A stretch of 64,000 nucleotides of DNA from a virus. The notes under the pieces are model-generated. The model saw only the letters and a program-made list of their open reading frames with translations, did no database searches and had not been told where the DNA came from. Shown one piece after another: positions 1 through 64,000 of the stretch. The stretch lies in the IMG/VR virus record IMGVR_UViG_3300027782_000034, positions 62,001 through 126,000 of that record; one strand, 5' to 3'. The translations under genes and the position numbers were made by a program. Numbering within the stretch: the first letter of the stretch is position 1; each line of letters begins with the position of its first letter.

Positions 1-622
1 ACAAAGGAGTTAATCCAACTGAAGCTTGCCCAACCTTAAGCTTAAATTTGCCTTTCTCGGGATCTAAGAAATAACGCTGTGATACACCTTTCCCAGGCAT
101 CACATTAACATGGGATTCAATTTCACCATTGTTCCGTGTGCGGGTGTAAACTCCGGGCAATAACCGCTGTTGATTTCTTAGAATGTACTCAGTGCCGTTG
201 TTGATAAAGGTGCCACGATCCGTCAAGTGAGGCACAGTGGCAAGAACTGATTTCTTAGAAGCGATTACTTGTTGTGTTGCGTTATCCATTAACTCCCAAG
301 TACCTTCTAGCCTACGTCCTTGGGATCTACCATTAAGAATGGCAGCTTTCTGCTCCTGTTTGCTAGCGGTATCACCATCACGGTAATTTACTCCAGTTAA
401 ACTAAGCGTATGCCGATCATTAGCCATAGGCTGTAGCTGCTGAGCTGCTTGCAGCACTCTATCGTAGATAATAGATCTGACCTTCTTAGTGTCATGAAAT
501 TCATGAAAGCTAGGCAATGGAGTTGCGGGTGGCAATGGCTGCATCGGCTGTGCTAAAGGAGGTGTATTCCCTAGCAACGAGAGATTAGAAGAATCAAACA
601 AATTAGATGAAAGTGGAAGCAT
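1..622 (-). CDS. RNA polymerase beta subunit-like protein, N-terminal part (cut by window edge)
   Basis: Seen: an open frame of about 207 codons runs from the ATG at 622 off the left edge. After a proline-rich leader (residues 20-40) comes a stretch ending in PHLTDRGTFINNGTEYI and QQRLLPGVYTR (about residues 131-161). Known: this matches the RpoB beta-lobe signature (PLMTDNGTFVINGTE followed by RSPGV) of multisubunit RNA polymerases. Several jumbo phages encode their own beta/beta-prime subunits. Inferred: the gene encodes the first part of a phage beta subunit; the catalytic double-psi barrel lies outside the window. An ATG four bases upstream in another frame dead-ends after seven codons, so 622 is the start. 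The ribosome binding site is weak (TAGAG). Confidence 0.72.
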   Translation of the reverse strand, partial: MLPLSSNLFDSSNLSLLGNTPPLAQPMQPLPPATPLPSFHEFHDTKKVRSIIYDRVLQAAQQLQPMANDRHTLSLTGVNYRDGDTASKQEQKAAILNGRSQGRRLEGTWELMDNATQQVIASKKSVLATVPHLTDRGTFINNGTEYILRNQQRLLPGVYTRTRNNGEIESHVNVMPGKGVSQRYFLDPEKGKFKLKVGQASVGLTPL

Positions 623-642
623 TCATAAAACTCTAAATAAGA

Positions 643-1419
643 TTATACGGCATGCGGAGTAGCGTAAATTTCAGGAGGTTGTGTCAATGCTTGCCGACGT
701 GCTCTTTCTTCGACAGCCTCTTCCAATATGGCGCGCCTACTATTCTTTTTCATAGCTTTGTTGACCAAGTAGTAACCAGCAGGAACACTAGACAACAACC
801 AAGTTAAAGCTAGTCCTTTACCAAGCCCAGAAGCATTTGGAAAAGTAGAATTAAATTTGTCAGAAATGGCACCAATAGGATCTAATGCCGCTTTTTGACT
901 ATATCCAGAAAATGCCTGGTCTAAGCAATCATCAGTTCCTTGCTTGTATGCTCCAAGTAAAGCTTCCTCGTATTTCTTTTTTGAAGATTCAAGCTTTGCT
1001 TTGCTTTCTCGTTCCTTTACTTTGTTTAGCAAAAGATCTACACCTTTCCAGCCACCATAAGCAGCGAGTGGAGCACCTACCACAAGGCTAGGTAAAAAGT
1101 AGTCTAAACCATAAGGAGAAGTCGCTCTAGAATTTGAATCTATTGCATTCTTTTCTTTTGGATATGCTACCGGCATATCAATTACGCGCGGGCCTTTTTT
1201 AGGGTTTCTTGGCCCTTCAAAAAGTCCGGTAACTCCTCTAACTGCAGCTCCAGTTCCTGCTGCAAATGCTACTGCCTTAAGAATAGTTTTAATTGCATCA
1301 GATTGCATTTGTTGATTAACTTGCGTTCTAAGATCATCACCGAGCGCACCAATTGGTGTTGCTGCAGATTTTTCAACTTTAATTTGTTTCAATAACTTTT
1401 TTGCGCTTGTCTTATTCAT
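643..1419 (-). CDS. Membrane-associated virion-like protein, unknown
   Basis: No family recognised. 258 residues. The start at 1419 is preferred over 1425 because it sits 7 bases from an AAGGA site. The N-terminus is lysine-rich and contains VEKSAATPIGALGDDL; a related stretch SQKAALDPIGAISDKF appears near residue 175. Hydrophobic segments lie around residues 45-62, 110-126 and 203-220, with a lysine/glutamate-rich helix between. The EK-x-A motif is shared with many glycine-rich proteins in this window. It lies 20 bases upstream of the rpoB-like gene, probably in the same transcript. An internal virion or membrane-interacting protein is a guess from composition only. Confidence 0.7.
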   Translation of the reverse strand: MNKTSAKKLLKQIKVEKSAATPIGALGDDLRTQVNQQMQSDAIKTILKAVAFAAGTGAAVRGVTGLFEGPRNPKKGPRVIDMPVAYPKEKNAIDSNSRATSPYGLDYFLPSLVVGAPLAAYGGWKGVDLLLNKVKERESKAKLESSKKKYEEALLGAYKQGTDDCLDQAFSGYSQKAALDPIGAISDKFNSTFPNASGLGKGLALTWLLSSVPAGYYLVNKAMKKNSRRAILEEAVEERARRQALTQPPEIYATPHAV

Positions 1420-1429
1420 GTCCATATCC

Positions 1430-1804
1430 TTATGGGGTAGAGGAAGAAGGCATCAAGCAGGGATTACCATCTTCTAAGAAATATTCGAGCCACTCTGCGT
1501 AGATGTAATGATGCTTATCTTTCTCTTCTCGCCATCTTTCGATAAACACCAACTGATACCAAGAATTTGCCACACCATCCATGACTTTTAAATAGGCCAA
1601 GTTCTGTTCGTTATCCCCAGTGTAGAAAGTAGCGTTTTTTGGGTCAGCTACTCGTACTAGTCTGTCTTCATACTCTTCGTTGCGGTATAGGGGTGCTTGA
1701 TGTCCTCGGAAAGGCAGACCATCTACATCCGCACGATCCCAAAACAATTGGCCTCGCTCGTTACCTTCTTTTCGGTTGGTAAACTTCACTAAACTATTAG
1801 CCAT
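1430..1804 (-). CDS. Hypothetical protein, 124 aa
   Basis: Not recognised. A soluble-looking, aromatic- and charge-rich protein (several W, Y and E/D residues) with no membrane segment or known motif. The start is well supported: a GAGG site lies five bases from the ATG at 1804. It sits between small membrane-protein genes with 10-16 base gaps, so it is probably co-transcribed with them. Confidence 0.68.
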   Translation of the reverse strand: MANSLVKFTNRKEGNERGQLFWDRADVDGLPFRGHQAPLYRNEEYEDRLVRVADPKNATFYTGDNEQNLAYLKVMDGVANSWYQLVFIERWREEKDKHHYIYAEWLEYFLEDGNPCLMPSSSTP

Positions 1805-1819
1805 CTTAGCCTCTTCCGG

Positions 1820-2200
1820 TTACAGGAAAATACGCCCAGTACTCTTACGCTTTGCTTTATAATCTTGTCGTTCTTTCTGCCTTTGCAGCTGCCCAGCCAT
1901 TCTTTCATAAGTTTCTTGCAATTCCTGCCGCTTAATATTATCTACGCCTTGACTGCTTTCTGTGTCTGTAGCTTGGTTAGCAAAGTAGGCAGCAAGACCG
2001 CCAAGGGCAGGCGGAATTGCCAATCCTGCCGCTAAATACGGGGCCATGTCCCCAAGAGTTCCAACAGCGTTACGCACTTCACCCATTGGGCTAAATAAGC
2101 TTGCAGCCATTTTAGACAAACCATGTGTCTGCTCGGGATTCATTCCCTCTTCGACACACCTAGATAAAAACCCAAGTTTAAATGCTTCATGTACTTGCAT
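1820..2200 (-). CDS. Small virion-like protein with hydrophobic segment
   Basis: Not recognised; 126 residues. A helix near the N-terminus carries LSKMAASLFSPMGEV, resembling the EK-x-A/SK-x-A motif of the other glycine-rich proteins here. An alanine/proline/glycine-rich hydrophobic segment follows (about residues 53-72), then a charged, glutamine-rich C-terminal helix rich in K, R, E and Q. AGGAG lies eight bases before the ATG at 2200. Architecture suggests a membrane-associated or internal virion component. Confidence 0.66.
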   Translation of the reverse strand: MQVHEAFKLGFLSRCVEEGMNPEQTHGLSKMAASLFSPMGEVRNAVGTLGDMAPYLAAGLAIPPALGGLAAYFANQATDTESSQGVDNIKRQELQETYERMAGQLQRQKERQDYKAKRKSTGRIFL

Positions 2201-2211
2201 TAAATAATCTC

Positions 2212-2610
2212 CTAGAACGCAACACTTTTGCCACTAGTTAAACAAGACGGCATGACTACAGTAACAGGCAAACTCATTGCCTTGTGTCTCTGCGCCGTAG
2301 GATCATCAGGAGCACCTTGCTCCCTTGCTTTATGTACTAAGTCTAATGCTTGTTCGATGAAACGCATATGCCGTTCCAACTCATCTTGGTGCATAAAACC
2401 TTCATTATCCTTACTGCGTCCATTAGACATCATATCGTTAATGCCTTGCAACCGCAGAAGAAATTCTCGAATAGACACCACTCCATAGTTGTTGTCTCGA
2501 GAATCTTCCCAGTGGAGTTGTCCTCGTTCAGCCCACCAACGAACCGCTTTTGGATTAGTCCGAGGACCAAAGAAAACAACTCCGCCACTCATTCCAAGCA
2601 ATACAGTCAT
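2212..2610 (-). CDS. Hypothetical protein, 132 aa
   Basis: Not recognised. The N-terminal hydrophobic strand is followed by FFGPRTNPKAVRWWAERGQL and a helical, acidic middle. AAGG lies six bases before the ATG at 2610. The start is only eight bases from one copy of the dispersed palindrome (2619-2636), which therefore overlaps the ribosome-binding region. The low number of basic residues and the neighbours hint at a structural or assembly role, without specific support. Confidence 0.65.
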   Translation of the reverse strand: MTVLLGMSGGVVFFGPRTNPKAVRWWAERGQLHWEDSRDNNYGVVSIREFLLRLQGINDMMSNGRSKDNEGFMHQDELERHMRFIEQALDLVHKAREQGAPDDPTAQRHKAMSLPVTVVMPSCLTSGKSVAF

Positions 2611-2618
2611 ATCACACC

Positions 2619-2636
2619 TTAAAATCTAGAATTTAA
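2619..2636. repeat. Dispersed palindrome copy 1
   Basis: TTAAAATCTAGAATTTAA, a near-perfect palindrome centred on TCTAGA. It overlaps the stop codon of the 2633-3064 gene and ends eight bases before the ATG at 2610. Confidence 0.75.
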
Positions 2637-3064
2637 AAAATCATAACAGGCTTAGCCCTTGCTGCCATTTTAACAGCATGAGGCTCATTACCGCTATCTT
2701 CAGCTATCCAGCCCATCTTTTCAAACACATTAAATATAGAATCAGTAGCCCCATCAACTGTAGAAAGTAACAATGACTTTATAGTGGAATCAACCATGGG
2801 CTCAAGCATATTAGGAACACCAATGATGTCGATTGGAGCAATTACGGTATCGTAAAACTTATCAAGCCCTGCTAACACTAGCTGCTTTTTTTCTGCACGG
2901 CTGCCCTGCCCAGCTATTTCTACAAGTCGCACAAGGGTTGCTGCCCCGTTGTACAACAACCCAAGCACTTCTGAATAAGTTATTTTTCCGTCTGCTGTGT
3001 ATTCTTTGTAACGATCAATCATTGCAAGGATTGTTTGTTCCAATTGTTCTTGTACTGTAGCCAT
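2633..3064 (-). CDS. Hypothetical helical protein, 143 aa
   Basis: Not recognised. Predominantly helical with alternating charged and hydrophobic residues (VQEQLEQTILAMIDRYKEYT at residues 3-22) and a C-terminus containing KMAARAKPVMIF. There is no obvious signal peptide or enzymatic motif. AAGGAG precedes the ATG at 3064. A scaffold or small structural protein is possible. Confidence 0.66.
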   Translation of the reverse strand: MATVQEQLEQTILAMIDRYKEYTADGKITYSEVLGLLYNGAATLVRLVEIAGQGSRAEKKQLVLAGLDKFYDTVIAPIDIIGVPNMLEPMVDSTIKSLLLSTVDGATDSIFNVFEKMGWIAEDSGNEPHAVKMAARAKPVMIF

Positions 3065-3080
3065 AACTATCTCCTTATAC

Positions 3081-4196
3081 TTAGTTAAAAAGTCGAGGCA
3101 CTATACTATTAATTACACCTAGGGTAGCCCCAGTTTGCCCTAATGTAGCTTGCGTTCCGCCAGGCATTCCAGTTAGCAGTCCAAGCCCATAGCCAACTGT
3201 ACGTCCTGTTAAATAGCCTTGGAGCCCGCCACCTGCGGCCCCCATGGCCATACCAAACAACCCAACTTGGTGCGGAGTTACTATTCCGGGTCTTGAATTG
3301 GGATCTTGCATCTGCCCTGCCCCATATACTGCACCCATTGTCATAGCGGTGGTTTGAGGGCTTGCGTTAGTCCCCCAAAGCACTTGTCCAAGCTCATTTG
3401 TACGAATTAGAGGCATCTCTGCAAAAGATGGCCCGCCGATGCTTCCAAAAGCAGTATCAGCTTGCTTTGATATAAAGTTGGCCACTGCTTCTTTATACCT
3501 TACAGAGGTAGGTAACTTATCCTCAAACCCATCTTCGGGAAAACCTTTAAAAAGAGTTGGATCGTTAAATTCTCGACCTTCATGCAAATTTACTAACCCA
3601 GGCATTGAACCTACTAAAGCTCCGCCTACACCACCAAGCAACGCTAAACGCTTACGCAGTGTGCCTTTGGTCTGTGCCCACTCTGGCAATACCTTTTCTC
3701 CTAACCAACCTGCGCCATAGCCAAGACCTGTACCTATGAGCCCGCTGGCAACCATAGCTGCAATAGGTCGTCCACCATAGCCGGGAATGTCCTTGCTTGG
3801 AAAGAATTGAGCTAGTTCTCCTAATCGTCGTATAGTTGGAGAGTAAGCTACCTTTACCCACCAGTCATGTAAATCGTAAGGTGTCAAAGGTTCGGAATGC
3901 ACTCGGTCTGCACCAAGCTTCTCCGTTAAAAGCTGCAGTCCCCAATCAAACTCTTCTTGATTTAATACTGGTCTCACATACATGCCAGCCTTTTCAAGTG
4001 CTGGATTCCAGTAAATACCTATATCTGTTTTTGTGTATAAAGGAGAAACTATCCGTCTTATGATTTGAGCAGGGGCAGCACACTTCTCGGCCAAGTAATC
4101 AATAGTGCCGGGAAAATCAGCGTAGAGCCCTAAATCTAGAGTCTGTTCAACATTTAAATTAGGTAACTCGCTATCGTATGCCACATGCTTATCCAT
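3081..4196 (-). CDS. Glycine-rich membrane-associated virion-like protein
   Basis: Not recognised; 371 residues. The first 130 residues are soluble. Glycine/alanine-rich hydrophobic stretches follow around residues 150-170, 185-203 and 310-345, interrupted by a soluble insert containing ISKQADTAFGSIGGPSFAE. The SK-x-A motif and glycine-rich helices are shared with the proteins at 16659-30136. No Shine-Dalgarno sequence is visible before the ATG at 4196; instead a 10-bp hairpin ends only a few bases upstream, so translation may be controlled or the start may be misplaced. Confidence 0.66.
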   Translation of the reverse strand: MDKHVAYDSELPNLNVEQTLDLGLYADFPGTIDYLAEKCAAPAQIIRRIVSPLYTKTDIGIYWNPALEKAGMYVRPVLNQEEFDWGLQLLTEKLGADRVHSEPLTPYDLHDWWVKVAYSPTIRRLGELAQFFPSKDIPGYGGRPIAAMVASGLIGTGLGYGAGWLGEKVLPEWAQTKGTLRKRLALLGGVGGALVGSMPGLVNLHEGREFNDPTLFKGFPEDGFEDKLPTSVRYKEAVANFISKQADTAFGSIGGPSFAEMPLIRTNELGQVLWGTNASPQTTAMTMGAVYGAGQMQDPNSRPGIVTPHQVGLFGMAMGAAGGGLQGYLTGRTVGYGLGLLTGMPGGTQATLGQTGATLGVINSIVPRLFN

Positions 4197-4211
4197 TGAG
4201 TTACAATCACA

Positions 4212-4241
4212 AAGCCATGTGCCAAAAACGACACATGGCTT
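4212..4241. other. Hairpin between nrdJ and the next gene
   Basis: AAGCCATGTG and CACATGGCTT form a perfect 10-bp stem with a 10-base loop, just downstream of the nrdJ stop on the minus strand. No clear U-tract follows on either strand, so it could be a weak terminator, a processing site or a translational element for the gene starting at 4196, which lacks a ribosome binding site. Confidence 0.5.
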
Positions 4242-4287
4242 ACTATCTTACTCCATTTATACCCTGCATAGCTAGACTAAGCTAGGT

Positions 4288-6567
4288 TTACAAAGCACAA
4301 GCACCACCGGCACACGCAGTCTGCTGGTGTAGATCTGTCATGTCAGAGCGTTCATAACGAACCAGTTTAGCCCAGTTGATCTTAGGCATAGCTGCAGTTC
4401 TACGGTCGAACTCTTCTTGAGAAATCGCTTCATAAGGTGCTAAGTGATACATACCCCCATCAAAAGGTAAGAAGCTTAACCCTCCGACAATATCCCAGTT
4501 GTCATAAACCCACTTACCAACTTCCAGCCATTCAGTGGGTCGAATATAGATCGTCACGCTAGGGTTATGCTCAGTCCAGTGTACTTTAAAAGTTTTCCAT
4601 TTTTCCAACTGGCTAAGCGCTGTTTGAGTTTCTAACAACACGCCACCTTTAGGAGCCTTCATAGGAAACTCTAATACCAAGCCACTGCCATCGTAATCCG
4701 TAAGGCAAGGTACACCTTCATCTTTCAACATCTGCGCTACTGGATTAGTAGAGTTTGCCCTAACTCGTCTAACATACCATTCCCCATGATGTCCTTTGAA
4801 CCCAGCAGGCGTATTGAAGAACACGCTGCTGTCTCCCGAAGGCTTAATACAAGTTGTAGCAGCAGATACATTGATACCAAATCGTGCTGCCCATTTAGCA
4901 TTAACTTCGTTGACTAAGCTTAATAGCTTATCCAAGGTTCCACCAGCTTTTGCGTTGTCTTGGAATAGCGGATGATCAAGAAAACCAAGCAAGTCTACGC
5001 CTAGTAACCTCTCTTCTTCACTATTCTTTTTCCACTCTTCTCCAATGTACTTAAAGCGAGTCATCGTAGACTGAAGCGTGCCCCAAATTGTAGCTAACTC
5101 CACTTTACGAGCAATCTCTTCATAAGTGTCTGTGACACGAATAACTGCAATGGATAGGTTGCAGAACTGCTTGTGTCTCAGAATAATTTCACCACAAGGA
5201 TTAGTCCCAAAAAGGTGACCATGGTGTTTGCGACGTTTAGGGAATTGACTTTTCAACCCGCCTCGATTGAAAATACCCCGCTCACCCGAGTTTGACTTGG
5301 CCATCGATAGCCATTCTTCCATCCAAATCAATTGATCAGGTTTTTCATTATAAACAGCAGAGTTATTAGCTTGATTGCGTTGTTCATTAGTAGTCCAAAA
5401 ATCTTGTTGCTTGCAATCTCGCATTTCACGATCATGCAGATCCGATAGAGAGATACCACTAGCCCTACGCACCCCACCCATACGCACAATTCGATGAGCA
5501 AAACAATTAATGTCATGAAGATCCAAGCTAGACAGATACCGTCCTTGTCTTGCTAAGATTCGAGCTTTAGAAAACTCTAACAAGTCTTTTAATGGGCCTG
5601 GGCCAGAAGCTCTTCCACCTTTGATTTTAAGTGGAGCACCTGATTCTCGGATATGACTATAATCGAAATGAATATCTTCACCCGCCCACCATGCATCTAA
5701 CCCTGCCTTGTATGCATCACACCAGCCTTCTGTACTGTCTTCAATTACATAGGTAGTAGGCTCACTATGCTTCTTTTGTCGTTTAACTCGAGGAAACTCT
5801 TCTACGCTAAACTCTTTTTCCACTGAAAATCCAACACCCGTGCCCTGCATAAGTACATAGAGTTCCTCTGCCAAATCTGTAGTATTCTGCAGCATTTGAA
5901 AAGAACAGTTGTATACTCCGACATGACATCGTTCTAAAGCAGGTCCAGCCATTTGCACACAACGCATGGAAGGAGCAGACTCTAACCGCAAAAGACTTTG
6001 CTTAAGATTACCCCATTCTTCTTCAGTTACATTGTGGTTTTCACGCTTGCAATGTGTTTGAAAAAATCCGATAACCCGATCCACTGTTTCAGGCCAAGTC
6101 TCTCTGCGACCCAGCTCGGGGACAAAGCGTGCGAATTTGTCTAATGCTTGAAACTTCTGTAACTCATTATCAAAATAAGTGTCGTTTTCTTGGAATGCGA
6201 CAATTACTTCTTCTGGCAGTGGTGCGTTTTCTCGTTGCTGTCTTTTTACTTCTCGAAAGAGAATGTACTGCTTGGCCACAAGGTATAACCCATTAGCCAT
6301 CAATTGAGTTTCCACCAGATTCTGAATCTCTTCCACATCTACTACTTTGTTGCTGCTGCATACAATGTTGTATACCTGCTCACCAACTAGTTTGCTGATG
6401 CGAGCTGCCTCGGCTTCATCGTATTTCAGCTCACTTACCAAACAACGATGTAAAGCAGTGTAAATACGAGCTTGATCGAAGTTCACCACTTTGCCACTTC
6501 GCTTCTTGACCGTTAAATCTACATGACTACGAGCTGAAGCATCTTTTTTAAAAGAAGTAATTTGCAC
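4288..6567 (-). CDS. nrdJ: Ribonucleoside-triphosphate reductase, adenosylcobalamin-dependent (class II)
   Basis: Reduces ribonucleoside triphosphates to deoxy forms using a B12-generated thiyl radical, supplying dNTPs for phage DNA synthesis. Seen: 759 residues, close to the Lactobacillus monomeric enzyme. An ATP-cone-like region occupies residues 20-115, followed by GTGVGFSVE, the active-site NPCGEI near residue 456, KPSGDSS near 575, and a C-terminal redox pair in CAGGACAL. Known: these are hallmarks of monomeric class II enzymes, which need no separate small subunit; none is seen here. The start is GTG at 6567 with AGGAG six bases upstream. The gene is intact, with no intron or intein. 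It implies a host that makes or imports cobalamin. Confidence 0.93.
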   Translation of the reverse strand: MQITSFKKDASARSHVDLTVKKRSGKVVNFDQARIYTALHRCLVSELKYDEAEAARISKLVGEQVYNIVCSSNKVVDVEEIQNLVETQLMANGLYLVAKQYILFREVKRQQRENAPLPEEVIVAFQENDTYFDNELQKFQALDKFARFVPELGRRETWPETVDRVIGFFQTHCKRENHNVTEEEWGNLKQSLLRLESAPSMRCVQMAGPALERCHVGVYNCSFQMLQNTTDLAEELYVLMQGTGVGFSVEKEFSVEEFPRVKRQKKHSEPTTYVIEDSTEGWCDAYKAGLDAWWAGEDIHFDYSHIRESGAPLKIKGGRASGPGPLKDLLEFSKARILARQGRYLSSLDLHDINCFAHRIVRMGGVRRASGISLSDLHDREMRDCKQQDFWTTNEQRNQANNSAVYNEKPDQLIWMEEWLSMAKSNSGERGIFNRGGLKSQFPKRRKHHGHLFGTNPCGEIILRHKQFCNLSIAVIRVTDTYEEIARKVELATIWGTLQSTMTRFKYIGEEWKKNSEEERLLGVDLLGFLDHPLFQDNAKAGGTLDKLLSLVNEVNAKWAARFGINVSAATTCIKPSGDSSVFFNTPAGFKGHHGEWYVRRVRANSTNPVAQMLKDEGVPCLTDYDGSGLVLEFPMKAPKGGVLLETQTALSQLEKWKTFKVHWTEHNPSVTIYIRPTEWLEVGKWVYDNWDIVGGLSFLPFDGGMYHLAPYEAISQEEFDRRTAAMPKINWAKLVRYERSDMTDLHQQTACAGGACAL

Positions 6568-6608
6568 ACCTATCTCCTAGTAAATTAAAACTGTTACAAA
6601 CCTACAAT

Positions 6609-7172
6609 TCAAACACTTTTAGACCGCTGTCTATTGTCCACCCAAATGGAAGAGTTCATGAAATAATACCCAGCTTTAGTCGGCTGTAACTGTCGCTGAG
6701 GATCATAACCTAACATAGTTGCCCTTCGTAAATCTGTGCGTGTCTGCACCCAATTTACCCACGCTAACAAATCCACACTATTTGCTAATATTACACAGTC
6801 TATTTCCTGTAAATCGTTATTATTAGAGGGCGCTGATTCTGCTATCGCTTGTCTTACATTAGGTATGCTTTGTAATTCGATGAGTACCTGCTCCGTACAA
6901 TGCTGAGGTTCAATAGATAAAAAAAGTTCAAATTTACTCGCAAATACATGTAAGTGACGAGCTAACCACAATGCCGTACCTCCAGGAGCCCGTAAATAGA
7001 ATATGGTTGACTGAGGGCAATGCCTTAAGACTTGCCCATCAATCTGATCTATTAGCTGCGAGAGTGCATACCCATTACAATGTGGTTTAAATACCAATTC
7101 TGTGGGAGTATAATGCCTAATCTGCAGCGAAGTAGCAAACCTAAAATCTTCTTCAATATAATCGGATAACAT
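6609..7172 (-). CDS. Hypothetical protein, 187 aa
   Basis: Not recognised. Alternating hydrophobic and polar stretches such as STIFYLRAPGGTALWLARHL (residues 55-74) and EIDCVILANSVDLLAWVNWV look like a Rossmann-like alpha/beta fold, but no catalytic motif is identifiable. A clear AAGGAG precedes the ATG at 7172. It lies between the PRTase-HAD fusion and nrdJ, so a nucleotide-related role is possible. Confidence 0.66.
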   Translation of the reverse strand: MLSDYIEEDFRFATSLQIRHYTPTELVFKPHCNGYALSQLIDQIDGQVLRHCPQSTIFYLRAPGGTALWLARHLHVFASKFELFLSIEPQHCTEQVLIELQSIPNVRQAIAESAPSNNNDLQEIDCVILANSVDLLAWVNWVQTRTDLRRATMLGYDPQRQLQPTKAGYYFMNSSIWVDNRQRSKSV

Positions 7173-7183
7173 GGTTTGCTCCT

Positions 7184-8044
7184 TTATTTAAACATAGTCA
7201 TACTATCGATACACAGCACAGGACGTTGCGTCAACTTAAAAATTTGAGCAGCTTGTTTCACATCACTTTCAATAAAAAGATTACCTTCTGGAATCTGCAT
7301 GTAAGCTTCGGCTTTTCGAATTGCGTGGTCGTTCATTTGCCTTCGCAGCTCTGGCGTAGAGGCTGGGTGCATGATCAATTTAGAATACATAACATTGTGC
7401 TTAGCCAGCCACTTCTCTGTCTCTTTACGGTATTTTTCAATCCGGCTAGTCACCACAGCTTTAATTGGCATCTGAGGAATGTACAAAGGAGCAACTTCTC
7501 TCACATGTCTAGCAAACTCAAGATCGTCAGTTACTTCACTTTTACCTTTCCAATCTTCACACAACACACCATCTAGATCACATAGTGCGAATTGTGTCCA
7601 CCAGTTACGCCACCAGTTCCATTCAAACATGCGAGGTTGTGTGACTTCTCGATAGTAGTAATTAACTTTGCTTTTTTCTGAGCTTCGATACACCGCCCCA
7701 TAGGCAATCTGTAAGCTAGTTTGTGTTTCTAGTTGCTCACGCAAACCGGTAAAAGTGACACTGTCCGAACTAGAAGAATCGTCTACGATTAAAAGTCTGT
7801 TACCATAAGGTATGTTATAACGGCAAACAGGATTATTAGGGCGTAAGTGCGCCCTATCAATTGCTCCTTCGGGTTGTCGTAGTAAGTCGGAAAGCTCCAC
7901 TAACCGAATATTACGACGCAGCGCAATGTAAGTGGAAGGAATCAATCCGCTGCGAGGTACACCACACACTGCGTCGAATTGCGGTAACTGTCTCTCCCAT
8001 ACCGCTATATCTCGGTAAAGCTCTGCTAAACTGATAAAATTCAT
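7184..8044 (-). CDS. Phosphoribosyltransferase-HAD phosphatase fusion
   Basis: Seen: residues 1-125 look like a type I phosphoribosyltransferase, with VCGVPRSGLIPSTYIA near residue 26 and RLLIVDDSSSSDSVTF (residues 83-98) at the PRPP-loop position. Residues 150-285 carry HAD motif I, CDLDGVLCED, followed by a VTSR segment and a C-terminal IESD. Known: PRPP-dependent transferases use a DD/ED acidic pair followed by a TGxT loop; here the usual TG is SDS, so PRPP binding may be altered. Inferred: a two-domain enzyme acting on nucleobases or a phosphorylated metabolite. The acidic pair and the HAD aspartates are intact. The ribosome binding site is weak. Confidence 0.72.
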   Translation of the reverse strand: MNFISLAELYRDIAVWERQLPQFDAVCGVPRSGLIPSTYIALRRNIRLVELSDLLRQPEGAIDRAHLRPNNPVCRYNIPYGNRLLIVDDSSSSDSVTFTGLREQLETQTSLQIAYGAVYRSSEKSKVNYYYREVTQPRMFEWNWWRNWWTQFALCDLDGVLCEDWKGKSEVTDDLEFARHVREVAPLYIPQMPIKAVVTSRIEKYRKETEKWLAKHNVMYSKLIMHPASTPELRRQMNDHAIRKAEAYMQIPEGNLFIESDVKQAAQIFKLTQRPVLCIDSMTMFK

Positions 8045-8055
8045 TTTTAACTTTC

Positions 8056-8490
8056 TTATTCATCTTCGTTGTTTTTTTCCACATAGTCAGAAAAGTCGGT
8101 AGATGGTACATCTTTGCCATTCCACATCATGCGTGAACGAGCTCCAAGCTCTCGAGAAACTTGTGCGTAATCCGCTACAATTTCTTGATCCTTGCTAATT
8201 TCTCGTTTTGCCACTAAATCAATTTGATCATTATCTTTCTTTATGTCAACATTCGATTTCCATTGATGGTTACAATAACGAGCCAGTTCTGTTAAATTCC
8301 AGATTTTAGAACCGAATTCATCTTCTCCGCCCGCTGTACCCCCACTGCCAATGATCTCCCCTTCCTTGTAATCCTTGTCAGCAAATATGCCTTTACCTTT
8401 TATATTTGATTCCGCAATGTACCAGCCATTGCTGTTAGCTGCCGTTTTATTGTTAAATATTGCAGGTAAACGTTGAAGAAAAGCTTCCAT
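8056..8490 (-). CDS. SET-domain protein (candidate lysine methyltransferase)
   Basis: Seen: 144 residues with KGKGIFADKDYKEGEII (residues 31-47), RYCNHQWKSN (71-80) and EIVADYAQ (103-110). These match, in order, the SET-N strand, the RFxNHSCxPN-like SAM/active-site segment and the final GEExxxDY motif of SET methyltransferases. Known: SET proteins methylate lysines using SAM, and stand-alone viral SET proteins exist (for example vSET of chloroviruses). Inferred: it could methylate a host or phage protein. The post-SET cysteines are absent. It is divergent from csrA across an 85-base intergenic region and has an AAGGAG site. Confidence 0.7.
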   Translation of the reverse strand: MEAFLQRLPAIFNNKTAANSNGWYIAESNIKGKGIFADKDYKEGEIIGSGGTAGGEDEFGSKIWNLTELARYCNHQWKSNVDIKKDNDQIDLVAKREISKDQEIVADYAQVSRELGARSRMMWNGKDVPSTDFSDYVEKNNEDE

Positions 8491-8502
8491 GATAACTCCT
8501 TA

Positions 8503-8531
8503 TTGACTTGCTTGTATAAAATAAGTATGGT
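8503..8531 (+). promoter_or_regulatory. Candidate sigma70-type promoter for csrA
   Basis: TTGACT (8503-8508), a 17-base spacer and TATGGT (8526-8531) lie on the plus strand, 43 bases before the csrA ATG. This is the only plus-strand gene, so a dedicated promoter is required. The match is five of six at -35 and four of six at -10. Confidence 0.55.
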
Positions 8532-8574
8532 GGTCGAATTCCAAGCATTTTAACTTCAAGGAAGGACGATTCAA

Positions 8575-8787
8575 ATGCTAGTATTAAGTAGAAAAAAAGG
8601 CGAGAGCATTAAAATCAGTGATAACATCACTATCACCATTGTTGACATCCGTGGTGACAAAATTCAAATTGGGATAGCAGCTCCCCGTGAAGTTGCTGTT
8701 CACCGCAGCGAAATCGCAAAGTTAATTGAGAATAAGCTTAAGGCAGAGTCCAACTTGGAAGCTCCTGAGAATCCTTCTGCTTCGTAG
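8575..8787 (+). CDS. csrA: Carbon storage regulator CsrA/RsmA
   Basis: RNA-binding translational regulator that binds GGA in hairpin loops, often over ribosome binding sites. Seen: 70 residues. The N-terminus MLVLSRKKGESIKI, then RGDKIQIGIAAPREVAVHRSEI, matches the family along its full core; Leu4, Arg6 and Arg44, the RNA-contact residues, are all present. A 20-residue tail, richer in E/P/S, is longer than in E. coli CsrA. GGAAGGA before the ATG contains two GGA motifs, compatible with autoregulation. It is the only plus-strand gene in 64 kb, and its 3' end overlaps the convergent 8738-9322 gene by 50 bases. A host-acquired regulator kept by the phage is the simplest reading. Confidence 0.95.
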   Translation: MLVLSRKKGESIKISDNITITIVDIRGDKIQIGIAAPREVAVHRSEIAKLIENKLKAESNLEAPENPSAS

Positions 8788-9322
8788 ATTTACTCGTAGC
8801 ATTGGCAGTAAGTACTCCAGTTTTACGCACTGCCACTACTATGGAAAAGTCAGAATCACCTTCAACTTTGGTAGGTAACCCGTAGCTACGGCGTAACTTA
8901 CCAAGGTCTGGTGATTTAATTCTCATGTGCCAGCAAGTGGAGACACCGGGCCACCCTTTAGCTGGTGTTTCTGTTAGCCCATCAAGGTAATAACTAAAAG
9001 ATTTACCCCGCTCGCTAATCTTTTCAGAACCACCTATTTGTTTTAGTTCTTCCGGAGTCATGACCACAATACCGGCACGCATAGCCCCTCCGTCTACAGA
9101 TGCAGGTAAAGAAATACCAGGTTCATGCATTGCATCAAAAACACCACGAACCAAAGCAGTGGGTATGCCTACTATTAAATAGCTAGGAGCTGCACATTTT
9201 GAATTAGTGAGTTGTAACAAACCTGTCATCTTAACTTCAGCCCATTTCTCCGGCATTTGTAAAACATCATAAAGCAATAAATGCCGATAATCTGGAATAT
9301 CAGCCGTAGAAATCAAACTCAT
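8738..9322 (-). CDS. Hypothetical protein, 194 aa
   Basis: Not recognised. A soluble, beta-rich looking protein with VVMTPEELKQIGGSEKISER in the middle and a Ser/Thr/Lys-rich tail. A clean AAGGGAG site precedes the ATG at 9322. The last 50 bases overlap the 3' end of csrA on the other strand, so the two convergent transcripts could interfere or form antisense RNA. Function unknown. Confidence 0.66.
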   Translation of the reverse strand: MSLISTADIPDYRHLLLYDVLQMPEKWAEVKMTGLLQLTNSKCAAPSYLIVGIPTALVRGVFDAMHEPGISLPASVDGGAMRAGIVVMTPEELKQIGGSEKISERGKSFSYYLDGLTETPAKGWPGVSTCWHMRIKSPDLGKLRRSYGLPTKVEGDSDFSIVVAVRKTGVLTANATSKSTKQKDSQELPSWTLP

Positions 9323-9337
9323 AAAAACTCCCTTAAC

Positions 9338-9679
9338 CTATTTCATAATTGCTGCATAAACTGAAAATGAAGAAAGCAACACAGTAAGTATCATCCCCGA
9401 TAACCCTACAACTAACTGTGTTCGAGTAAGCATGCGGGACGCAGTCATAGAATTGGCATATTGGCTAATTTGTTCTAAATCTTTAACTTGAGCTTCTAAC
9501 ACTGTCTCTACTTGGGCTAACCGCTGCATAATAGATGGCTGGCCGTTTCCATCCCGCACTAGCTTACACAAGATACCAATATCATGGCTCATATGATCCA
9601 CCTTAGCCTCAACCGATGCCACTTGCTGTATTAATCGTTCTTGGGTTAAGGCTAAAGCGTGGTATTGAGTAGTTGTCAT
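9338..9679 (-). CDS. Coiled-coil protein with C-terminal membrane anchor (holin/XhlA-like architecture)
   Basis: Seen: 113 residues if started at MTTTQYHALA (9679), which has AAGGA about ten bases upstream; a longer frame upstream to 9742 lacks a site. Residues 10-80 are a heptad-like coiled coil (LIQQVASVEAKVDHMSHDIG). Residues 88-112 are a single transmembrane helix ending within a residue of the C-terminus. Known: XhlA-type lysis accessory proteins have this layout. Inferred: a possible lysis or membrane protein. The ribosome-binding region forms a hairpin with a near-consensus CsrA site, so expression may be repressed by the adjacent csrA product. Confidence 0.66.
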   Translation of the reverse strand: MTTTQYHALALTQERLIQQVASVEAKVDHMSHDIGILCKLVRDGNGQPSIMQRLAQVETVLEAQVKDLEQISQYANSMTASRMLTRTQLVVGLSGMILTVLLSSFSVYAAIMK

Positions 9680-9701
9680 GCTTGTGACATCCTTGTAAGC
9701 A
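9679..9701 (-). promoter_or_regulatory. Candidate CsrA-binding hairpin over the ribosome binding site
   Basis: Read on the minus strand, TGCTT and AAGCA form a 5-bp stem around a loop containing ACAAGGATGT, and the ATG overlaps the stem end. With one upstream base the site matches the CsrA in vitro-selected consensus RUACARGGAUGU at 11 of 12 positions. The GGA is also the Shine-Dalgarno core, so binding would block initiation. Confidence 0.55.
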
Positions 9702-9907
9702 AGAGAAATAGCTAAGTGGCCCCTTGAGATCCCCTCCCTCAAGTCCAGTGCGGAAGCGTTCCGCTGGTAACAGTCATAAGGTGCGACTGAAACTCCACCA
9801 GCTGGCTGTTTTTCACTTGCCCAGCAATCCTAATACAAATTGCGGCTATCCTAGCTGCACTGCATTTCCTAACCTATCGGCACCTGCGATAAAGCCACTT
9901 GGGCTGA

Positions 9908-10543
9908 TTATACCTCTTGAGCAGAGGTGACAGCAATAGTAGGAAACTGGACAGAATACCAAGGGGCTAAGCATTTAAAGTCTTCTTGGTACAGTTGCAG
10001 AACATTTTGCTTACTTTCTGTACAGTAGTAGTCTTGCCAAGGCTTATCCCGAGAAGTTTTAGCATGCACTCTGTTTACCCATGGTCCATTTATATCATTG
10101 TATTTAATTAATGGCATGGGAGACAAACGAGAGTTAAGCTTTTGAGCTATTTGCCAAAAATCATATTCTAGATGCTCTTGCCGAATAACAGCTTCCCACT
10201 GATGAAGATTAAACCAGAAATGTTGCGGACGCGCCTCAATATGTACATCCATAAAACCTTGGTCTCTTCGCTCTTTTGTCCAGTCTAGAAAAGAGATTTT
10301 CCCAGGCTGAGTAAAAAACTGCCAACAGCTTACTGCCCGACTGTAAGGGTTTCTAATAGAAGTAAAACCAAAAACTTCTTTTGTATCCTTATCCATAAAC
10401 GGAGCAGGCGTGATTGGCCAATGTTTCTGATATATTGCTTGTGCATGAGGAAAAAACCTACGCAAGCCTCTATCAATGGTAGATGAACCTGTTCTTGGAA
10501 TCTCCATGTACCACCAACACTGGTTTATGAAGTTAGCTAGCAT
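9908..10543 (-). CDS. Sulfotransferase-like protein (PAPS-dependent family)
   Basis: Seen: 211 residues with YMEIPRTGSSTIDRGLRRFF at residues 12-31, the 5'-phosphosulfate loop, and SIRNPYSRAVSCW near residue 62, the 3'-phosphate binding segment. Known: together these define the sulfotransferase fold, which moves sulfate from PAPS to sugars, proteins or lipids. Inferred: it acts on a glycan, given the glycosyltransferases nearby. Its closest relative in the window is the gene at 19124 (PPRTGTT and RNPYTRAVS). It overlaps the end of the 10533 gene by 11 bases, with a weak ribosome binding site, so translation is probably coupled. Confidence 0.78.
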   Translation of the reverse strand: MLANFINQCWWYMEIPRTGSSTIDRGLRRFFPHAQAIYQKHWPITPAPFMDKDTKEVFGFTSIRNPYSRAVSCWQFFTQPGKISFLDWTKERRDQGFMDVHIEARPQHFWFNLHQWEAVIRQEHLEYDFWQIAQKLNSRLSPMPLIKYNDINGPWVNRVHAKTSRDKPWQDYYCTESKQNVLQLYQEDFKCLAPWYSVQFPTIAVTSAQEV

Positions 10544-11243
10544 CTTTTTTATCCCACAATCTTTTTAAAAGTTCCCACAGATCCGAATGTAGATTTTCTT
10601 CTTTGTTTTCCACCATCCACTTTTCTATTTCCTTTGCAGTTTCCAGCATTCGATCTAACCGCAAAGCTCCTATGCTTCGTAGCTCTGATACCAAGGTAAG
10701 TAGTAATACACCAGCAGAAGCTGGCACATAGTCTTCTGTTTTACCTTTTTTCATCTTTATCTCATCCTCATCCTCATCCGCTTCAAAAGAGTCTGCAGCT
10801 GGAAGATAAGCATCGTCATCAAAAAGAATTTCTTCTTCGTCATCTTCGTCCTTGCCTTCAACCCCTTCCCTACCTTTGTGCCCTTCGTAGTTATGGCACT
10901 CCTTATATTTCTCCGTATATGTGTTATCTGTAGCCAGTTTGCTTTCCAACGAAGAAAAGAAATCAAGCAGATTTTCTGGGCCTATTAACTTTACTAGTTC
11001 TTCTGCATTGTCTGTATACACATAGCAACAGGCGATTTCAGCGTGATCTATAGCTTCAGAGTTTTGACTTAAAGGTAATAATGTTGTGTACACTAGGCAG
11101 GGATAAGATTCTGGACTTTTAGGTAACTGTATTGACAACGAATGGCCATAAGAAAGCATATTTAATTCAGTTATCATATCTTTCTGATAATGCTGCCACT
11201 CCTCTTTGTTATGCAACATAACCGCCTTCTTAAACTTACTCAT
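10533..11243 (-). CDS. Hypothetical protein with acidic central region, 236 aa
   Basis: Not recognised. Residues 1-110 are mixed alpha/beta. Residues 125-165 are strongly acidic (runs of D and E), followed by KMKKGK and a helical C-terminal domain with two or three amphipathic helices. There is no catalytic motif. AAGGAC precedes the ATG at 11243. The acidic linker separates two probable domains, as in adaptor or DNA-mimic proteins. Confidence 0.66.
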   Translation of the reverse strand: MSKFKKAVMLHNKEEWQHYQKDMITELNMLSYGHSLSIQLPKSPESYPCLVYTTLLPLSQNSEAIDHAEIACCYVYTDNAEELVKLIGPENLLDFFSSLESKLATDNTYTEKYKECHNYEGHKGREGVEGKDEDDEEEILFDDDAYLPAADSFEADEDEDEIKMKKGKTEDYVPASAGVLLLTLVSELRSIGALRLDRMLETAKEIEKWMVENKEENLHSDLWELLKRLWDKKDAS

Positions 11244-11261
11244 GTAGGTCCTTTCTTTAGT

Positions 11262-11471
11262 TTAACCTTCTGTCCACCCTTGTTTGTAACCCCACAACCC
11301 TACCTCTAGCTTGGAGGAAAGGTTTAGTTTTTTACGAATACGTTTAACATAAGTCTTAATTGTTTCATAGCCAAGATTAAGCTTTATCGCAATGTCTTTA
11401 TACTTTAAGTTTTTGCTGATTAGTATGACTATCTCTCGTTCCCGTGCCGTCAATCCTTTATCTTGCTGCAT
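11262..11471 (-). CDS. Small LuxR/GerE-type DNA-binding regulator
   Basis: Seen: 69 residues that are almost entirely a LuxR-type helix-turn-helix: LTAREREIVILISKNLKYKD, then IAIKLNLGYETIKTYVKRIR and KKLNLSS. Known: the GerE fold uses LTxRExEVL, then IAxxLxxSxxTVKxHxxxIxxKL, to bind DNA; this protein fits at nearly every position. No receiver or ligand domain is attached, so it is a bare DNA-binding module as in GerE. Inferred: it may time phage transcription or act on host promoters. No ribosome binding site is obvious. Confidence 0.85.
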   Translation of the reverse strand: MQQDKGLTAREREIVILISKNLKYKDIAIKLNLGYETIKTYVKRIRKKLNLSSKLEVGLWGYKQGWTEG

Positions 11472-11492
11472 GTTTTTATTTTACCATTCTAA

Positions 11493-11606
11493 TTAAAAAT
11501 CATCAGTGCCGTGGTCATCGGATACACTAATAAGCCATATATTTAAAACAATTCCCACAAGAAGAATAAGACTACCCCAACACATTAAATGAAGTTCAAA
11601 ACTCAT
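11493..11606 (-). CDS. Small single-pass membrane protein, 37 aa
   Basis: Found by reading the gap between the LuxR-like gene and the sulfotransferase. The ORF starts MSFELHLMCWGSLILLVGIV, continues with a hydrophobic run to about residue 26, and ends in an acidic tail (SDDHGTDDF). GAGG lies five bases from the ATG at 11606. One transmembrane helix with an acidic cytoplasmic or periplasmic tail is predicted. The length and spacing make a real small gene likely, but there is no homologue to cite. Confidence 0.5.
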   Translation of the reverse strand: MSFELHLMCWGSLILLVGIVLNIWLISVSDDHGTDDF

Positions 11607-11619
11607 GGCTACCTCGTTA

Positions 11620-12396
11620 TTAAAACAAAGTGGTGCTATTCATGTACTCAAGAACATCATGGGGTACTACATTCTTTAATTCAGTCCAATTCATGACACG
11701 GCTACGAACATCTCTACGCTGTACTCGTTTTTGGTTGGGCAAACATGCTGGGCTGAACTTTAACTCCAAAAACTCTAACAGATTTTCTAAGACACCTCGA
11801 AAGTCTAAAAGTAACTCATGATAAGGAATAACAGCTCGGTCTGGGCAAAGTTTATTAACTTTAGACATGGCAGCGGTATGGTCCCTCACAAACTGAGTTA
11901 GTTCAGCGGGCTCAATGCAAATTGCAGGCAAGCGATCACTACTACTAATTTCCGCATTACCTTCCCTTTGCTGCTGCTGTTTCCATGCAACATAACAAGC
12001 AATAGGGTTACGCACAACATGTACTAAACAGAAGTCACCCCGGCGACACCGCTGGTCTGTGTAATCCCATAAATCATAATGACGCAGATGATCGTAAGTT
12101 ACTTTTACACCCACAGCTTTTTCGCCGTGCAATATGTTGTCAAATATCTTGTTATTGAAATATTGTTCCACACTTAAATGAGTTGGGTCGAAGTGATCGA
12201 TTATTTTACCGGTAGTCCCAAAATACATGGAGTGCTCGACTTTTCTAACTTTATCGTCATCGTGAAGAAGATCACCATGACAAACTATATCTGGGTGAGC
12301 TGCGAGCGAAGACTGCAATAAACCATAGCCCGAATGCCTATTTCCAATCACCATAAAGTTAAGAATTTCCGCATTTTCTCGGTTGTACCAAGCCAT
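11620..12396 (-). CDS. Sulfotransferase-like protein
   Basis: Seen: 258 residues. MVIGNRHSGYGLLQSSLAAH (from residue 15) is the 5'-phosphosulfate loop and CLVHVVRNPIACYVAWKQQQ near residue 124 carries the RNP segment that binds the 3'-phosphate of PAPS. Known: this is the sulfotransferase-family arrangement. Inferred: glycan or protein sulfation; the substrate is unknown. It is more divergent than the copies at 9908 and 19124, with an unusual first loop (GNRHSGYG instead of PRTGT). A strong GGAGGG site is present, and a candidate promoter lies upstream at 12440-12468. Confidence 0.72.
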   Translation of the reverse strand: MAWYNRENAEILNFMVIGNRHSGYGLLQSSLAAHPDIVCHGDLLHDDDKVRKVEHSMYFGTTGKIIDHFDPTHLSVEQYFNNKIFDNILHGEKAVGVKVTYDHLRHYDLWDYTDQRCRRGDFCLVHVVRNPIACYVAWKQQQQREGNAEISSSDRLPAICIEPAELTQFVRDHTAAMSKVNKLCPDRAVIPYHELLLDFRGVLENLLEFLELKFSPACLPNQKRVQRRDVRSRVMNWTELKNVVPHDVLEYMNSTTLF

Positions 12397-12439
12397 AAAC
12401 CCTCCGTGGATTTTACATTGATCATCCTAAGCAGATGGG

Positions 12440-12468
12440 TTTGTACCCACTTAAGGGGACATAGTCAA
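12440..12468 (-). promoter_or_regulatory. Candidate sigma70-type promoter upstream of the 11620 gene
   Basis: On the minus strand, TTGACT (12463-12468), a 17-base spacer and TACAAA (12440-12445), in the 78-base gap between the SprT-like gene and the sulfotransferase-like gene. Confidence 0.4.
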
Positions 12469-12474
12469 CTAAAT

Positions 12475-12825
12475 TTAATCAATTATTTTAGATACATAAG
12501 CTCGCCATACTCTAGCGTAGCATTTACCCCAGCTACTACGATGAGGCTCTCCGGTCACTCCATTAGTCACTTGATCTAGTGCGTGTGCCCACTCATGTAA
12601 AAGAGTATCAATAGCGGTAACTGGGGCTAGATTACTATCTACTTCAATAGCGAAACGAGTTACTTGACCATTATCATCTAAATAAGCAATGCAGCAACCG
12701 CATAGCTTTTCTCTATTTAAATCTTTGCTAATTACTTTGATAGGGCGGGCTATTTTGCACTCTTTGCGTAACATGCGTAAGACCGCACGAAACTTTGCAC
12801 CTTGTCCATCTGTTCGCTCAGCCAT
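12475..12825 (-). CDS. Small zinc-metallopeptidase-like (SprT-like) protein
   Basis: Seen: 116 residues with LLHEWAHALDQVTNG near residue 86, a zinc-protease HExxH motif (HEWAH), and GCCIAYLDDN upstream. Known: small SprT-like phage proteins carry HExxH near the C-terminal part; SprT/Spartan proteins cleave DNA-protein crosslinks. Inferred: a small metallopeptidase; the third zinc ligand is not certain. Excellent AAGGAGGG site before the ATG at 12825. Confidence 0.66.
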   Translation of the reverse strand: MAERTDGQGAKFRAVLRMLRKECKIARPIKVISKDLNREKLCGCCIAYLDDNGQVTRFAIEVDSNLAPVTAIDTLLHEWAHALDQVTNGVTGEPHRSSWGKCYARVWRAYVSKIID

Positions 12826-12861
12826 GTCACCCTCCTTGGCACTTTGGCAGAAAACAACAGT

Positions 12862-13278
12862 TTATTTCCACGGATGTAGTTGGCGGTAAGCCTTCACCTC
12901 TTCCTGACACTTTTTGTTAGTGATTGTCCAGTTACCCGAATGACCTAGAAAAAAATGATGCTTGCGACATAAGGTAATTAAATTATCAGGATCCAACTCC
13001 AACTCGGGATTATTTTTAAAACTAAAAATATGATGCACATTTAGGTTCTGCAAGCTGCCGCAAGCTTCACAGCAAGGGTGCGCCTTGATAAATCGCTGAC
13101 GCACCGCAGGCCACTTCCCCGAGCGAGGGCCCTCAAATACCGCATGGTCATGCGATACCATCTCAGCTTGTTGTTCAACTGGCTCTAGCGGAATTTCCAG
13201 TTCATAGAGGGTGGGGAAAATCCCCCACCCCAATAAACAGCCAAAAAACAACAAAAATACTAACCAGAAGAACTTCAT
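12862..13278 (-). CDS. HNH endonuclease-like protein with N-terminal membrane segment
   Basis: Seen: residues 3-22 form one hydrophobic segment (FFWLVFLLFFGCLLGWGIF), followed by a linker and, at about residues 70-115, CCEACGSLQNLNVHHIFSF then LDPDNLITLCRKHHFF. This is the HNH core with two zinc-binding cysteine pairs. Known: HNH domains cut DNA. Unusual: a membrane anchor or signal sequence on an HNH protein, which would place the nuclease at or outside the membrane. Inferred: possible exclusion or cell-envelope function. The start directly abuts the stop of the 13279 gene. Confidence 0.75.
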   Translation of the reverse strand: MKFFWLVFLLFFGCLLGWGIFPTLYELEIPLEPVEQQAEMVSHDHAVFEGPRSGKWPAVRQRFIKAHPCCEACGSLQNLNVHHIFSFKNNPELELDPDNLITLCRKHHFFLGHSGNWTITNKKCQEEVKAYRQLHPWK

Positions 13279-14637
13279 TTACTTGCCCTTCTGGGGAAAA
13301 CCCACACCCGTAGGCTTCCCCGTGTAACTATTAAGGTTTACCTGCAATCTTGCCACTGGTCCAGTGTCGTGATCCCATATAAAAGCCATAGCACCACGTT
13401 GCTGCCAGTTAAACCCTTTTAACCGATGCCAAGCATTAGGAGGGGTTAAAGCGGGCAAATACTCAACGCCAACCCCTTGCTCCTCCATTACCACAGGACT
13501 TCCAGTTCCCTTGCGATGCTGGTCTCCTAAATGCCATTCTCTAAAGCTAGTGTCTGCCCAGTGCTCACGGCATTCGTGTGCCATCAAAGCAGCTAGCCGA
13601 ATCGACTTAATATGATGGCCATGATCAAACCCAATCAAGTTTGTACCAAACCGGTAAAACTTATAAGGGCTTGGAGTTACATCTACTGTAACATTATCAT
13701 CGTTGCGATAGTAGGCTTTTAACACCTGTCCTAAGCTAAACGAAGCTTGCTGGTCGTGATTACCAGAAACTTGAATAACTCGAACAGGAGCCAGTGCCGT
13801 AAGCTTGTCCACCATAGTTACAGCAAGCTTAATTGCATTTTCATACACATGCTGGAAAGACAGACCTTCTGGCTGCAGTGTTCCCCTCGTGGTGGTGTGC
13901 ATTGCATTATCATGATGAAGGAAGTCGTTGCCAAAAGGAAAGACAATCTCTTCAAACTTGCCATACAAATGGGCTTGAGCTAGCAATGAGTCAATTGCCC
14001 ACAGACACATGCGACTACACTCTTCTAAACTCCAATTGTGATCGCTTTCGCCCTTGTAGCATTGCATGCCATAGTGAGGATCCATAATCGACACTTCGAG
14101 GGCACGACGAGCTTTCTGCTTCTTGTCTTTAGGGTATTTAATCTTCAAGTTAATAGGTGAGTTATCTTCTAGCTTTTGAAGCACACGGTCTACCGCCACT
14201 CTTTCGTCTCGCTTGCGCCTTAGCTGTACTTTGATCTGTTTTAATCCAGTCTTCCAAATCCCACTGGTTGGTTTAGCCCCTGCCACTTCCCAGTTGTTGA
14301 CAGTAATGCGTTCTACCTCGTACAACTCCATGTCAATTCCGGATTTTAAGAGGAGTTCTTCCGCAGTGTTAATTTGGTCTCCCACATAATCAACTTCAGT
14401 AAATTGACCACGTTCGTTGATGGTTAGTTTTTCTTTAGCAGCTGTTGCAGTCTTTTGCTTAGTGTTAGTCATTGCACGCATGCGTGCCATCAGCCCAGCT
14501 TTTTTAAGCCTTGCACCAACAGTGGAACGATAAGGTATGCCTAGTGCTATAGCTGTTTTAGCCAAGCTACCACCACAACTTATTGCCGTATCAAAAATGA
14601 CTTGAATGGGAATATCATACTTGGGCTTAACTGGCAT
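13279..14637 (-). CDS. Calcineurin-like metallophosphoesterase with N-terminal helix-turn-helix
   Basis: Seen: 452 residues. Residues 10-50 are a helix-turn-helix-like segment (SLAKTAIALGIPYRSTVGAR). Residues 180-430 hold the metal-binding motifs in order: SIMDPHYGM (near 183), GNDFLHHDN (near 238), SGNHDQQ (near 294) and FDHGHH (near 340). Known: this DxH, GD/GN, GNHD, H-x-H series binds two metal ions in the calcineurin superfamily, and phage members with an HTH start are common. Inferred: a nucleic-acid or nucleotide phosphoesterase. Palindrome copy 2 lies inside this coding region. Confidence 0.8.
   Translation of the reverse strand: MPVKPKYDIPIQVIFDTAISCGGSLAKTAIALGIPYRSTVGARLKKAGLMARMRAMTNTKQKTATAAKEKLTINERGQFTEVDYVGDQINTAEELLLKSGIDMELYEVERITVNNWEVAGAKPTSGIWKTGLKQIKVQLRRKRDERVAVDRVLQKLEDNSPINLKIKYPKDKKQKARRALEVSIMDPHYGMQCYKGESDHNWSLEECSRMCLWAIDSLLAQAHLYGKFEEIVFPFGNDFLHHDNAMHTTTRGTLQPEGLSFQHVYENAIKLAVTMVDKLTALAPVRVIQVSGNHDQQASFSLGQVLKAYYRNDDNVTVDVTPSPYKFYRFGTNLIGFDHGHHIKSIRLAALMAHECREHWADTSFREWHLGDQHRKGTGSPVVMEEQGVGVEYLPALTPPNAWHRLKGFNWQQRGAMAFIWDHDTGPVARLQVNLNSYTGKPTGVGFPQKGK
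14332..14349. repeat. Dispersed palindrome copy 2
   Basis: GTCAATTCCGGATTTTAA, inside the phosphoesterase gene, where the minus strand encodes LKSGID. Confidence 0.6.
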
Positions 14638-14702
14638 ACAGAGTCCTCCATGACGGTGCGATGCTAGTGAAATCGATCAAATAGAGCTTTTCCAACTTTT
14701 TG

Positions 14703-14731
14703 ATTATGGGCAGATATGTTTAATCATGCAA
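14703..14731 (-). promoter_or_regulatory. Candidate promoter upstream of the phosphoesterase gene
   Basis: On the minus strand TTGCAT (14726-14731), a 17-base spacer and CATAAT (14703-14708). The -10 is good and the -35 weak; it sits in the 108-base gap before the phosphoesterase gene. Confidence 0.35.
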
Positions 14732-14745
14732 CAGCGGTAAATGAT

Positions 14746-15927
14746 TTAAGAGTTAAAGTCCAGCATTTGTGCAGCAACACTGTAAGCAGGACGCTCTAAC
14801 GCATTCTCTAATATGCGTCGTATATCCTTGGTCCAGCTCGCATAAATCTTATCATTAGGGTATAGGGCATCCGTGACAAATTGCCTACCTCGGTCCGCCC
14901 GATCCTGCATTTCATCCAGACTTCGATAAATGTAATATAACTGTGATTTTAAACTATCAAAAACGATGTCGCACCAAACCATCAATTGTCGATGTGGGGC
15001 ATAAATGTCTGGGTAGATTAACATATTGCTACACTCCGGCTTAATCACTATACAGCCACAAGCCAGCGCCTCTAAATCTCTAATGCACCAAGGAGACCAA
15101 CCCCAAGGGCTGATAACCACTTTAGCTTCTAATAAAGCGTCTACATACTCATAAGGATAAGAATAAATCTTTGTCGGCTTTCCATTTTTAATATCTCCTT
15201 CGTAATTGTCGTAACTTTTTATAATGTTACAGCCTGGCAAACTGTCCCACAAATATTCGAGGTGCTTTCGATGCTTTGTAATATATGTAGCTTTTTGTGT
15301 TTGCCCATAAAAAGTTCGACCACTAAACATAGCGTCAACGCTACGATTTTTTAATGGTTTAATTTTTTTAGCTATGTACTCAAAAACAGTATCTGAAAAA
15401 AGAGGAGTAGGAGGACGACTAACCGGCTGAATCTTAGCTAACAGCTCTGCAGGCATTGGATGATTATTTTGGCGAGAAGAAGGTCCACTAGCATACAGTT
15501 CTCGAGCAGCATAAACTGTGCCATAATATTCCCCATTAAGAGAACCACGCTGCTGCACAATAGGATCTCGAAAAGAAACATTAGGCAAGTATGCACGAAC
15601 TTGAGGGTGACTTATTAAGCTACGCATAACAGGGTCTAAATAAGCATAATCTAAAGAACTGTCACAAATTAATGGGGTATCTTGGAAATCCATAATTCCA
15701 CGATGTCCCCTTTCAATTTCAATGACATGGTCTTGGTGCGCAAAAGATTCTTTACCGGGCAAGTGCGGACAAGGTATGACCATTACATCGTGAGGCCCCG
15801 CAGATTCGTGTTTTACTTTAATATTATATTTAGCTAAATAAGGATTGCTATCTTGCCATAAATAATTAGATCGTATCCACCTAAATTTACGATATGGCTT
15901 AAATCGATTAACAACAATAGTGTTCAT
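14746..15927 (-). CDS. Glycosyltransferase (GT-B-like, CgeB/exostosin type)
   Basis: Seen: SPWGWSPWCIRDLEALACGC (near residue 275) followed by VIKPECSNM is the nucleotide-sugar-binding region typical of CgeB-like and exostosin-like glycosyltransferases (SxWG, xCRxxEAxACGxVP). Earlier residues (SVDAMFSGRTF, YTCIK-like segments) are compatible. Known: such enzymes use nucleotide sugars to extend glycans. The start is placed at 15927 (MNTIVVN) because the preceding gene's stop overlaps it as TAATG; a start at 15939 is possible. It is coupled to the sulfotransferase-like gene next to it. Confidence 0.75.
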   Translation of the reverse strand: MNTIVVNRFKPYRKFRWIRSNYLWQDSNPYLAKYNIKVKHESAGPHDVMVIPCPHLPGKESFAHQDHVIEIERGHRGIMDFQDTPLICDSSLDYAYLDPVMRSLISHPQVRAYLPNVSFRDPIVQQRGSLNGEYYGTVYAARELYASGPSSRQNNHPMPAELLAKIQPVSRPPTPLFSDTVFEYIAKKIKPLKNRSVDAMFSGRTFYGQTQKATYITKHRKHLEYLWDSLPGCNIIKSYDNYEGDIKNGKPTKIYSYPYEYVDALLEAKVVISPWGWSPWCIRDLEALACGCIVIKPECSNMLIYPDIYAPHRQLMVWCDIVFDSLKSQLYYIYRSLDEMQDRADRGRQFVTDALYPNDKIYASWTKDIRRILENALERPAYSVAAQMLDFNS

Positions 15928-16604
15928 TAACAGTGCCAATCTGCGTTAGCATAATAAACATGGTTACCGCAAGGGAGCCAGAATCTTTCACGGTAACCTA
16001 GCTGAATAAGAAGCTCTAACATGTTTTGTTTTGCATTTTTTGGAAGTTTAGAAGGAACTAAAACTTGTCTACAATTAGAACTGTTAACGGTAGGCGGACA
16101 AAAGATAGTGTCTTTAAATTGTTGAGATAAAAGTATTTTTAACAAATGATGAGGGCCTTCTTCTACCGGCAATTCAACTAGCGTAGGACAAAGAAGTTTA
16201 GCTAAGCCATGCCAATCAATAATATAAGCTACTGCTGCTTGTGCAGGTTTACCTTCATAGGTTTTTTTGAAATTATGAAATACATAATAAGCTTTTTCTT
16301 TTATTTTAGACATCTTTTCATCATGGAACATCCCATGAAAATACAAACTGTTTAAAACGCACATTGGGTCTCGTGTAATAAAAACTACACGAATACCTTT
16401 CAACTTTTCGTAAGCCAACCAAGGTACAAAAAATGAGGAAACTTCTATTTCCTTGGCATTCTGTAACCACTCTTCGACATTTTTATAACAGATATTTTCA
16501 TCAAATGTCTGGCCAACCTCTGCCCCGCTGAGCCGTAATAGCTCAGCAACATAACCTAAGCCACCACGAGACCAGCCGGTGATTATAAGTTTAAGCTTTG
16601 ACAT
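15927..16604 (-). CDS. Sulfotransferase-like P-loop protein
   Basis: Seen: residues 5-30 give LIITGWSRGGLGYVAELLRL, a 5'-phosphosulfate loop-like segment, and residues near 72 give VVFITRDPMCVLNSLYF, the 3'-phosphate binding segment of sulfotransferases (RDP). Known: the fold is that of PAPS-dependent sulfotransferases. Inferred: a third member of the local sulfation set, translationally coupled to the glycosyltransferase at 14746 by a TAATG overlap, so the two may act on the same glycan. No ribosome binding site is visible. Confidence 0.68.
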   Translation of the reverse strand: MSKLKLIITGWSRGGLGYVAELLRLSGAEVGQTFDENICYKNVEEWLQNAKEIEVSSFFVPWLAYEKLKGIRVVFITRDPMCVLNSLYFHGMFHDEKMSKIKEKAYYVFHNFKKTYEGKPAQAAVAYIIDWHGLAKLLCPTLVELPVEEGPHHLLKILLSQQFKDTIFCPPTVNSSNCRQVLVPSKLPKNAKQNMLELLIQLGYRERFWLPCGNHVYYANADWHC

Positions 16605-16658
16605 GAAGAACTAACATACAAAGTGGTTGTCAACATTTCCATCAAAAAAACTTACAAA

Positions 16659-17891
16659 CTAGTATCTGGGGTAGTCTCGACCACGTGTTCCACTTCTCCA
16701 CTGGGGGTTATCCCTAGGCAAAGATCTAGACTTAAAATCATCAGGAATAGAGCCTTCTTCTACTTCAAGCAGTCTAGAAGGTTTGGAAGGTATGATGCCA
16801 GAAGTAATTGCTTTAGGAGTAACGCTTTCTATTACTTTTTTGGCTTTGTTTATACCATCGCTTGAAAAGTCAGAAGTCGGGTCAGCAGTAGTTGCTTTGT
16901 AGCCTCTACCAAGCCTATGCATGAATTCATCAAATCCTTTTGCGGACTCGTTGTATCTATCTTTGACGGTGTTAGCTACATCACCTAAGAATGGTAAGAC
17001 ATAGTGTTCGCCGGTAAGCCCAAGGGCACCACCACCTGCTACGGCTTTAAGAGGATTAGCTACAGTGTAATTTCTAACTCCTGTTGCTGCTCCACGCATT
17101 GCGTCACCTACATGAGGAGCTGCCCCAGTAACTGCACCTTTGGCCACACCATAAGCACCACCTAATATTTTACCTAATGCTTTAAGAAAAGCTTTCTTCT
17201 CTACCGCTGCTTGCTTCTTCAACCCAAGGTAATAAGCACATGCTTGCTTATTGCTTGTAGTGGGATAGTCTGCAGCTTGTTTAATCAAATTGGCAGGATT
17301 GTATCGAGCAATCTCTGTGTTCAAAATATGTAAACGATTTGCTCTAAGAGCTATAGCTTGCTTGTCCATGGATTGTTTAACTCCTTCAGGGATTCCACCG
17401 CCAACATTAGTTCCCGCCACTTCGTCTACGCCTATAGGGGTACCACCCCCAACATTTGTTCCAGCTTGCATCTGTGCGTTTTGTCTTGATGCTGTATCTG
17501 TCCCCGCAGCTTGATCTGCACGAAAACCTGCAGTTGTAGTATTAGGGGTAGGCCCAGACATACCAAGCATATTACCTAACCAACCGCCTGAGTGATCAGG
17601 TGGTGGAGGAGGTGGAGCTGGTAGATTTGCGGGCATAGCTTTGCGCATAGCTTCATGACGAGAAGCAGTATCTGTTCCAGCAGCCCTATCTGCCTGCATA
17701 CCTTTAGTTAAGGTATTAGGAGTAGGCCCAGACATACCAAGCATACCACCTAACCAACCGCCAGAGTAATCAGGTTGAGCAGGAGCTGGTAAATTGATAC
17801 GTGCAAGAGCTGGATTTGGAGTAGGCTTTGAACCCCCAAACATGTTGGTTAAAGCCTCCCAAGCAAGCTTTTCATTCGTATAATTTGCCAT
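16659..17891 (-). CDS. Repeat-containing proline/glycine-rich virion-like protein
   Basis: Not recognised; 410 residues. The start is moved to 17891 because GAGGG lies just before that ATG, while the in-frame codon at 17903 is TTG. Two approximately 45-residue repeats (residues about 34-78 and 90-136) each contain SGGWLGxMLGMSGPTPNT and AGTDTASR, followed by two copies of AGTNVGGG. A lysine/alanine-rich segment (about 187-237: KQAADY, SNKQACAYYLGLKKQAA, EKKA) is homologous to residues 16-66 of the neighbouring 17967 protein. Glycine-rich hydrophobic stretches follow. The C-terminal tail is arginine-rich (SLPRDNPQWRSGTRGRDY). Confidence 0.66.
   Translation of the reverse strand: MANYTNEKLAWEALTNMFGGSKPTPNPALARINLPAPAQPDYSGGWLGGMLGMSGPTPNTLTKGMQADRAAGTDTASRHEAMRKAMPANLPAPPPPPPDHSGGWLGNMLGMSGPTPNTTTAGFRADQAAGTDTASRQNAQMQAGTNVGGGTPIGVDEVAGTNVGGGIPEGVKQSMDKQAIALRANRLHILNTEIARYNPANLIKQAADYPTTSNKQACAYYLGLKKQAAVEKKAFLKALGKILGGAYGVAKGAVTGAAPHVGDAMRGAATGVRNYTVANPLKAVAGGGALGLTGEHYVLPFLGDVANTVKDRYNESAKGFDEFMHRLGRGYKATTADPTSDFSSDGINKAKKVIESVTPKAITSGIIPSKPSRLLEVEEGSIPDDFKSRSLPRDNPQWRSGTRGRDYPRY
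17484..17792 (-). repeat. Two internal protein-coding repeats in the 16659 gene
   Basis: Copies at about 17658-17792 and 17484-17624 encode the approximately 45-residue units with SGGWLG and SGPTPNT; the second has two extra prolines. Sequence divergence between the copies is mostly silent or conservative. Confidence 0.7.
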
Positions 17892-17944
17892 GCTATCCCT
17901 CAAAAGAAACTAGATTGAACCTAAGCTACAAATAAGTGCCTAGG

Positions 17945-17962
17945 TTCAATTCTAGATTTTAA
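17945..17962. repeat. Dispersed palindrome copy 3
   Basis: TTCAATTCTAGATTTTAA, in the gap after the 17967 gene and 53 bases before the ATG at 17891, farther than the other intergenic copies. Confidence 0.65.
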
Positions 17963-17966
17963 CTAA

Positions 17967-18968
17967 TTAACGGCCTCGCCCAAATAGGCGACCACGGTTT
18001 TGGAGACCTTGCCCAATACCTTGTCCATTAAAGAAGCGACCACTACGCCCATTACCTTGAGATTGTGCAGCTATTGCTTCTTGTGCTGCAGGTACACCGC
18101 CTTCTGCCCCAGAACTTTCTGAAAGGCTTGGCATTTTGTCAGTTTTTGCAGCAGCAGCAGCACTTTCGTTTAATTGCTTGGAGTAAGCTTCTTCAACAGG
18201 GTCTACGGTGTCTGCAGTAGGTTTAAACTTTTTGCTGCTCATATCATTTTCGGGAGGGGTTGGAGCAGGCTTAGTACCCGAAACTCTTCCAGCACTTCCG
18301 GAGCCAGTAGGATCATAACCTAAACCACTGGTTGCATTAGCCGTGCCTTGCGGTTTAGGAATCACATTTGCGGTAAGTGGTGCCGGAGCTTGTCTCCTTG
18401 AGGCTGTGCCTGCATTATTCATTGCAGGTGGTGGGCTTGCTGGGGATAGAACTGATAAACCAGGGGCTTGCACATCATTAGCTTTACTGTGGGCAAGAAG
18501 TCCATCCAGCATACTTGCATCAAGGTTGCTAGGTGCGGTGGAAGGCTTTGTAGCTTGAGTGTTAATCATATAGTTACCACCGGTGTAACCAGAACCACTA
18601 GAACTCGAAGCTGCGGGTTTAGGAGCTGCGCTTCCGCCTCCAAATAAGCCAGCAAAGCCACGATTTGGTATTTTTGCTGCAGGTGCTGCTGTAGGCGGTG
18701 TTACTGTAGGTGCAGCTGGTTTTGGACTATTGTTTTTAAATGCAGCTGTATCTGGTCCAAAATTATAGCTGTCTACCGCTCGCTTTTCAATCAACAAAGC
18801 AGCGTGTAATCCAGCGTATCTTAAACAAGCTTCTTTGCTATGCCCAGTAGAAGCAGCTTTCAACAGACCGTCTACACTGTAGGTGTCCATTTCTCGCTTC
18901 AACGCAACGATGTTAAGTAAGTGATGTGCGGTTTTAACTCGATACTGACTTGCTAAACTTCTTCGCAT
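17967..18968 (-). CDS. Alanine/proline/serine-rich virion-like protein
   Basis: Not recognised; 333 residues. Residues 16-66 contain LLKAASTGHSKEACLRYAGL and LIEKRAVDSYNFGP, homologous to a segment of the 16659 protein (KQACAYYLGL, VEKKA), so the two share a module. Residues 75-280 are low-complexity P/A/S/G. The C-terminus is glycine/arginine-rich (RSGRFFNGQGIGQGLQNRGR), a nucleic-acid-binding-like composition. The site AACAAGGAG precedes the ATG at 18968, and a candidate promoter lies upstream at 19010-19039. Confidence 0.66.
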   Translation of the reverse strand: MRRSLASQYRVKTAHHLLNIVALKREMDTYSVDGLLKAASTGHSKEACLRYAGLHAALLIEKRAVDSYNFGPDTAAFKNNSPKPAAPTVTPPTAAPAAKIPNRGFAGLFGGGSAAPKPAASSSSGSGYTGGNYMINTQATKPSTAPSNLDASMLDGLLAHSKANDVQAPGLSVLSPASPPPAMNNAGTASRRQAPAPLTANVIPKPQGTANATSGLGYDPTGSGSAGRVSGTKPAPTPPENDMSSKKFKPTADTVDPVEEAYSKQLNESAAAAAKTDKMPSLSESSGAEGGVPAAQEAIAAQSQGNGRSGRFFNGQGIGQGLQNRGRLFGRGR

Positions 18969-19009
18969 TGCAATGCTCCTTGTTATTTATCTTGTATCAT
19001 CAACTATTA

Positions 19010-19039
19010 GTAATACCTAATGTTGGTAATCTGTGTCAA
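19010..19039 (-). promoter_or_regulatory. Candidate promoter upstream of the 17967 gene
   Basis: On the minus strand TTGACA (19034-19039), an 18-base spacer and TATTAC (19010-19015), 41 bases before the ATG. The 155-base gap 18969-19123 holds no other recognisable feature. Confidence 0.45.
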
Positions 19040-19123
19040 CAGATTCAGCCCAATTTGACATACAAATCGAGTCCATCCTAAAAAATCATTATACCTTCCA
19101 ATTATAATTCTAGGCTATAGCAG

Positions 19124-19711
19124 CTAAAGATATTGAGAAAATGTGTCGCTGTACCCATAAGATTCAAAATCAGGCTGGAATATTCTTTTCACCGCAGAAA
19201 TACATCGTTCACTTTGATAGTTAGCTTGCCATGCTTTTGAATAATGGCTTGGATTAACACAATCATACTTTTCTTTTTTTAACCCAGGCACTTTTTCTAA
19301 GTCTTCTTGCAGTTGTTCCAAATGCACTACATGGTCAATGCGGGGAATAAGTTTCGTAAAAGAAGAGCATACCTGCCATTGCCACCAATTCTGCACCTCT
19401 TCGCTAGGGTGTAAGATTAAATCTTCAAAAGATATCTTTCCATTATTGAGCCATTTTTTCCAACTGTCTTTTCTACGATTCCAGTACTGGGCTTGGCGTT
19501 GCCAAATACTAACTGCACGAGTGTAAGGATTTCTTACTGAGATAAAAATGAAGTAATCATGCCAATTAGGGTTCCAAACAGTAGTATGCTGTGTGCATTT
19601 TTTAGGATGCCATACATCATCAAAAAACTCGTGCATGACTTGGTCGATTAATGTGGTGCCGGTACGAGGCGGGTTAATGTAGACCAATTTAGCTTTTTTG
19701 CTGACTCGCAT
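19124..19711 (-). CDS. Sulfotransferase-like protein
   Basis: Seen: 195 residues with LVYINPPRTGTTLIDQVMHE (from residue 9) and FISVRNPYTRAVSIWQRQAQ near residue 55. Known: these are the PAPS-binding loops of the Sulfotransfer_2-type family. It resembles the 9908 gene most closely (PRTGTT/PRTGSS, RNPYTRAVS/RNPYSRAVS). Inferred: sulfation of a surface glycan. The ribosome binding site reads ACAAGGAT, seven bases from the ATG, similar to the CsrA core motif. The gene is followed by the 19730-21881 operon of transferase-like genes. Confidence 0.8.
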   Translation of the reverse strand: MRVSKKAKLVYINPPRTGTTLIDQVMHEFFDDVWHPKKCTQHTTVWNPNWHDYFIFISVRNPYTRAVSIWQRQAQYWNRRKDSWKKWLNNGKISFEDLILHPSEEVQNWWQWQVCSSFTKLIPRIDHVVHLEQLQEDLEKVPGLKKEKYDCVNPSHYSKAWQANYQSERCISAVKRIFQPDFESYGYSDTFSQYL

Positions 19712-19729
19712 TGCAATCCTTGTTATTTG

Positions 19730-20254
19730 CTAAAGTGGCCAATGTTTGTTTGGCTTTTCCCACCAAAAAGTTAAATCTTCTTTTAAATCATTGTAATACC
19801 TGCCTACAAAGTCAGACTTGAATTTACTTCCAAAATTCTCAAACAAAGTAAGGGTGTATACCTCTTGAGTTAGCTTAAGTTGCTGCCTAATTATCTCATG
19901 AACCTTGGTGTAGTTACCACCTCGAATAACACCCGCTTCTACAAGAAGGATTTTCTTGTTTCCGATGTTTGCAAGGTTTAAATAGAACAAAGCCAAGATA
20001 GCGGTAACAAATTTGTCATCAAACTTTTCATCGGGATAGGGAACATCAATGCCAAACCCTTCACATATTTCGCCATCGTGAGATAACTGGTGCCTAAGGT
20101 ACTGGGCGACTACAGAGGAATAGTCTGTGGATACTGCGACTACAACTGTGTTAGACGCATTTATATTTAACTTGAGTAAATTGTCCCTAAGCGTATTCAT
20201 TAGCTGAAGTTCGAGAGGCCAATCTACATGTAGTATTTTACGAGCATTTAACAA
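19730..20254 (-). CDS. Phosphoribosyltransferase-like protein (tentative)
   Basis: Seen: 174 residues. VVVAVSTDYSSVVAQYLRHQ (near residue 38) and KILLVEAGVIRGGNYTKVHE (near residue 99) resemble the early substrate loop and PRPP-loop of type I phosphoribosyltransferases (VxxxxTGxT), although the acidic pair is replaced by EAG. Known: that loop binds PRPP. Inferred: a divergent PRTase fold, not certainly active. The start is TTG, overlapping the upstream stop codon, with an AGAGGAG site eight bases before it. Confidence 0.5.
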   Translation of the reverse strand: MLNARKILHVDWPLELQLMNTLRDNLLKLNINASNTVVVAVSTDYSSVVAQYLRHQLSHDGEICEGFGIDVPYPDEKFDDKFVTAILALFYLNLANIGNKKILLVEAGVIRGGNYTKVHEIIRQQLKLTQEVYTLTLFENFGSKFKSDFVGRYYNDLKEDLTFWWEKPNKHWPL

Positions 20255-21051
20255 CGATTCCGCTCCTCTGCCATTGTTCGAACTTTGTCAAACAAACAAC
20301 GCAACGATTCGTTTCGCTCTTTACAACGTACAAGCACTGAGCTTTCTGTAACATTTTTTCCAGTCTGTAGGTGCAAAACATATCCAGCTAATTTTGTCTT
20401 ATCTCCTTCTATTTTAAGATGAGCGGTTAGAGGAGTACGGTCATGCCCAAGCCGGAACAACAAATCCAATTTATCGTTATCCCCAAATAATCTAGCCGAG
20501 TCAAAGCGTAATGAGGAATCCTCTCGAAAGGCTAACTGACTCTCTTCTAGAGGAGCAGTTAGCCTTTGGCTGTAATGCTCAAGAGGTATGCGTGCCATAG
20601 GTAGGCTGTAGTACTGACTAGGTTGTTCTTCTGTAATTTGCCTGAACTGATTCCAGCCTTCTTGATCAAAGATACAATCTCCATCTAGCACAATTGCATT
20701 TGTAGCAAACACATGACCATAGTCTATCGCCACATTTCTTGCAGAGTTGATACCAATGACTTCTAAATTTAAAGCTTCGTTTGTAGCTTTATTCTGTTGC
20801 ATCGTTTTTAGCTTATCCCAGTCTAATGGGAGCTCCATGTACCGCATACGCCGCTCTAACAGAAGCTCTTCTATTTGATTTCGAAAAATAGGATCTAAAA
20901 AACGGTTCAGCAAGAAAAGTTTAATGGTATCTGGAAAAGAAGGTTCATTTTTTAAAGTAAATTCTAATGACTTTAACCTTGCCCCAATCACATCTCGGGG
21001 AGGATTTTCATTACCCAAAATGCGCACAATTGCAAACTTGTAGTTTTTCAC
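20248..21051 (-). CDS. Glycosyltransferase-like protein (GT-A type)
   Basis: Seen: 267 residues. GINSARNVAIDYGHVFATNA then IVLDGDCIF (about residues 98-126) carries a DxD-type motif (DGD) after the NxARN segment typical of GT-A nucleotide-sugar enzymes; LVRCKERNESLR is near the C-terminus. Known: GT-A enzymes bind a metal through DxD. Inferred: a glycosyltransferase of unknown substrate. The start is GTG at 21051, overlapping the stop of the 21048 gene as GTGA, so translation is coupled. Confidence 0.55.
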   Translation of the reverse strand: MKNYKFAIVRILGNENPPRDVIGARLKSLEFTLKNEPSFPDTIKLFLLNRFLDPIFRNQIEELLLERRMRYMELPLDWDKLKTMQQNKATNEALNLEVIGINSARNVAIDYGHVFATNAIVLDGDCIFDQEGWNQFRQITEEQPSQYYSLPMARIPLEHYSQRLTAPLEESQLAFREDSSLRFDSARLFGDNDKLDLLFRLGHDRTPLTAHLKIEGDKTKLAGYVLHLQTGKNVTESSVLVRCKERNESLRCLFDKVRTMAEERNRC

Positions 21052-21881
21052 TTAGAGGGTCCAGCGTAATTTGGGTCTAACTTTATTAAATCTGAAGGTA
21101 ACTCTTTAATAATTTTTAACTTTTTCTCGTCTTTTGTATGCTCTCTAATCTTTTTGTATTGCTCAGTCCAGTCCATAAACCTAATACCCATGGGATAGAA
21201 CATATTAAAAATAAGCCTACGATTTTCTTCTGCTCCCGCTATACCTGTTTGTCCATGAATTAAAGACTCGGGAAATGCAATCAGATCTCCTGGGTTTAAA
21301 TCAGGAATAATAAGATGTTCCTCATTTATGTCTAAAGATTGTTTTTTAAATATGTGCTTGTGCAGTTCTTGCCCTGAAACAAAATAAGAAGTTTTATGCG
21401 ATCCGGGTATAAAACAAAAGCCCCCCGTCTTTGAACTTTGTGGCTGTAATATGATTGCAACAGAAAGCTGCCCAATTCTAGTCCAACATACGCTGTTCAA
21501 ATGTGGCTGACCTTGGGTTAAGTGATAGTGCGTAGTGTTCTTACCAAAACTAAGCCCATGCAAAAGACCTTGTAATTTATCTTTAGGAGTAGATTCAACG
21601 ATGAGAGCATGATCCAAACGAAAAGAATCTGGGCCTCCAAAGGAATGGTTACACACTTCAAGGACGGCAGGGTGGTTTGCTAACTCTAAGAAAATTGGGT
21701 GTGATTCCCATATGCCAAAGTATTTGATGATCTCATTAGCCAAAGTACCACGCTTAAATCTTGCGTTTGCTTGACACTCGTCCACCACTTGATTAGCTGC
21801 AGCTATTTGCTCTGGAGCAAAAACATTTCGTTTATGATAAAGTCCTAAACAATCAAAAAAATAGAATTCCTTACTAATCAT
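21048..21881 (-). CDS. Phytanoyl-CoA dioxygenase-like (PhyH) protein
   Basis: Seen: 277 residues. FCFIPGSHKTSYF, then NPGDLIAFPESLIHGQTG, then RRLIFNMFYP, match the PhyH core; an upstream QPHLNSVCW lies where the first metal ligand (HxD) is expected. Known: these Fe(II)/2-oxoglutarate oxygenases hydroxylate small substrates using an HxD...H triad; here the aspartate position reads HLN, so metal binding may be changed. Inferred: an oxygenase with a possibly altered active site, in a glycan-modification operon. Palindrome copy 4 lies just before this gene's ribosome-binding region. Confidence 0.68.
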   Translation of the reverse strand: MISKEFYFFDCLGLYHKRNVFAPEQIAAANQVVDECQANARFKRGTLANEIIKYFGIWESHPIFLELANHPAVLEVCNHSFGGPDSFRLDHALIVESTPKDKLQGLLHGLSFGKNTTHYHLTQGQPHLNSVCWTRIGQLSVAIILQPQSSKTGGFCFIPGSHKTSYFVSGQELHKHIFKKQSLDINEEHLIIPDLNPGDLIAFPESLIHGQTGIAGAEENRRLIFNMFYPMGIRFMDWTEQYKKIREHTKDEKKLKIIKELPSDLIKLDPNYAGPSK

Positions 21882-21896
21882 GTTATTCTTTCTTTT

Positions 21897-21914
21897 CTAA
21901 AATCCAGAATTTAA
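21897..21914. repeat. Dispersed palindrome copy 4
   Basis: CTAAAATCCAGAATTTAA, overlapping the stop of the 21897 gene and ending 15 bases before the ATG at 21881. Confidence 0.7.
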
Positions 21915-22211
21915 AGTCAAGCTGGGCAGTCGCACCCGGTCTAGCGTTTCCGCCTTTCCTCGTCGAAACGTGACACCCTGTGGTGTATCAGAGGTCTCAA
22001 GTTGTATGGTGGTAGGGCGAAAGGAGACCTGAGGTATCGTGGACCCTTTAAAACAGCCACCATTCCAACTGCCCGAAACACTGATCGCAAGGAATTTTCC
22101 CCAGCAGCGTTCTGTGCGTTTATCTACTAGAAACAAACGCACCCAGCTGCTAGAGATGATACGGGGAGTATACAACCCGCCTTGCGCTCTACACAGCCAC
22201 TTACTCGACAC
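21897..22211 (-). CDS. Hypothetical protein, 104 aa
   Basis: Not recognised. A serine/threonine-rich protein, probably beta-rich, containing KRTERCWGKFLAISVSGSW. It is framed by a GTG start at 22211, close behind the stop of the large 22222 gene, and ends in LTLNSGF at the palindrome copy at 21897. No ribosome binding site is evident. It may be a small structural or receptor-type protein. Confidence 0.48.
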   Translation of the reverse strand: MSSKWLCRAQGGLYTPRIISSSWVRLFLVDKRTERCWGKFLAISVSGSWNGGCFKGSTIPQVSFRPTTIQLETSDTPQGVTFRRGKAETLDRVRLPSLTLNSGF

Positions 22212-22221
22212 ACAGCTTCAT

Positions 22222-25026
22222 TTATTTCATGTTATTAGGATTTATTAATCCACCACCACCCACGGAGTTATTTTTTTTCGTGGGGCTTGCCAACCTTGGA
22301 TCTTGAGTACGAGCAGCAACTTGCTTGTCTGCTTCCTCTCTTGCATGTTGTTGATTTTGCTGTGCGTAATCGAGACGTGGTTTACCTTCTGGTGCTTGTA
22401 AAGGATTAGCAGCACCACCGCCACCAAACATACCATTCTGGTGCATCATGTAGAGAGCGGGTAAGCTAAGACCGCCTAGTGCAGCACCGGTACCACCACC
22501 TAGTGCACCGCCCGCAAGGGCACCCCCGCCCGCCAACAACGCAGGCATCAACCAATGTTTATTCTCATTAAAGAACTGTCCAATTCCGCCCATGCCACCG
22601 CCAAGATCTTGACGAATACCGGACAAGTGGTTGTTAGCTTCATTGCGGAAGCTAGTCATTTGCTTGGCCATGTCATCACGCATACCCTTAACTGAATTAG
22701 CCATGTAAGCTCCAGTGCCAACCCCTGCAGCTCCTAACCCTAAACCAGCAGTGGCTATAGGATTAGATTTGGCAAATGGTTTTAATGCTTTGTAACCTGC
22801 ACCTATACCTTTCATGCCCATATTAAATGGATCAGCTAAACTTAGTAAATCTGCAGTCTGTATGGATTTACCGCCGGTACCACCAGCAAAGCCCGCTAAA
22901 TCTGAGATAGTTTTCTGTGTGCCAGGTATTTTAGTGGCCCCAATTCCTGTAACGCCACCTTTAGAGTAGAGTTTAGGTAAAGCAGCTGCACCAAGGAAAC
23001 CGCCTTTTGCGCCATAACCACCTGTGTCATAACCTGCTAGCCCTGCAGCTTGGTCCGCAGCACCACCGGCAAAAGTACCACCACTCATACGCTTCAGCAT
23101 GTTATTCATTTTCATGTTGCCAGCACCACCAAGGCCGGCACCAGCTAAAGCACTAGCTCCAATTCTTCCAGCCATACCCCAACCGCTTTCGTCTTCAGGG
23201 CCTTCTGCCATAGCCCCAGTGAATGGGTTTATAGCACCTGTAGTTGCACCTGTTACCATACGAGGTACAAGTGTGCTCTTAGTAGATTGATTTACTACAT
23301 TAGCTAAGCCTGTGCCTGCGGTAGGAGTACCAATGATTCTAGGTGCTGCTTTTGTTGCAACTCCTGTACCTTTAAGCCCTAACCCTACTAGCTTATCCCA
23401 CACACCTGCTTGTTTATCCCTACTTTGCTTGTAAGGACCAGCAAAGCCGCCGGTTGATTGTCCTATTCCAGATTGTCCCCCGCCCATTTGAAATGGCATT
23501 CTTTGTAAAGCTTGACCAGCCATGTCACCAAACTGTGCTGGCATTCTTTGTAAAGCTTGACCAGCCATGTCACCAAACTGACTAGGTAGATTTTGTGCAA
23601 TTTGTCCGGGCATCTTCTGCATGCGATCCATTGCAGTATTTGCAACACCAGCACCGATAGCGGGGGCTGCTTGAGTGATTCCTCCTTTTACTGCTTCGGG
23701 CATTTGAGCTGCACCATAGCCCGCACCTGCTCCCGCTGCTAGTGCCCCACCGCCAACCCCAATCTTAGCAATATTGCCAGCATTACCCATCGCAGCTCTA
23801 CCGGCGGTCATAAGACCTTGTCCTAGTAAGCTACCAACCCCTGCTAACTTCTTAAAGCCACGCTTTAATTCTTTACCAACTTCAGCTCCAAATTGAGCAT
23901 TAGCTTGTTTAACCGCTGCGTAAATCTCTTGTTGATTTCTGCCTTCTTGGATCAATCGACCAAAGAAGTTAGTTTGGAAATCGTTTAATCCGGCTTTCTT
24001 AGACATTCTTAGATACTTGTCTAAAGAGTCAAACGCAGCTGTGCCTGTTGCATGGTCTTCGTTCTGCTGTTTGTACTTCACTCCTTTACTGTCACCTGCA
24101 GCTGAGCGAGAGGGAGAAGCATTGTCTTGTGAGGCAAGTTTAGCCTGCGCCTCTTCTATCCCAGCTGTATTTGCTTTTGGAGCAGATTTCTTACCAACCA
24201 CATAACGATTAGGTTGCTTTTCAGGTAGTGACATATTTGCTGTAAATGTAGGCTTGTCTGGCCATTCAGCAAACTTAGTCTTATCCTTAGAAAGATTTTT
24301 ACCTTTTCTCAAATTAGCTAAATCTGCTGCTTCAATTTTATCATTGTTGTTAACATCAATTTCTTCTTGGTTTCCGGTAAGCTCAGCACTTTTCTCTGGT
24401 TTGGCAGCAATGTCACGGAAAAGACCAGCACCAGCGTGCGTACCTAAGGAACCACCAGTTAAGCCACCAAGGGCTGCACCACCCATCATGGCAGGCTGTG
24501 CTCCAAGTCCAGCAGTTAACTTATGATATTTACCCTTAGATAACAAAGACATGAGTAGGTGACCAACACCCCCTAGTGCTGCACCGCCTGTAAAACCTAA
24601 AGCACCACCTAACCCAGCTCCAGCGTTGCCGGTAATACCTTCACCCAAGGAGCTAACAAATCGGCCCCGTCCTGGTGTCGGTTTGGCTAACCCACCTAAA
24701 AATCCACCAATGCCGGGAATGTAGGATAAAGCGGAAGGACTTGTGTCTAATTTGGAATGATTTCCCACGCTTGACAAAGCTTTTGTAGCTTTGTCTGCTA
24801 ATTCACCTATAGGTTGGCTGCTTAAGGAATCTACATTTTCTCGAATAGACTTAGGAATAGCTTCGGTTATGCTGTCTTGCAGCTGCTTGCCCTGTGCTTC
24901 ACGATCCGCCACTACATCATTTACGGAAGTACCTCTAATCTTGTCTAATAGACCTAATGCACTTTTAGACACTGCACTTCTTGCATTGGAAAACGAACCC
25001 ATTAGATCAGCATTTTTTTCGTACAT
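22222..25026 (-). CDS. Large glycine/alanine-rich virion-like protein, 934 aa
   Basis: Not recognised by family. The start is placed at 25026 (MYEKNADLMG), six bases after GGAG. The protein alternates glycine/alanine-rich hydrophobic stretches (several predicted membrane-like helices) with soluble linkers. An EF-hand/dockerin-like loop, DVNNNDKIEAADL, lies near residue 232. RMSKKAGLNDFQTNFFGRLI and SRDKQAGVWDKL carry the recurring K-x-A motif. A tandem repeat of QFGDMAGQALQRMP occurs near residue 500. Known: long, hydrophobic, glycine-rich virion proteins include tape measures and DNA-ejection proteins. Inferred: an ejection or tape-measure-like role. Confidence 0.68.
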   Translation of the reverse strand: MYEKNADLMGSFSNARSAVSKSALGLLDKIRGTSVNDVVADREAQGKQLQDSITEAIPKSIRENVDSLSSQPIGELADKATKALSSVGNHSKLDTSPSALSYIPGIGGFLGGLAKPTPGRGRFVSSLGEGITGNAGAGLGGALGFTGGAALGGVGHLLMSLLSKGKYHKLTAGLGAQPAMMGGAALGGLTGGSLGTHAGAGLFRDIAAKPEKSAELTGNQEEIDVNNNDKIEAADLANLRKGKNLSKDKTKFAEWPDKPTFTANMSLPEKQPNRYVVGKKSAPKANTAGIEEAQAKLASQDNASPSRSAAGDSKGVKYKQQNEDHATGTAAFDSLDKYLRMSKKAGLNDFQTNFFGRLIQEGRNQQEIYAAVKQANAQFGAEVGKELKRGFKKLAGVGSLLGQGLMTAGRAAMGNAGNIAKIGVGGGALAAGAGAGYGAAQMPEAVKGGITQAAPAIGAGVANTAMDRMQKMPGQIAQNLPSQFGDMAGQALQRMPAQFGDMAGQALQRMPFQMGGGQSGIGQSTGGFAGPYKQSRDKQAGVWDKLVGLGLKGTGVATKAAPRIIGTPTAGTGLANVVNQSTKSTLVPRMVTGATTGAINPFTGAMAEGPEDESGWGMAGRIGASALAGAGLGGAGNMKMNNMLKRMSGGTFAGGAADQAAGLAGYDTGGYGAKGGFLGAAALPKLYSKGGVTGIGATKIPGTQKTISDLAGFAGGTGGKSIQTADLLSLADPFNMGMKGIGAGYKALKPFAKSNPIATAGLGLGAAGVGTGAYMANSVKGMRDDMAKQMTSFRNEANNHLSGIRQDLGGGMGGIGQFFNENKHWLMPALLAGGGALAGGALGGGTGAALGGLSLPALYMMHQNGMFGGGGAANPLQAPEGKPRLDYAQQNQQHAREEADKQVAARTQDPRLASPTKKNNSVGGGGLINPNNMK
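23494..23580 (-). repeat. Tandem 45-bp repeat in the 22222 gene
   Basis: Two copies with a 45-base period (23494-23538 and 23539-23580) are identical over 42 bases. They encode FGDMAGQALQRMP twice, evidence of a recent in-frame duplication. Confidence 0.8.
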
Positions 25027-25137
25027 GATTATCTCCATAAAATCGAAACAAAACCGCAAACTTAGTCATTACTTTAACTTTGTTTGTTAACTTTAGCAAT
25101 TGCTGGGGCTAACTTTAATTTGATTCTTTAAACAGAG

Positions 25138-26154
25138 CTACATAAAGTACCCATGGCGTGAAGTATAACAGTTATGCTCTACAATTAAAGAAGGATGCGA
25201 TTTCAACAAGGCAAACCATCTTTCGCTTAATTGATTTACAGTAGGAGGCGGTGCAGTGTGGTAGGCATAAGAAGTAAAAAAAATGTTACTAGTAAAAACA
25301 GCGACATTTTTATTAGCCATCGTTTTAAACAGTGTATCTTGGTTTGATTCGTCTAGCAAATCGCAATGCACAAAAGAATGTTTAAAACTACAAAAAAGTT
25401 TCCAATGTTCAACAAAAGCAGCTGAACCTTTAAACCATTTCAACACAGCTTGCCAGTAGCCATATAATGAGTCTTGAGGTAAATTATCCATATCTTCTAA
25501 CACATCATTTGTCGGGTTAGCCCGAACATATTTAGGATAATCGATTCCATCCCAATTTAAAATTAAGTTCTTCTTAAATTCCAAACTAGGTTTTGAATAG
25601 TCAAAAAAGACAATTTCAGAATTTGGAGGACATTTAAAATAGTGAGCTGCGGTAATGGCTTTTAGCCCAGCAGTAGGTATCACTATACAATTAATATTAC
25701 GATTTGTAGGTAGAGCCGGTTGAATTTGCTCTGTGTTTATATGCCAAATGCGGTTGCGGTAATGGTTTGCATATTCAATGCAATCTAAATTATTAAACAA
25801 AACAACTTTATCCGAAATATCTACATGTATTTTAGTTGATAAAAGCTGGTCCCAAGAAGGTTTATCTTGTTGTACCCATTTTTTTAAATGTATAAGCGTA
25901 ATTCCTTCTTGCCCCATACAAAGTACATCGGAAGCTAAAGCCCAACTCTCTATAACTTTTTTATGTGTGAAATGATATCCAGGATCAATCATTACAATGT
26001 AGTCGCCACGATGCTCAGCCTGCTTAAGCAACAAGTTGGCATTGGGGCTCATTAAATGATCTTCTCCAAACATATACAAAGAGCGAAATTCAGTTATCCC
26101 TCTAATTTTTAAATCATGTTTTGGATTGTCGATAACTCCGCATAACAATTTCAT
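25138..26154 (-). CDS. Hypothetical protein, 338 aa, possible glycosyltransferase/methyltransferase-type two-domain
   Basis: Not recognised. GDYIVMIDPGYHFTHKKVIE near residue 50 is reminiscent of the DxD-bearing strand of GT-A enzymes. The C-terminal half has NCIVIPTAGLKAITAAHYFK and SEIVFFDYSKPSLEFKK, like a Rossmann nucleotide-binding domain. No signature is decisive. GAGGAA precedes the ATG at 26154. The 111-base gap between this gene and 25026 contains only AAAGTTA-like repeats. It fits with the surrounding glycan and virion genes. Confidence 0.55.
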   Translation of the reverse strand: MKLLCGVIDNPKHDLKIRGITEFRSLYMFGEDHLMSPNANLLLKQAEHRGDYIVMIDPGYHFTHKKVIESWALASDVLCMGQEGITLIHLKKWVQQDKPSWDQLLSTKIHVDISDKVVLFNNLDCIEYANHYRNRIWHINTEQIQPALPTNRNINCIVIPTAGLKAITAAHYFKCPPNSEIVFFDYSKPSLEFKKNLILNWDGIDYPKYVRANPTNDVLEDMDNLPQDSLYGYWQAVLKWFKGSAAFVEHWKLFCSFKHSFVHCDLLDESNQDTLFKTMANKNVAVFTSNIFFTSYAYHTAPPPTVNQLSERWFALLKSHPSLIVEHNCYTSRHGYFM

Positions 26155-26181
26155 AGCTATTCCTCTAAATCTTAGAAAGCA

Positions 26182-27705
26182 CTAATCTAATCCTTTGAGT
26201 AAGTCTAAGAACTTGTCATTTAGCTGCTGCTTACGATTACCCGCTGCAATGAGGTAATCATCAGTAGCAGATAAGGGATTAACTTTAACCCCAATGTAGC
26301 GGAGTAATGATTTTAATCGGCTTGGGGCTGTCCTAGCTATGTACCGCTCTATCTTTACTTTCCTATCGGCAAGCGGAAGATGGGCATGACTGTCATACCT
26401 TAATCCTCTCCCTTCACTCTGCTCAGACCTAACATTATTCCAATGTGGATCCAATAGCTGCATAAGCTTTGTACCTTTGAACGAGAGCCCCTCAGTACCA
26501 GATGGCCCCAGCAATGCCACCTTCAGCTTATCTGAGTTATAGTCGTCTACCAGCTTCTTTCGCTGTTTGTCAGAGAGTGCTCCTGTGAAGGATGCTGCAG
26601 GGATGCCCGCTTTGTCCAACGCAGCTTGATAAGGGTTCAAGCCCGACTCAATGAAGTTAGAAAAGATGAGAGCTTTACCTTTAGGATCCTTTTGGATCAT
26701 TTCGTTAACCCTTTTAAATGCTTCTGTTAGCTTAGGTGAGCTGTTAAACGCAGCCATGGGGTCAGACTTATCCTGCGTGAATGTGCTCGTAGACAACCCT
26801 AGCTGTCTTGGTCCAGTCAGAAAGCTAACCATCTTCTTAGACTCTGCGTCACTCAGTGGGTAGTTTAGTTGTAGCTTCCATTTGAGCAAGGCGGGGAGCT
26901 TACCATACATCTGTGAGTTTAGGTCTGTTTGATCCCTAGTCATCTCCGTGATCACATCTTCTCTATTAATCTCTGCTTGAGGCTTAGCTGGTGCAAAGTA
27001 ATCTACCTTACCTTTTAAGTTGCTCTTCAGCTCCTCTACATTCTTTAAGCCGGGATCGGGTGCCTTTAAATTAAAGAAACGGCGATACAGCGAAGGTTGT
27101 GGGTCGTTGTCCACATACCTAGCACTAAACTCTTCTGGGGTCGTATCCTTGCCGGTAAGCACGCTATAAGGTACTGCAAAATCCGCAGGAGAGTTCACAA
27201 TAGGTGTACCACTCAACATCACTACTTGCTTTGCTTTTCTAGCTGCATCTAACAAGTTCTGCGTTTGAGAAGATTGTGCGTTCCTAAACCGGTGTGTTTC
27301 GTCAATGAGCAACGAGTCAGGATTTGCTATGGGAAGCCCTCTACCTAACCCAGTATGGCTCATGATGCTGCTAGGCACCGCCGTATCTTGGTCGATGAAC
27401 TTCTCTTGCTCTTTCCTAAGATTAGTACGGAGAGCAGCGGGTACGATTGCGGTGTAAGGTAGCTTAGAGCTTTCAGCAGCAGCAAGACCACCTAAGGTCT
27501 TGCCAGAGCCCAGCCCTTGGTACAGCAACAGTCTAACCTTGTCTTCAGTAGCTAGTTGATTTTGTACATTGCGTACAACTCTTGCTTGATGAGGCTGCAG
27601 TTCAATTCCAGAATTTAAGTCTGCGTATTTTGTAAGATTTAAATTAGCAGCATGGGCAGCTAAGTGTGCAATTGCATCAAAGGTACTGCCGGAGCATTTG
27701 AACAC
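26182..27705 (-). CDS. SNF2/DEAD-like superfamily 2 helicase
   Basis: ATP-dependent DNA or RNA remodelling enzyme. Seen: 507 residues. Motif I LYQGLGSGKTLGGLAA (near residue 60), motif II LLIDETHRFR (DETH, near 132), motif III VMLSGTPIVN, a helicase C-terminal part with LKVALLGPSGTEGLSFKGTK and SEQSEGRGLRYD (motif VI region). Known: this is the SF2 series; the DETH box and LDPHWN resemble viral SNF2-like ATPases. The N-terminus carries LNLTKYADLNSGIELQPHQ. The start is GTG at 27705, with only a weak AGAG upstream. Palindrome copy 5 lies about 90 bases inside the gene. Confidence 0.85.
   Translation of the reverse strand: MFKCSGSTFDAIAHLAAHAANLNLTKYADLNSGIELQPHQARVVRNVQNQLATEDKVRLLLYQGLGSGKTLGGLAAAESSKLPYTAIVPAALRTNLRKEQEKFIDQDTAVPSSIMSHTGLGRGLPIANPDSLLIDETHRFRNAQSSQTQNLLDAARKAKQVVMLSGTPIVNSPADFAVPYSVLTGKDTTPEEFSARYVDNDPQPSLYRRFFNLKAPDPGLKNVEELKSNLKGKVDYFAPAKPQAEINREDVITEMTRDQTDLNSQMYGKLPALLKWKLQLNYPLSDAESKKMVSFLTGPRQLGLSTSTFTQDKSDPMAAFNSSPKLTEAFKRVNEMIQKDPKGKALIFSNFIESGLNPYQAALDKAGIPAASFTGALSDKQRKKLVDDYNSDKLKVALLGPSGTEGLSFKGTKLMQLLDPHWNNVRSEQSEGRGLRYDSHAHLPLADRKVKIERYIARTAPSRLKSLLRYIGVKVNPLSATDDYLIAAGNRKQQLNDKFLDLLKGLD
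27601..27618. repeat. Dispersed palindrome copy 5
   Basis: TTCAATTCCAGAATTTAA, inside the helicase gene where the minus strand encodes DLNSGIE. Confidence 0.65.
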
Positions 27706-27714
27706 ATTTAGCTC

Positions 27715-29487
27715 TTAAAGTTTTGGGTTCCAACCTTGTGTCGCCCAACTTGGGGGTGTGGAAGAGAACCTAGAAGTAGCATAAGTATTAGATGGGGCTT
27801 TAGAAGCATTAGCCACCGGAGCCTGCGTTAAAGAAGTAGGTGTAGCGGGTTTAGAAGGTGCACCAGTTGGACCATACTGTTTTACTAGTTCCGCAGAACG
27901 TGGGCCATTCTCTCCATAGCGACTCCCACCTTGATCCATAGAATTAGGAGCCCAACCCATCTCTTTCTCTTTTCTTCTTCGATCTCCACTAATGTCTATG
28001 GGTTTCCAACGATTAGCAGGAGGAGGATTAGTAGGCTTTGCCGTGCTCGGTGCAAAAGTGTTATTAGAGGTAGGCGGAGTAGGATTGTTAAAAGTAGGTG
28101 TAGTGTCACCTTTCATGCTAGGAGCTTGAACTGGTTGTCGTAGAAACTCTCCTTGGCCTTGGGCTGCGGGAGGAGTAAAGCTGTGCTGTGCGTTTTCAAC
28201 TCTGTTGGGAAATACAGTGCCGCTGTATCTATAAGTTCCATTTCCAGATGGTTTAGGAGCACCCGAAGCAATTCGCACTCGCTCGGCATCTGCTTTTATT
28301 TGTGCTACTCGTTGTGCATTTATAGTATTTTGTGCATTTAAATAAGATCCACCAGCTTGATCTACTGCCAATTTGGCCAAAGCAGCAATAACATAACCAG
28401 TTTTCTCATTAAGAGGAGGAGTAGGCGGAGCTGCACCAGTTGCATTAGGAAGTATCTGAGGAATAAGCTTGTTCGTAGGTCGAGTAGCTTCATACGCACC
28501 CGCACCACCAATACCCACAGCAGCCGTGGTCATAGGAGCCTTAGACATAGCTCTTAATGCACCTTGACCCAATGTCTTAAATAATGCAGCGATAGCTTGT
28601 TTCTCTACCATGTCACTACCGCACTTCCACTTACGCAATGCTTTGTTGATTCGGCTATCGGGATCGTTAGCTGTCTCGCTAGAGGTGAGCTTAGCCTTCA
28701 TCCCGCCCATGCGTGCACAGAAGCTATCTTTACGAGCTCCGCCCTCAGGCTGAGGTCGTTTGATGTCGTGTCCTTGTGCCTTTAAGCTAGCTCTGCCCTT
28801 GTCGTTCAAACCGCCTTCGGGATTCTTACCTTCAGAGGTTTCCCAAGCTGCTGCACTTTTATCTTCTTTCTTTTTACCTTTAGGCCGACAAGAACCAGAA
28901 GTTAATGCCTTAGTGCCCGGAACACGCTCATAGCCTTCCCAGCATTGAGCCTTCTTCTCAGAGATCGCCGTTACCTTGTCCCAGTTCTTAGAATCTGGAT
29001 AGTCCTCGTCCCCAGGCGTAGCAGCAGTCTCGCCACGCTTCTTTTTAGCTCGTATGTTAGCCCAAAGGCCGGGTCGTGCTGCTGCCACCTTAGCTAACAA
29101 CTCAGCGAATTTTGAGGGTTGTATAATGTGCATAGCACTCCTCTTTTCAACCTTTTTCATTTTTGAGTAGTACTTAGGCTCTTCGGTAAGATGATCCACT
29201 GCAATCTCTGTGGCTACATCCGTATCATTGGTATGTTCTTTTTCTTCTTTAATTCCAGAATTTAATTCAGATCTGTCTAACTCCGCAGGATTTTTATTAT
29301 CACCAACTCCGCCTTTCAGCTTGTTGGTGATTCCCAGTGCCTTCTTCTCTGTTTGGTCCTCTACATGCTCTGGCAACTTCTTATCGCCGGTGGCTTCAGA
29401 CCATTCAGCGCAGTCCCATGAACCTGCCTGACCTTTGCCTTTAAGGACATAACATAATTTACGCTGAGCATCAGATTTAAATGGCAC
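27715..29487 (-). CDS. Multi-segment virion-like protein with DUF6321-like region
   Basis: Seen: 590 residues. The N-terminus MPFKSDAQRKLCYVL, then EWSEATGDKKLPEHV, matches a small-protein motif common in tailed phages. Residues about 135-310 contain GLWANIRAKKKRGETA, EGKNPEGGLNDKGRASLKAQ and DSFCARMGGMKAKL, resembling DUF6321-type sequence of phage proteins. Motifs VEKRSAMH and VEKQAIAALFKTLG occur, then a proline-rich low-complexity half. Known: function of these domains is unknown. Inferred: virion or assembly protein. The start is GTG at 29487 after AGGA. Palindrome copy 6 lies inside. Confidence 0.66.
   Translation of the reverse strand: MPFKSDAQRKLCYVLKGKGQAGSWDCAEWSEATGDKKLPEHVEDQTEKKALGITNKLKGGVGDNKNPAELDRSELNSGIKEEKEHTNDTDVATEIAVDHLTEEPKYYSKMKKVEKRSAMHIIQPSKFAELLAKVAAARPGLWANIRAKKKRGETAATPGDEDYPDSKNWDKVTAISEKKAQCWEGYERVPGTKALTSGSCRPKGKKKEDKSAAAWETSEGKNPEGGLNDKGRASLKAQGHDIKRPQPEGGARKDSFCARMGGMKAKLTSSETANDPDSRINKALRKWKCGSDMVEKQAIAALFKTLGQGALRAMSKAPMTTAAVGIGGAGAYEATRPTNKLIPQILPNATGAAPPTPPLNEKTGYVIAALAKLAVDQAGGSYLNAQNTINAQRVAQIKADAERVRIASGAPKPSGNGTYRYSGTVFPNRVENAQHSFTPPAAQGQGEFLRQPVQAPSMKGDTTPTFNNPTPPTSNNTFAPSTAKPTNPPPANRWKPIDISGDRRRKEKEMGWAPNSMDQGGSRYGENGPRSAELVKQYGPTGAPSKPATPTSLTQAPVANASKAPSNTYATSRFSSTPPSWATQGWNPKL
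29248..29265. repeat. Dispersed palindrome copy 6
   Basis: TTTAATTCCAGAATTTAA, coding for SELNSGIK on the minus strand in the 27715 gene. Confidence 0.68.
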
Positions 29488-29497
29488 AGTTAAATTC

Positions 29498-30136
29498 CTA
29501 GTTCTGGTGTTTAAACTTTTGGTTAAGCATAAATAATTTGTGCATTATATCGGTGTCAGGAAGTTCTGCGGGGTGCACACCACTAAACCCTTTAGGTAGG
29601 GCAGGCAGAGCAGACTCCGCAAAGCTTAAGGGGCGCGCCGCAGAAGATTCAAGTCCGGCATTGAGCGCACCTTGTGAAACAAAAGGAGTTTTAGGTGCAG
29701 CTTTACCCATCAGCCGTTCAATTGCACCCATCGCTTTACCACCACCACCCTTAAGCGCAGCTAACAACGCAGCAATGGCTCGTTTCTCCGCAGCTGACTT
29801 TTCTACTCGGCGGAGTACTCTGCGTAGTTTTGCAGTTTTAATTGATTCTGCATTTAGTGGAGCCATAGGAATAGATGGCATTACACCAGGTTTAGATTCA
29901 AGTAGCTTCTTTAAGTCTAGCTTGCTTTCTGCGCCTTGTTGTACAACACCAGTCATACCTTTGAGTAGATTTATTAAAGTGTCTTTGCTCGCATTTGCAG
30001 AGCCTTCTGCGTAACCTGCGTGGTTACCAGAATTATAGCCAGAGACACGGCCAATACCGCCTCCAATCAATCCGCCAAGCCCTAGGCTTGCCAAAAGTTT
30101 ACCAATGTTTGCTTGTTTGGTGCGTTGTGCGTACAT
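29498..30136 (-). CDS. Glycine-rich virion-like protein with K-x-A motifs, 212 aa
   Basis: Not recognised. The N-terminus has a glycine-rich hydrophobic helix (SLGLGGLIGGGIGRVSGY). Near residue 110 comes RRVEKSAAEKRAIAALLAAL, homologous to VEKQAIAALFKTLG in the 27715 protein; the C-terminus is soluble. It starts at the ATG at 30136 after AGGGA. That ribosome binding site is paired in a long leader hairpin (30146-30193). Probably an internal virion or membrane-associated protein in the same operon as the 27715 gene. Confidence 0.66.
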   Translation of the reverse strand: MYAQRTKQANIGKLLASLGLGGLIGGGIGRVSGYNSGNHAGYAEGSANASKDTLINLLKGMTGVVQQGAESKLDLKKLLESKPGVMPSIPMAPLNAESIKTAKLRRVLRRVEKSAAEKRAIAALLAALKGGGGKAMGAIERLMGKAAPKTPFVSQGALNAGLESSAARPLSFAESALPALPKGFSGVHPAELPDTDIMHKLFMLNQKFKHQN

Positions 30137-30145
30137 AATGCATTT

Positions 30146-30193
30146 CCCTATGTTATTAAACTACTTCACTAATTTAGTTTAAATAGCATAGGG
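30146..30193 (-). promoter_or_regulatory. Leader hairpin that pairs the ribosome binding site of the 29498 gene
   Basis: Read on the minus strand the sequence forms a two-part stem. CCCTATG (complement of 30187-30193) pairs with CATAGGG (complement of 30146-30152), 7 bp; inside, TTAAACTA and TAGTTTAA (30156-30163 with 30175-30182) give 8 bp, with an 11-base loop. The Shine-Dalgarno AGGG is in the 3' arm, nine bases from the ATG, so the hairpin should sequester it. It also lies after the UDP-sugar dehydrogenase stop. Confidence 0.6.
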
Positions 30194-30210
30194 ATTAAAC
30201 GCAAGGGTAG

Positions 30211-31533
30211 CTAAAGTCTTATCAGCTTGAACGGGTTTACCCCATCACACTTTGCATATTTGTTCTTAGTATCAAATATAAAGTTGGAGTGGGCTAACAC
30301 CATATCCCAGTCAATTATGTCATGGTCCGAAAGGATAATGCAGACAGCTTGCTCCTTTAATAGTATTGAGCTGAGAGTAGTTTCTCTCAATAATTCTAGA
30401 GCCAAGTCTGTCTTATCTACTAAAGGATCATACCATGTTACATCAAAACCTTCTCTGCAGAGCAAATCAAGGATTTCAAGCGCTGGCGAACCTCGAAGAT
30501 CTCCTACATTTTTTTTGTAGCTTATCCCAATCAATAATATAGGAAAGCTTTCATCAAAGCGGTGGGTGTAAAGTCCTAAGAACTCCACTAGCTTGCCTAC
30601 GATTACGCTTGGCCTCTTTTTGTTCAGTTCACACGCAAGACTAATAAGCTCAGCGTCTGAACCCATGCTCTGCAGCTTTTGAAGAAGGTAATAAGGGTCC
30701 ACAGGGATGCAATGACCACCAACACCCGGACCAGGATAAAACGCTTGAAAGCCAAAAGGCTTGGTTGCTGCGAGTTTAATCACCTCCCACACATCCAAAC
30801 CCAATTTATTACAAATATCAGCCCATTCGTTTGCAAGTGCGATGTTTACCGCACGATAGACATTCTCCATCATTTTAGAGGCTTCTGCTGCTTCCATGGA
30901 GCTTGCTTGATGCACCTCATCAAACAGCTGATTAAACAAAACTGAAGTCACTTTTTCCGAAGAGTCATTGAGTGCTCCAAAGACTCTAGGAAGCGTTCTC
31001 GTGGTAAATTTGGTATTGCCTGGATCTTCTCTTTCTTGGCTAAAGGCAAGAAAGAAGTTGCGATCCTCTTTCCTATCTTCTTCTAGAATGCTCAAGCCCA
31101 TAGACCGAGTGGTTCCGGGGAAGGATGTACTAGAGACCACAACCAAGAAAGGTGTTTTAGCTACTGTGCTTACTGCATTGATCGCATTATATAAGATATC
31201 TAGAGTAGGGGCACCATTTACCAAAGGAGTGGGGACACAAATCCAATAGACGGCACAAGGTTCTGCAGTAGCAATGTCTGAGGTTGCTTTAAACTTACCT
31301 GTGTTTAATAAGCTTTGCACCCTAGCTGCAGGAATGGTTTCTAAGTAGCTTTTCCCTTGTTGTAGGATTTCAACCTTGTTTGGGTCTATGTCGTAACCAA
31401 TGACATCAAACCCAGCACTGGCAATACACTCAGCAAGAGGTAGGCCAGCGTAGCCGAGACCTACCACCATCACTTTAGCTGTTTTTCCTTGAAGTTGAGT
31501 TATAAGCTGATCCAAAGCTTCATCAGTAGTCAT
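30211..31533 (-). CDS. UDP-sugar 6-dehydrogenase (UDP-ManNAc/UDP-glucose type)
   Basis: Oxidises a UDP-hexose to a UDP-uronic acid using NAD+. Seen: 440 residues, VMVVGLGYAGLPLAECIASA (NAD-binding, residues 21-40), VYWICVPTPL, SSTSFPGTTRS, YPGPGVGGHCIPVDPYYLLQ near residue 270 with the catalytic cysteine, and a C-terminal UDP-binding domain starting with FPILLIGISYKKNVGD. Known: this motif set defines the UDP-glucose/GDP-mannose dehydrogenase family; the GGHCIPVDPYY form is closest to UDP-N-acetyl sugar dehydrogenases such as WecC. Inferred: it supplies charged sugar for glycan assembly. Good AGGA site before the ATG. Confidence 0.9.
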   Translation of the reverse strand: MTTDEALDQLITQLQGKTAKVMVVGLGYAGLPLAECIASAGFDVIGYDIDPNKVEILQQGKSYLETIPAARVQSLLNTGKFKATSDIATAEPCAVYWICVPTPLVNGAPTLDILYNAINAVSTVAKTPFLVVVSSTSFPGTTRSMGLSILEEDRKEDRNFFLAFSQEREDPGNTKFTTRTLPRVFGALNDSSEKVTSVLFNQLFDEVHQASSMEAAEASKMMENVYRAVNIALANEWADICNKLGLDVWEVIKLAATKPFGFQAFYPGPGVGGHCIPVDPYYLLQKLQSMGSDAELISLACELNKKRPSVIVGKLVEFLGLYTHRFDESFPILLIGISYKKNVGDLRGSPALEILDLLCREGFDVTWYDPLVDKTDLALELLRETTLSSILLKEQAVCIILSDHDIIDWDMVLAHSNFIFDTKNKYAKCDGVNPFKLIRL

Positions 31534-31563
31534 AATCTAATTTCCTATTCTACTATTGGTTAC

Positions 31564-32385
31564 TTAGTTAGCGTTGTTCTCAACAGAAGCTATGTATTCG
31601 TACAGCGTTTTGAATTTAAGAGATGCGATGGTTATGCCTTGCTTTGCGCACTCGGCTAGGGCTTCTTTTAAATAAGTGCCGTCTAAAAACTCTAAAGATT
31701 TGCTTTTTATATAATTCAAAGGAATTTGTCCTGATGTTAGTATTTCCCACCCTAATACAAAAGCATGGTCCTGTGATTGTACATATTTAGAAGACCAGTT
31801 TGAGCCCGAACAGCTAAATCTAGCCACGAAATATATTTTTTTAAAATTGGCAAACTTTTTAATACTTATGTTGGGATACCCATATGATTTTTTATGTGAA
31901 CAATTGATTGCATTGTGTAAATAGTCACCACTTTTTAAGTTTTCTATTCTATTATCACGACGATTATGATTAATGTGGTCTATTATTTCGCCATCTTTAA
32001 TTTGTTGTTTATGAGTCAACATCCACACAACGTTTGCTACTTGTATTGCATAAGTAACCAAATCTATAACAATAGTAACGAAAAAATATCCATCAGAGGA
32101 GGGATAACCTGCTTCTTGACCTCTAAGCCAAGACTTATTAATAGCAGAGTCAGACCACTTTAACCCAGTTTCAGAACAACCAGAAACTGTAAAACGCTCA
32201 CTCAATACATCTATTATCTTATCTGGGTATTTTACTCTTTTCTGTTTACCAGATATTACCACATACTCTTTTCCAAACGCTCTACGTTCTTTCTGCTGAA
32301 GTACTTTACGTTTTTTCCGTTGAGCAGTTTTTATAGCTTTAATAGTATCCGCATTATCTACACAGTATTTTGCTTCCTCAAGCAT
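31564..32385 (-). CDS. HNH homing endonuclease-like protein
   Basis: Seen: 273 residues. WMLTHKQQIKDGEIIDHINH then NRRDNRIENLKSGDYLHNA is the HNH core of phage free-standing homing endonucleases, with the conserved DHINxxxxDNRxENL. A C-terminal region (GYPNISIKKFANFKKIYFVA) resembles the AP2-like DNA-binding part. Known: HNH homing endonucleases cut intron-less alleles of neighbouring loci. Inferred: a mobile endonuclease that invaded between the dehydrogenase and a glycosyltransferase. Base composition (A/T-rich) differs from its flanks. Confidence 0.85.
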   Translation of the reverse strand: MLEEAKYCVDNADTIKAIKTAQRKKRKVLQQKERRAFGKEYVVISGKQKRVKYPDKIIDVLSERFTVSGCSETGLKWSDSAINKSWLRGQEAGYPSSDGYFFVTIVIDLVTYAIQVANVVWMLTHKQQIKDGEIIDHINHNRRDNRIENLKSGDYLHNAINCSHKKSYGYPNISIKKFANFKKIYFVARFSCSGSNWSSKYVQSQDHAFVLGWEILTSGQIPLNYIKSKSLEFLDGTYLKEALAECAKQGITIASLKFKTLYEYIASVENNAN

Positions 32386-32475
32386 GTTACCCTACTTTCT
32401 ATGTATAAGGATCTAATAACTGCAGACCATTTTAGCCCCCTTTGGGGGGTTGTCTAGTTAAATCTTTTAAACAAA

Positions 32476-32561
32476 ATTGAACGTTCAATCTTGTTCAATC
32501 TTAAAATGAACTTCTATGAACCTCTTTGCTGCTCCTTGCCATTCCTTGCTGCTCCTTGCCA
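32476..32561. repeat. Repeat-rich intergenic stretch with palindrome
   Basis: In the 177-base gap 32386-32562: a perfect 14-bp palindrome ATTGAACGTTCAAT (32476-32489), two tandem copies of GTTCAATCTT (32483-32502) and a 20-base tandem repeat starting TTGCTGCTCCTTGCCA (32526-32545, 32546-32561). Further left, GCCCCC-TTT-GGGGGG forms a G/C hairpin near 32435-32451. Possibly a site for a DNA-binding protein or the scar of an endonuclease insertion. Confidence 0.6.
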
Positions 32562-32562
32562 C

Positions 32563-33276
32563 TCAATTATTTGATTTAAATATTTCTTTGAGCTCTGGAA
32601 ATAGTTTAAATAATTTTGTAACTAGGTAAGTTCTATGGTCATAGTGTCCTTCGATTTCACAAATAGCAGCGGGGCATGGTAATGCTTGGAGCTTCAAATC
32701 ATGCCTTCGGTTGAACTTCTTTGTTTGCAACATCGCAACAATGCTTAGAAAGATGTCTTCCCCATTCCATATCGGTGTACAGTCTTGAACATAGGGTGCA
32801 ACTGTAGGTGCCAGCTCCATCACTTTCTTTATCGTAAGGCTAGAGGTCATGGCAAAGTGGGGCAATATCACTGGAACACGGGCAGAGGGTGTATCTTTAG
32901 GAATGTAGGTGTCTTCTGTTATAACCCTACCTGTAACCCCATGAATGGAATGCTTGTCTTCTGCCCACTGCTCATAACAAAACTTAATAGAAGCATTATC
33001 TACTAAGAAGTCATCGTCTTGAAAGGCAATACACTCAGTGGTGGCTCTTTCCGTGGCTAAGAACCTACAATACATCCCTACCCGCTTCTGCTCGTCAAAG
33101 CTTTTTAACTGTAGTAACCTATCGTCATGTACATAGGTATCAAAGCAAGTCTCTCTCAGTGCGTGAGACACGATCACTTTAGCGGTTAGCTCGTTCTTTA
33201 ATAAGCTTGGGATGATATGTTTAATTAAGTTATCGGGTCGCTTATAGTTCAAAAGGACAAAGGTTATCTTGCTCAT
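32563..33276 (-). CDS. Glycosyltransferase (GT-A type)
   Basis: Seen: 237 residues. ITFVLLNYKRPDNLIKHIIP (residues 3-22) is the usual GT2-like start, and CIAFQDDDFLVDN near residue 90 carries the DxD metal motif (QDDDF). Known: this is typical of GT-A enzymes including exostosin-like members. Inferred: it adds a sugar to a host or virion glycan. The ATG at 33276 overlaps the stop of the methyltransferase as ATGA, so the two are translated together. No palindrome is nearby. Confidence 0.75.
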   Translation of the reverse strand: MSKITFVLLNYKRPDNLIKHIIPSLLKNELTAKVIVSHALRETCFDTYVHDDRLLQLKSFDEQKRVGMYCRFLATERATTECIAFQDDDFLVDNASIKFCYEQWAEDKHSIHGVTGRVITEDTYIPKDTPSARVPVILPHFAMTSSLTIKKVMELAPTVAPYVQDCTPIWNGEDIFLSIVAMLQTKKFNRRHDLKLQALPCPAAICEIEGHYDHRTYLVTKLFKLFPELKEIFKSNN

Positions 33277-33857
33277 TTAAACCCTTCCATCCCAATTTCC
33301 ATCCAACCATGCCCCACATCAACAGCGGTGTCCCGCTCAATTCGAGCCACGCTAGTGAACCCAGCCTTCTCCATCAACCTTTTCAATGATTCTTCCCCAA
33401 ACATAGCACGATGAAAGTGCTGCTCCTGTCCTACCTCGCCCGGCCTAGCTCCCCAGAATACACGAGCATTCATGTAAATCCAAGGATCTTTGCTAGGGTT
33501 AAGACCACCGCACCGCCAAATCTTCTCAAGCTCTTGCAATTGCGCAGGATCTTCCATTGCTAACTTGATGATTTTTAAAGCATCGGGCACCCAAACTGTA
33601 AACCGACCACCAAACTTCAAGATGTTATGTACAGCGGTCAACGCACCAATAGTCTGCCACCATGGCAAATGTTCTAATACATGCGAAGCGTGCACCCAAT
33701 CGTAGGTAGATTCTGGGATAGGGAGTGAGGCTACATCACCAGACCATTTAGCGTTGAAGGTCGCTTTATAGCTACTATCTAATGTATCCCAAGTCGCTGT
33801 AGGTGCACCATCGGGGGTACGCTGGTGACTAGATGGTCCAATTTCTAACTTTTTCAT
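33273..33857 (-). CDS. SAM-dependent methyltransferase-like protein
   Basis: Seen: 194 residues. KKLEIGPSSHQRTPDGAPTA at the N-terminus, YDWVHASHVLEHLPW near residue 54 and LKFGGRFTVWVPDALKI match Methyltransf_11-type enzymes. The usual GxGxG SAM-binding motif is replaced by EIGPSSHQRT, as in the rSAM/GT-associated members. Known: these methylate small molecules or sugars. Inferred: a glycan methyltransferase working with the coupled glycosyltransferase at 32563. Ribosome binding site weak. Confidence 0.75.
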   Translation of the reverse strand: MKKLEIGPSSHQRTPDGAPTATWDTLDSSYKATFNAKWSGDVASLPIPESTYDWVHASHVLEHLPWWQTIGALTAVHNILKFGGRFTVWVPDALKIIKLAMEDPAQLQELEKIWRCGGLNPSKDPWIYMNARVFWGARPGEVGQEQHFHRAMFGEESLKRLMEKAGFTSVARIERDTAVDVGHGWMEIGMEGFK

Positions 33858-33864
33858 TACTTAC

Positions 33865-35013
33865 TTATTTAAACTCAATGTATTTAGAAGGTATCTTTCC
33901 CATAGGTGTAACAACTTGTGCATGTGGCACGTCTGATGCGTAGTACTTACCTTCTGTGTCCTTGAAGTCTTTCCACATATCTTTCGGGTTTTGACCCCTC
34001 GTCAGCAATGCCTTAATCTCGTCCAATGATAGCGTATGATGCCGTTTATTCACAAATTCATTTTGACCTTTTTCATCTAAGGCATCGTAAGTAGTGTCTG
34101 AGAATGGAATCAATTCGCTACCTTCCATCTTTGTAGCGGGGTAGTCCCTCAATAGTTCTCGTAATTTAATTACAGCCCTAGTTGTATCAAACTTCTTGAT
34201 TGGGTGCTTATCGTGGATTTTCCCAGCGTCTATGTCCCCAAAGAAAGCAGAGGGGCCGTTATAAGAGTTTGTCCATGGAGACTTAGCTAATCTTGCATCC
34301 CTTTCTTTGAGCCATCTGTCTGCATCTCCATCTGGTCTAGCTATGTCTAACAAGTGCCTATTTTCGGGCTTTGCTAATTCGTTTCCCGATAACAGTCCAT
34401 GCTTTTTTACATGCTCGATAGAACTACTTGGAATGTAAGAGTATAGGTTCATTGGAGCGGCTGACTTTTCTTTAGCTGCTGCCATGGCTAGGGACTGGAT
34501 ATGCTGCAAAGCTTTGAGCCGAGCAGCAGCAGCTGTAGGAGCCATGTAATTAGTGTTGCTGTTCATGATATCAATGGCTTTGGCTGGTGTATAATAACCC
34601 CTATTAGAAGCATTCCAGACATCTAAGTTCTTGTTACCTCGTCTACCCATAGCGTCCGCTAAAACAAAGTGCGTTCTAGAACCAGCGAAGTTGCGTTTAA
34701 TCTTAGCTCTATGAGCATCACTCCAAGGACTGTCTACGGGATCAATAGGGAGCAACCTAGGATTCTTGGCAGTAATGCCTGTCTCTTCCTTAAGCTCTCT
34801 CAAAGCAGCTACTAAAGGATCCTCACCTTCGTCAATACCACCGCCAGGGAGGGCAAAGGACTTGTCATTGTCCCAAATGCCACCATAGATCTTGCCCTTG
34901 GGGTTTTGAGTGTAGACCTCAACTCTGTCTCGCCATGGTAGCTCTGCCTTGGTTACTGCAGCTTCTTTCTCCAGCCGAGCAAGCATCAATCGCAGTTTAG
35001 GAATGTTAGCCAT
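33865..35013 (-). CDS. Nudix hydrolase fused to a C-terminal domain of unknown function
   Basis: Seen: 382 residues. Residues 29-165 contain the Nudix box (GGGIDEGEDPLVAA at 57-70, then LRELKEETGI to 80; REx2EExGx intact). Residues 187-380 begin LYSYIPSSSIEHVKKHGLLS, a pattern reminiscent of ADP-ribosyltransferase/DarT-type or 2'-phosphotransferase folds (HY or Y...GLLSG). The N-terminus has LEKEAAVTKAELPW and the junction has KEKSAAPMN, both carrying the K-x-A motif. Known: Nudix enzymes hydrolyse NDP-X. Inferred: possibly NAD-related and carried in the virion. AAGG precedes the ATG at 35013. Confidence 0.76.
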   Translation of the reverse strand: MANIPKLRLMLARLEKEAAVTKAELPWRDRVEVYTQNPKGKIYGGIWDNDKSFALPGGGIDEGEDPLVAALRELKEETGITAKNPRLLPIDPVDSPWSDAHRAKIKRNFAGSRTHFVLADAMGRRGNKNLDVWNASNRGYYTPAKAIDIMNSNTNYMAPTAAAARLKALQHIQSLAMAAAKEKSAAPMNLYSYIPSSSIEHVKKHGLLSGNELAKPENRHLLDIARPDGDADRWLKERDARLAKSPWTNSYNGPSAFFGDIDAGKIHDKHPIKKFDTTRAVIKLRELLRDYPATKMEGSELIPFSDTTYDALDEKGQNEFVNKRHHTLSLDEIKALLTRGQNPKDMWKDFKDTEGKYYASDVPHAQVVTPMGKIPSKYIEFK

Positions 35014-35029
35014 GATTAACCTTATTAGT

Positions 35030-35692
35030 TTACAGTCTCTTTAGCACTTCACGCACCAACGGATGGCGAAGCGACTCACCTTCAGTAAAAGTATGCGTGC
35101 ATGCGGTAGGCATAGGGGACAACCGCTGCATTACAGAGAGTATATCACAAGGTGTGTTGTCAGGGTTGTGTGGTCTAACATCTGTTTGCTCGGGATCGCA
35201 GGAGATGAGTACCTTAGAGTTGTTGCCCACCCTAGTCAAAAACATCTTAAGTTGGCTATAGGTTGCGTTTTGGGCCTCATCAAGGAACAAGACAGTGTCC
35301 TCGAAGGTATCGCCCCGCATATAGGCTAAGGGCTGAAACAATACAGCTTCCTCGGGCAGCTTATAGGTCAAGCGTTTGATCAATCTTCGGATAGGATCAA
35401 AGTAAGGAGATATCTTCTCCTCTACAGTGCCTGGTAAGAATCCTAGGGTATCACCCACCTCTACAATGGGCCTAACCACTAAGATTTGTTTCTTCTCACC
35501 AGCTAATAGCTCTTGTAGTGCACAAGCGAGGGCACAATGAGTTTTGCCTGTCCCAGCGGGTCCGGTCAAAAAGATAAGGTCATGAGTCGGGTAATCTTTA
35601 GCAACTTTGATCTGAGTAGGGTTAGCGGGCTTAAAGTGAAACACAGTCTCTTGCAATGATGTAGGTGTATTAGGTTTCTTCTTGCTGGCCAT
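35030..35692 (-). CDS. phoH: PhoH-like ATPase
   Basis: Seen: 220 residues if started at 35692 (MASKKKPNTP), eight bases after AAGGAG; the upstream in-frame TTG at 35710 is less likely. Walker A LTGPAGTGKTHCALACALQE (residues 42-61), Walker B TVLFLDEAQNATYSQLKMFL, then LISCDPEQTD. Known: this is the PhoH family, common in phages, often annotated phosphate-starvation inducible, with a helicase or RNA-related ATPase activity. The leader GACAAGGAGTC resembles a GGA-loop hairpin. Its role in the phage cycle is not defined. Confidence 0.88.
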   Translation of the reverse strand: MASKKKPNTPTSLQETVFHFKPANPTQIKVAKDYPTHDLIFLTGPAGTGKTHCALACALQELLAGEKKQILVVRPIVEVGDTLGFLPGTVEEKISPYFDPIRRLIKRLTYKLPEEAVLFQPLAYMRGDTFEDTVLFLDEAQNATYSQLKMFLTRVGNNSKVLISCDPEQTDVRPHNPDNTPCDILSVMQRLSPMPTACTHTFTEGESLRHPLVREVLKRL

Positions 35693-36149
35693 GGTAAGAC
35701 TCCTTGTCAAAGGTGAATTGTTTCCAAGGTCGGTATATTCGGTTTAAGTAATGAAAGCAGAGATAATCGTCACTAGATTGCGTACACACAGGGCGGTACA
35801 GCAACACTTCAGTCTTTGGCAATTGTATTAGTATGCAGTGCTCATGCCCCAGCATGCTGAACTTCTTAACCCAGTGACATAACGACTTTCTTTGCCCAGC
35901 TACTAGGTTCAAAGATAAGCAGTTAAATTCCGGATTTAAGTCACAGTGCCAACCATTACACACTAGGTCAGATAGCCCCTTAGAGCTCATGTCTTGAAGT
36001 GTAGCCTTCTGCCTACAGCGACTTATCTGCATTGCGACAGGCCATGCTGTCAGATGCGGTGCTGAAGCAATATCGGGGAGGGCTTTGGCTGTTTTCATAG
36101 TGCGTCTCATAAGATATGAGTCTACCCAAGACATGCCTAAATAGTACAC
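35670..36149 (-). CDS. Hypothetical protein, about 159 aa
   Basis: Not recognised. A cysteine/histidine-containing protein with SRCRQKATLQDMSSKGLSDL in the middle and a C-terminal YHGQQEET. No start has a clear ribosome binding site; 36149 (GTG) is the earliest, with ATG alternatives downstream. The end overlaps the phoH ribosome-binding region by 23 bases. Palindrome copy 7 lies inside and encodes DLNPEFN, in a different frame relative to the other coding copies. Possibly real, but weakly supported. Confidence 0.42.
   Translation of the reverse strand: MYYLGMSWVDSYLMRRTMKTAKALPDIASAPHLTAWPVAMQISRCRQKATLQDMSSKGLSDLVCNGWHCDLNPEFNCLSLNLVAGQRKSLCHWVKKFSMLGHEHCILIQLPKTEVLLYRPVCTQSSDDYLCFHYLNRIYRPWKQFTFDKESYHGQQEET
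35923..35940. repeat. Dispersed palindrome copy 7
   Basis: TTAAATTCCGGATTTAAG, coding for DLNPEFN. The reading frame is different from the NSG/KSG copies. Confidence 0.66.
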
Positions 36150-36185
36150 AGCAGCATTGCAAATATGATCAAAGTTATTGATATT

Positions 36186-36245
36186 ATCGCCAGCCTATAA
36201 TATAGACTGGCGATGCTTCCATATCTCAGCCTAGCAGAGATATGG
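36186..36245. other. Two adjacent perfect hairpins between the cytochrome gene and the 35670 gene
   Basis: ATCGCCAG (36186-36193) pairs with CTGGCGAT (36207-36214), 8 bp with a 13-base loop containing TATAAT. CCATATCTC (36219-36227) pairs with GAGATATGG (36237-36245), 9 bp with a 9-base loop. On the plus strand the second is followed by ATTTTTT. On the minus strand both lie downstream of the cytochrome stop, so they could form terminator or mRNA-protecting structures. Confidence 0.55.
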
Positions 36246-36247
36246 AG

Positions 36248-36940
36248 CTATTTTTTAGGTATCAGACTGACTGGGGTTAAGGAGAACACGGTATCACCAC
36301 CACGGATCCTAATCCCATAGCCATCTTGGCTACCAGTCTTACCATGACAGGACATACACGACTGCCCAGCCCCAGTGAAACCATTAGGGGCACAGTCAGC
36401 GTCAGTGAATACCACTTTAGATGTCCATTCATCTTCGCTCACCTTCTCACGCTTACGCACCTCAAAGGTTTGTTTTTTGTGCGTTAGCATGTCAATGAAG
36501 ATAGAACCTTTGGGCCAGCCCCACTTGTGCATGGGTAATGCCCTTCTTGCTCCTGCATCCACATTCTCAATGTAGAGGTTTACTTCCGCATCTTTGGGGA
36601 AGGATACTCCCACATAGGATACAAAGTCGGCTAGATCGTCTGTACCACCCGAGGTTGCCCAAGGAAACTTGCGGTTGGGGTTAGTTTCCCTTGCAATGCT
36701 GTCGTCTTGGCTGGTAGGCACCCATACATGGTGATCCAGTCCATTGGTGATAGTGAGTCGCTGGCTGTAGTTAGATCGGTTGTAGAAGTGCAGCCTATCG
36801 GGGAATGCTAATCCCTTGGGCCACATCTTATGGATCCTTTGTTGTTCCGCTAAAGGTAAGTATTGATCTTGGCCTGCATTGGGGAAAGAAACTGCTCCCT
36901 GTAGGGGCAGTGCAATTAAAACAAAAACGCAATTAAACAT
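36248..36940 (-). CDS. Secreted c-type cytochrome, cytochrome P460-like
   Basis: Seen: 230 residues. The start is placed at 36940 (MFNCVFVLIALPLQG), seven bases after AAGGA. A hydrophobic signal-peptide-like stretch covers residues 1-17, the rest is soluble, and the heme-binding CMSCH lies at about residues 195-199, with WGWPKGSIFIDMLTHKKQ upstream. Known: cytochrome P460 family proteins combine a WPxGT-like segment with a C-terminal CxxCH that attaches heme c. Inferred: exported to the periplasm, where host machinery would attach heme. A single heme site and no other cofactor are visible. It stands alone, between the 36970 gene and the paired hairpins. Confidence 0.75.
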   Translation of the reverse strand: MFNCVFVLIALPLQGAVSFPNAGQDQYLPLAEQQRIHKMWPKGLAFPDRLHFYNRSNYSQRLTITNGLDHHVWVPTSQDDSIARETNPNRKFPWATSGGTDDLADFVSYVGVSFPKDAEVNLYIENVDAGARRALPMHKWGWPKGSIFIDMLTHKKQTFEVRKREKVSEDEWTSKVVFTDADCAPNGFTGAGQSCMSCHGKTGSQDGYGIRIRGGDTVFSLTPVSLIPKK

Positions 36941-36969
36941 GAGAATTCCTTTCAAGAGAGTTTATAACA

Positions 36970-37320
36970 TCAACTAATGTCTTTTCTAAAGCCTTTGGTT
37001 ATTGGTTCCACCTCTCGATCTATCCATAGGACATGCACAGTAACACTACGAAGATTGGGCCATTCCAGCTTCTCGAAGACAAAGCCTTCCTTGCGAAGCT
37101 TTTCCATATCTTCCTCTATAGCTTCCATTGCTCCAACCGAGCATTCCTTGGAAGTGTTTCGTCTAGCGAATCGGGCAGCAAGCTCTTGGCTCGCAAATGT
37201 AGGGACAATTGCTTGATCTTCCTTCTGGTACACCAGCAGAGGACATACACGATTGTTGCGAAGTTCATTTAGAAATTCAGATTTGTTTAATTCACCACCA
37301 TCCGATAGTGCGAACCACAT
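36970..37320 (-). CDS. Hypothetical protein, 116 aa
   Basis: Not recognised. A mixed, charged sequence with NRVCPLLVYQKEDQAIVPTF near residue 23 and a helical charged middle (AMEAIEEDMEKLRKEGF). AAGGA precedes the ATG at 37320 by eight bases. Palindrome copy 8 ends 17 bases before the ATG, so this gene is a good candidate for regulation by whatever reads that element. Confidence 0.62.
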   Translation of the reverse strand: MWFALSDGGELNKSEFLNELRNNRVCPLLVYQKEDQAIVPTFASQELAARFARRNTSKECSVGAMEAIEEDMEKLRKEGFVFEKLEWPNLRSVTVHVLWIDREVEPITKGFRKDIS

Positions 37321-37337
37321 ACATGCATCCTTGCAAG

Positions 37338-37355
37338 TTAAAATCCGGATTTGAA
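37338..37355. repeat. Dispersed palindrome copy 8
   Basis: TTAAAATCCGGATTTGAA in the gap between the ACP gene and the 36970 gene; ends 17 bases before the ATG at 37320. Confidence 0.72.
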
Positions 37356-37366
37356 ACTAAATTCCA

Positions 37367-37636
37367 TCACTTGATGAAAACTGGCTTGTCAGGCATGCCT
37401 TGTTTATGGACTTGTTGCTCTAGCTGGTGTGCTAGATCTCCCAAGGTCTGGTGCATGCCGTTGTCTACTAAGTCCTTGTCTATGCCCCAGCGATCTTCAA
37501 TCACGAACCATAGCTCCATAGAGCTAAGACTGTCTATTCCTAGGGAATGAAAGGTGTCAGTGGATCGAATGCGATCCGCTTCGATCTCCAAATGGTCCGC
37601 CACAATGTCCACTAAATTGCCGTATAAGTTAGCCAT
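37367..37636 (-). CDS. Acyl carrier protein-like
   Basis: Carries acyl or aminoacyl groups on a phosphopantetheine arm. Seen: 89 residues, acidic, with HSLGIDSLSSMELWFVIEDR; Ser36 of the DSL motif is the attachment residue. Known: ACPs of fatty-acid, polyketide and lipid-A-type pathways share this D-S-L motif. The tail is slightly longer than typical (about 77-80 aa). No synthase, transferase or phosphopantetheinyl transferase is in the window, so host enzymes must activate it. Inferred: a rerouted acyl carrier for envelope or glycan acylation. AAGGA before the ATG. Confidence 0.9.
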   Translation of the reverse strand: MANLYGNLVDIVADHLEIEADRIRSTDTFHSLGIDSLSSMELWFVIEDRWGIDKDLVDNGMHQTLGDLAHQLEQQVHKQGMPDKPVFIK

Positions 37637-37703
37637 TATCTAATCCTTTCTGCAGTATGCTCTGAAATCTATCACAATATGGGCCTGTTTAGCGGTATTC
37701 TAG

Positions 37704-38243
37704 TTAGTCATTGGGAAATTTGTTGTTATACAAGGGTAACTTTTCATTTACTTGTTGTAACTTTTTCTTTCTCCACTCTAAGATCCAGTTCTCATTAGCA
37801 TCATCAGTGCTACTAGCAATTACAAGTAATTCATTTAGTCTTTTCTTTCGCGTTGCCACATTGTTAACTGTATAGGTTTCATATCTGCTGTTATCAAGAA
37901 ATAAACTTGAAGTTATTTGTACATTAACATCGTCTACAACTTGGTCCTTTATAAAAAAGTCTACTGTTGTATTTTCTTTGTATCTTCCAAAATATGATAC
38001 ATGTTTGTAAGTTGTTACTGTTTTCTTTTTAAGAGAAAAACCATTTAAGTTTATTTCGTTGTTTAACTCAGATAGATTAAAACTTTTAAGAAAAACAAAT
38101 TTATCAGTAATGAAATCAAAATCATGTACAGTTGCATAGTCTATGTAAAGGTAATCTAATAAGCTTCCGCAAATAACTACATCGTTATTAAACATACATA
38201 TAATCTCATCTAATACTTTGCCGTCAAATGGCCTAATTTTCAT
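37704..38243 (-). CDS. Nucleotidyltransferase-like protein (tentative), 179 aa
   Basis: Seen: NDVVICGSLLDYLYIDYATV then HDFDFITDKF near residue 25-45 resembles the GS...DxD(x) catalytic element of the minimal nucleotidyltransferase fold. The rest is lysine/asparagine-rich and AT-rich. Known: NTases transfer NMP; the second acid (DFDF) and a third acid are needed. Inferred: possible, not certain. Two candidate ATGs exist; 38243 has AGGA at a good distance, 38249 lies closer to it. It sits between the ACP and the methyltransferase pair. Confidence 0.48.
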   Translation of the reverse strand: MKIRPFDGKVLDEIICMFNNDVVICGSLLDYLYIDYATVHDFDFITDKFVFLKSFNLSELNNEINLNGFSLKKKTVTTYKHVSYFGRYKENTTVDFFIKDQVVDDVNVQITSSLFLDNSRYETYTVNNVATRKKRLNELLVIASSTDDANENWILEWRKKKLQQVNEKLPLYNNKFPND

Positions 38244-38298
38244 ATTCATTTTTCCTAAGGCATTGGCCAAATAAGGGTGTTCGATATCGCACTTTCTG

Positions 38299-38868
38299 TC
38301 AAGTGCCTTTTCTAACTAACCAGCTAGTATCATTGAAAACAACATCTGGTGCTCCATAGATCTCATCTACAGCCTTATCCACATAACCTACCCAACCACC
38401 CCCATAATCATGCCCAGTGACAAACCCACCTCGGTTCACCACAACCCTATAATTCAATATGTCTCGTTTCACTTGTTCATACTGGTGCATGCCATCTATA
38501 TACACTACATCAAAGCAGTGCACTACCGGCTGATCTGCTATATCCTTAATAGCCTCGTCAGATGTTTTAATTATTAGTGTGTAGTTGGTGTACTTGCTCA
38601 TCCTTGCGCAAAATGCTTCATAGACTGTAGACATGGGAGAAAAGTAACAAACATAGTCTTGTGGGTCATAACTACCCTTATACGGATCAATAGTAGTTAC
38701 ATGTTTAAAGTGCTGACAAAAGATGGCTGTTGATTCCCCAGTATAAGCACCTATCTCTAACAGTCTCATGTTTTTAGTCGGAGATCTTCTGTTGATATAA
38801 GCTATCATATCTAGCAAACCTTGCTCTAACTCTTCACCTCTCATTTGAAAGATTTGAGATGTGCTCAT
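38299..38868 (-). CDS. SAM-dependent methyltransferase-like protein, second of a tandem pair
   Basis: Seen: 189 residues. MRLLEIGAYTGESTAIFCQH is the SAM-binding motif I, FDVVYIDGMHQYEQVKRDIL the acidic motif, and GGFVTGHDYGGGWVGYVDKA the C-terminal signature, characteristic of Methyltransf_24-type enzymes. It is clearly paralogous to the 38873 gene: the same motif order and wording. Known: methyl transfer to small molecules or sugars. Inferred: it arose by tandem duplication. The gene begins four bases from the previous stop. Confidence 0.82.
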   Translation of the reverse strand: MSTSQIFQMRGEELEQGLLDMIAYINRRSPTKNMRLLEIGAYTGESTAIFCQHFKHVTTIDPYKGSYDPQDYVCYFSPMSTVYEAFCARMSKYTNYTLIIKTSDEAIKDIADQPVVHCFDVVYIDGMHQYEQVKRDILNYRVVVNRGGFVTGHDYGGGWVGYVDKAVDEIYGAPDVVFNDTSWLVRKGT

Positions 38869-38872
38869 ACTA

Positions 38873-39436
38873 TTATACCTTTTCAGTTTTTCTTACTAAC
38901 CAGCTTGAGTCTCTAAATCTTACTTCAGGTTTGTTAAAGTTTTCAGATACAGCTTGGACAACACCAGTCCAGCGTTTGTTATAATCATGACCAGTTATAA
39001 ACCCGCCTACTTTTACAATTTTGCTGTAATTAATAATATCATTGTTTGCTTGCTCATACTGATGCGCACCATCTATGTAAATAACATCAAATTGCTGATC
39101 AGCTAGCTCAAGAATAGCTTCATCAGATTTTTTTTGTATTAGCCTATAGTTATCGTATTTTTGCATATTTTGACAAAATACTTCATACACCCTAGACATG
39201 GGAACTATATAACTAATTTTATTGCTGGGGTCATATCCATTAAGATAAGGATCAATTGTGATTACGCTTTTAAAATTCTCACAAAAGACAGATGTAGATT
39301 CCCCTGCATAAGCTCCTATCTCTACTAATGTCATTTCCTTAGTTGGAGCTATTTTGTTGATATAATCTATTAGTTCTTTAAGTCCTAAACCCTTCCTACC
39401 TCGTCTCAACCTAGGCAATTTCTGTGCAGAGTCCAT
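38873..39436 (-). CDS. SAM-dependent methyltransferase-like protein, first of a tandem pair
   Basis: Seen: 187 residues with TLVEIGAYAGESTSVFCENF (motif I), FDVIYIDGAHQYEQANNDII and GGFITGHDYNKRWTG, the same layout as the 38299 gene. Known: Methyltransf_24-type SAM enzymes. A divergent copy with a lysine-rich N-terminus (RLRRGRKGLGLKELIDYINK). Inferred: recent-to-moderate duplication followed by divergence. GAGG lies seven bases before the ATG at 39436. The hairpin at 39466-39502 precedes it and may be the terminator of the tubulin unit. Confidence 0.82.
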   Translation of the reverse strand: MDSAQKLPRLRRGRKGLGLKELIDYINKIAPTKEMTLVEIGAYAGESTSVFCENFKSVITIDPYLNGYDPSNKISYIVPMSRVYEVFCQNMQKYDNYRLIQKKSDEAILELADQQFDVIYIDGAHQYEQANNDIINYSKIVKVGGFITGHDYNKRWTGVVQAVSENFNKPEVRFRDSSWLVRKTEKV

Positions 39437-39465
39437 TTTATACCTCTTTTTCTATACATGGTAAC

Positions 39466-39502
39466 GAAACAAAATAGCGGGTTGAATTCGTTCAATCCCG
39501 CT
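39466..39502 (-). terminator. Candidate terminator after the tubulin-like operon
   Basis: On the minus strand an 11-bp stem (AGCGGG, bulged A, TTGAA paired with TTCAA and CCCGCT; CGAA loop) is followed by ATTTTGTTTCG. It lies right after the stop of the 39520 gene, which is the last gene of the tubulin-like unit. Confidence 0.65.
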
Positions 39503-39519
39503 GCTAATAAGGCAAAACA

Positions 39520-39825
39520 CTAACTATTAAAGATTGCAATCGATGAATCTTGGCTCGCCATCTTACCAGCTACAGCCCCATCTACAGAGGCACTAGGACT
39601 GATTTGAAGACGCTGCCCATTGTTTAATTGTACCCCATAGTTGTTATCTACAGCAAATACTTCGCTAGGGCGATATTTGGCTAGATAGCTCTTTGCCCAG
39701 CTAACAAAAGCATCTGAAGAATCTTGAACACCTTCGGGAATCTTGATTTCTTTACGATATGCCGTAGTCAAGAAAGCAATCAAATCGGGAAGCTCTCCAG
39801 ATTTTCCGTTTATAACACTATTCAT
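39520..39825 (-). CDS. Hypothetical protein, 101 aa, partner candidate of the tubulin-like gene
   Basis: Not recognised. A small soluble protein with SGELPDLIAFLTTAYRKEI (residues 9-27) and a beta-like middle (FAVDNNYGVQLNNGQRLQIS). AAAGGA before the ATG at 39825. It begins 12 bases after the tubulin-like stop and is followed by a terminator-like hairpin, so the two genes probably form one transcription unit. Small genes next to phage/plasmid tubulins can be DNA-binding adaptors (TubR-like), but no helix-turn-helix is evident here. Confidence 0.62.
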   Translation of the reverse strand: MNSVINGKSGELPDLIAFLTTAYRKEIKIPEGVQDSSDAFVSWAKSYLAKYRPSEVFAVDNNYGVQLNNGQRLQISPSASVDGAVAGKMASQDSSIAIFNS

Positions 39826-39837
39826 ATCAATCCTTTC

Positions 39838-41133
39838 CTAATCATTCACACCGAGGAACTGAGCTAACCCACTGGTCAGCTGACTTTTGGAAATATTAGC
39901 TTCTTTTGCCAACTTTGCCAAGGTAGGCAAGGGTGGCTTAAGATCACTAATCATAGCATAAGCTTGTAACCCAGGCGACGAGCCAATGTACACACCCCTA
40001 TGCACCACACTAGTACCACCCTTCAATGTACGATTCATTTGCGTGAACCCTGCATCAAAGTACTCTAAACCGAGGCTGTCCAAGTGATGCTGATCACCTA
40101 CGAACAGACAAGCACCCTTGGTGCCTTGCTTTAAATCCACCTCAGCTAACACATTGTTAGTGAGCTGATCCCTAATCGCTGCAGAGATGTCTGCAGGGCT
40201 AGTGATGTTTTGTAAGCTGGCTGCACCCATCACACAGATACCATGATCCAGTAACTGAGCTAGCTCACTGCGATCAAAGGTGATTAAAGGGCTATGTACC
40301 GCAGCCAATTGATTAAACAAATGGAATAGCTGACTGACTGTGCTATTAGCCACATTGTACAGCTGTGCCATGCCTGGGCGATACAGTTGGTTAATGCGTG
40401 CATTGTCAATCAAGATTAATGGGCTTACTTTGAGCTCCATTAATCTTTGGAAGGATGTAACTGCATTGCGACATACTTGCTGACCTTCCGTAAAAGCCGG
40501 AATTGAAGCTATCACTCCAACTCGGGGTGGCTTGCCTTTTGACTCTAAGTACTCTCTAGCCACTTGTACCAGCTTACCGCTAGTACCAGAGCCAGTACCA
40601 CCACCTAGGCCAACACAGATTAAGCCATAGTCCACATCGTTGCCCCATGAACGTTGCAACAGATCCCAGATTTCCTCTTCGTGCCCATTTATGGCTTGTT
40701 CAGCAAACCTTGCATCTTTTGCAGCCCCACCCAATTGCAGCGTGTGTCGCTGAATCTCATCGGGTAAACCTTGGAAGTCGCTTTCTGCGGTATTGAATAA
40801 GGCCACTCGTCTATAGCCTAAGGACCAGAAGCTGGAGGCTAAGCGAGCACCGCCCTGCCCAGACCCCAGAAATGCCATGTTAAATGCGACATCATAAGGA
40901 AAGGCATCGTTTACCACTACTTGGGTTGCTGCTTGCTTATGGGCAGCAGGATTCAATGCTGCAGCGATGTTACCTATGTGCACAACACCGGGGGCTGCAA
41001 CTGGGGGTGCGATTGAAGGTGTGACAATAGGGGCAACCGGGGGAGCAACTGGAGGAGTGGCAATTGGCACACCCGATGCCTTGCTCAACGATGCCTTCAT
41101 TTGCTGTTCAATCGACCCATCTGAATTACTCAT
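39838..41133 (-). CDS. FtsZ/tubulin-family GTPase
   Basis: A filament-forming GTPase candidate. Seen: 431 residues. FNMAFLGSGQGGARLASSFW (near residue 79) and ALFNTAESDFQGL match the tubulin/FtsZ G1/NTxxxDL region. ICVGLGGGTGSGTSGKLVQV (near residue 172) contains the tubulin signature GGGTGSG, and FDRSELAQLLDHG near residue 285 resembles the T7 synergy loop with D/E. Known: PhuZ of jumbo phages centres DNA in the cell, and TubZ moves plasmids; this sequence has a longer proline/alanine-rich N-tail and resembles FtsZ/CetZ more. ACAAGGAT ribosome site before the ATG. Function in the phage is inferred. Confidence 0.82.
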   Translation of the reverse strand: MSNSDGSIEQQMKASLSKASGVPIATPPVAPPVAPIVTPSIAPPVAAPGVVHIGNIAAALNPAAHKQAATQVVVNDAFPYDVAFNMAFLGSGQGGARLASSFWSLGYRRVALFNTAESDFQGLPDEIQRHTLQLGGAAKDARFAEQAINGHEEEIWDLLQRSWGNDVDYGLICVGLGGGTGSGTSGKLVQVAREYLESKGKPPRVGVIASIPAFTEGQQVCRNAVTSFQRLMELKVSPLILIDNARINQLYRPGMAQLYNVANSTVSQLFHLFNQLAAVHSPLITFDRSELAQLLDHGICVMGAASLQNITSPADISAAIRDQLTNNVLAEVDLKQGTKGACLFVGDQHHLDSLGLEYFDAGFTQMNRTLKGGTSVVHRGVYIGSSPGLQAYAMISDLKPPLPTLAKLAKEANISKSQLTSGLAQFLGVND

Positions 41134-41158
41134 TGCGTTTATCCTTGTTTTAAAAACA

Positions 41159-41749
41159 TTAAATAGAGGTTAGAAACTTATCTAACTTATTAAAATGCCT
41201 GTCCTTAACTTCTGCGTTTGTCATTGTGAAAACTTTACTAAACAATTTCAAGTGAGCATTATACCTATTATGATAACAATTACAGATAGATTTTATATAG
41301 TCGGAGGTAAATGAACTCTTTGTCCAACGTTCAATCATGGCTTTATCTTCTGCCTCTGTTGCTTGTATATCTATTACAACATTAGTTGTATTAGCCCACA
41401 AATCTAAAAATGGGGCTATCGTTGTTGCGGAAATAACAGCAGGGCTATCAAACTTTGCAATAAACTCAGATGGGCCCGGAAATGGTGGATCGTAATAAGT
41501 AGGAAGCTTATCACTTAAACAACTAACCCCATGTTTCTCACAAATACTTTCATGAATCTTCTGTGCTTCGTAATTTTGGAAGTCATGGTCATAGTAGAAA
41601 CGAATATGTGGCATTTCTATGTCTTGGTTGGGCCAGAGCACAGCCCAGCCAAAATTGTGCAAGCGTTTAGCCACATGATTAGTCCAAGCTCCGGGAGTAC
41701 CTGCTACTAACACATGCTTGGTCACACAAACTCGTTGCAAATGAACCAT
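41159..41749 (-). CDS. Possible P-loop/sulfotransferase-like protein (tentative)
   Basis: Seen: 196 residues. KHVLVAGTPGAWTNHVAKRL near residue 11 is a phosphate-binding-loop-like segment similar in placement to the sulfotransferase-like proteins here (ITGWSRGGLGYVAELL). The remainder is unclassified, with a helical C-terminus. Start: ATG at 41749 overlaps the previous gene by 28 bases; a GTG at 41725 overlaps its stop as GTGA and is an equally good start. Inferred: a nucleotide- or PAPS-binding protein. Confidence 0.5.
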   Translation of the reverse strand: MVHLQRVCVTKHVLVAGTPGAWTNHVAKRLHNFGWAVLWPNQDIEMPHIRFYYDHDFQNYEAQKIHESICEKHGVSCLSDKLPTYYDPPFPGPSEFIAKFDSPAVISATTIAPFLDLWANTTNVVIDIQATEAEDKAMIERWTKSSFTSDYIKSICNCYHNRYNAHLKLFSKVFTMTNAEVKDRHFNKLDKFLTSI

Positions 41750-42786
41750 TCAAAAGCTTTCTGTTTCTTGCGTATGTACTCTGCTGTAACTAATTGCATA
41801 GACTCCAGCAGCTCTGTGGGCACCTCAGCTAACTCTGATAAGGCGATTTCCACATCATCTAAAGACACTTCAGCAATAGGAGCGGGCTGCTCATCTAGCC
41901 CACACACAATTAACTTACCATTTGAATCATCTATTACATGGGCTCCTACTGGGGGAATGTCATGACAAGCCAAAACTGAAGAACTACTAACCAAGGCTGC
42001 CATCACAGATCCATAAGTATAACGAGTGCTAGCCATGTAAACCCAGTCATGCTGCCGTGCTAGATTACTGTAATCATAGTAAGGCGGGCTAGTCACACAA
42101 GCAACTCGATTAGGGTAAGCCTGCTGCAAGTTTTTGATATCTGTACGATATCTGCGGGGCATGGAATGTTCTAACAAAAAAGTAAATCTAGTCCCACTGT
42201 AATTGTCTAAAAGTGAATAAAATATGTCGAGTAGCTCTGGCCCTAAATCTAATTTTACTGATTTAGATACGACAATTAAGAATTTTTGTATGCCAGGCTG
42301 TACCCAACCACTCTTCGGAGACAACAACTTATCTGAAACCACTAAGTTAGCCCAAGTGCGGTTAGGCAACACTTTACCTTGATGCTTGTCTAACCAGTTA
42401 GATAAGTCATGACTTAAACAAATGACTCGATCCGCCATTTTCAAGAATATTGAGTTATATTCATTCCACATACCCCAATAAGGAAAATAGTAATGAAGAG
42501 TCTGATACTTTGGGCTGAATGAACTTACCAACTTAGCTTCTTGTAATGCCCATAGGTTAGGACTGAACCAGCATAGATGTGTTGCTTGAAAAGCCCAATG
42601 GTGAATTGAGTCTTCATTTGCTCGCTTAACCTTGTTATCCCATACTGGGTGAATACCTTTTGAGACTTTGCCATCAGCTAGGAACTCTACTTCAATGCCA
42701 CAACGTATTAACCAATCTGCTATCTGCACAGCTGCTAAAGTGGTTTCATTGCGAACATAAGGTGCAAAAATTCCAACTTTAAGCAT
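41722..42786 (-). CDS. Glycosyltransferase (GT-B type)
   Basis: Seen: 354 residues with the start moved to 42786 (MLKVGIFAPY), six bases after AGGAG. LKVGIFAPYVRNETTLAAVQ begins the N-terminal Rossmann domain; WYVYMASTRYTYG-like and VMAALVSSSSVLACHDIPPV near residue 285 form the C-terminal nucleotide-sugar domain with GxHxxxD (VGAHVIDD). Known: GT4-like enzymes use two Rossmann domains. The acceptor is unknown. It overlaps the neighbouring P-loop-like gene at its end. Confidence 0.7.
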   Translation of the reverse strand: MLKVGIFAPYVRNETTLAAVQIADWLIRCGIEVEFLADGKVSKGIHPVWDNKVKRANEDSIHHWAFQATHLCWFSPNLWALQEAKLVSSFSPKYQTLHYYFPYWGMWNEYNSIFLKMADRVICLSHDLSNWLDKHQGKVLPNRTWANLVVSDKLLSPKSGWVQPGIQKFLIVVSKSVKLDLGPELLDIFYSLLDNYSGTRFTFLLEHSMPRRYRTDIKNLQQAYPNRVACVTSPPYYDYSNLARQHDWVYMASTRYTYGSVMAALVSSSSVLACHDIPPVGAHVIDDSNGKLIVCGLDEQPAPIAEVSLDDVEIALSELAEVPTELLESMQLVTAEYIRKKQKAFEWFICNEFV

Positions 42787-42805
42787 GATAACTCCTAGGC
42801 TTGAA

Positions 42806-43534
42806 TTATCTGTTTGAGTGCGACACATGATGGAAAAATTTACATTTACGAGGTTGCTCTGGGATTAGACTATAATTTTGATTATATTTCCACATCACAT
42901 AATTAAAACTTAACTGATCTCTATAGCTGTTCTGCGTAATTTCATTCCACCAATGGTTATTAAACTCAGCTGCTTCCTTTCCTTGTTTGCGTATCAAACA
43001 ACCTGTTTCAACTAGACCATTGTAAGCGGGATAATTCTCTTTTTGATATTTTGCAATCTGTTGCTGCATTAATGTTTTGTTATCTTTTTTTAACTTTATG
43101 CACATGTTTAATTCTTGATAAATACAATTACGCTCATAATGTTTAAACGCAGCCACGAAATTGTCACCTAATAATGGCAACATATTTTTAGCTAGTTCCA
43201 TATTTTCTTTGATAACTTGAGTACCATCCATCCATATAGTGTGTGTTATTTCATCTTCGCAAAAAATGTGAGGGTTAATTTTGCAAAAACGAGCTGTGCG
43301 TCTTTTACAAAAAGGATGTTCCCAAACTAAAGGTTTAATTTGCCAAAGAATATTTCCATTTGGAACCTGATATTGCAAACAATTTTGATTTGTTTTTACA
43401 GCATTTTTAATTATTTGATCGGTGTATAATACATATACTGCATCTTTTTCCATTGGAGCCATTGAAGACAATACGCCTTTTGTAGCGTCTTCGAAGTCAC
43501 CTGCAATACAGCTGTAAATTAATGTTTTAGTCAT
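42806..43534 (-). CDS. Glycosyltransferase-like protein (DUF616/TOD1 type)
   Basis: Seen: 243 residues from the ATG at 43534, which overlaps the previous stop as ATGA; the longer frame to 43549 is less likely. TARFCKINPHIFCEDEITHT then IWMDGT, and later SYRDQLSFNYVMWKYNQNY and KCKFFHHVSHSN. Known: DUF616 (TOD1/MUCI70) proteins share RxxKxxPHxxF, WxDG and a RDQxSF...FxHxxH ending. Inferred: a GT-A-like glycosyltransferase with a catalytic histidine-rich C-terminus. Coupled with the GT2 gene at 43531. Confidence 0.72.
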   Translation of the reverse strand: MTKTLIYSCIAGDFEDATKGVLSSMAPMEKDAVYVLYTDQIIKNAVKTNQNCLQYQVPNGNILWQIKPLVWEHPFCKRRTARFCKINPHIFCEDEITHTIWMDGTQVIKENMELAKNMLPLLGDNFVAAFKHYERNCIYQELNMCIKLKKDNKTLMQQQIAKYQKENYPAYNGLVETGCLIRKQGKEAAEFNNHWWNEITQNSYRDQLSFNYVMWKYNQNYSLIPEQPRKCKFFHHVSHSNR

Positions 43535-44328
43535 GCTTGTCGATACCATTTTCCTTTCTTATATTTGTCTCCTCTAGAGACAGACCGATAATGAAAAATA
43601 AAAGTGCTCAAAGCAATTCCAGATTTCATACCTTTTTTAGCCCATCTTCCTTGCAGTTCATCTTCATTCCCGACCATCGTGGGAGTTGGGATAACTTTTC
43701 CTTTAGATGTATATTTGTTTTTAGGTCTGAAAAAATGATGTTCGTCAAATTTTCCATTATTCCATGATTCTACAGTTGCCATTAGGAAAAACCCATTAAC
43801 ACTGCGTTCTAAAACTTCGTTAAAATGCAATTGCTGCAATTGGGCTGCGACCTTATTTACCTCTATCAAATTATCGGTGAGCTGGTAATTAGGCACATAT
43901 AACTCTATATTTTGCTTGCCTTTCGCTGTAACTCCAGGTGCGTTAGAAGTTGGGCCTACTAACGAATAACCATTGGCTAACGCATGTATCATTCCTTTAT
44001 GCCAACCATCTGAGAAAATTATGTCATTATTACCAGCAATGGCATAGTCTAAGTTGAGTTCCGCAGCTTTAGCCAACCCCGCATTCCAGCTTCGGGTTAG
44101 GCCACCAGATGTGTAAAATTTTAAAATGTATAAAGAAACAATAGGATAACTATCTGCTAGCTTTAATAAAGATTGCTCATAAGCATCACTCCACCCGGCT
44201 GAACCATCGTTTACAACGATAGCTACACCATCTGGAGTAGTATCAAAAAAAGATTTTAAAGCTTTTTGCGTATAATTTGCAAAAACCGTAGCATTGTACA
44301 CAGGGCAAATAAACCCAATTTTTGGCAC
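43531..44328 (-). CDS. Glycosyltransferase family 2-like
   Basis: Seen: 265 residues. KIGFICPVYNATVFANYTQK at the N-terminus, VAIVVNDGSAGWSDAYEQSL and GGLTRSWNAGLAKAAELNLD, then YAIAGNNDIIFSDGWHKG (DxD-like NND). VNGFFLMATVESWNNG is typical of GT2 acceptor/donor regions. Known: GT2 enzymes are metal-dependent GT-A. The start is GTG at 44328 with weak AAGAAAG. It overlaps the next gene by four bases. Palindrome-like copy 12 is inside (encodes MKSGIA). Confidence 0.75.
   Translation of the reverse strand: MPKIGFICPVYNATVFANYTQKALKSFFDTTPDGVAIVVNDGSAGWSDAYEQSLLKLADSYPIVSLYILKFYTSGGLTRSWNAGLAKAAELNLDYAIAGNNDIIFSDGWHKGMIHALANGYSLVGPTSNAPGVTAKGKQNIELYVPNYQLTDNLIEVNKVAAQLQQLHFNEVLERSVNGFFLMATVESWNNGKFDEHHFFRPKNKYTSKGKVIPTPTMVGNEDELQGRWAKKGMKSGIALSTFIFHYRSVSRGDKYKKGKWYRQA
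43612..43629. repeat. Dispersed palindrome-like copy 12 (weaker)
   Basis: AGCAATTCCAGATTTCAT, keeping only the core CAATTCCAGATTT of the element; encodes MKSGIA on the minus strand. Confidence 0.4.
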
Positions 44329-44339
44329 GATCTTTCTTT

Positions 44340-46235
44340 TTAACCTCCGCCACCTTGCTGCAGCTGTTGCTGCAACATAGCTCCGCCCTGTGCTTTCATC
44401 TTCTGGCGAGCTTCGTCTAGCTTGGTGCGCGTAATCGAATGCAGCGTAGCATTATTTTGCTTAAGTTTACGCAGTTCTGAATCTTTGATTGATTCAGGAA
44501 TGCCTAACAACTCTTGAGCTAGCTGTTCTGCGGTTGATTGTAAGTCATTAGGGGTAATAGCTGCATTTGGACCCATTGATTGCAAATAAGTGGTAACAGG
44601 CGTTGGAACACCACCACCAAGCGCACCACCAGCACCCGCTGGGGCAGGACCGCCACCGGCTGGAGGAGCACCACCAGCGGGAGGAGCACCCGCCCCAGCT
44701 TCTGGATTAACACCTTTAGATACTTGTGCAGCGAATCCAGCTTGCTCTGCTTCTTCAGCTTGTCGAGCTTGCATCTTTTGCTGTTTGCTTGCTTCTTCTG
44801 CGAGTAGCTTCTGTTCGGAATCCCAACTATAACCCATAGCACGAAGCCCTGTTGTGCCAGACAACTGCTGACCCATCATTAACTGCAACGCAGCCATTTG
44901 TTTCTGCATATCATCTGCAGTGGTAACTCTCTGTAAGCTACACTCTACAGATTCCCAAGACATAATTTGACTAAGGGTAGTAACCATCCACTGCAAGAAA
45001 GTGTTTGCATCTGTAACTAACTGACGATGGGTGCTTTCAAAAAGGCGAAGAGCCACAGGTGCAGCTTGTAGCGACAAAGAACCTTGATAGAACTCTACAG
45101 GAGTACCACACTCATTTAATAGTTCTTCAGTGCCTTGCTGTATCAACTCTGTAGGAGCTAGCTGTTTAGCGTCACCACCAAGGATCTGATAATTGACTGG
45201 GAAAGGCAGAAGCTGCCAAGCTGCTGGATCCCGTCTGCGTCTATTGATCATTTGTCTAACTTGAGAGCGGAAGTCCCCCGCTGAGTAAATAGACATCGGG
45301 TCTTGTGTGGCTACGCTACCTGCATTAGAACCACCACTGCGTGCAGCGGGAGTGATTAGACGGAATGGAATAACATAGTCCAAGGCAATTGCTTCGTTGT
45401 ATCTACGAAGAACCTGTACATACCATATTTGACGATAGTTGGTTAAACTGCGGGGAAGACCCCAGCCAAGGTTGCGGATACCTGCCAAAGTTGGCTCTTT
45501 CATGTGAAAGACAGCATCTGGGTTGAACCTAAACAATTTGTCTGTGCGAATAGCTTCAAGGACTTGTTTACTCGCTCGTTCTAAATGAAACAGATTTCCA
45601 TCTTTTACCATTTTCTTATAGTACTCGGGGATACGCCACAAGTAGGCAACTTCATCCGTATATGGATCATGTAAAATTTCTATCTCATGAGGACTCCATC
45701 GCTTTAGAATCACATGTTTAGATTCTTCTCTTGCCTTGTCTTCTACGATCCAAGCACCACGCCATTTAGTTTTTGGGCAAGTGGCTTCAAACTTAAAGTC
45801 TTCTGTAAACTTAAAATCAAAGTTATCAAATACATACTTGAGTGGGTAGATATCCCCAGTTTTTGGATTACGCAGAAATCTACGAAATGGAACAACTACG
45901 CTAGCAAAGGAATTACCATAACAAAGACGGTCTCGCATAAGCTGACCAAGAAAAGCTAATACATTTAATTGTTTATTTAAAAAATCAGAATATTTAGTTT
46001 TCTCGTCATCGCTTACATCGCCACCTATCTCAATATCTGTGATGAAATAGCTGACAATGCGTTCCATTGCCATGCGGTAGGTACCTTGCACCGTCCAAAT
46101 GTATTCAGACCACCACAGTGCCGACTTCATAGTAGTCGGCATCTGCGTAGTGGCTATGTCATTGAAAGGGTCAGCAAAACCAGTGTTAGTGGTGCTACGA
46201 TTAAAGAATGGGCTGCCCGAAGACATCATTGACAT
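44340..46235 (-). CDS. Portal protein
   Basis: Forms the DNA channel at the capsid vertex. Seen: 631 residues. The N-terminal half has a portal-like fold (EYIWTVQGTYRMAMERIVSY, YGNSFASVVVPFRR, HEIEILHDPYTDEVAYLW). The middle has QVLRRYNEAIALDYVIPFRL, characteristic of phage portals, and near residue 385 an LLNECGTPVEFYQGSLSLQA segment. The C-terminus is proline/alanine/glycine-rich after a helical glutamine-rich region. Known: these features resemble large-phage portals. Good GGGGGA site. Terminase, capsid and tail genes are outside this window. Confidence 0.75.
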   Translation of the reverse strand: MSMMSSGSPFFNRSTTNTGFADPFNDIATTQMPTTMKSALWWSEYIWTVQGTYRMAMERIVSYFITDIEIGGDVSDDEKTKYSDFLNKQLNVLAFLGQLMRDRLCYGNSFASVVVPFRRFLRNPKTGDIYPLKYVFDNFDFKFTEDFKFEATCPKTKWRGAWIVEDKAREESKHVILKRWSPHEIEILHDPYTDEVAYLWRIPEYYKKMVKDGNLFHLERASKQVLEAIRTDKLFRFNPDAVFHMKEPTLAGIRNLGWGLPRSLTNYRQIWYVQVLRRYNEAIALDYVIPFRLITPAARSGGSNAGSVATQDPMSIYSAGDFRSQVRQMINRRRRDPAAWQLLPFPVNYQILGGDAKQLAPTELIQQGTEELLNECGTPVEFYQGSLSLQAAPVALRLFESTHRQLVTDANTFLQWMVTTLSQIMSWESVECSLQRVTTADDMQKQMAALQLMMGQQLSGTTGLRAMGYSWDSEQKLLAEEASKQQKMQARQAEEAEQAGFAAQVSKGVNPEAGAGAPPAGGAPPAGGGPAPAGAGGALGGGVPTPVTTYLQSMGPNAAITPNDLQSTAEQLAQELLGIPESIKDSELRKLKQNNATLHSITRTKLDEARQKMKAQGGAMLQQQLQQGGGG

Positions 46236-46268
46236 TACTGTTTCCCCCTAGCAATTATGCACAGCTAA

Positions 46269-46478
46269 TCAATGAGCTGGATTACTATTCACTTTAACTA
46301 TTTCTACTGCTTGTTTAATCAAATCTTGATCTAGGTTGTCTGCAACTTCGTTAGTCTCTGGAAATAACAAAAGTTGTTTTGCACTAGCTGTTTTAGCTTT
46401 GCAGCTACAGTTGCCACCGCAACTACAGCCACCGCCACACCTAGGTGTGTTTGCGTTAATAGCTCCATTCTTTTCCAT
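46269..46478 (-). CDS. Small cysteine-cluster protein, 69 aa
   Basis: Not recognised. Residues 13-26 read RCGGGCSCGGNCSCKAK, a dense cysteine motif (six Cys in 13 residues, CxxxCxCxxxCxC) like a small metal- or metallothionein-type cluster. The rest is KTASAKQLLLFPETNEVADN and an amphipathic helix with IKQAVEIVKVN. Strong AAGGAGG site. It lies directly before the portal gene. It could bind zinc or iron-sulfur in an assembly protein. Confidence 0.62.
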   Translation of the reverse strand: MEKNGAINANTPRCGGGCSCGGNCSCKAKTASAKQLLLFPETNEVADNLDQDLIKQAVEIVKVNSNPAH

Positions 46479-46482
46479 TGTA

Positions 46483-47469
46483 CTAATCCTCCTTATATCT
46501 AATTAAAATAACTACATCTAAACAACCAAGCGACCAGTGTAACCCAAGTGATGAACATGAATAAGTTTCTTTTGTCTTTGGGACAGAAACCATAATCTGC
46601 TCTTCACCTAGATTGGGCGGTAAATATTGAAAACCATCTTCAAATCTAGTGTCATAAACCAGCGCAACACAAGCATCACCGGCAATCACTGCGTGATACC
46701 TTGCAGATATTGTACCCAACTTTGCCATTTCAAAATAGACTTCATATTGTGGTCTTTCTGGTTTGACCCCAGAAAAGAATGGAATTTGTAACTTAGAAAA
46801 TGCTGTTTGAATCGAATCTGGCATTTCTTTGTTTTCAGCAGAAGCAGCACTTAACCTATTTACTCTGCCCACGAGTGCATTTAATAGATTGGTTTGGTCA
46901 GATAATTGCTGCGGAGTAGATTTTGAAGATATAGCCGCAATCGACGCTTCTACTTCCATTCTACGATTTTGTACTTTTGTTCGTGTGTCTTGCACTCTAG
47001 GTAACTCAGCTTGCAGCAAGTTTTGAATTTCTTCAGCAAGCTTAACAGTTGGATTGTTTTCAATTTGAGGTTGAGAAGTTTCTTCAAAATCGTTGCTTGG
47101 TGCAGAAAAGTTTAAAGGTTTAAGAGGTTCGTCCACAAGCAGTTCCTTTTCATTATGGGTTATCTTTTCGTCTACCGCCACCTGCTGGCTCAGCCCTTTG
47201 TAAAACGAATGCACATCGTTAATTACATTGCTACGCCTTGCCTCGGCATTAAACTGAGGTCGGGAAGAAGATGCAGCTTTTAAATCTAAAACAAAACCAC
47301 CACCTTCTACCCCAGGATCTACTATTACAGTTTGAGGCTGATTAGGATCAAATCCTAAAGATTGGCCATCCATCCCCGACCTCGGTATCATAGTACCAGT
47401 CATACCAGACTGGTTAGCGTGGTAGCGTGTAGGGTCTGGGGTATTAGATCTGACTGAGTTATCCGCCAT
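46483..47469 (-). CDS. Hypothetical protein, 328 aa
   Basis: Not recognised. The first 80 residues are low-complexity polar (NSVRSNTPDPTRYHANQSGM), the middle a long coiled-coil-like helix (residues 130-220: TRTKVQNRRMEVEASIAAIS), and the C-terminal third a beta-type domain (EVYFEMAKLGTISARYHAVI). Two-domain layout suggests a structural connector near the portal. Weak ribosome binding site. Confidence 0.64.
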   Translation of the reverse strand: MADNSVRSNTPDPTRYHANQSGMTGTMIPRSGMDGQSLGFDPNQPQTVIVDPGVEGGGFVLDLKAASSSRPQFNAEARRSNVINDVHSFYKGLSQQVAVDEKITHNEKELLVDEPLKPLNFSAPSNDFEETSQPQIENNPTVKLAEEIQNLLQAELPRVQDTRTKVQNRRMEVEASIAAISSKSTPQQLSDQTNLLNALVGRVNRLSAASAENKEMPDSIQTAFSKLQIPFFSGVKPERPQYEVYFEMAKLGTISARYHAVIAGDACVALVYDTRFEDGFQYLPPNLGEEQIMVSVPKTKETYSCSSLGLHWSLGCLDVVILIRYKED

Positions 47470-47498
47470 AATTGTTGTCCAATAGCTAAAAAAAAGAG

Positions 47499-48092
47499 TT
47501 AGTCTTCGTCTGGCTCTTCTGAAAACTGGTCATCATCCACAAAGCCAGGCGTGTAAAACTGTTGTGATTCTAAGTACAAAGGATTGCCAAGCCATCCAGT
47601 TTCTTCCAAAGTCGTAGCGGGCAATAATGATTGCTCCATCATTCTATAATCTTCTTTACTTCCCACAGTAACCGCCATTTGATTAGGTAACAACAAATAA
47701 CGCTGCTTATCCCCATTAGGTTTGAGGATTGGCTTAGTCAACTGTAAAGGTATACCATACATTGCCCAAACAGCAGTTTCTTTTCCTTCTCGTTTAGCTA
47801 TAGCTTCGGTTAAGCTTTGCAAGTTTGGGTAGATATGTACTCTGGGAAAATCCCCTTCTTGCATATCACATAAGCACCAGTGATGTGCTATGCTAGCCCC
47901 CCACACTTGTTCGTTAGCTCCCTGTTTTGTGTCTTGCATCTGTGCAAGTACATCTGAAGGCAGTTTCTCTGTTAAAGAGTTATATTCTATGTCTGAGTCA
48001 GATGGGGCTGTAAGTGCTGGCTTTAACAGAGATTCTAGGCCGGGAATAGAAACTTTATAAGCTTCCCACTTTTCGTTGTTAACCTTAGCCAT
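47499..48092 (-). CDS. Hypothetical protein, 197 aa
   Basis: Not recognised. Acidic, tryptophan-containing, with an acidic C-terminus (FVDDDQFSEEPDED). AAGGG before the ATG at 48092, which overlaps the previous stop by eight bases. The region 47499-50845 is a tightly coupled set of unrecognised proteins upstream of the portal gene. Confidence 0.62.
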   Translation of the reverse strand: MAKVNNEKWEAYKVSIPGLESLLKPALTAPSDSDIEYNSLTEKLPSDVLAQMQDTKQGANEQVWGASIAHHWCLCDMQEGDFPRVHIYPNLQSLTEAIAKREGKETAVWAMYGIPLQLTKPILKPNGDKQRYLLLPNQMAVTVGSKEDYRMMEQSLLPATTLEETGWLGNPLYLESQQFYTPGFVDDDQFSEEPDED

Positions 48093-48324
48093 TGGATATC
48101 CCTTCTGCTGCGTCTACAAATGTTAAGCTTAACGCTACGCCTTCTGCATTAGTTACCAAAGGTCCAGGCACTGCAATAATGCTTTTGGTCTTTTGCACCC
48201 AAGCATTAATTTGAATATCTAACTGTTGTATGTCTTTTGCTTGAAAAGTCTTTAACTGCACAGTTTGATCCGGCAGCATAAACTGTCGCAAAGATTGTAA
48301 TGGAAAATCTACAGACTTACTCAT
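48085..48324 (-). CDS. Hypothetical small protein, 79 aa
   Basis: Not recognised. Beta-like sequence (SLRQFMLPDQTVQLKTFQAK) with no known motif. The ATG overlaps the previous stop as ATGA after AAAGGA. Probably a small structural or assembly component within the 47499-50845 set. Confidence 0.6.
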   Translation of the reverse strand: MSKSVDFPLQSLRQFMLPDQTVQLKTFQAKDIQQLDIQINAWVQKTKSIIAVPGPLVTNAEGVALSLTFVDAAEGISNG

Positions 48325-49022
48325 GATGTTCCTTTCTTCATATTCTTTTTACGAAACTCAGCATCTTGCTCGCTAACTAAGATTTCTTTGTAACGATTAA
48401 AAGCTTTATCTTGAGTCATATTCGGAGAAGAAAAAAGACGCTGTGCTGCCATTACATGCAAAGGATCTGGCTTAAAACTAGACATAGCCGGAAGCAATCG
48501 CACATCTTTATTTCGAACATCAAAAGCATATTGCTTTTCATTGCTCAACACTGCAAAAGCATGTACTTTTATTGTAGGAGTAAGTTCTGACACAATACGC
48601 TTGTTATCTACAGACAAAGGATCATATATGGTTAACTGCTGCAAAGCATATTGATAAAGCTTTGAATTTTTAAGATCAAATTGGACAGATTCTAAAATGC
48701 CGTCCACTAACTTACTCCATTGTTCAGTGCTCGCAGCCCATAATACATGATTCCAGCTGGGATCTTCATTAAACTTGAACCCATTAAAGATTGGTTTTTC
48801 AAACTTGTACCAAAAGATTTTTAAATTATGCAGCTGCACTAAATCTGCCAAATTTGTATCTGTATATCTGCCATACAGATATAAGGCAGCAGGCGTGTAC
48901 CAAACATATCCGGGAATATCTTCGAGCTTCCCTGCTCGTTGAAATTCTATTCGATACTTTGGCACACGAAATGCTTTAAACTCATAAAACTTATCATCTT
49001 GTGGTTTAGCCGGTGAGTCCAT
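48321..49022 (-). CDS. Hypothetical protein, 233 aa
   Basis: Not recognised. Contains a tyrosine-rich N-terminus (RVPKYRIEFQRAGKLEDIPG), a helical middle, and a basic C-terminus (FRKKNMKKGTS). No clear ribosome binding site; the start is next to the previous stop, which suggests coupling. Confidence 0.6.
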   Translation of the reverse strand: MDSPAKPQDDKFYEFKAFRVPKYRIEFQRAGKLEDIPGYVWYTPAALYLYGRYTDTNLADLVQLHNLKIFWYKFEKPIFNGFKFNEDPSWNHVLWAASTEQWSKLVDGILESVQFDLKNSKLYQYALQQLTIYDPLSVDNKRIVSELTPTIKVHAFAVLSNEKQYAFDVRNKDVRLLPAMSSFKPDPLHVMAAQRLFSSPNMTQDKAFNRYKEILVSEQDAEFRKKNMKKGTS

Positions 49023-49025
49023 AGT

Positions 49026-49712
49026 TTAAACACCACCAAGCCCTAGCTTAAAAGCTGTGGCTAATAGTAAGGAGCTATCACGGTCTGCGCTAGCCCCTAT
49101 GCCCATCCAACCTTGTGTCAATGATAAGTATGGCTGCTTGGTTTCAATGGTTGACTGTACAAAAGCACAAGCATCTATCAGCTCTCGAGCGGAAATAGCA
49201 TCTGCCAATTCTATTTGTGGGCTGTTAAACCATAAACTTGAAGGAAGTGCTTGACCGAGTGCCCCACATGCATATGCAAATCTTTGCATAAAATGTTTTA
49301 AACCCTGCATTCCTACAAACACAACATGCTTAGGATTTGCTTCGCCTACCCATTCCCCTGGAAATGTATTTAGTAGGAAAGCACGAGCAGCCAAACTGAC
49401 CGATAACTTGTTATCTCCGGGCACTCGCTTAGCAAGTTGATATGTTACTACTTTTTCCAAGGCAGGGACAACAAATCGAATTGCGAGAATATTGCGGTTA
49501 AGCGGGTCTAATTGTGCAAATGCTCCTTCTTGTTGCTTTATCGTCTGTAGGTATTCATGGTACTCGGGTAAGCATAAAGTAGGGGAAAGTGTAGCTACAA
49601 ATTGTTTGTCTTCTACAGCTTTAGATTTCTTAGCTTTTTCTACCCAATCCAATCGTGCCGTTTCTGCTTCTTCAGCAGTTGACACATCTGCCCAGCTAAC
49701 AAATACACGCAT
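49026..49712 (-). CDS. Hypothetical protein, 228 aa
   Basis: Not recognised. A soluble protein with LAIRFVVPALEKVVTYQLAK (near residue 76) and a C-terminal GMIG-like loop. Strong AGGAGGG site before the ATG at 49712. Confidence 0.62.
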   Translation of the reverse strand: MRVFVSWADVSTAEEAETARLDWVEKAKKSKAVEDKQFVATLSPTLCLPEYHEYLQTIKQQEGAFAQLDPLNRNILAIRFVVPALEKVVTYQLAKRVPGDNKLSVSLAARAFLLNTFPGEWVGEANPKHVVFVGMQGLKHFMQRFAYACGALGQALPSSLWFNSPQIELADAISARELIDACAFVQSTIETKQPYLSLTQGWMGIGASADRDSSLLLATAFKLGLGGV

Positions 49713-49720
49713 AAACCCTC

Positions 49721-50845
49721 CTAAGCTGTAATAATTTTACTAAAGTGAAAAGCTTCTAGCTCTGCAGCTGGAATTTGTGCAACTTCGTGCTGACCTACAC
49801 ATATTTTAAAATGAGGAGCATCATTGATTACGCAAGGTTCTGCTACCACTCCTCGAATAATATTATGAACTCTTAGAGTTTCGTACTCTGTGCCATTTAG
49901 CTCATTTGCTCGTAGCTCTCTGTCTAAAGGAATGCAGCCAAGAACTAAAGCTCCAGCTTTTTCTCCCCAGTTTTTAAATCTACGCTGTGCCTCGTTAGCG
50001 ATACTTGTAATAGGTATAGAAGTCATACCTTTGCAAGTTTGCAACAAGTTATCCACTATCAGTAGATCTACCGGTTCATTAAGCTTGGGATAAACAAAAA
50101 AGTCATATATCTTTTGAAAGCCTGTATTACTGCTTGCACAGTTCTCCCACACATCTTTGGGAATGTTAACTAGATGCGAGTCCGTAATTTTAGGTGCACC
50201 TTCTAGCAGCCTAGTCAGTTGCGTTGCACCACTTGCAGGAGTTAAAACACTTTCAGTAATTCGATGCAATAGCCAACGGACTGCATCTTGTTTGCCAACC
50301 AACAAAACAGGTTTATGCCGATTGATCGCATGTGTTTCAATTGCTTCGGTTTCGGCATAAAATTGAAATCCAAGGTTGATGGGAGTAGAAACACGCAACT
50401 CTTCTCTTTGTTCGTTCCCCTTCTTCTTCTCTGCAGCTTGATGCTCACTGTGTTTTTTAACTACAGTCTGCATCCAAGGGAATACAGTTTGAGTCATTCC
50501 AGCAAAAAGCACTTGTTCATCAAAAGGCTGCTGGGCTTGTACCGCAGCTGCATTAATTAGCACTTCTTTAAACATAATTCTCTGCTGATCCGTCATGTCA
50601 GCAAGGGCCGTGTCTACCGCACTAAAATCAGTATCTCGACAAAGCCAATCTAGCTCATAAAGGCACATGGCATATAATTGTCTAGACGCCAGCATACTTG
50701 CAATGAGCTGGGTGAAACCAGGATGGCTACCTACTAATTTATTAGCAACAGCTGCAACTAATTCTATGTCGGTAACCAGCTGTGGGTCAATTGCTTCAGC
50801 AACTGGGTTAGCCTCTGGTTCTGTAGGTTTGATTTCTTCTGACAT
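49721..50845 (-). CDS. RecA/DnaB-fold ATPase-like protein with degenerate P-loop (tentative)
   Basis: Seen: 374 residues. KPVLLVGKQDAVRWLLHRIT near residue 178 sits where a Walker A loop would be but lacks the GxxxxGK[ST] consensus. VDLLIVDNLLQTCKG near residue 265 resembles Walker B. Known: RecA-like ATPases have these in this order. Inferred: a RecA-fold protein that may be inactive or use a different loop. Palindrome copy 9 lies 11 bases before its ATG, after which comes AAAGGA. Confidence 0.5.
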   Translation of the reverse strand: MSEEIKPTEPEANPVAEAIDPQLVTDIELVAAVANKLVGSHPGFTQLIASMLASRQLYAMCLYELDWLCRDTDFSAVDTALADMTDQQRIMFKEVLINAAAVQAQQPFDEQVLFAGMTQTVFPWMQTVVKKHSEHQAAEKKKGNEQREELRVSTPINLGFQFYAETEAIETHAINRHKPVLLVGKQDAVRWLLHRITESVLTPASGATQLTRLLEGAPKITDSHLVNIPKDVWENCASSNTGFQKIYDFFVYPKLNEPVDLLIVDNLLQTCKGMTSIPITSIANEAQRRFKNWGEKAGALVLGCIPLDRELRANELNGTEYETLRVHNIIRGVVAEPCVINDAPHFKICVGQHEVAQIPAAELEAFHFSKIITA

Positions 50846-50856
50846 TCTAATCCTTT

Positions 50857-50874
50857 CTAAAATCCGGATTTTAA
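50857..50874. repeat. Dispersed palindrome copy 9
   Basis: CTAAAATCCGGATTTTAA, ending 11 bases before the ATG at 50845, in the gap next to the nuclease gene. Confidence 0.75.
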
Positions 50875-50894
50875 AATAAATTAACTAACATCAT

Positions 50895-51293
50895 TTACAA
50901 CATTTGTTTCATCAGCTCTGCTACATTAGCTTCAAATAAATTAATTGCGGGTTTTTGTTGAGACAGCACTTTTTGTAGTGCGATAGAGAAAGCTTCAATA
51001 TCATCTAAGCGAACTGTCACCAACCAAGGCTTGTGATTCCTACGGTGAAACACTGCAGGAATTTTAACAGACTTTGAGTCAGTAACAGCTTGTTCTACTG
51101 CTTCATAAATATTTAATTTCTCAACTCGTTTGCACTCTACATGTATACCGTCTAGCCCAACAACATCTTCTCCCTCTAATCCGCTATATTGCTGCCCTCT
51201 TCGGGCCTTTGCTCCAAATAACTTATTTAGTTCTGCTGCTAATTCTCGTTCTCCTACCGCCCCTTTGTTGCGAGAATTTTTCCGTTTTGCCAT
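50895..51293 (-). CDS. Resolvase-like PD-(D/E)XK nuclease
   Basis: Seen: 132 residues if begun at MAKRKNSRNK (51293), about ten bases after AAAGGA. GAVGERELAAELNKLFG then YSGLEGEDVVGLDGIHVECK, then RVEKLNIYEAVEQA, match the archaeal Hjc-type Holliday-junction resolvase core (E, D and ECK). Known: Hjc cuts four-way DNA junctions. Inferred: a branch-resolving nuclease for replication or packaging. Adjacent to the DnaQ-like exonuclease gene. Confidence 0.7.
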   Translation of the reverse strand: MAKRKNSRNKGAVGERELAAELNKLFGAKARRGQQYSGLEGEDVVGLDGIHVECKRVEKLNIYEAVEQAVTDSKSVKIPAVFHRRNHKPWLVTVRLDDIEAFSIALQKVLSQQKPAINLFEANVAELMKQML

Positions 51294-51307
51294 ATCTATA
51301 TTTCCTT

Positions 51308-52141
51308 TCATATTAAGCGTTGTCGCCGTGTTGAGTTACGCTGCCCCATATCAGATTGCGAAGACTTGGGCCTTAGCTCCTTCTGATTCTTTGTCTGTGT
51401 TCTAAATTCTTCCATAATCCAATGTAAACATAATGAGTCAAAACCAGCACTATGCATCTGCTCCGGAGAAACACTATGCTTAGCTATCAACCCATACTGT
51501 TCTAGTATTAGTGGTAATGACCATTTGATTCCAGCTACTTTTATTCCAATTACTCGTTTGAAATAACTTTTTAAGTCGTCTGACCTATAAGGTAATACAG
51601 CCATTCGTAAGTTAGCACAGTTAGGGCTTGATGATTCCCATATCTGCGTAGCCTTATAAATGCCACCTATATCAAAGTAATTATCAGAAGGTAATTCAAA
51701 CCCTTTATTTAAGAACCTATTAAAGTTACCACGCAGCAACCTTTCATCTGCGTTCTGCCCATTCTGAGCCACAAATGGAAGATTTCTATTGTTCCACGCA
51801 TCAAACAACTTGTAATAGAATTGTAAGGCTTGTATAGGATTGATACCAGTTTTCTTCACATGGGCTGGGAGCAATTGCCAGCCTTCACCTACGATAGATC
51901 GCATGGTGTTCAGCTTGTAGTCTAACCAATCCTCTGTAATAGAAGGATGATCATACCAGTTAAGGACAAGACTAAGTTGATCAACAACTCTGCCATCCTC
52001 AACCATTGTGTGCCCAATTTCCATAATCAGATCAGTTTGTTCGCTACTACCTGTAAACTCCGTGTCGAAACACAAATAGCTTTTAGGTAAAGTATTACCA
52101 TACTTTGTGGCGAACTCTTGCCCCCATGCGTCAATAATCAT
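51308..52141 (-). CDS. DnaQ-like 3'-5' exonuclease
   Basis: Seen: 277 residues. SYLCFDTEFTGSS (D26, E28) is Exo I, FVAQNGQNADERLLRGNFNR is Exo II and MHSAGFDSLCLHWIMEEF is Exo III with the HxxxxD. Known: the DEDDh family trims DNA or RNA 3' ends. Ribosome binding site weak. Inferred: proofreading or RNA-processing nuclease; it pairs with the resolvase-like gene next to it. Confidence 0.8.
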   Translation of the reverse strand: MIIDAWGQEFATKYGNTLPKSYLCFDTEFTGSSEQTDLIMEIGHTMVEDGRVVDQLSLVLNWYDHPSITEDWLDYKLNTMRSIVGEGWQLLPAHVKKTGINPIQALQFYYKLFDAWNNRNLPFVAQNGQNADERLLRGNFNRFLNKGFELPSDNYFDIGGIYKATQIWESSSPNCANLRMAVLPYRSDDLKSYFKRVIGIKVAGIKWSLPLILEQYGLIAKHSVSPEQMHSAGFDSLCLHWIMEEFRTQTKNQKELRPKSSQSDMGQRNSTRRQRLI

Positions 52142-52153
52142 TTACTTACTTTC

Positions 52154-52663
52154 TTACTTTGATAAAGCAGAAAAGCTAGCATATATGCGAGCTTTCCATT
52201 TAATAAACCAGCGTTGCCATCTGGACATACCAGCGTATTTACGAAATCGTTCGGCATGTTTCAGCAAATCGCCAATAGTCTGCATTGGACCTTCACTAGC
52301 AACTGTAGCTTCTCTTATGCCTGCATAATGTATACCAGCATAACATGTACCAATCATAGCTAGAACAGCTACTTGTGCTCCTGGTTTGCACTGGAAGAAT
52401 TTACTTTGAGCTAAACTGTCAAACATAGACAAGGTAGGAGAATCAACAGCGTTAGCTAGATAACAACAATAAGCTCCGCAAGCTTCCCCTAAATCGTCCA
52501 TGCTTACTTTCTCCCGACGGAGTATTTCTTCAAGCTCAGGCCAACTTTGATCTTCTAATCTAGCTGCCACCAGCTCCATAACTTGTTGAAAATTATGAGC
52601 AACATCTCTACTTGGGTTATAAAGCCGGCGATCTTCCGAACTCATTCTAGCTTGTAGTGTCAT
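52154..52663 (-). CDS. Hypothetical protein with hydrophobic segment, 169 aa
   Basis: Not recognised. Contains LGEACGAYCCYLANAVDSPT and VAVLAMIGTCYAGIHYAG, the second looking like a membrane helix, and a tryptophan/lysine-rich C-terminus (SRWQRWFIKWKARIYAS). The ATG overlaps the next stop as ATGA after AAAGGAAG. Confidence 0.6.
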   Translation of the reverse strand: MTLQARMSSEDRRLYNPSRDVAHNFQQVMELVAARLEDQSWPELEEILRREKVSMDDLGEACGAYCCYLANAVDSPTLSMFDSLAQSKFFQCKPGAQVAVLAMIGTCYAGIHYAGIREATVASEGPMQTIGDLLKHAERFRKYAGMSRWQRWFIKWKARIYASFSALSK

Positions 52664-53574
52664 GACTTCCTTTCAATGTCTGCACATGTGATACATATCC
52701 CAATATGATCTATTTCTGCAGGGTTAAAAAAACTTAACTGATTACACCTTTTACACTTACCCTTTTTATAAGTTAATAGATGCGTTGCCAACGCACAATT
52801 ATCAGTACCATAAGGGCAACGAAAACATTCGTGTGTCTCTGGAAATCCTTTCAAGCAGGGTGTCTGACTTCTATCTCTCGCCACAATCAGTTGACGATTG
52901 TGCGTCATTGTAGCATGACTGTGTCCAATTTCTATTACAAAAGGGTCTTGCTGTGAGCGTTTTGGATCAAGTAGTAGAAAACACTGTAACCCATAAAATT
53001 GCTGCAAATCAGAGTACAACCCTTGGTTACGCTGTTCCCCTCTACTGTTTATGCGGGACCTATTAAACCCAAAACCTAATCCCTTCGCATTACGGTAAGT
53101 TGCCAAATACTGTGTTTTTTTGAAAGACCAAGTTTGCGTTAACTTTTTAGGCACTACAGTTCCTGCTAGGCTTTGAAAAGTAAAAGCATTTACAAATTGT
53201 TTAGATTGCTTATGTGTACATACATCACATATGCGCGCCGGAATCCACTCGAAACACGCTTGATGTAACCATTGCGTAACAGGTCGTTGGCAAGCTAGTG
53301 CGGGTAAATTACCGGCCATCCGCCAACAAGTAGCTACCAATAGCGGACGAGTCAGCTCTCTACCTACTAAGCTTTTAACGCTGGCATATACCGTAGTTTT
53401 AAGAATGTTGTCCGGTAAGGCAGTATGTAGCTGTGACACAAAAGAAGCAAAATTAGGGCCTACTAATGTAGTGCTTATAAAAGAGGCCAAAGTACCTATT
53501 AGCCTATCTCGAGTCGCCAGCACCCGCTTAATTGACATCTCCGGTAAAGGAGGATGTTCTTCTGCAATAGTCAT
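52660..53574 (-). CDS. Cysteine-rich zinc-ribbon-like protein, 304 aa
   Basis: Not recognised as a family. Near the middle, RICDVCTHKQ; near the C-terminus, CFRCPYGTDNC and CKRCNQLSFFNPAEIDHIGI followed by CITC. These give at least two CxxC-type metal-binding sites. The N-terminus contains RDRLIGTLASFISTTLVGPN, a hydrophobic region. Possibly a nucleic-acid- or metal-binding protein. GGAGGAG before the ATG, overlapping the previous stop as ATGA. Confidence 0.62.
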   Translation of the reverse strand: MTIAEEHPPLPEMSIKRVLATRDRLIGTLASFISTTLVGPNFASFVSQLHTALPDNILKTTVYASVKSLVGRELTRPLLVATCWRMAGNLPALACQRPVTQWLHQACFEWIPARICDVCTHKQSKQFVNAFTFQSLAGTVVPKKLTQTWSFKKTQYLATYRNAKGLGFGFNRSRINSRGEQRNQGLYSDLQQFYGLQCFLLLDPKRSQQDPFVIEIGHSHATMTHNRQLIVARDRSQTPCLKGFPETHECFRCPYGTDNCALATHLLTYKKGKCKRCNQLSFFNPAEIDHIGICITCADIERKS

Positions 53575-54389
53575 TCAACTCCTCCTTTTTCATATCTAGT
53601 TATTTTTAAATTAAATGCTTGATGTTCAAGCGAGGGGGTAACATTACCATCTTTCCAAAGAGTTTGTTCAGAGGTTTTACCTATCCCCCGTCTACCATTT
53701 CTACCCCCGACATTGATCCTAACTACTGCATGTAGTTTTATGTAATTTTTAAGACAACTATCGCAACAGCATTGCACTCCTTTATGAAACTCACCTACGC
53801 TGCCACCTTGCTGCCTTATCAACTCTCCTAAAATAGAATCGCCACCATTATGGTATAAGTCTGCAAAAGGATAATCCCATTTAGCTAAAAATGCAGTATC
53901 TGCAACCCACCAACCACCTGTGGCAAATAAATATAGGCTACGGTTGTTAAATGGTTTTCCAGTAAACCAAGGCTGTTTAGCAATTACTTCATACTGAAGA
54001 CCTTGCTGCGGCATTTTATGTAAAGATCCAATTTGAGTATGATGCTGGCTCATTGCTAAAGCTTTATCCCACCAATCCGTGTAAGTTGCGTCTAAAAAAC
54101 TATCATCATCAAACCACATTGTCTTAGGTGCTAACTGTCTATCTTTAAACATCTGTCGCATTAAAGGATACTTACCTAAGTTTTTTCCTTGTTCTTCTTC
54201 GTAAATATAAACGGGACAACTACGCATTTGTTTTGTTGCCCAACCTTCTACATATTCTTTAGTTTCCCTACTAACTGCATTTAAACCGAGACGAATATCT
54301 TGTATATGTGCGGTATATCTAAAAGAACTTAACAAATCTTTCGCCAGATTTGGGTAATCTCCATACAGAAGTGCACACACAGAAAACAT
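53571..54389 (-). CDS. Glycosyltransferase (GT-A type)
   Basis: Seen: 272 residues from 54389 (MFSVCALLYG), seven bases after AAGGAG. SVCALLYGDYPNLAKDLLSS starts the fold; KTMWFDDDSFLDATYTDWWD near residue 105 carries the DxD motif and RSLYLFATGGWWVADTAFLA near residue 155 the acceptor-side helix. A cysteine cluster (QCCCDSC) follows. Known: GT-A enzymes are metal-dependent. Inferred: addition of a sugar to a surface glycan. It follows the terminator at 54422-54456. Confidence 0.7.
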   Translation of the reverse strand: MFSVCALLYGDYPNLAKDLLSSFRYTAHIQDIRLGLNAVSRETKEYVEGWATKQMRSCPVYIYEEEQGKNLGKYPLMRQMFKDRQLAPKTMWFDDDSFLDATYTDWWDKALAMSQHHTQIGSLHKMPQQGLQYEVIAKQPWFTGKPFNNRSLYLFATGGWWVADTAFLAKWDYPFADLYHNGGDSILGELIRQQGGSVGEFHKGVQCCCDSCLKNYIKLHAVVRINVGGRNGRRGIGKTSEQTLWKDGNVTPSLEHQAFNLKITRYEKGGVE

Positions 54390-54421
54390 AAATAACTCCT
54401 TTAGATAATAGCTAAAAAAAA

Positions 54422-54456
54422 GGCCCACAGTGTTAATACTGTGAGCCTTTTTATTT
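54422..54456. terminator. Bidirectional rho-independent terminator
   Basis: GGCCCACAGT (54422-54431) and ACTGTGAGCC (54438-54447) form a stem with one mismatch and a 6-base loop. On the plus strand it is followed by TTTTTATTTT, and on the minus strand by a run of seven T's. It sits just downstream of the 54466 stop codon. Confidence 0.85.
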
Positions 54457-54465
54457 TAGCTATTG

Positions 54466-55404
54466 TTAGCGGGGTGACCGGCCTCTTAACTGCCTTTTCG
54501 CTGGAGCTTCGGGCAATTCAATTATCTCAGGTAGCTCATCAAGTTCTTCAACTGATTTCTTAGCAGCTAAAGCCATTACATTCTTACTTAATGGAAGCTG
54601 AGCTTGCTTAATCAACACACTCTGGGAACGCTCAAGCACTTTGGAAAGCTTTTCCATTGTGCTGATTAATTGGTTCTTAGTCTTACCAATACGCTCCATC
54701 GTGTTCTTAATGTTGCTCACAAACTGCTCAGACACTTCTTGTGGTGGCATTTCCATGAACATGCCATCAAGAGGCTCAGCTACTGCTTCCAAGTAGTTAT
54801 CAGCTAGCTGGATGGTAGTGTAGATCTTCTGGAGCATCGCTACAGGTGTTCTTGGTAACTTAGGCTTGCGACCACCGGACCGCTTTACTTCAGCTTCCTT
54901 ATTACCCTGCAATTCAAGTGCAAGCTCATTTGCGGATAAGCATTCTCTTCGCACTTGCTTAAGCAATGCCAACTGTCGCTTTTCTGAACCAACCTTCTGC
55001 AATTCTTTGAAGTGATTCCATGTCAGATAGCCACCATTAGACATCTTTTCTTCAACCTGTGCTTTAACAAAGTCACGGGTGAACGCAGCAGAAACATTGG
55101 AAAGATCATAGATCGTAGCTGGGGTAAGCGTTGGTAAATTCCAATACGCTGCCAGCTTTCTTATCTCAGTCTTTTTCTGTGCCTCATTTAAATGCTCTTG
55201 GTTGAGCAGATTTAAGACTGATGTGCCAATATCATGCTGTACTAACAGTGCAACTTGAAATCCTACTTGGAGCTTCTTTCCCACCTCTAAAGCAATTGCT
55301 TGCGTTGTTGGGTCCATCTCCGAAAAGATGGCTTCTCTATCTTCCTGTTTCTTTACATCTAACCTTACTAACTTGTTTGGTGTCACTGATTTTGTCTTAC
55401 TCAT
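54466..55404 (-). CDS. DUF1016-N/YhcG-like winged-helix protein (tentative)
   Basis: Seen: 312 residues. IALEVGKKLQVGFQVALLVQ and, near residue 140, GGYLTWNHFKELQKVGSEKR then LLKQVRRECLSANELALELQ resemble the DUF1016 N-terminal region (LSWSHYxxL...ELxxQI), without the nuclease domain. The C-terminus is helical with a basic tail (KRQLRGRSPR). Known: YhcG-type proteins are fused to PD-(D/E)XK nucleases and bind DNA. Inferred: a DNA-binding adaptor. Palindrome copy 10 overlaps its ribosome-binding region; the terminator follows its stop. Confidence 0.5.
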   Translation of the reverse strand: MSKTKSVTPNKLVRLDVKKQEDREAIFSEMDPTTQAIALEVGKKLQVGFQVALLVQHDIGTSVLNLLNQEHLNEAQKKTEIRKLAAYWNLPTLTPATIYDLSNVSAAFTRDFVKAQVEEKMSNGGYLTWNHFKELQKVGSEKRQLALLKQVRRECLSANELALELQGNKEAEVKRSGGRKPKLPRTPVAMLQKIYTTIQLADNYLEAVAEPLDGMFMEMPPQEVSEQFVSNIKNTMERIGKTKNQLISTMEKLSKVLERSQSVLIKQAQLPLSKNVMALAAKKSVEELDELPEIIELPEAPAKRQLRGRSPR

Positions 55405-55414
55405 AGTGCGTTCC

Positions 55415-55432
55415 TTAAAATCTGGATTTTAA
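55415..55432. repeat. Dispersed palindrome copy 10
   Basis: TTAAAATCTGGATTTTAA, ending ten bases before the ATG at 55404; the right-hand TTTTAA merges with the Shine-Dalgarno AAGGA on the minus strand. Confidence 0.76.
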
Positions 55433-55434
55433 AC

Positions 55435-55989
55435 TTATTCTTTCCATGCGAGAACATCTCGTACATGGTCGATGAATCCACTGTACGGCTGTACAATTAG
55501 ATTCATCTCTCTCTTTTTACCGCTTTTAAAAATATGGCAGCTGGCTTGCAGCGGTGCGAACAATTCCCAGTCACCATTATGAATCAACAATCCTTGTAGG
55601 AAACCCTTCCGTGGGAACACCATACCAATAGGGCGATCTGGGTACTTTGCTAGCAAAGGTTCCAGTTGTTCTTCGTAGCGTTCCACAAAGGGAAGCCCAC
55701 GAAAAGCTTTAAACCAAAAAGGATGAATAGTTCTAGGGTCTCGATGAATTGGAGGAACATTTAATAATGGTTCCGCAAATAAGTACATCGGGAAATTAAC
55801 TACTTGATTATAGGCTTCAAAAGAATAGTAAGGTCCTAGATCTAAGATTTCTTTTCGTTTCTTCTCTAACTTTAATCTTCGTAAAGTCCATTCTACTCGA
55901 TTAGATTCCCATTGTTTACCATGTGTATCCACTTGCTCAAACTTAGCGATCTTGCTGAGCAGTGGATTTAATGGGTTTATCTTATCCAT
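55435..55989 (-). CDS. Hypothetical protein, 184 aa
   Basis: Not recognised. Lysine-rich N-terminus (RVEWTLRRLKLEKKRKEI) and aromatic/proline-rich C-terminal half (FFKAFRGLPFVERYEEQLEP-like). No enzymatic motif. GGAG before the ATG; it immediately follows the RecA-like stop. A recombination accessory factor is possible from position only. Confidence 0.62.
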   Translation of the reverse strand: MDKINPLNPLLSKIAKFEQVDTHGKQWESNRVEWTLRRLKLEKKRKEILDLGPYYSFEAYNQVVNFPMYLFAEPLLNVPPIHRDPRTIHPFWFKAFRGLPFVERYEEQLEPLLAKYPDRPIGMVFPRKGFLQGLLIHNGDWELFAPLQASCHIFKSGKKREMNLIVQPYSGFIDHVRDVLAWKE

Positions 55990-55992
55990 GGG

Positions 55993-57426
55993 TTACTCCG
56001 CTGATTTTATGTGTTTAGCCACAATCTCATCATACGGTCTGTCTAGCTGATACCTGCGTTTAATATTCAAGGCATCTCTGATGCCATCGCATACTTTAGG
56101 ATTATCTTGAATAAGTTGCCCAACTTCTTGAAAAGGCAGATATTCATCTTTACCCATACCAATTGCTCTAAAGTTTGCTAAGCATTCAACATCAGCAGCT
56201 GGAGACTTACATTTAATTACTAGCTCTCGATCCGTCAACCTTACTTTATGAATTCCATCCATTTCATTCAGCAAGGTACACAATGCCCAGTTCCAGTCCC
56301 ATAGGAACATATCACGAGGGTGACCTGTTTCGGGTTCATCTTCGATCCACCATAGGAACCTAGTTTTAAGCGCACGACCTGTGGGACCAAATGAGTTCTT
56401 AGCACAATGGATTTTAATGCCTAACCCTTCAAACTGTGCGTTTTTAAACTTAGATCTCCACACCGAATTTCGAAGCTCAAAGCTTTCATGGAAGTTAAAG
56501 CTTTGGCCACCCAAGGTATACTGGTGAGCATTACCTCGATCATCTGTTTTTTCCTTAAGATGATTAACAATCAAAAGAGTGAAGGGCCAGTTCTCAAACT
56601 GCTTTTTGATGCCAGTTAAGTAGTGAGTATTCTTCAATGCATTGATTGGGTGAGTTCGCCCTGCATTACCTTCCTTGATAATTTTCTCTTGAATCTCTTC
56701 AGAAGTTGCACCAGCAAGAGAGTCAATGCAAAAACAACATGGTATGGTTTTGCCTGGGCCAGGCTCAGTAGCAGTACCTACCAGCATCTGCTGCACTTCC
56801 CTTAAATAATGCGTAAGGATCTGCTGCATCTGTTCTACAGAGTTTGCTCGGTTAGATAAGATTGGAATAGCATCTCGTTCCACACGCATGATGTCGCATG
56901 CAAAATCTGCATCAAATTTATCTTCGGTATCGATATGTACCGCTAACCCTCGCTGCTCGTAGAACCAACGAAAGAACTCATAAGCCAACGCAGACTTACA
57001 ACTACCCCAGCTACCCGCAAGCATCATCACGCTTGACAGCGGGAACACATCATTGGCAATCAAGTATTCAAATGCCAAGGAAGGAGTTGGGATACCAATT
57101 GCCAATTGTCCTAACTCTTCTCGTGAACCAAACACTCGATCTGCTCCAAATTTATCTCGAGCGGTTGAGAATAAAGTATTCATCATCTCATTACGGCTTT
57201 CCCCGCTCTTCTCTCTAGACCAGCGTGCTCGTAAAGTGTCTTTACCTTTGTTAGTAAGCTTAACCCCACCGGACAAACCTATAATCTTTTTCTTCGGTTC
57301 AGTGTCTTTGTTGCTCGGAGTAGGCACATCAATTTTAGCTTCTTTAAGTTTAACTTTTGATTTCTTTGCAGGTTGAATTGGCGGATTTAAAACCGAGTCT
57401 AGCAAGTCATCTGTCTCATCTGACAT
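55993..57426 (-). CDS. RecA-like recombinase ATPase with altered P-loop
   Basis: Seen: 477 residues from 57426 (MSDETDDLLD), five bases after GAGGAG. A Lys/Pro-rich N-terminus precedes the ATPase core. Walker A reads LAGSWGSCKSALAYEFFRWF near residue 136, so the usual GxGK[ST] is GSCKS; Walker B is CCFCIDSLAGATSE. LGGQSFNFHESFELRNSVWR follows. Known: RecA/UvsX family ATPases bind single-stranded DNA and exchange strands; the Lys and Ser of the loop are retained. Inferred: a phage strand-exchange protein. Sits next to the candidate SSB and the polymerase. Confidence 0.75.
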   Translation of the reverse strand: MSDETDDLLDSVLNPPIQPAKKSKVKLKEAKIDVPTPSNKDTEPKKKIIGLSGGVKLTNKGKDTLRARWSREKSGESRNEMMNTLFSTARDKFGADRVFGSREELGQLAIGIPTPSLAFEYLIANDVFPLSSVMMLAGSWGSCKSALAYEFFRWFYEQRGLAVHIDTEDKFDADFACDIMRVERDAIPILSNRANSVEQMQQILTHYLREVQQMLVGTATEPGPGKTIPCCFCIDSLAGATSEEIQEKIIKEGNAGRTHPINALKNTHYLTGIKKQFENWPFTLLIVNHLKEKTDDRGNAHQYTLGGQSFNFHESFELRNSVWRSKFKNAQFEGLGIKIHCAKNSFGPTGRALKTRFLWWIEDEPETGHPRDMFLWDWNWALCTLLNEMDGIHKVRLTDRELVIKCKSPAADVECLANFRAIGMGKDEYLPFQEVGQLIQDNPKVCDGIRDALNIKRRYQLDRPYDEIVAKHIKSAE

Positions 57427-57455
57427 AACCACTCCTCAGATAAAATTACATAGAA

Positions 57456-57488
57456 AATAAGAGTGAGGCTGATAACCCCACTCTTATT
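57456..57488 (-). terminator. Terminator after the 57509 gene
   Basis: AATAAGAGTG (57456-57465) and CACTCTTATT (57479-57488) form a perfect 10-bp stem. On the minus strand TTATTTTCTATG follows. It lies between the 57509 stop and the recA-like start. Confidence 0.7.
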
Positions 57489-57508
57489 GAAATTAACAGT
57501 AGTGCCAA

Positions 57509-59353
57509 TTAACGAGGACGCTTTTTCTTAACAGGAGAAGGAGCGGGTGCCACTTCTTTTGCTGGAATAGGCGCAATTCGTTTACGGCTTCGAGCCAGCC
57601 CTTTTGCTTTGGCCAAGCTGTTGTTCAGCTGGTCGTTTAGCGTTTCGCTGGCTTCTTCGTCTTCATCGAAGTCTTTGGACTTGCTGTTTTCTTCGTCTTC
57701 GTCAACGAAGTCGTCATCGTCTTCGCTGTCTTCGTCGTCTTCTTTGGGGTCAGCTTCTTCGCTGTCGTCGTCTTCTTCAAGCTCGTCTTCGTCGAACTCT
57801 TCGTCACCGAAGTCTTCGTCTTTGGACTTACTTTTGCTGACTTTCGCATTCCCGATAGATCCTGTTGCAAACTCATCATCAGACTCCTCGTCATCCAACT
57901 TATCCTCGTCGAGTTCTTCGTCAAACTCATCTACGAGTTCTGCAGCGGATTTTTTGCCACTGGATGGTTTAGCAAGGTTAGGGCTGTTGGTAACGCCCGC
58001 CTTAGCTGCAACCACCTTTGGTTTTGCCAAAGGATTAACCTTTGGATAAACCGGCAAATCTTCCTCACTATCCTCCTCGACCATATTAGCAACCCCCGAG
58101 GTCACCACACGGTTGTTTAGAATGCCAGCCACCGCATCAAAGTTTAGATACTCTGGGTGGCTCATCCAACCAAACTCGAGAAGTTTTGGTACTTGTCGAA
58201 ATGCTTTCGCAATCAACACGCACCTTTCTTCAATCGTTGGCTCATGCAGTAGGTAAGAATCAGCAGGGTCACCTGCATTTTCTTTCCACAAGAACACATT
58301 CTTACTAAGAATGTGATCAACTTGGGCACTACTCAAGTCTGGAGTCAAAACTCCCGTTGGACCTGAATATTTAGTGCTAACAGCTGCTTCGTATTCCACA
58401 GCCATCTTGCTGGTTGCACCACCTGCAAATGTACTGTGCTTGTCAACTACTTCCTTGGTTGGGTTGTAGATTGTAAAGAACAATCCACCTTTAACAGTTC
58501 CTGTTTTGGCATCAAAGATACCAGTAGGATCGCCGTATTTAAAGGGAAGACTAGGGTTTGCTTGTTCATCCCCTACCCACTCTTGCTTTTCAATGCAACA
58601 AAGCTTAAGCAGATTTCTGCCAGCAGATACAGACATAGGGATAACAACTAAAGGATCGTTCTCACCTTCACCTAGTGGGATACCATTGCGTGGTATGTCT
58701 TTCGACACATCCTTGCCTTGCTGTTTGTATGAGATATGCTCACGCAGCAAATCAAGCGAATCCCCATTTTCGTACACAGAAGCAATGACGAAATACTTCT
58801 GAGTGAAAGCCCCAAGAGCGGGCATTTTTGCACTCATCAAGCCATTCCATTTTGCGTCATAAACACCACCATATCCGAAGTCTTTACCTTCAAATGCCTT
58901 TTTAACTGTCATATAAAGCTTTACATAAGGCTCGTTCCAGAAGGTTACACCTTCGTAAACAGAGCTTTTGTTGCGTGCAATAATATAACTGCATTGCTGA
59001 AACTCCCCATTGCCACCGAAGTGTGGAGTGTCCCTTTTAATGCCCGCATACTGGATTGTGTACGCAGGTTCCGAAACCGACATGCCACCAAGCCCAGCCA
59101 TATCAATGGCAGATAGCCTACCATTGAGCAGCTTGTTACTTGGATCTTCTGGATCCAACATAGGCCATACTCGCAATACTGTTTTGCCACCAGTGTAGCA
59201 GCGCAAATTCTCAAGTCTTACACTAGAGAGACTTGGGTTGATGCACACATTACCCATCGGGACTCCCCTACGAGTTGTGTCTTCCTTGGCAGGATCCATC
59301 TGCCTATTTAAGGAAGCTAAGGTGCGAGGAACTAACGATCTTTGCTTACGCAT
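57509..59353 (-). CDS. Acidic-tailed protein, candidate single-stranded DNA-binding protein
   Basis: Not assigned to a family. Seen: 614 residues. Residues 30-440 are soluble, beta-rich looking (CSYIIARNKSSVYEGVTFWN). Residues about 475-575 are extremely acidic (DEEFDEDELEEDDDSEEAD), followed by a strongly basic end (RSRKRIAP, VKKKRPR). Known: phage SSBs such as gp32 and gp2.5 have an acidic C-terminal tail, although this one is much longer and has a basic end. Inferred: an SSB-like or recombination-mediator role, from its position between recA-like, tmk and polA. The ATG overlaps the tmk stop. Confidence 0.55.
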   Translation of the reverse strand: MRKQRSLVPRTLASLNRQMDPAKEDTTRRGVPMGNVCINPSLSSVRLENLRCYTGGKTVLRVWPMLDPEDPSNKLLNGRLSAIDMAGLGGMSVSEPAYTIQYAGIKRDTPHFGGNGEFQQCSYIIARNKSSVYEGVTFWNEPYVKLYMTVKKAFEGKDFGYGGVYDAKWNGLMSAKMPALGAFTQKYFVIASVYENGDSLDLLREHISYKQQGKDVSKDIPRNGIPLGEGENDPLVVIPMSVSAGRNLLKLCCIEKQEWVGDEQANPSLPFKYGDPTGIFDAKTGTVKGGLFFTIYNPTKEVVDKHSTFAGGATSKMAVEYEAAVSTKYSGPTGVLTPDLSSAQVDHILSKNVFLWKENAGDPADSYLLHEPTIEERCVLIAKAFRQVPKLLEFGWMSHPEYLNFDAVAGILNNRVVTSGVANMVEEDSEEDLPVYPKVNPLAKPKVVAAKAGVTNSPNLAKPSSGKKSAAELVDEFDEELDEDKLDDEESDDEFATGSIGNAKVSKSKSKDEDFGDEEFDEDELEEDDDSEEADPKEDDEDSEDDDDFVDEDEENSKSKDFDEDEEASETLNDQLNNSLAKAKGLARSRKRIAPIPAKEVAPAPSPVKKKRPR

Positions 59354-60029
59354 GATTAAAACCTTTCAAAAGTGAAACAACACGGGTGTGTATCTCATTG
59401 CCAATTACCGCAATTGACAAAAGTTGAGAAACACCCATACAGTCAACTACTTCAAACTTAGTCTTCGGATGATAATCCATTAAATCCGATGTGTAGAAAG
59501 ATCTAACTTTCTCTAGATACACTTCATCTTCTTCGTGAAGATCTTTCGGTTTAGCAGTGTACCCACGGACATTTTTTTGTGCAATGTTTTTTATTGCAAA
59601 AGATGTGGGAACATCCAAAAAAAACATTATGTCTGGAACTGGCATCTGCCATAAGCCATATTCCAATTTAACAAAATGCTTGATTAATTCATCTCGTTCT
59701 CCTTCCTCCGTCTTCATTGCGGAATAACACAATGCTGAAGGTATGTAACGATCTGCAATAACCACATCGTTATTTTTAATTAACGATTCTAGGTATGATT
59801 TGGACTCGTAGCGGTCAATGGAAAATAAAGTGCTGTGTAGGTAAGGATGTGTGTTTTTTCCAAAATCACCATTCAGATACCGACCAACTAACTTTCCATA
59901 AAGAGTATCTGTGTACCTAGGAAAACTAATCGTTGCAACAGTCAAACCTGCTTCCTGCAGGCTTGACTGCAATACCTTGGTTACAGATCCTTTGCCCGAT
60001 CCATCAATACCTTCAATTACTACAAACAT
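59346..60029 (-). CDS. tmk: Thymidylate kinase
   Basis: Phosphorylates dTMP to dTDP. Seen: 227 residues. P-loop FVVIEGIDGSGKGSV (residues 2-16), ISFPRYTDTLYGKLVGRYLN, the DRY-type VVIADRYIPSALCYS (near residue 88) and FFLDVPTSFAIKNI. Known: these are thymidylate-kinase motifs; the P-loop arginine is replaced by a KGS form. Inferred: provides dTTP for replication with nrdJ. AAGGAG before the ATG. Confidence 0.9.
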   Translation of the reverse strand: MFVVIEGIDGSGKGSVTKVLQSSLQEAGLTVATISFPRYTDTLYGKLVGRYLNGDFGKNTHPYLHSTLFSIDRYESKSYLESLIKNNDVVIADRYIPSALCYSAMKTEEGERDELIKHFVKLEYGLWQMPVPDIMFFLDVPTSFAIKNIAQKNVRGYTAKPKDLHEEDEVYLEKVRSFYTSDLMDYHPKTKFEVVDCMGVSQLLSIAVIGNEIHTRVVSLLKGFNHA

Positions 60030-60045
60030 TACAGTACTCCTTTAT

Positions 60046-63000
60046 TTAATCAGGTTTACTGTAATTGACAACACAGCTTTCAACTCCACCGACTCCAACC
60101 GGCAATCCAAGTTCTCGAGCTTCTGCTGCTGTTAAAAGTTCACCCCAATGCTTTACCACTTCCATTTCAATCCCTAAGTAATATGGGCCGGTTCCAGTTG
60201 GTAACCCATCTAAGCTAGAAGGATAGATTGGAACTGCGTCTCGCATGAAAGTAGGCAAAACATATTCGCAAACATGTTTTACATGTTCGTAAGGAACCTC
60301 AAGCAGCACTGCATCGTGGATTTGGAGCAATACTTTAAACAAGTCTTTACCCTGCTTTAACTGCTTTTCCTTGTAATCGTGGATATAAGCCAAAGCACGG
60401 CTAACCGCTGAAGCAATCATAGATTGAATTGGGTAGTTCATAGCTTGCCTTTCAAACTCACCTTCTAGACCTCTGTCAGAGTGAGCTTCGGGAAACCTAC
60501 GAAACCTACCATAGCAATTACACAAGTAACGCCCAGCTACTGTCTCGCCGGTCTTTGGATCTATGTAACTTCCAGTTGCTCGATCTTTGCATTCTTTAAA
60601 GAATGGATTTAACCTTGGATACATTTGGAAAATTGCATCGATGACCGCCTGTGCTTCATCTACTTCAATTTCAATACCTTGCTCTTTTGCTGCTATCGCA
60701 ATTGCTTTAGGGCCTCGACCATATGCAATGCCGAAAATTACAGACTTGGCTACGATCCTAATGTGCTTTTTACCTATAGCAGCTAAACCACTTTTAGTAG
60801 GTGGGCAATCTAACTTAAATGCAAAGCAAGCCACTTGGCTGTGTATGTCATAATAATCTGGATGATTCTCAGGCAGTTGATTTCGCAACGCATGTTTAAT
60901 CATATTTTCGTCACCAGACATAACTGCCATTCCGAATAACTCTGCACCAACATAATCTGCCTCTACCATCACATGGCCAGGCGAAGCTTTTAGCACACTA
61001 CGCAAAGTGTATTTGTAATCTTCCTCCCCAAGTAGCCGTTTGTAGTCTGGGTCTCGCTGCTTACTAATGTTTTGTAAGTTAGGGCGAGCACTAGACCACC
61101 TTCCAGTCTCCTTGGTTTGATAGACATGAGTACGCACTTTGCCATCATCGCAGCACAAAGAAGCAAGTCCATCGTTGTACTCTAAGTTACCATCGTCATC
61201 GTACATTGATTCTTCGGTAGCCTCGTCACAAGTAGGAGGATGCAAAACTGTTTTCAAGACTTGATCTAAGAATCGGTAATCACGCAGTTGATTTATTAAC
61301 TTTGCTTTACCTTCATTAGAAGTTGCTTGAGCCAACAATGATAAAATCATTTTGTTAGTAGATGGAGCGTGCTCCGCCGACCTACCTAACTTTTTAACTT
61401 CAGACCAAGGCTTAGGCGGTTTACCTGTGTCAAACAATGGCTCTAAGTTTAAGCTAACTGCACCCGCTGGCCTTAACCTTATTACATCTCCAGTTTTACT
61501 GTCTTTCTTACCATTAAGAGCATGACCATAAAGAAATTCTCGCACATGTTGCGTAGACCTAATATTAAACTCGGGCCATTTGATTTCTGTGCGTAGCTTT
61601 ACTTCAAGTGTATTCTTTGCATGCATGAATCGTTTAGTTAGAAAATCAATACGATCCTTGTCTACAGTAATTCCAGTCCGGTGTATCTCTAACACCGCAG
61701 GGGTTGCAATCTGAGATTCCCAAAATGCTTCTCGACAGTTATTACCTTCGTAATCTTCATCAAGTAACACTGACAACTTGTAGAACAACCGCAAAGTAAC
61801 ATCAGCATCGTACATACCATAAGGCAGCAAAATATCGTCAGGGCACTCTCCATAACCTTCTAGATCTGCATTAGTGATACCTTGAGATTTGCAGTAAGCT
61901 GTCTTCCAATGTTGCAGTTCTCGGTCATACCTTGGAGCCGAAGTATACCGCATCGCCAAAGTTTCTAACTTATAACTAGCGGTTTCTTCAATAGCATGTG
62001 CCATCAACCCTGTGTCTGCCCCACCTTCAAAATTAGTGCGATACCATGCGGGTACGATTGCTTCTTCAGTAAACCCTTCTTTCTTGTAAAGTTTAAACAA
62101 TCTCTTATCCGCATTTTCTGGCTTCATTTCATAATCAAACAACTGGCATGAGAAACAAGCTTGGATGTTGATTCCGTAATCTAACAACCATTCTAAATCT
62201 GCATTGAAGAAATGCCCGATAACTCGTTTACGCCTAAACTTAATTTCTTTGACCTCTTCAGCATCTTTGTATTTAAAGACACCGCCAAGAAAGAACATGT
62301 TTAAAAGCTTTAGAGTTTTGTCGGGTAACTGTCTTGCTCTACTAGTAGCAAAACCGGGAGTCATCTCACCCCCAGCCTCATGAAACTTGATACCAAGTGC
62401 TTTCTTCTCATACCACGAGATTTGCATAGTTCGCATGTAAGCATTCTTGTTGATAGGATGTTTTCCATGCCATTCTGCATCTACTGCAATAATGCTGTCT
62501 CTCTTGTTCTCGTCTTTCTCAATGCTAATAAGTTGCTGCAGCAGATCCCAATGGTTATCCACCACCTTATGATCTATTACTTCTGAAGCTCCAATCGTTA
62601 CTCCCTTGGTTAAAGCAATGAAACGAGATATTCCGTTTTCTAGTTGTCTGCCCGCAGATTGATCTCGAAGTACTTGCCTAGGATGTACCACTGTCATAAC
62701 CTGTGCTTCTTTCCAATGCTGCTCTTGATCTCTAGATGTAAACGCAACATTGTAGCGTAGTTTTTCTACTCTACCTTCCATCTCACCTACGCCAGCAGTA
62801 CCGCCAAGCAAAGCTTTACTAACATCCGCACCCAAGCAAAGAATGTACTTAGGTTGCACAATCTTTATCTCTTGGTAAAGCAGATGCATGCAGTCTTTGA
62901 TCCAAACCGCTTTTAATGTGGTTTTGTAATCTGGCGGTTTAAACTTAACTAAATTTGTTACATAAAATTTACTTAAATTAGATGCCTTTAAATTACGAAA

Positions 63001-63519
63001 GGTATTAATCAATAGAGTTCCATCTGCTCCTGCCATGCATCTACCTAGATTAACTTCTTCCGCCCAAGGATTGCGTCCAATGATCATCACATCTGCAGGA
63101 ACTGGACCGCTAGGCGTGACCGAGCCTAACAAGTGACCGAGAACAAACTCTGCTTCTTTAAACTGGTGCGGGCCTACTTCTACATCTAAAGTAAAAGGAG
63201 AAACTCGTAAAGAACACAGGATTAAATTCATCAGTTCATTACTGTACTCTAATCGCTTTGCTTTAGTTTTTTCTCCATCGGCATTGGTTATCGTTTCCTC
63301 AACTAACTTAGACTCGATATCTCCTAAGCCTAACACATGTCTAAGAAACGCAGAGTTAGCAGGCAAGATAGGCAAGCCGGGAGCTGCTAAAGGAAAGATG
63401 CCTCCGCCATTCTGTACTTCATGTAATCGTTTTTTATAAACCATTTCAATTGCTGCAGAGGAAGTTTTAATTGCTGGAGCAATCCCACCTCCTCCCGCCA
63501 TCTTTATCTTTCGTGCCAT
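60046..63519 (-). CDS. polA: Uracil-DNA glycosylase-family / DNA polymerase A fusion
   Basis: Main replicative polymerase candidate. Seen: 1157 residues from 63519 (MARKIKMAGG), six bases after GAGG. Residues 130-310: ADVMIIGRNPWAEE, FYVTNLVKFKPP, YILCLGADVSKALLG and VVHPRQVLRD, the uracil-DNA-glycosylase superfamily layout. Then exonuclease motifs VDAEWHG (near 346), HFFNADLEW and YDADVTL. Polymerase motifs A (ADYVGAELFGM, near 852), B (AKSVIFGIAYG, near 921) and C (IHDAVLLEV, near 1062). Known: PolA motif C is usually HDE; here the glutamate is Ala. Inferred: fusion of glycosylase-like and polymerase. Confidence 0.9.
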   Translation of the reverse strand: MARKIKMAGGGGIAPAIKTSSAAIEMVYKKRLHEVQNGGGIFPLAAPGLPILPANSAFLRHVLGLGDIESKLVEETITNADGEKTKAKRLEYSNELMNLILCSLRVSPFTLDVEVGPHQFKEAEFVLGHLLGSVTPSGPVPADVMIIGRNPWAEEVNLGRCMAGADGTLLINTFRNLKASNLSKFYVTNLVKFKPPDYKTTLKAVWIKDCMHLLYQEIKIVQPKYILCLGADVSKALLGGTAGVGEMEGRVEKLRYNVAFTSRDQEQHWKEAQVMTVVHPRQVLRDQSAGRQLENGISRFIALTKGVTIGASEVIDHKVVDNHWDLLQQLISIEKDENKRDSIIAVDAEWHGKHPINKNAYMRTMQISWYEKKALGIKFHEAGGEMTPGFATSRARQLPDKTLKLLNMFFLGGVFKYKDAEEVKEIKFRRKRVIGHFFNADLEWLLDYGINIQACFSCQLFDYEMKPENADKRLFKLYKKEGFTEEAIVPAWYRTNFEGGADTGLMAHAIEETASYKLETLAMRYTSAPRYDRELQHWKTAYCKSQGITNADLEGYGECPDDILLPYGMYDADVTLRLFYKLSVLLDEDYEGNNCREAFWESQIATPAVLEIHRTGITVDKDRIDFLTKRFMHAKNTLEVKLRTEIKWPEFNIRSTQHVREFLYGHALNGKKDSKTGDVIRLRPAGAVSLNLEPLFDTGKPPKPWSEVKKLGRSAEHAPSTNKMILSLLAQATSNEGKAKLINQLRDYRFLDQVLKTVLHPPTCDEATEESMYDDDGNLEYNDGLASLCCDDGKVRTHVYQTKETGRWSSARPNLQNISKQRDPDYKRLLGEEDYKYTLRSVLKASPGHVMVEADYVGAELFGMAVMSGDENMIKHALRNQLPENHPDYYDIHSQVACFAFKLDCPPTKSGLAAIGKKHIRIVAKSVIFGIAYGRGPKAIAIAAKEQGIEIEVDEAQAVIDAIFQMYPRLNPFFKECKDRATGSYIDPKTGETVAGRYLCNCYGRFRRFPEAHSDRGLEGEFERQAMNYPIQSMIASAVSRALAYIHDYKEKQLKQGKDLFKVLLQIHDAVLLEVPYEHVKHVCEYVLPTFMRDAVPIYPSSLDGLPTGTGPYYLGIEMEVVKHWGELLTAAEARELGLPVGVGGVESCVVNYSKPD

Positions 63520-63521
63520 GT

Positions 63522-64000
63522 CTACCTCTTCTTCCAAGAAATAATTACACCTTTGTCACTAGCTTGCTTCGTAATGTATTCACGAAGCATTGTGCGGTCC
63601 AAGGAACCAGGATCGGTTCCCTCTGGAAGTTGCACGCTGCAAAATCCGGATTTTAAACGAGCATTTAAATCAGCCTCTATCACGTTGACCTTTGATTCAA
63701 GCTTGTCTTTGACATCTGGGTCAAACAGCAACACTCCAGAGTAATCTTTGAAATGCTGCCTAAACAGAGTTTGTTGCTCATTAGTTAAAGTCGCTCCAAG
63801 CGTACACACAGCTTGAGGCCCTACCCGCCATACATCTGTTACTCCTTCAACAATGATACCCACCTCATATTGGGAAGCATTCCCAAGGTTGTAGAGGATA
63901 TTACGCCTAGGAGTTCCAGGTGCTGTGTAATACTTAGGCAAGCTAGATTTCTTCCAATCAGTCTCGAAAGCAGCTCTAGCTTGCCACCCCACCATCTGCT
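63522..64000 (-). CDS. TOPRIM primase (DnaG-like), partial
   Basis: Cut by the right edge. Seen: VGIIVEGVTDVWRVGPQAVC, then TLGATLTNEQQTLFRQHF and VLLFDPDVKDKLESKVN: the TOPRIM EGxxD and DPD motifs of DnaG-type primases and of twinkle-like primase-helicases. Upstream MVGWQARAAFE fits the preceding primase core, so the gene extends beyond the window. Known: TOPRIM primases start lagging-strand synthesis. The stop is two bases from the polymerase ATG, so the two are coupled. Palindrome copy 11 lies inside. Confidence 0.85.
   Translation of the reverse strand, partial: QMVGWQARAAFETDWKKSSLPKYYTAPGTPRRNILYNLGNASQYEVGIIVEGVTDVWRVGPQAVCTLGATLTNEQQTLFRQHFKDYSGVLLFDPDVKDKLESKVNVIEADLNARLKSGFCSVQLPEGTDPGSLDRTMLREYITKQASDKGVIISWKKR
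63639..63656. repeat. Dispersed palindrome copy 11
   Basis: GCAAAATCCGGATTTTAA, inside the primase gene where the minus strand encodes RLKSGFC. Confidence 0.72.

Follow-up and report, generated by a model that had tools for sequence, protein, structure and literature searches.

A conserved, lineage-restricted gene of a large tailed phage encodes a probable exported heme-c protein with remote resemblance to cytochromes P460 and c'-beta

Does a tailed phage encode an exported heme-c protein and, if so, does that protein belong with the cytochromes P460? The question is raised by one gene in a 64,000-nucleotide stretch of viral DNA (the whole stretch analysed here, hereafter the window), which the initial annotation had described as a secreted, P460-like c-type cytochrome in a phage. 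The source record, an IMG/VR virus of 172,719 bases (172.7 kb), is a large tailed phage. Its supposed phage origin is borne out by portal, DNA polymerase, UvsX-like, RNA polymerase beta-like, and tubulin-like genes, and PhoH-like and class II ribonucleotide reductase genes are present as well. At 27% identity the portal protein matches a Vibrio phage D181 gene, and at 24% the portal of Salmonella phage Arash. Neither the window nor the other scanned stretches yielded a tRNA gene.

The RNA polymerase beta-like protein (L009:2-2457, minus strand) matches phage RNA polymerase beta-subunit families, and the phage may transcribe with a multisubunit RNA polymerase of its own. The tubulin/FtsZ-like GTPase lies at 39838-41133 of the window (minus strand; Pfam PF00091, E 7.6e-11); such GTPases also occur in spindle-building phages and in phages that make a nucleus-like shell. 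Glycan-type enzymes are scattered over window positions 9908-44328, namely a UDP-glucose dehydrogenase-like protein and TOD1/MUCI70-like, GT2, and GT4 glycosyltransferases; the same interval holds methyltransferases, a sulfotransferase-like protein, and a PhyH-like dioxygenase.

The candidate coding sequence (P0001; 230 amino acids) occupies 36248-36940 on the minus strand, stop codon included, with its ATG at 36940. The plus strand of this interval is rich in stops and the ORF is readable on the minus strand alone; the coordinates first assigned to the gene were correct, and its strand, then left unstated, is minus. A Shine-Dalgarno sequence, GAAAGGA (36947-36953, minus strand), stands 6 bases 5' of the ATG, and L016, a relative at 74% identity, has one too. 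Residues 1-16 (36893-36940, minus strand; MFNCVFVLIALPLQGA) form a hydrophobic leader that is probably a signal peptide. In its ATG form the leader contains no Lys or Arg until residue 35 and hence no basic n-region. An alternative TTG start 15 bases upstream would supply one basic residue, and in this form the leader ranks fifth in hydrophobicity among 234 ORFs; the TTG overlaps the Shine-Dalgarno region, and the corresponding start codon is missing in the 74% relative.

The two motifs originally reported are both present in the 230-residue ORF. WPKGS (residues 142-146, W142-S146; 36503-36517, minus strand) aligns with the [FW]PxG[ST] of P460/c'-beta proteins, and CMSCH (residues 195-199, C195-H199; 36344-36358, minus strand) is the predicted heme c attachment motif with its proximal His. 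Further downstream, DTVFS (residues 216-220; 36281-36295, minus strand) aligns with the post-heme D[YF]VF[ST] of the same proteins. The 31 residues that follow His199 include no Met and no His. CMSCH is the sole CxxCH among ORFs of at least 60 amino acids in the entire record, and its chance of arising in this protein from composition is 0.0014. Over the 207 ORFs of at least 100 amino acids, however, composition predicts 0.42 such motifs against the one observed; the motif alone is therefore weak evidence genome-wide and needs the support of conservation.

That support comes from relatives of the gene in four IMG/VR contigs, two at 97% identity and two at 74-75%. A first pattern scan of IMG/VR returned 11 stretches with 4 relatives, and a second returned 37 stretches with the same 4; the remaining 33 stretches, together with 2 from a third scan, were chance matches (1/35 in frame, and that one of low complexity). 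For the closest pair, the window and L002, dN is 0.013 and dS 0.343 (dN/dS 0.038), compared with a dN/dS of 0.042 for the portal gene pair; between the window and L016, pN is 0.158 and pS, which is saturated, 0.813. The protein is strongly constrained by purifying selection. Both Cys, His199, W142-S146 (WPKGS), Asp150, Glu160, Trp172, and DTVFS are invariant among the relatives. The gene likely encodes an exported heme-c protein, as had been suggested.

The gene sits in a conserved neighborhood with a variable site. Upstream lies a gene for 116 amino acids (36970-37320, minus strand) that is retained in relatives both with and without the heme gene, and two genes upstream is an acyl-carrier-protein-like gene (PF00550; 37367-37636, minus strand) that belongs to the conserved neighborhood; no partner synthase for the latter was seen nearby. 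A gene for 159 amino acids (35670-36149, minus strand) forms the other flank. L016 keeps the order of acyl-carrier-like, 116-residue, heme, and approximately 160-residue genes, and L021 shows the last three. The site between the 116- and 159-residue genes (window 35670-37320) is variable, and at loci L180, L181, and L182 relatives carry other genes there; at the L181 site there is an ORF at 2683-3426 that was judged by eye to be PhoH-like.

Beyond the four contigs, tblastn of the heme protein against 50,697 phage records and 72,556 plasmids found no relative, and a search of the phage records with a Thermus P460 fragment gave 0 matches. Searching by portal recovered 80 loci from the phage's wider clade, and 50 of these records were then searched with a three-row profile. 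The heme gene was found in none of these 50, of which 12 exceed 150 kb and the rest are shorter, some only a few kb; the set included no carrier as a positive control, and a separate protein query did detect two carriers. In three related phages (G417, G429, and G444), the 116-residue gene is present and is followed by other genes instead of the heme gene, with no CxxCH in same-strand ORFs of at least 70 amino acids at the site. Given the absence of carriers among the 50 related phages and the other genes on the site in three, the heme gene is cargo of one phage sublineage. The gene, its motif, its conservation, the selection acting on it, and its lineage-restricted cargo position are direct observations.

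The family to which the product belongs is less readily assigned. Searches of Pfam, PHROGs, NCBIfam, PADLOC, and PDB sequences gave no match to the full-length protein. Restricting the Pfam search to the last 130 or the last 100 residues lists a single family, cytochrome P460 (PF16694; E 0.14 and 0.31), with scores of 13 and 11.9 bits that fall below the curated cut-off of 27 bits. P460-family reference sets were assembled from 9 plasmid-gene proteins, a tenth having yielded no usable frame, and enlarged with genes from sampled genomes to 56. Aligned to the 56 proteins by hhalign, the phage alignment reached a probability of 88% at full length, spanning residues 119-204, and of 91% when restricted to its C-terminal part; the P460 alignment extends over 81 columns. 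As a single sequence, the phage protein ranked first among 207 ORFs against this set (74.6%, the next at 10.2%) and scored 46.1% against the 9-protein set (the next at 10.4%). Searches by hmmsearch with the P460 alignments were not significant (E 0.4 and 0.27).

Much of this signal resides in the heme motif. Without it, the hhalign probability falls to 5.7% (full length) and 12.8% (C-terminal part) with the register unchanged; most of the probability is thus contributed by the motif. When the heme segment was held fixed and the remainder shuffled, the real score was reached by 0/80 and 1/200 shuffles, and the part preceding the heme motif, taken alone, outscored 200 of 200 column shuffles in both probability and score. 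AlphaFold2, run twice on few-row (three-row) alignments, returned pLDDT values of 35.9 and 38.7. A single CxxCH near the C terminus, the predicted site of the one heme that marks the P460/c'-beta superfamily, is present in the sequence (C195-H199). The comparisons support a kinship between the phage protein and the P460/c'-beta family that appears real but remote and falls short of proof.

The predicted heme pocket narrows this assignment. A review (PMC11928373) describes superfamily members as having little in common beyond CxxCH; in P460s a lysine (Lys70, 78, or 106) is linked to the heme, c'-beta proteins have Phe or Met at this position, a few other residues, Glu among them, also being known, and active P460s carry a distal carboxylate. 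In the phage protein, the column of the crosslinking lysine (Lys106 of 6amg, Phe61 of 7ead) is occupied by Asp150 (36491-36493, minus strand); Lys106 (6amg, RDGT) and Phe61 (7ead) both lie five residues past the Gly of PxG[ST], and Asp150 was placed accordingly. Glu160 (36461-36463, minus strand) falls by hhalign in the distal-carboxylate column (Glu96 of NeP460, Gly82 of 7ead). MAFFT agrees with hhalign on WPKGS, CxxCH, and DTVFS and not on the middle region, and the placement of Glu160, which hhalign alone supports, is less certain than that of Asp150. The column of the distal capping residue (Phe/Arg) precedes the hhalign-aligned region. Since Asp150 replaces the defining lysine (Lys70/78/106) in all relatives, the heme protein does not count as a cytochrome P460 strictly defined, and Asp150 and Glu160 together favour a pocket of the cytochrome c'-beta kind over that of a true cytochrome P460. 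What stands of the original P460-like designation is a distant relation, indicated by the Pfam match at E 0.14, the hhalign probabilities of 88-91%, and the shuffles; membership among the P460s proper does not survive the Asp at the lysine column.

Searches for cellular relatives covered several samples. A close-relative scan of one genome per species in 84,980 species, which works by short exact peptides and reaches close relatives only, gave 26 pattern stretches and 0 relatives, and a P460-like pattern scan of bacterial genomes gave 20 stretches, none of them in frame (0/20). With the three-row profile, two of 12 genomes matched at E <=1: L061 is no relative, and L062 is a multiheme frame matched through its heme motif. 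The same profile matched 8/398 genomes from the phylum of G007 at E <=0.05, of which L067, again a multiheme frame, owes its match to the heme motif, whereas the frames at the other seven have no CxxCH; it gave 0 matches in 387 genomes from the phylum of G005 and two in 396 genomes from the phylum of G003, namely the RoxA-like L270 and a second locus, L271, whose matched frame carries no heme motif. The phyla profiled were, by record titles, samples of Gammaproteobacteria, Verrucomicrobia, and Acidobacteria; Planctomycetes, outside these samples, may hold related proteins. In L070, a mid-locus ORF of 314 amino acids contains YSQRLDLTNGGTIHVF, which at E 0.043 resembles YSQRLTITNGLDHHVW in the phage protein; this resemblance is probably due to chance, and there was no other lead for the N-terminal region.

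We propose, as a tentative reading to which we give a probability of roughly 0.42, that the gene encodes an exported monoheme protein of P460/c'-beta fold that would be matured by the host and handle peroxide or NO during infection. We infer export, heme attachment, fold, pocket, chemistry, and benefit as follows. A Gram-negative host would export the protein to its periplasm, where the host's own cytochrome c maturation (Ccm) system would attach the heme; the phage record has no second ORF with CxxCH. The C-terminal ~110 residues would adopt a divergent P460/cytochrome c'-beta fold with His199 as proximal ligand. Because no Met or His follows His199, the distal ligand would come from upstream, or the pocket would be open and five-coordinate as in the superfamily. 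A pocket lined by Asp150 and Glu160 would most likely bind or turn over small oxidants, either peroxide or NO, and could in this way shield the envelope and respiration of the infected cell, keeping it energised until lysis. As precedent, peroxidase-like activity of NeCP-beta and of NeP460 Lys70Ala, and proposed roles of cytochromes c' in NO defence, are noted in the review (PMC11928373). The more specific suggestion that the protein represents a viral P460/c'-beta branch with an acidic pocket (Asp150, Glu160), acting as a periplasmic peroxidase or NO-handling enzyme against oxidative or nitrosative stress, is doubtful at present.

Other readings share part of this evidence. The c-type motif and leader would suit a cytochrome that takes part in electron transfer or serves as an electron sink, drawing off periplasmic electrons in infection, and a phage-encoded SoxD with cytochrome c motifs is on record (PMC8190135); yet no Met or His among the 31 residues after CxxCH could act as a downstream sixth ligand, a point against class I electron carriers, and the P460-type signal suggests a ligand-binding pocket, so that we regard this role as unlikely. 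Class I cytochrome c itself was rejected for want of both a Pfam cytochrome c domain and a downstream Met ligand. An origin of the heme segment in the RoxA-like/diheme cytochrome c peroxidase family, rather than in P460, is quite unlikely. The Acidobacteria-group frame L270 (Pfam RoxA-like) did match residues 184-222 at E 9.9e-4 in 1/396 genomes, and in hhalign comparisons with seven proteins of this kind the probability reached 53-58% across 37-38 columns; however, about 0.4 matches at a per-genome E of 9.9e-4 are expected across 396 genomes, the match is restricted to the first of two heme segments, and the phage protein has one CxxCH in 230 amino acids compared with reference frames of 400-687 amino acids, partly cut. 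The P460 alignment is both longer (81 columns) and higher in probability.

Composition and conservation bear on two further alternatives. That the Cys pair is no heme site but a disulfide or metal ligand in a small secreted protein would fit the 0.42 CxxCH expected over 207 ORFs and the want of a family match at full length; this is quite improbable in view of the invariance of both Cys and the His across 74-97% identity, the P460-like positions of WPKGS and DTVFS, and the pre-heme similarity to P460 that exceeded 200/200 shuffles. The least probable alternative is a virion component, such as a decoration or tail protein that a heme or disulfide would stabilise. Although the portal gene lies ~7 kb away and is transcribed in the same direction, the hydrophobic leader is not in keeping with such a role, and a core virion part would be retained in related phages, so the gene's absence from all 50 related records searched and its replacement by other genes at the site in three relatives count against it.

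In summary, the phage gene is real, conserved, and lineage-restricted, and its product is a probable exported heme-c protein that appears remotely P460/c'-beta-like and, by the defining lysine, is not a P460. In the open paper library, no description of a P460 or c'-beta protein encoded by a phage was found, and the word "phage" is absent from the accessible text of the P460 review (PMC11928373). Phage genes for host electron-transfer pathways are already known; viral norB and nirK are reported (PMC8115048), and the reported SoxD means that phage-encoded cytochrome motifs as such are not new. If the exported, Ccm-dependent heme-c protein proves true, it would extend phage influence to envelope redox chemistry. 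The P460 review mentions a protein, apparently of c'-beta type, that carries glutamate where P460s have the lysine and still awaits investigation (PMC11928373); with Asp150 at the lysine column, the phage protein offers a natural test of the role of that position.

Among known systems, phage-encoded SoxD (PMC8190135) likewise brings a cytochrome c motif into a phage genome, but it is a recognisable subunit of a host Sox-pathway enzyme and belongs to a different family. Likeness to the RoxA-like/diheme cytochrome c peroxidases (PF21419; 4b2n) is local, confined to the first heme segment (37-38 columns); those proteins are much larger and have two hemes, and elsewhere the phage protein does not match them. 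With cytochrome P460 (N. europaea 2je2, Nitrosomonas sp. AL212 6amg), it shares the motif order and possibly a distal Glu (NeP460 Glu96), whereas Asp150 stands where P460s have the lysine for the heme cross-link, and P460-type hydroxylamine oxidation is therefore not expected. Relative to the cytochromes c'-beta (Thermus thermophilus 7ead, Methylococcus capsulatus 6hih, Nitrosomonas europaea 7s5o), the sequence score is not significant; the phage protein has ~85 extra N-terminal residues, a shorter middle, and a longer spacer between CxxCH and DxVF, with Asp for Phe/Met at the lysine position and a putative acidic residue in the distal column. Like them, it is a predicted monoheme c protein with the order [FW]PxG[ST] ... 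W ... CxxCH ... DxVF[ST] and no crosslinking lysine.

Follow-up and report, generated by a model that had tools for sequence, protein, structure and literature searches.

The tubulins known from bacteriophages are PhuZ, which is associated with the phage nucleus, and TubZ, which is associated with the partition of episomes, and an overview of jumbo phages recognises two phage tubulin types (PMC7824862). PhuZ filaments bring capsids to the site of packaging; the protein is dispensable and is absent from one third of its family (PMC12908238, PMC10299810). Homologues of PhuZ are also mentioned in a survey of huge phages (PMC7162821). The gene described here belongs to a further clade found only in viruses. 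It lies in a window of 64,000 nucleotides, which is the whole stretch of DNA that was analysed and corresponds to bases 62,001-126,000 of a 172,719-base virus record in IMG/VR.

The gene occupies 39838-41133 on the minus strand, encodes a protein of 431 amino acids (P0001) and is the sole match in the virus record to the Pfam Tubulin family (PF00091, 43 bits, the cut-off being 33). An earlier note, made from the letters alone, had recognised an FtsZ/tubulin-like GTPase here with intact GGGTGSG, FNTAESDF and T7-loop motifs, all of which can be seen in the sequence. The T4 signature GLGGGTGSG (residues 175-183, codons at 40585-40611, minus strand) contains glycines 178, 179, 181 and 183, which are invariant among 77 distinct relatives together with N114, D119, N223, D243, N244 and N263. 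The T7 loop TFDRSELAQLLD (residues 285-296, codons at 40246-40281, minus strand) carries the acids D287, which is invariant, and E290, a position held by either D or E. Since T1, T3 and T4 are conserved in this set of sequences and every one of the 77 has either D-x-x-E or D-x-x-D in its T7 loop, P0001 is predicted to be an active GTPase. An AF2 model of the protein (with 21 family members; mean pLDDT 77.8, pTM 0.76) gives a two-domain tubulin fold, in which a GTPase domain that includes the T7 loop (residues ~80-296) is followed by a C-terminal domain (residues ~297-400) and then by a conserved C-terminal helix and tail. Block pLDDT values are mostly above 80 over the core (residues 80-400) and below 50 over residues 1-73, and the proline-rich N-tail to which the note had drawn attention (residues 1-75, pLDDT below 50) is predicted to be disordered. 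P0001 is thus a tubulin/FtsZ-superfamily GTPase with a predicted tubulin fold and, by analogy with the superfamily, it probably forms filaments. The gene is under strong purifying selection, comparison with that of the related virus L004 giving a dN of 0.008, a dS of 0.28 and a dN/dS of 0.027.

Among described tubulins the best match by both profile and fold is TubZ, the type III partition tubulin of plasmids and phages (PDB 2xka, 4ei7), with E values of 4e-22 for the family profile and 1.3e-22 for a Foldseek comparison of the P0001 model with the PDB. The archaeal protein CetZ, which has a role in cell shape, comes second in both (4e-17 and 6.6e-21), followed by FtsZ (from ~5e-19 in Foldseek); the c-st TubZ is matched by the profile at 4e-10, and PhuZ is absent from the top 50 Foldseek PDB matches. 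TMt values to TubZ, CetZ and FtsZ are ~0.7-0.8. P0001 shares with TubZ a tubulin core with a D-x-x-E T7 loop, but it differs in sequence (~20% identity), in its long proline-rich N-tail and in its position within a portal operon. It has an acidic T7 loop in common with CetZ, but identity is again ~20% and CetZ is a cellular rather than a phage protein. The likeness to FtsZ consists of a common superfamily, the T4 signature GGGTG[ST]G and the T7 acids.

Relatives of P0001 were collected by successive pattern scans of IMG/VR with ever larger alignments, which yielded 18, 33 and finally 251 contigs, and the family is present in at least 251 viral contigs there. A near clade shows 48-99% identity and includes contigs of 150-235 kb amongst its members, and a far clade shows about 36-41% identity. 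No cellular relative was found by two scans of the genomes of 84,980 species, scans which need conserved peptides and which distant cousins could escape. Matches to the family amongst cultured phages and plasmids were confined to phage G (22%) and one Pontibacillus plasmid (25%) respectively. In a tree that has long branches, and in which the rows for CetZ, Bacillus cereus TubZ and archaeal FtsZ are partial sequences from PDB alignments, near and far viral sequences unite in a single clade (99/96, starred), PhuZ forms a separate clade on a long branch (100/100) and the viral clade adjoins an FtsZ+CetZ clade (100/96) with unstarred support of 90/83. A grouping of the viral clade with FtsZ is rejected by the AU test (p 0.019); the corresponding values are 0.34 for a clade with TubZ, a grouping absent from the tree itself, and 0.32 for a clade with PhuZ, so that neither of these two is rejected. 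Because the viral tubulins have a clade of their own and the AU test rejects FtsZ they constitute a separate lineage, as the earlier note had suspected. The same note's remark that the protein looks closer to FtsZ/CetZ is only partly right, as the tree agrees with it at unstarred support and TubZ comes first in the profile and fold comparisons. Contamination by a host FtsZ gene is ruled out by the surrounding phage genes, by the AU test and by the pattern scans. Such genes have been seen before, since databases hold relatives that are unnamed or named 'FtsZ': BFVD A0A6J5RW92 ('FtsZ', uncultured Caudovirales phage) and phrog_17961 (unknown function) are likely relatives with automatic annotation only and 26% identity to P0001, and P0001 itself gave no match to phrog_17961. 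Searches of open-access papers turned up only PhuZ and TubZ and yielded no account of the clade, so that the family is apparently undescribed as such.

An important consideration in attempting to establish what this protein does is its near-constant portal neighbourhood, which the earlier note overlooked. A portal protein gene (44340-46235, minus strand), which matches the portal gp204 of Salmonella phage Arash (24% identity over 72%, E 1e-38; phmmer E 1.4e-48), heads a run of seven co-directional genes in which it is followed by three glycosyltransferase genes, a gene for a 196-aa protein, the tubulin gene and a small gene. The four accessory genes that separate portal from tubulin (41159-44328, minus strand) keep their order in close relatives; the GT2-like, TOD1/MUCI70-like and GT4-like glycosyltransferases have Pfam matches, two of them below the curated cut-off, and the 196-aa protein has no Pfam match. 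The glycosyltransferase trio (41722-44328, minus strand) stays with the portal gene in relatives with or without tubulin. Gaps in the run are between -28 and +25 nt, the tubulin gene starting 25 nt past the upstream stop, and this spacing rules out the proposal that the tubulin gene and its neighbour have a transcription unit of their own. The small gene is followed by 83 nt containing a terminator-like hairpin with a U-rich tail (39476-39502, minus strand; -18.4 kcal/mol over a 71-nt stretch, z -2.9), which had been noticed before and which is borne out here, though a simple consensus terminator scan did not list it. Promoter-like sites are not enriched in the region (29, compared with 26.7 in shuffles). 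The most economical reading of this arrangement is a single transcript from the portal gene, or from farther upstream, to the hairpin.

The small gene (39520-39825, minus strand) encodes a 101-aa protein, P0002, which has no Pfam or PHROG match and no known domain, and for which the structure model is of low confidence (pLDDT 70) with no fold match. It had been taken for a partner of the tubulin gene, and both open reading frames are indeed present, but the small gene is also found at 22 related portal loci lacking tubulin. An iterated P0002 profile matches 59 near-type portal loci (those in which the portal is akin to that of the window) and no far-type ones. Of the 45 near-type portal loci for which 6 kb or more of downstream sequence is available, all had the small gene and only 23 had tubulin, and for this reason P0002 is regarded as the product of a core gene of the portal locus in this phage lineage and not as a tubulin partner. 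Identity to the L004 virus is 57% for the small gene compared to 98% for tubulin, and the rank correlation with portal distances (Spearman) is 0.81 for tubulin and 0.35 for the small gene. A tubulin-partner cassette is thus ruled out, as loci devoid of tubulin retain the small gene and the two genes do not diverge in step.

The association with portal genes extends to both viral clades. A portal gene lies upstream of tubulin in 44 of the 49 loci whose upstream sequence extends to 6.5 kb or more, 21 of these being near-type, with the portal 1.8-4.1 kb away, and 23 far-type; amongst all far-type tubulin loci the portal is within 70 nt in 39 out of 49. The far-type loci show a run of terminase, portal and tubulin genes with probable head genes downstream. 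We infer that the far-type protein is a portal from its place after a confirmed terminase, its length and a weak match (E 0.03) to YonE of SPbeta, which we take to be a portal protein. Homology of the two portal families was tried by profile comparison and is unsupported (hhalign E 0.089, probability 0.6%), and searches of the PDB with profiles of the near portal, the far portal and a capsid candidate gave nothing significant. The far-type portal, exemplified by L105:5879-7903, occurs in at least 597 viral contigs and has no match among cultured phages; the group consists of abundant uncultivated tailed phages. One record, G011 (66,748 bases), holds two equal-score Tubulin matches (locus L112) in opposite orientation near its two ends, which might reflect an inverted repeat at the termini or an artefact of assembly. 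On the tree of near portals the presence and absence of tubulin requires four changes, which fits vertical inheritance with one gain and a few losses, and when nine records of tubulin-free near relatives were searched eight had no Tubulin match whatever and the ninth had a sub-threshold one only. Tubulin is found at 11 of 50 far-type portal loci, a proportion which indicates that packaging does not need it. The tubulin gene is accessory in both portal lineages.

The virus itself is an uncultivated large phage and belongs to an Arash-like lineage of large phages with few cultured members. It has portal, terminase, capsid, helicase and RNA polymerase genes in common with Arash (180.8 kb), the matches including terminase (E 1e-53), capsid (E 9e-34) and RNA polymerase subunits (E 5e-85 and 7e-52), and Arash has no recognisable tubulin. 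The Terminase_6N profile is silent in the genome of the window, but the Arash terminase does find a homologue there. The multisubunit RNA polymerase is confirmed by profile (RNA_pol_Rpb1_5); its genes, akin to Arash gp206/gp216, are at bases 52788-59997 of the record, outside the window. Several other genes lie downstream of the tubulin run, all on the minus strand. A tandem Methyltransf_24 pair (38299-39436) has a common 150-nt repeat of 74% identity and its copy number differs between relatives, and nearby is an acyl-carrier-protein-like open reading frame (37636-37367; PP-binding, Pfam E 6e-9), which is unusual for a phage. A 235-aa open reading frame (36955-36248) with a CXXCH haem-type motif (CMSCH) and no Pfam match is possibly a cytochrome-like protein. 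Genes for UDP-glucose dehydrogenase and a PhoH-like protein are at 30211-31533 and 35030-35710.

There is about an even chance, in our judgement, that P0001 is a GTP-binding, filament-forming tubulin of a viral-only clade that positions procapsids and/or DNA for packaging. As an accessory gene of a portal, and hence head morphogenesis, operon it would probably be expressed late, together with the portal, because that is the operon in which it sits. The filaments would then most likely position or move procapsids, by way of the portal vertex, and/or replicating phage DNA, leading to efficient packaging. Such a role would resemble the capsid-trafficking half of that of PhuZ, in phages where no nuclear shell could be detected. 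By analogy with PhuZ, inheritance with the portal combined with dispensability would fit a task in positioning heads or DNA. Against a role in packaging it must be said that the near-type run includes glycosyltransferases as well, for which a part in packaging is not obvious, and that the best structural match, TubZ, is a filament for DNA segregation. Gene order by itself does not prove that tubulin and portal function jointly.

The main rival is a partition system of the TubZ type, in which the filament would segregate an extrachromosomal phage genome in a carrier or pseudolysogenic state by means of a DNA-bound adaptor. TubZ heads the profile and fold matches, a joint clade gave an AU p of 0.34 and one far member, L118, matches a TubZ-like C-terminal domain barely over the cut-off. 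However, no TubR-like adaptor was recognised among the neighbours of P0001, though a very divergent one could have escaped notice; on plasmids genes of ~100 aa precede tubZ, whereas P0002 comes after the tubulin gene, occurs without it and has a low-confidence model with no fold match. No tubC-type iteron array was found in the surrounding 10 kb (36.2-46.6 kb), no tyrosine integrase was found in the genome of the window and the tubulin gene is within a portal operon. Partition is, on balance, improbable, if less so than the readings that follow.

It is unlikely that P0001 interferes with the host, binding to or co-assembling with FtsZ to stop division such that the infected cell stays large. 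The GTPase core and T7 loop are FtsZ-like and the accessory pattern with losses could be expected of such a protein, but the invariant T7 acids and nucleotide site exceed the needs of a decoy, constraint is very strong and the gene is co-inherited with the portal. A position outside the PhuZ clade rules out plain membership of PhuZ, though a sister relation is not rejected, and it is similarly doubtful that P0001 is a highly divergent form of PhuZ which serves a phage nucleus with an unrecognised shell protein. P0001 resembles PhuZ, the spindle tubulin of Chimalliviridae, in being phage-encoded, accessory and present in phages with a multisubunit RNA polymerase, and a clade with PhuZ gave an AU p of 0.32. 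It differs, however, in that PhuZ has its own long-branched clade and in the lack of the PhuZ C-terminal domain PF22334, which gave no match at E 1 in the genome of the window but 1.7e-37 with phiKZ PhuZ. The chimallin profile phrog_4795, positive in six out of six PhuZ phages, found nothing in this genome and 11 relatives, records which may be incomplete, and the portal linkage seen here has no counterpart at phiKZ phuZ, near which there is no portal-annotated gene. A virion component, packaged with or docked on the portal and acting during ejection or at an early stage in the next cell, is very improbable, for although the gene abuts that of the portal in the far clade and the extended N-tail could serve as an adaptor, the conserved polymerisation and hydrolysis residues would better fit a cytoplasmic filament.

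The positioning of procapsids and/or DNA can be extended, more tentatively, to the suggestion that these proteins form a third class of phage tubulin devoted to the handling of heads and portals, in which filaments co-expressed with the portal would carry procapsids to the packaging site or anchor them there, with no nuclear shell, the tubulin having been gained or retained in at least two separate lineages of tailed phages; we think this possible rather than probable. The clade adds deep branches to the tree of the tubulin superfamily, and a portal-linked tubulin provides a directly testable case of cytoskeletal transport of phage heads. The occurrence of a portal-tied clade in hundreds of environmental contigs, with no chimallin detected, suggests that the distribution of phage cytoskeletons is wider than that of the nucleus-forming phages, and that these cytoskeletons did not evolve solely in the service of the nucleus.
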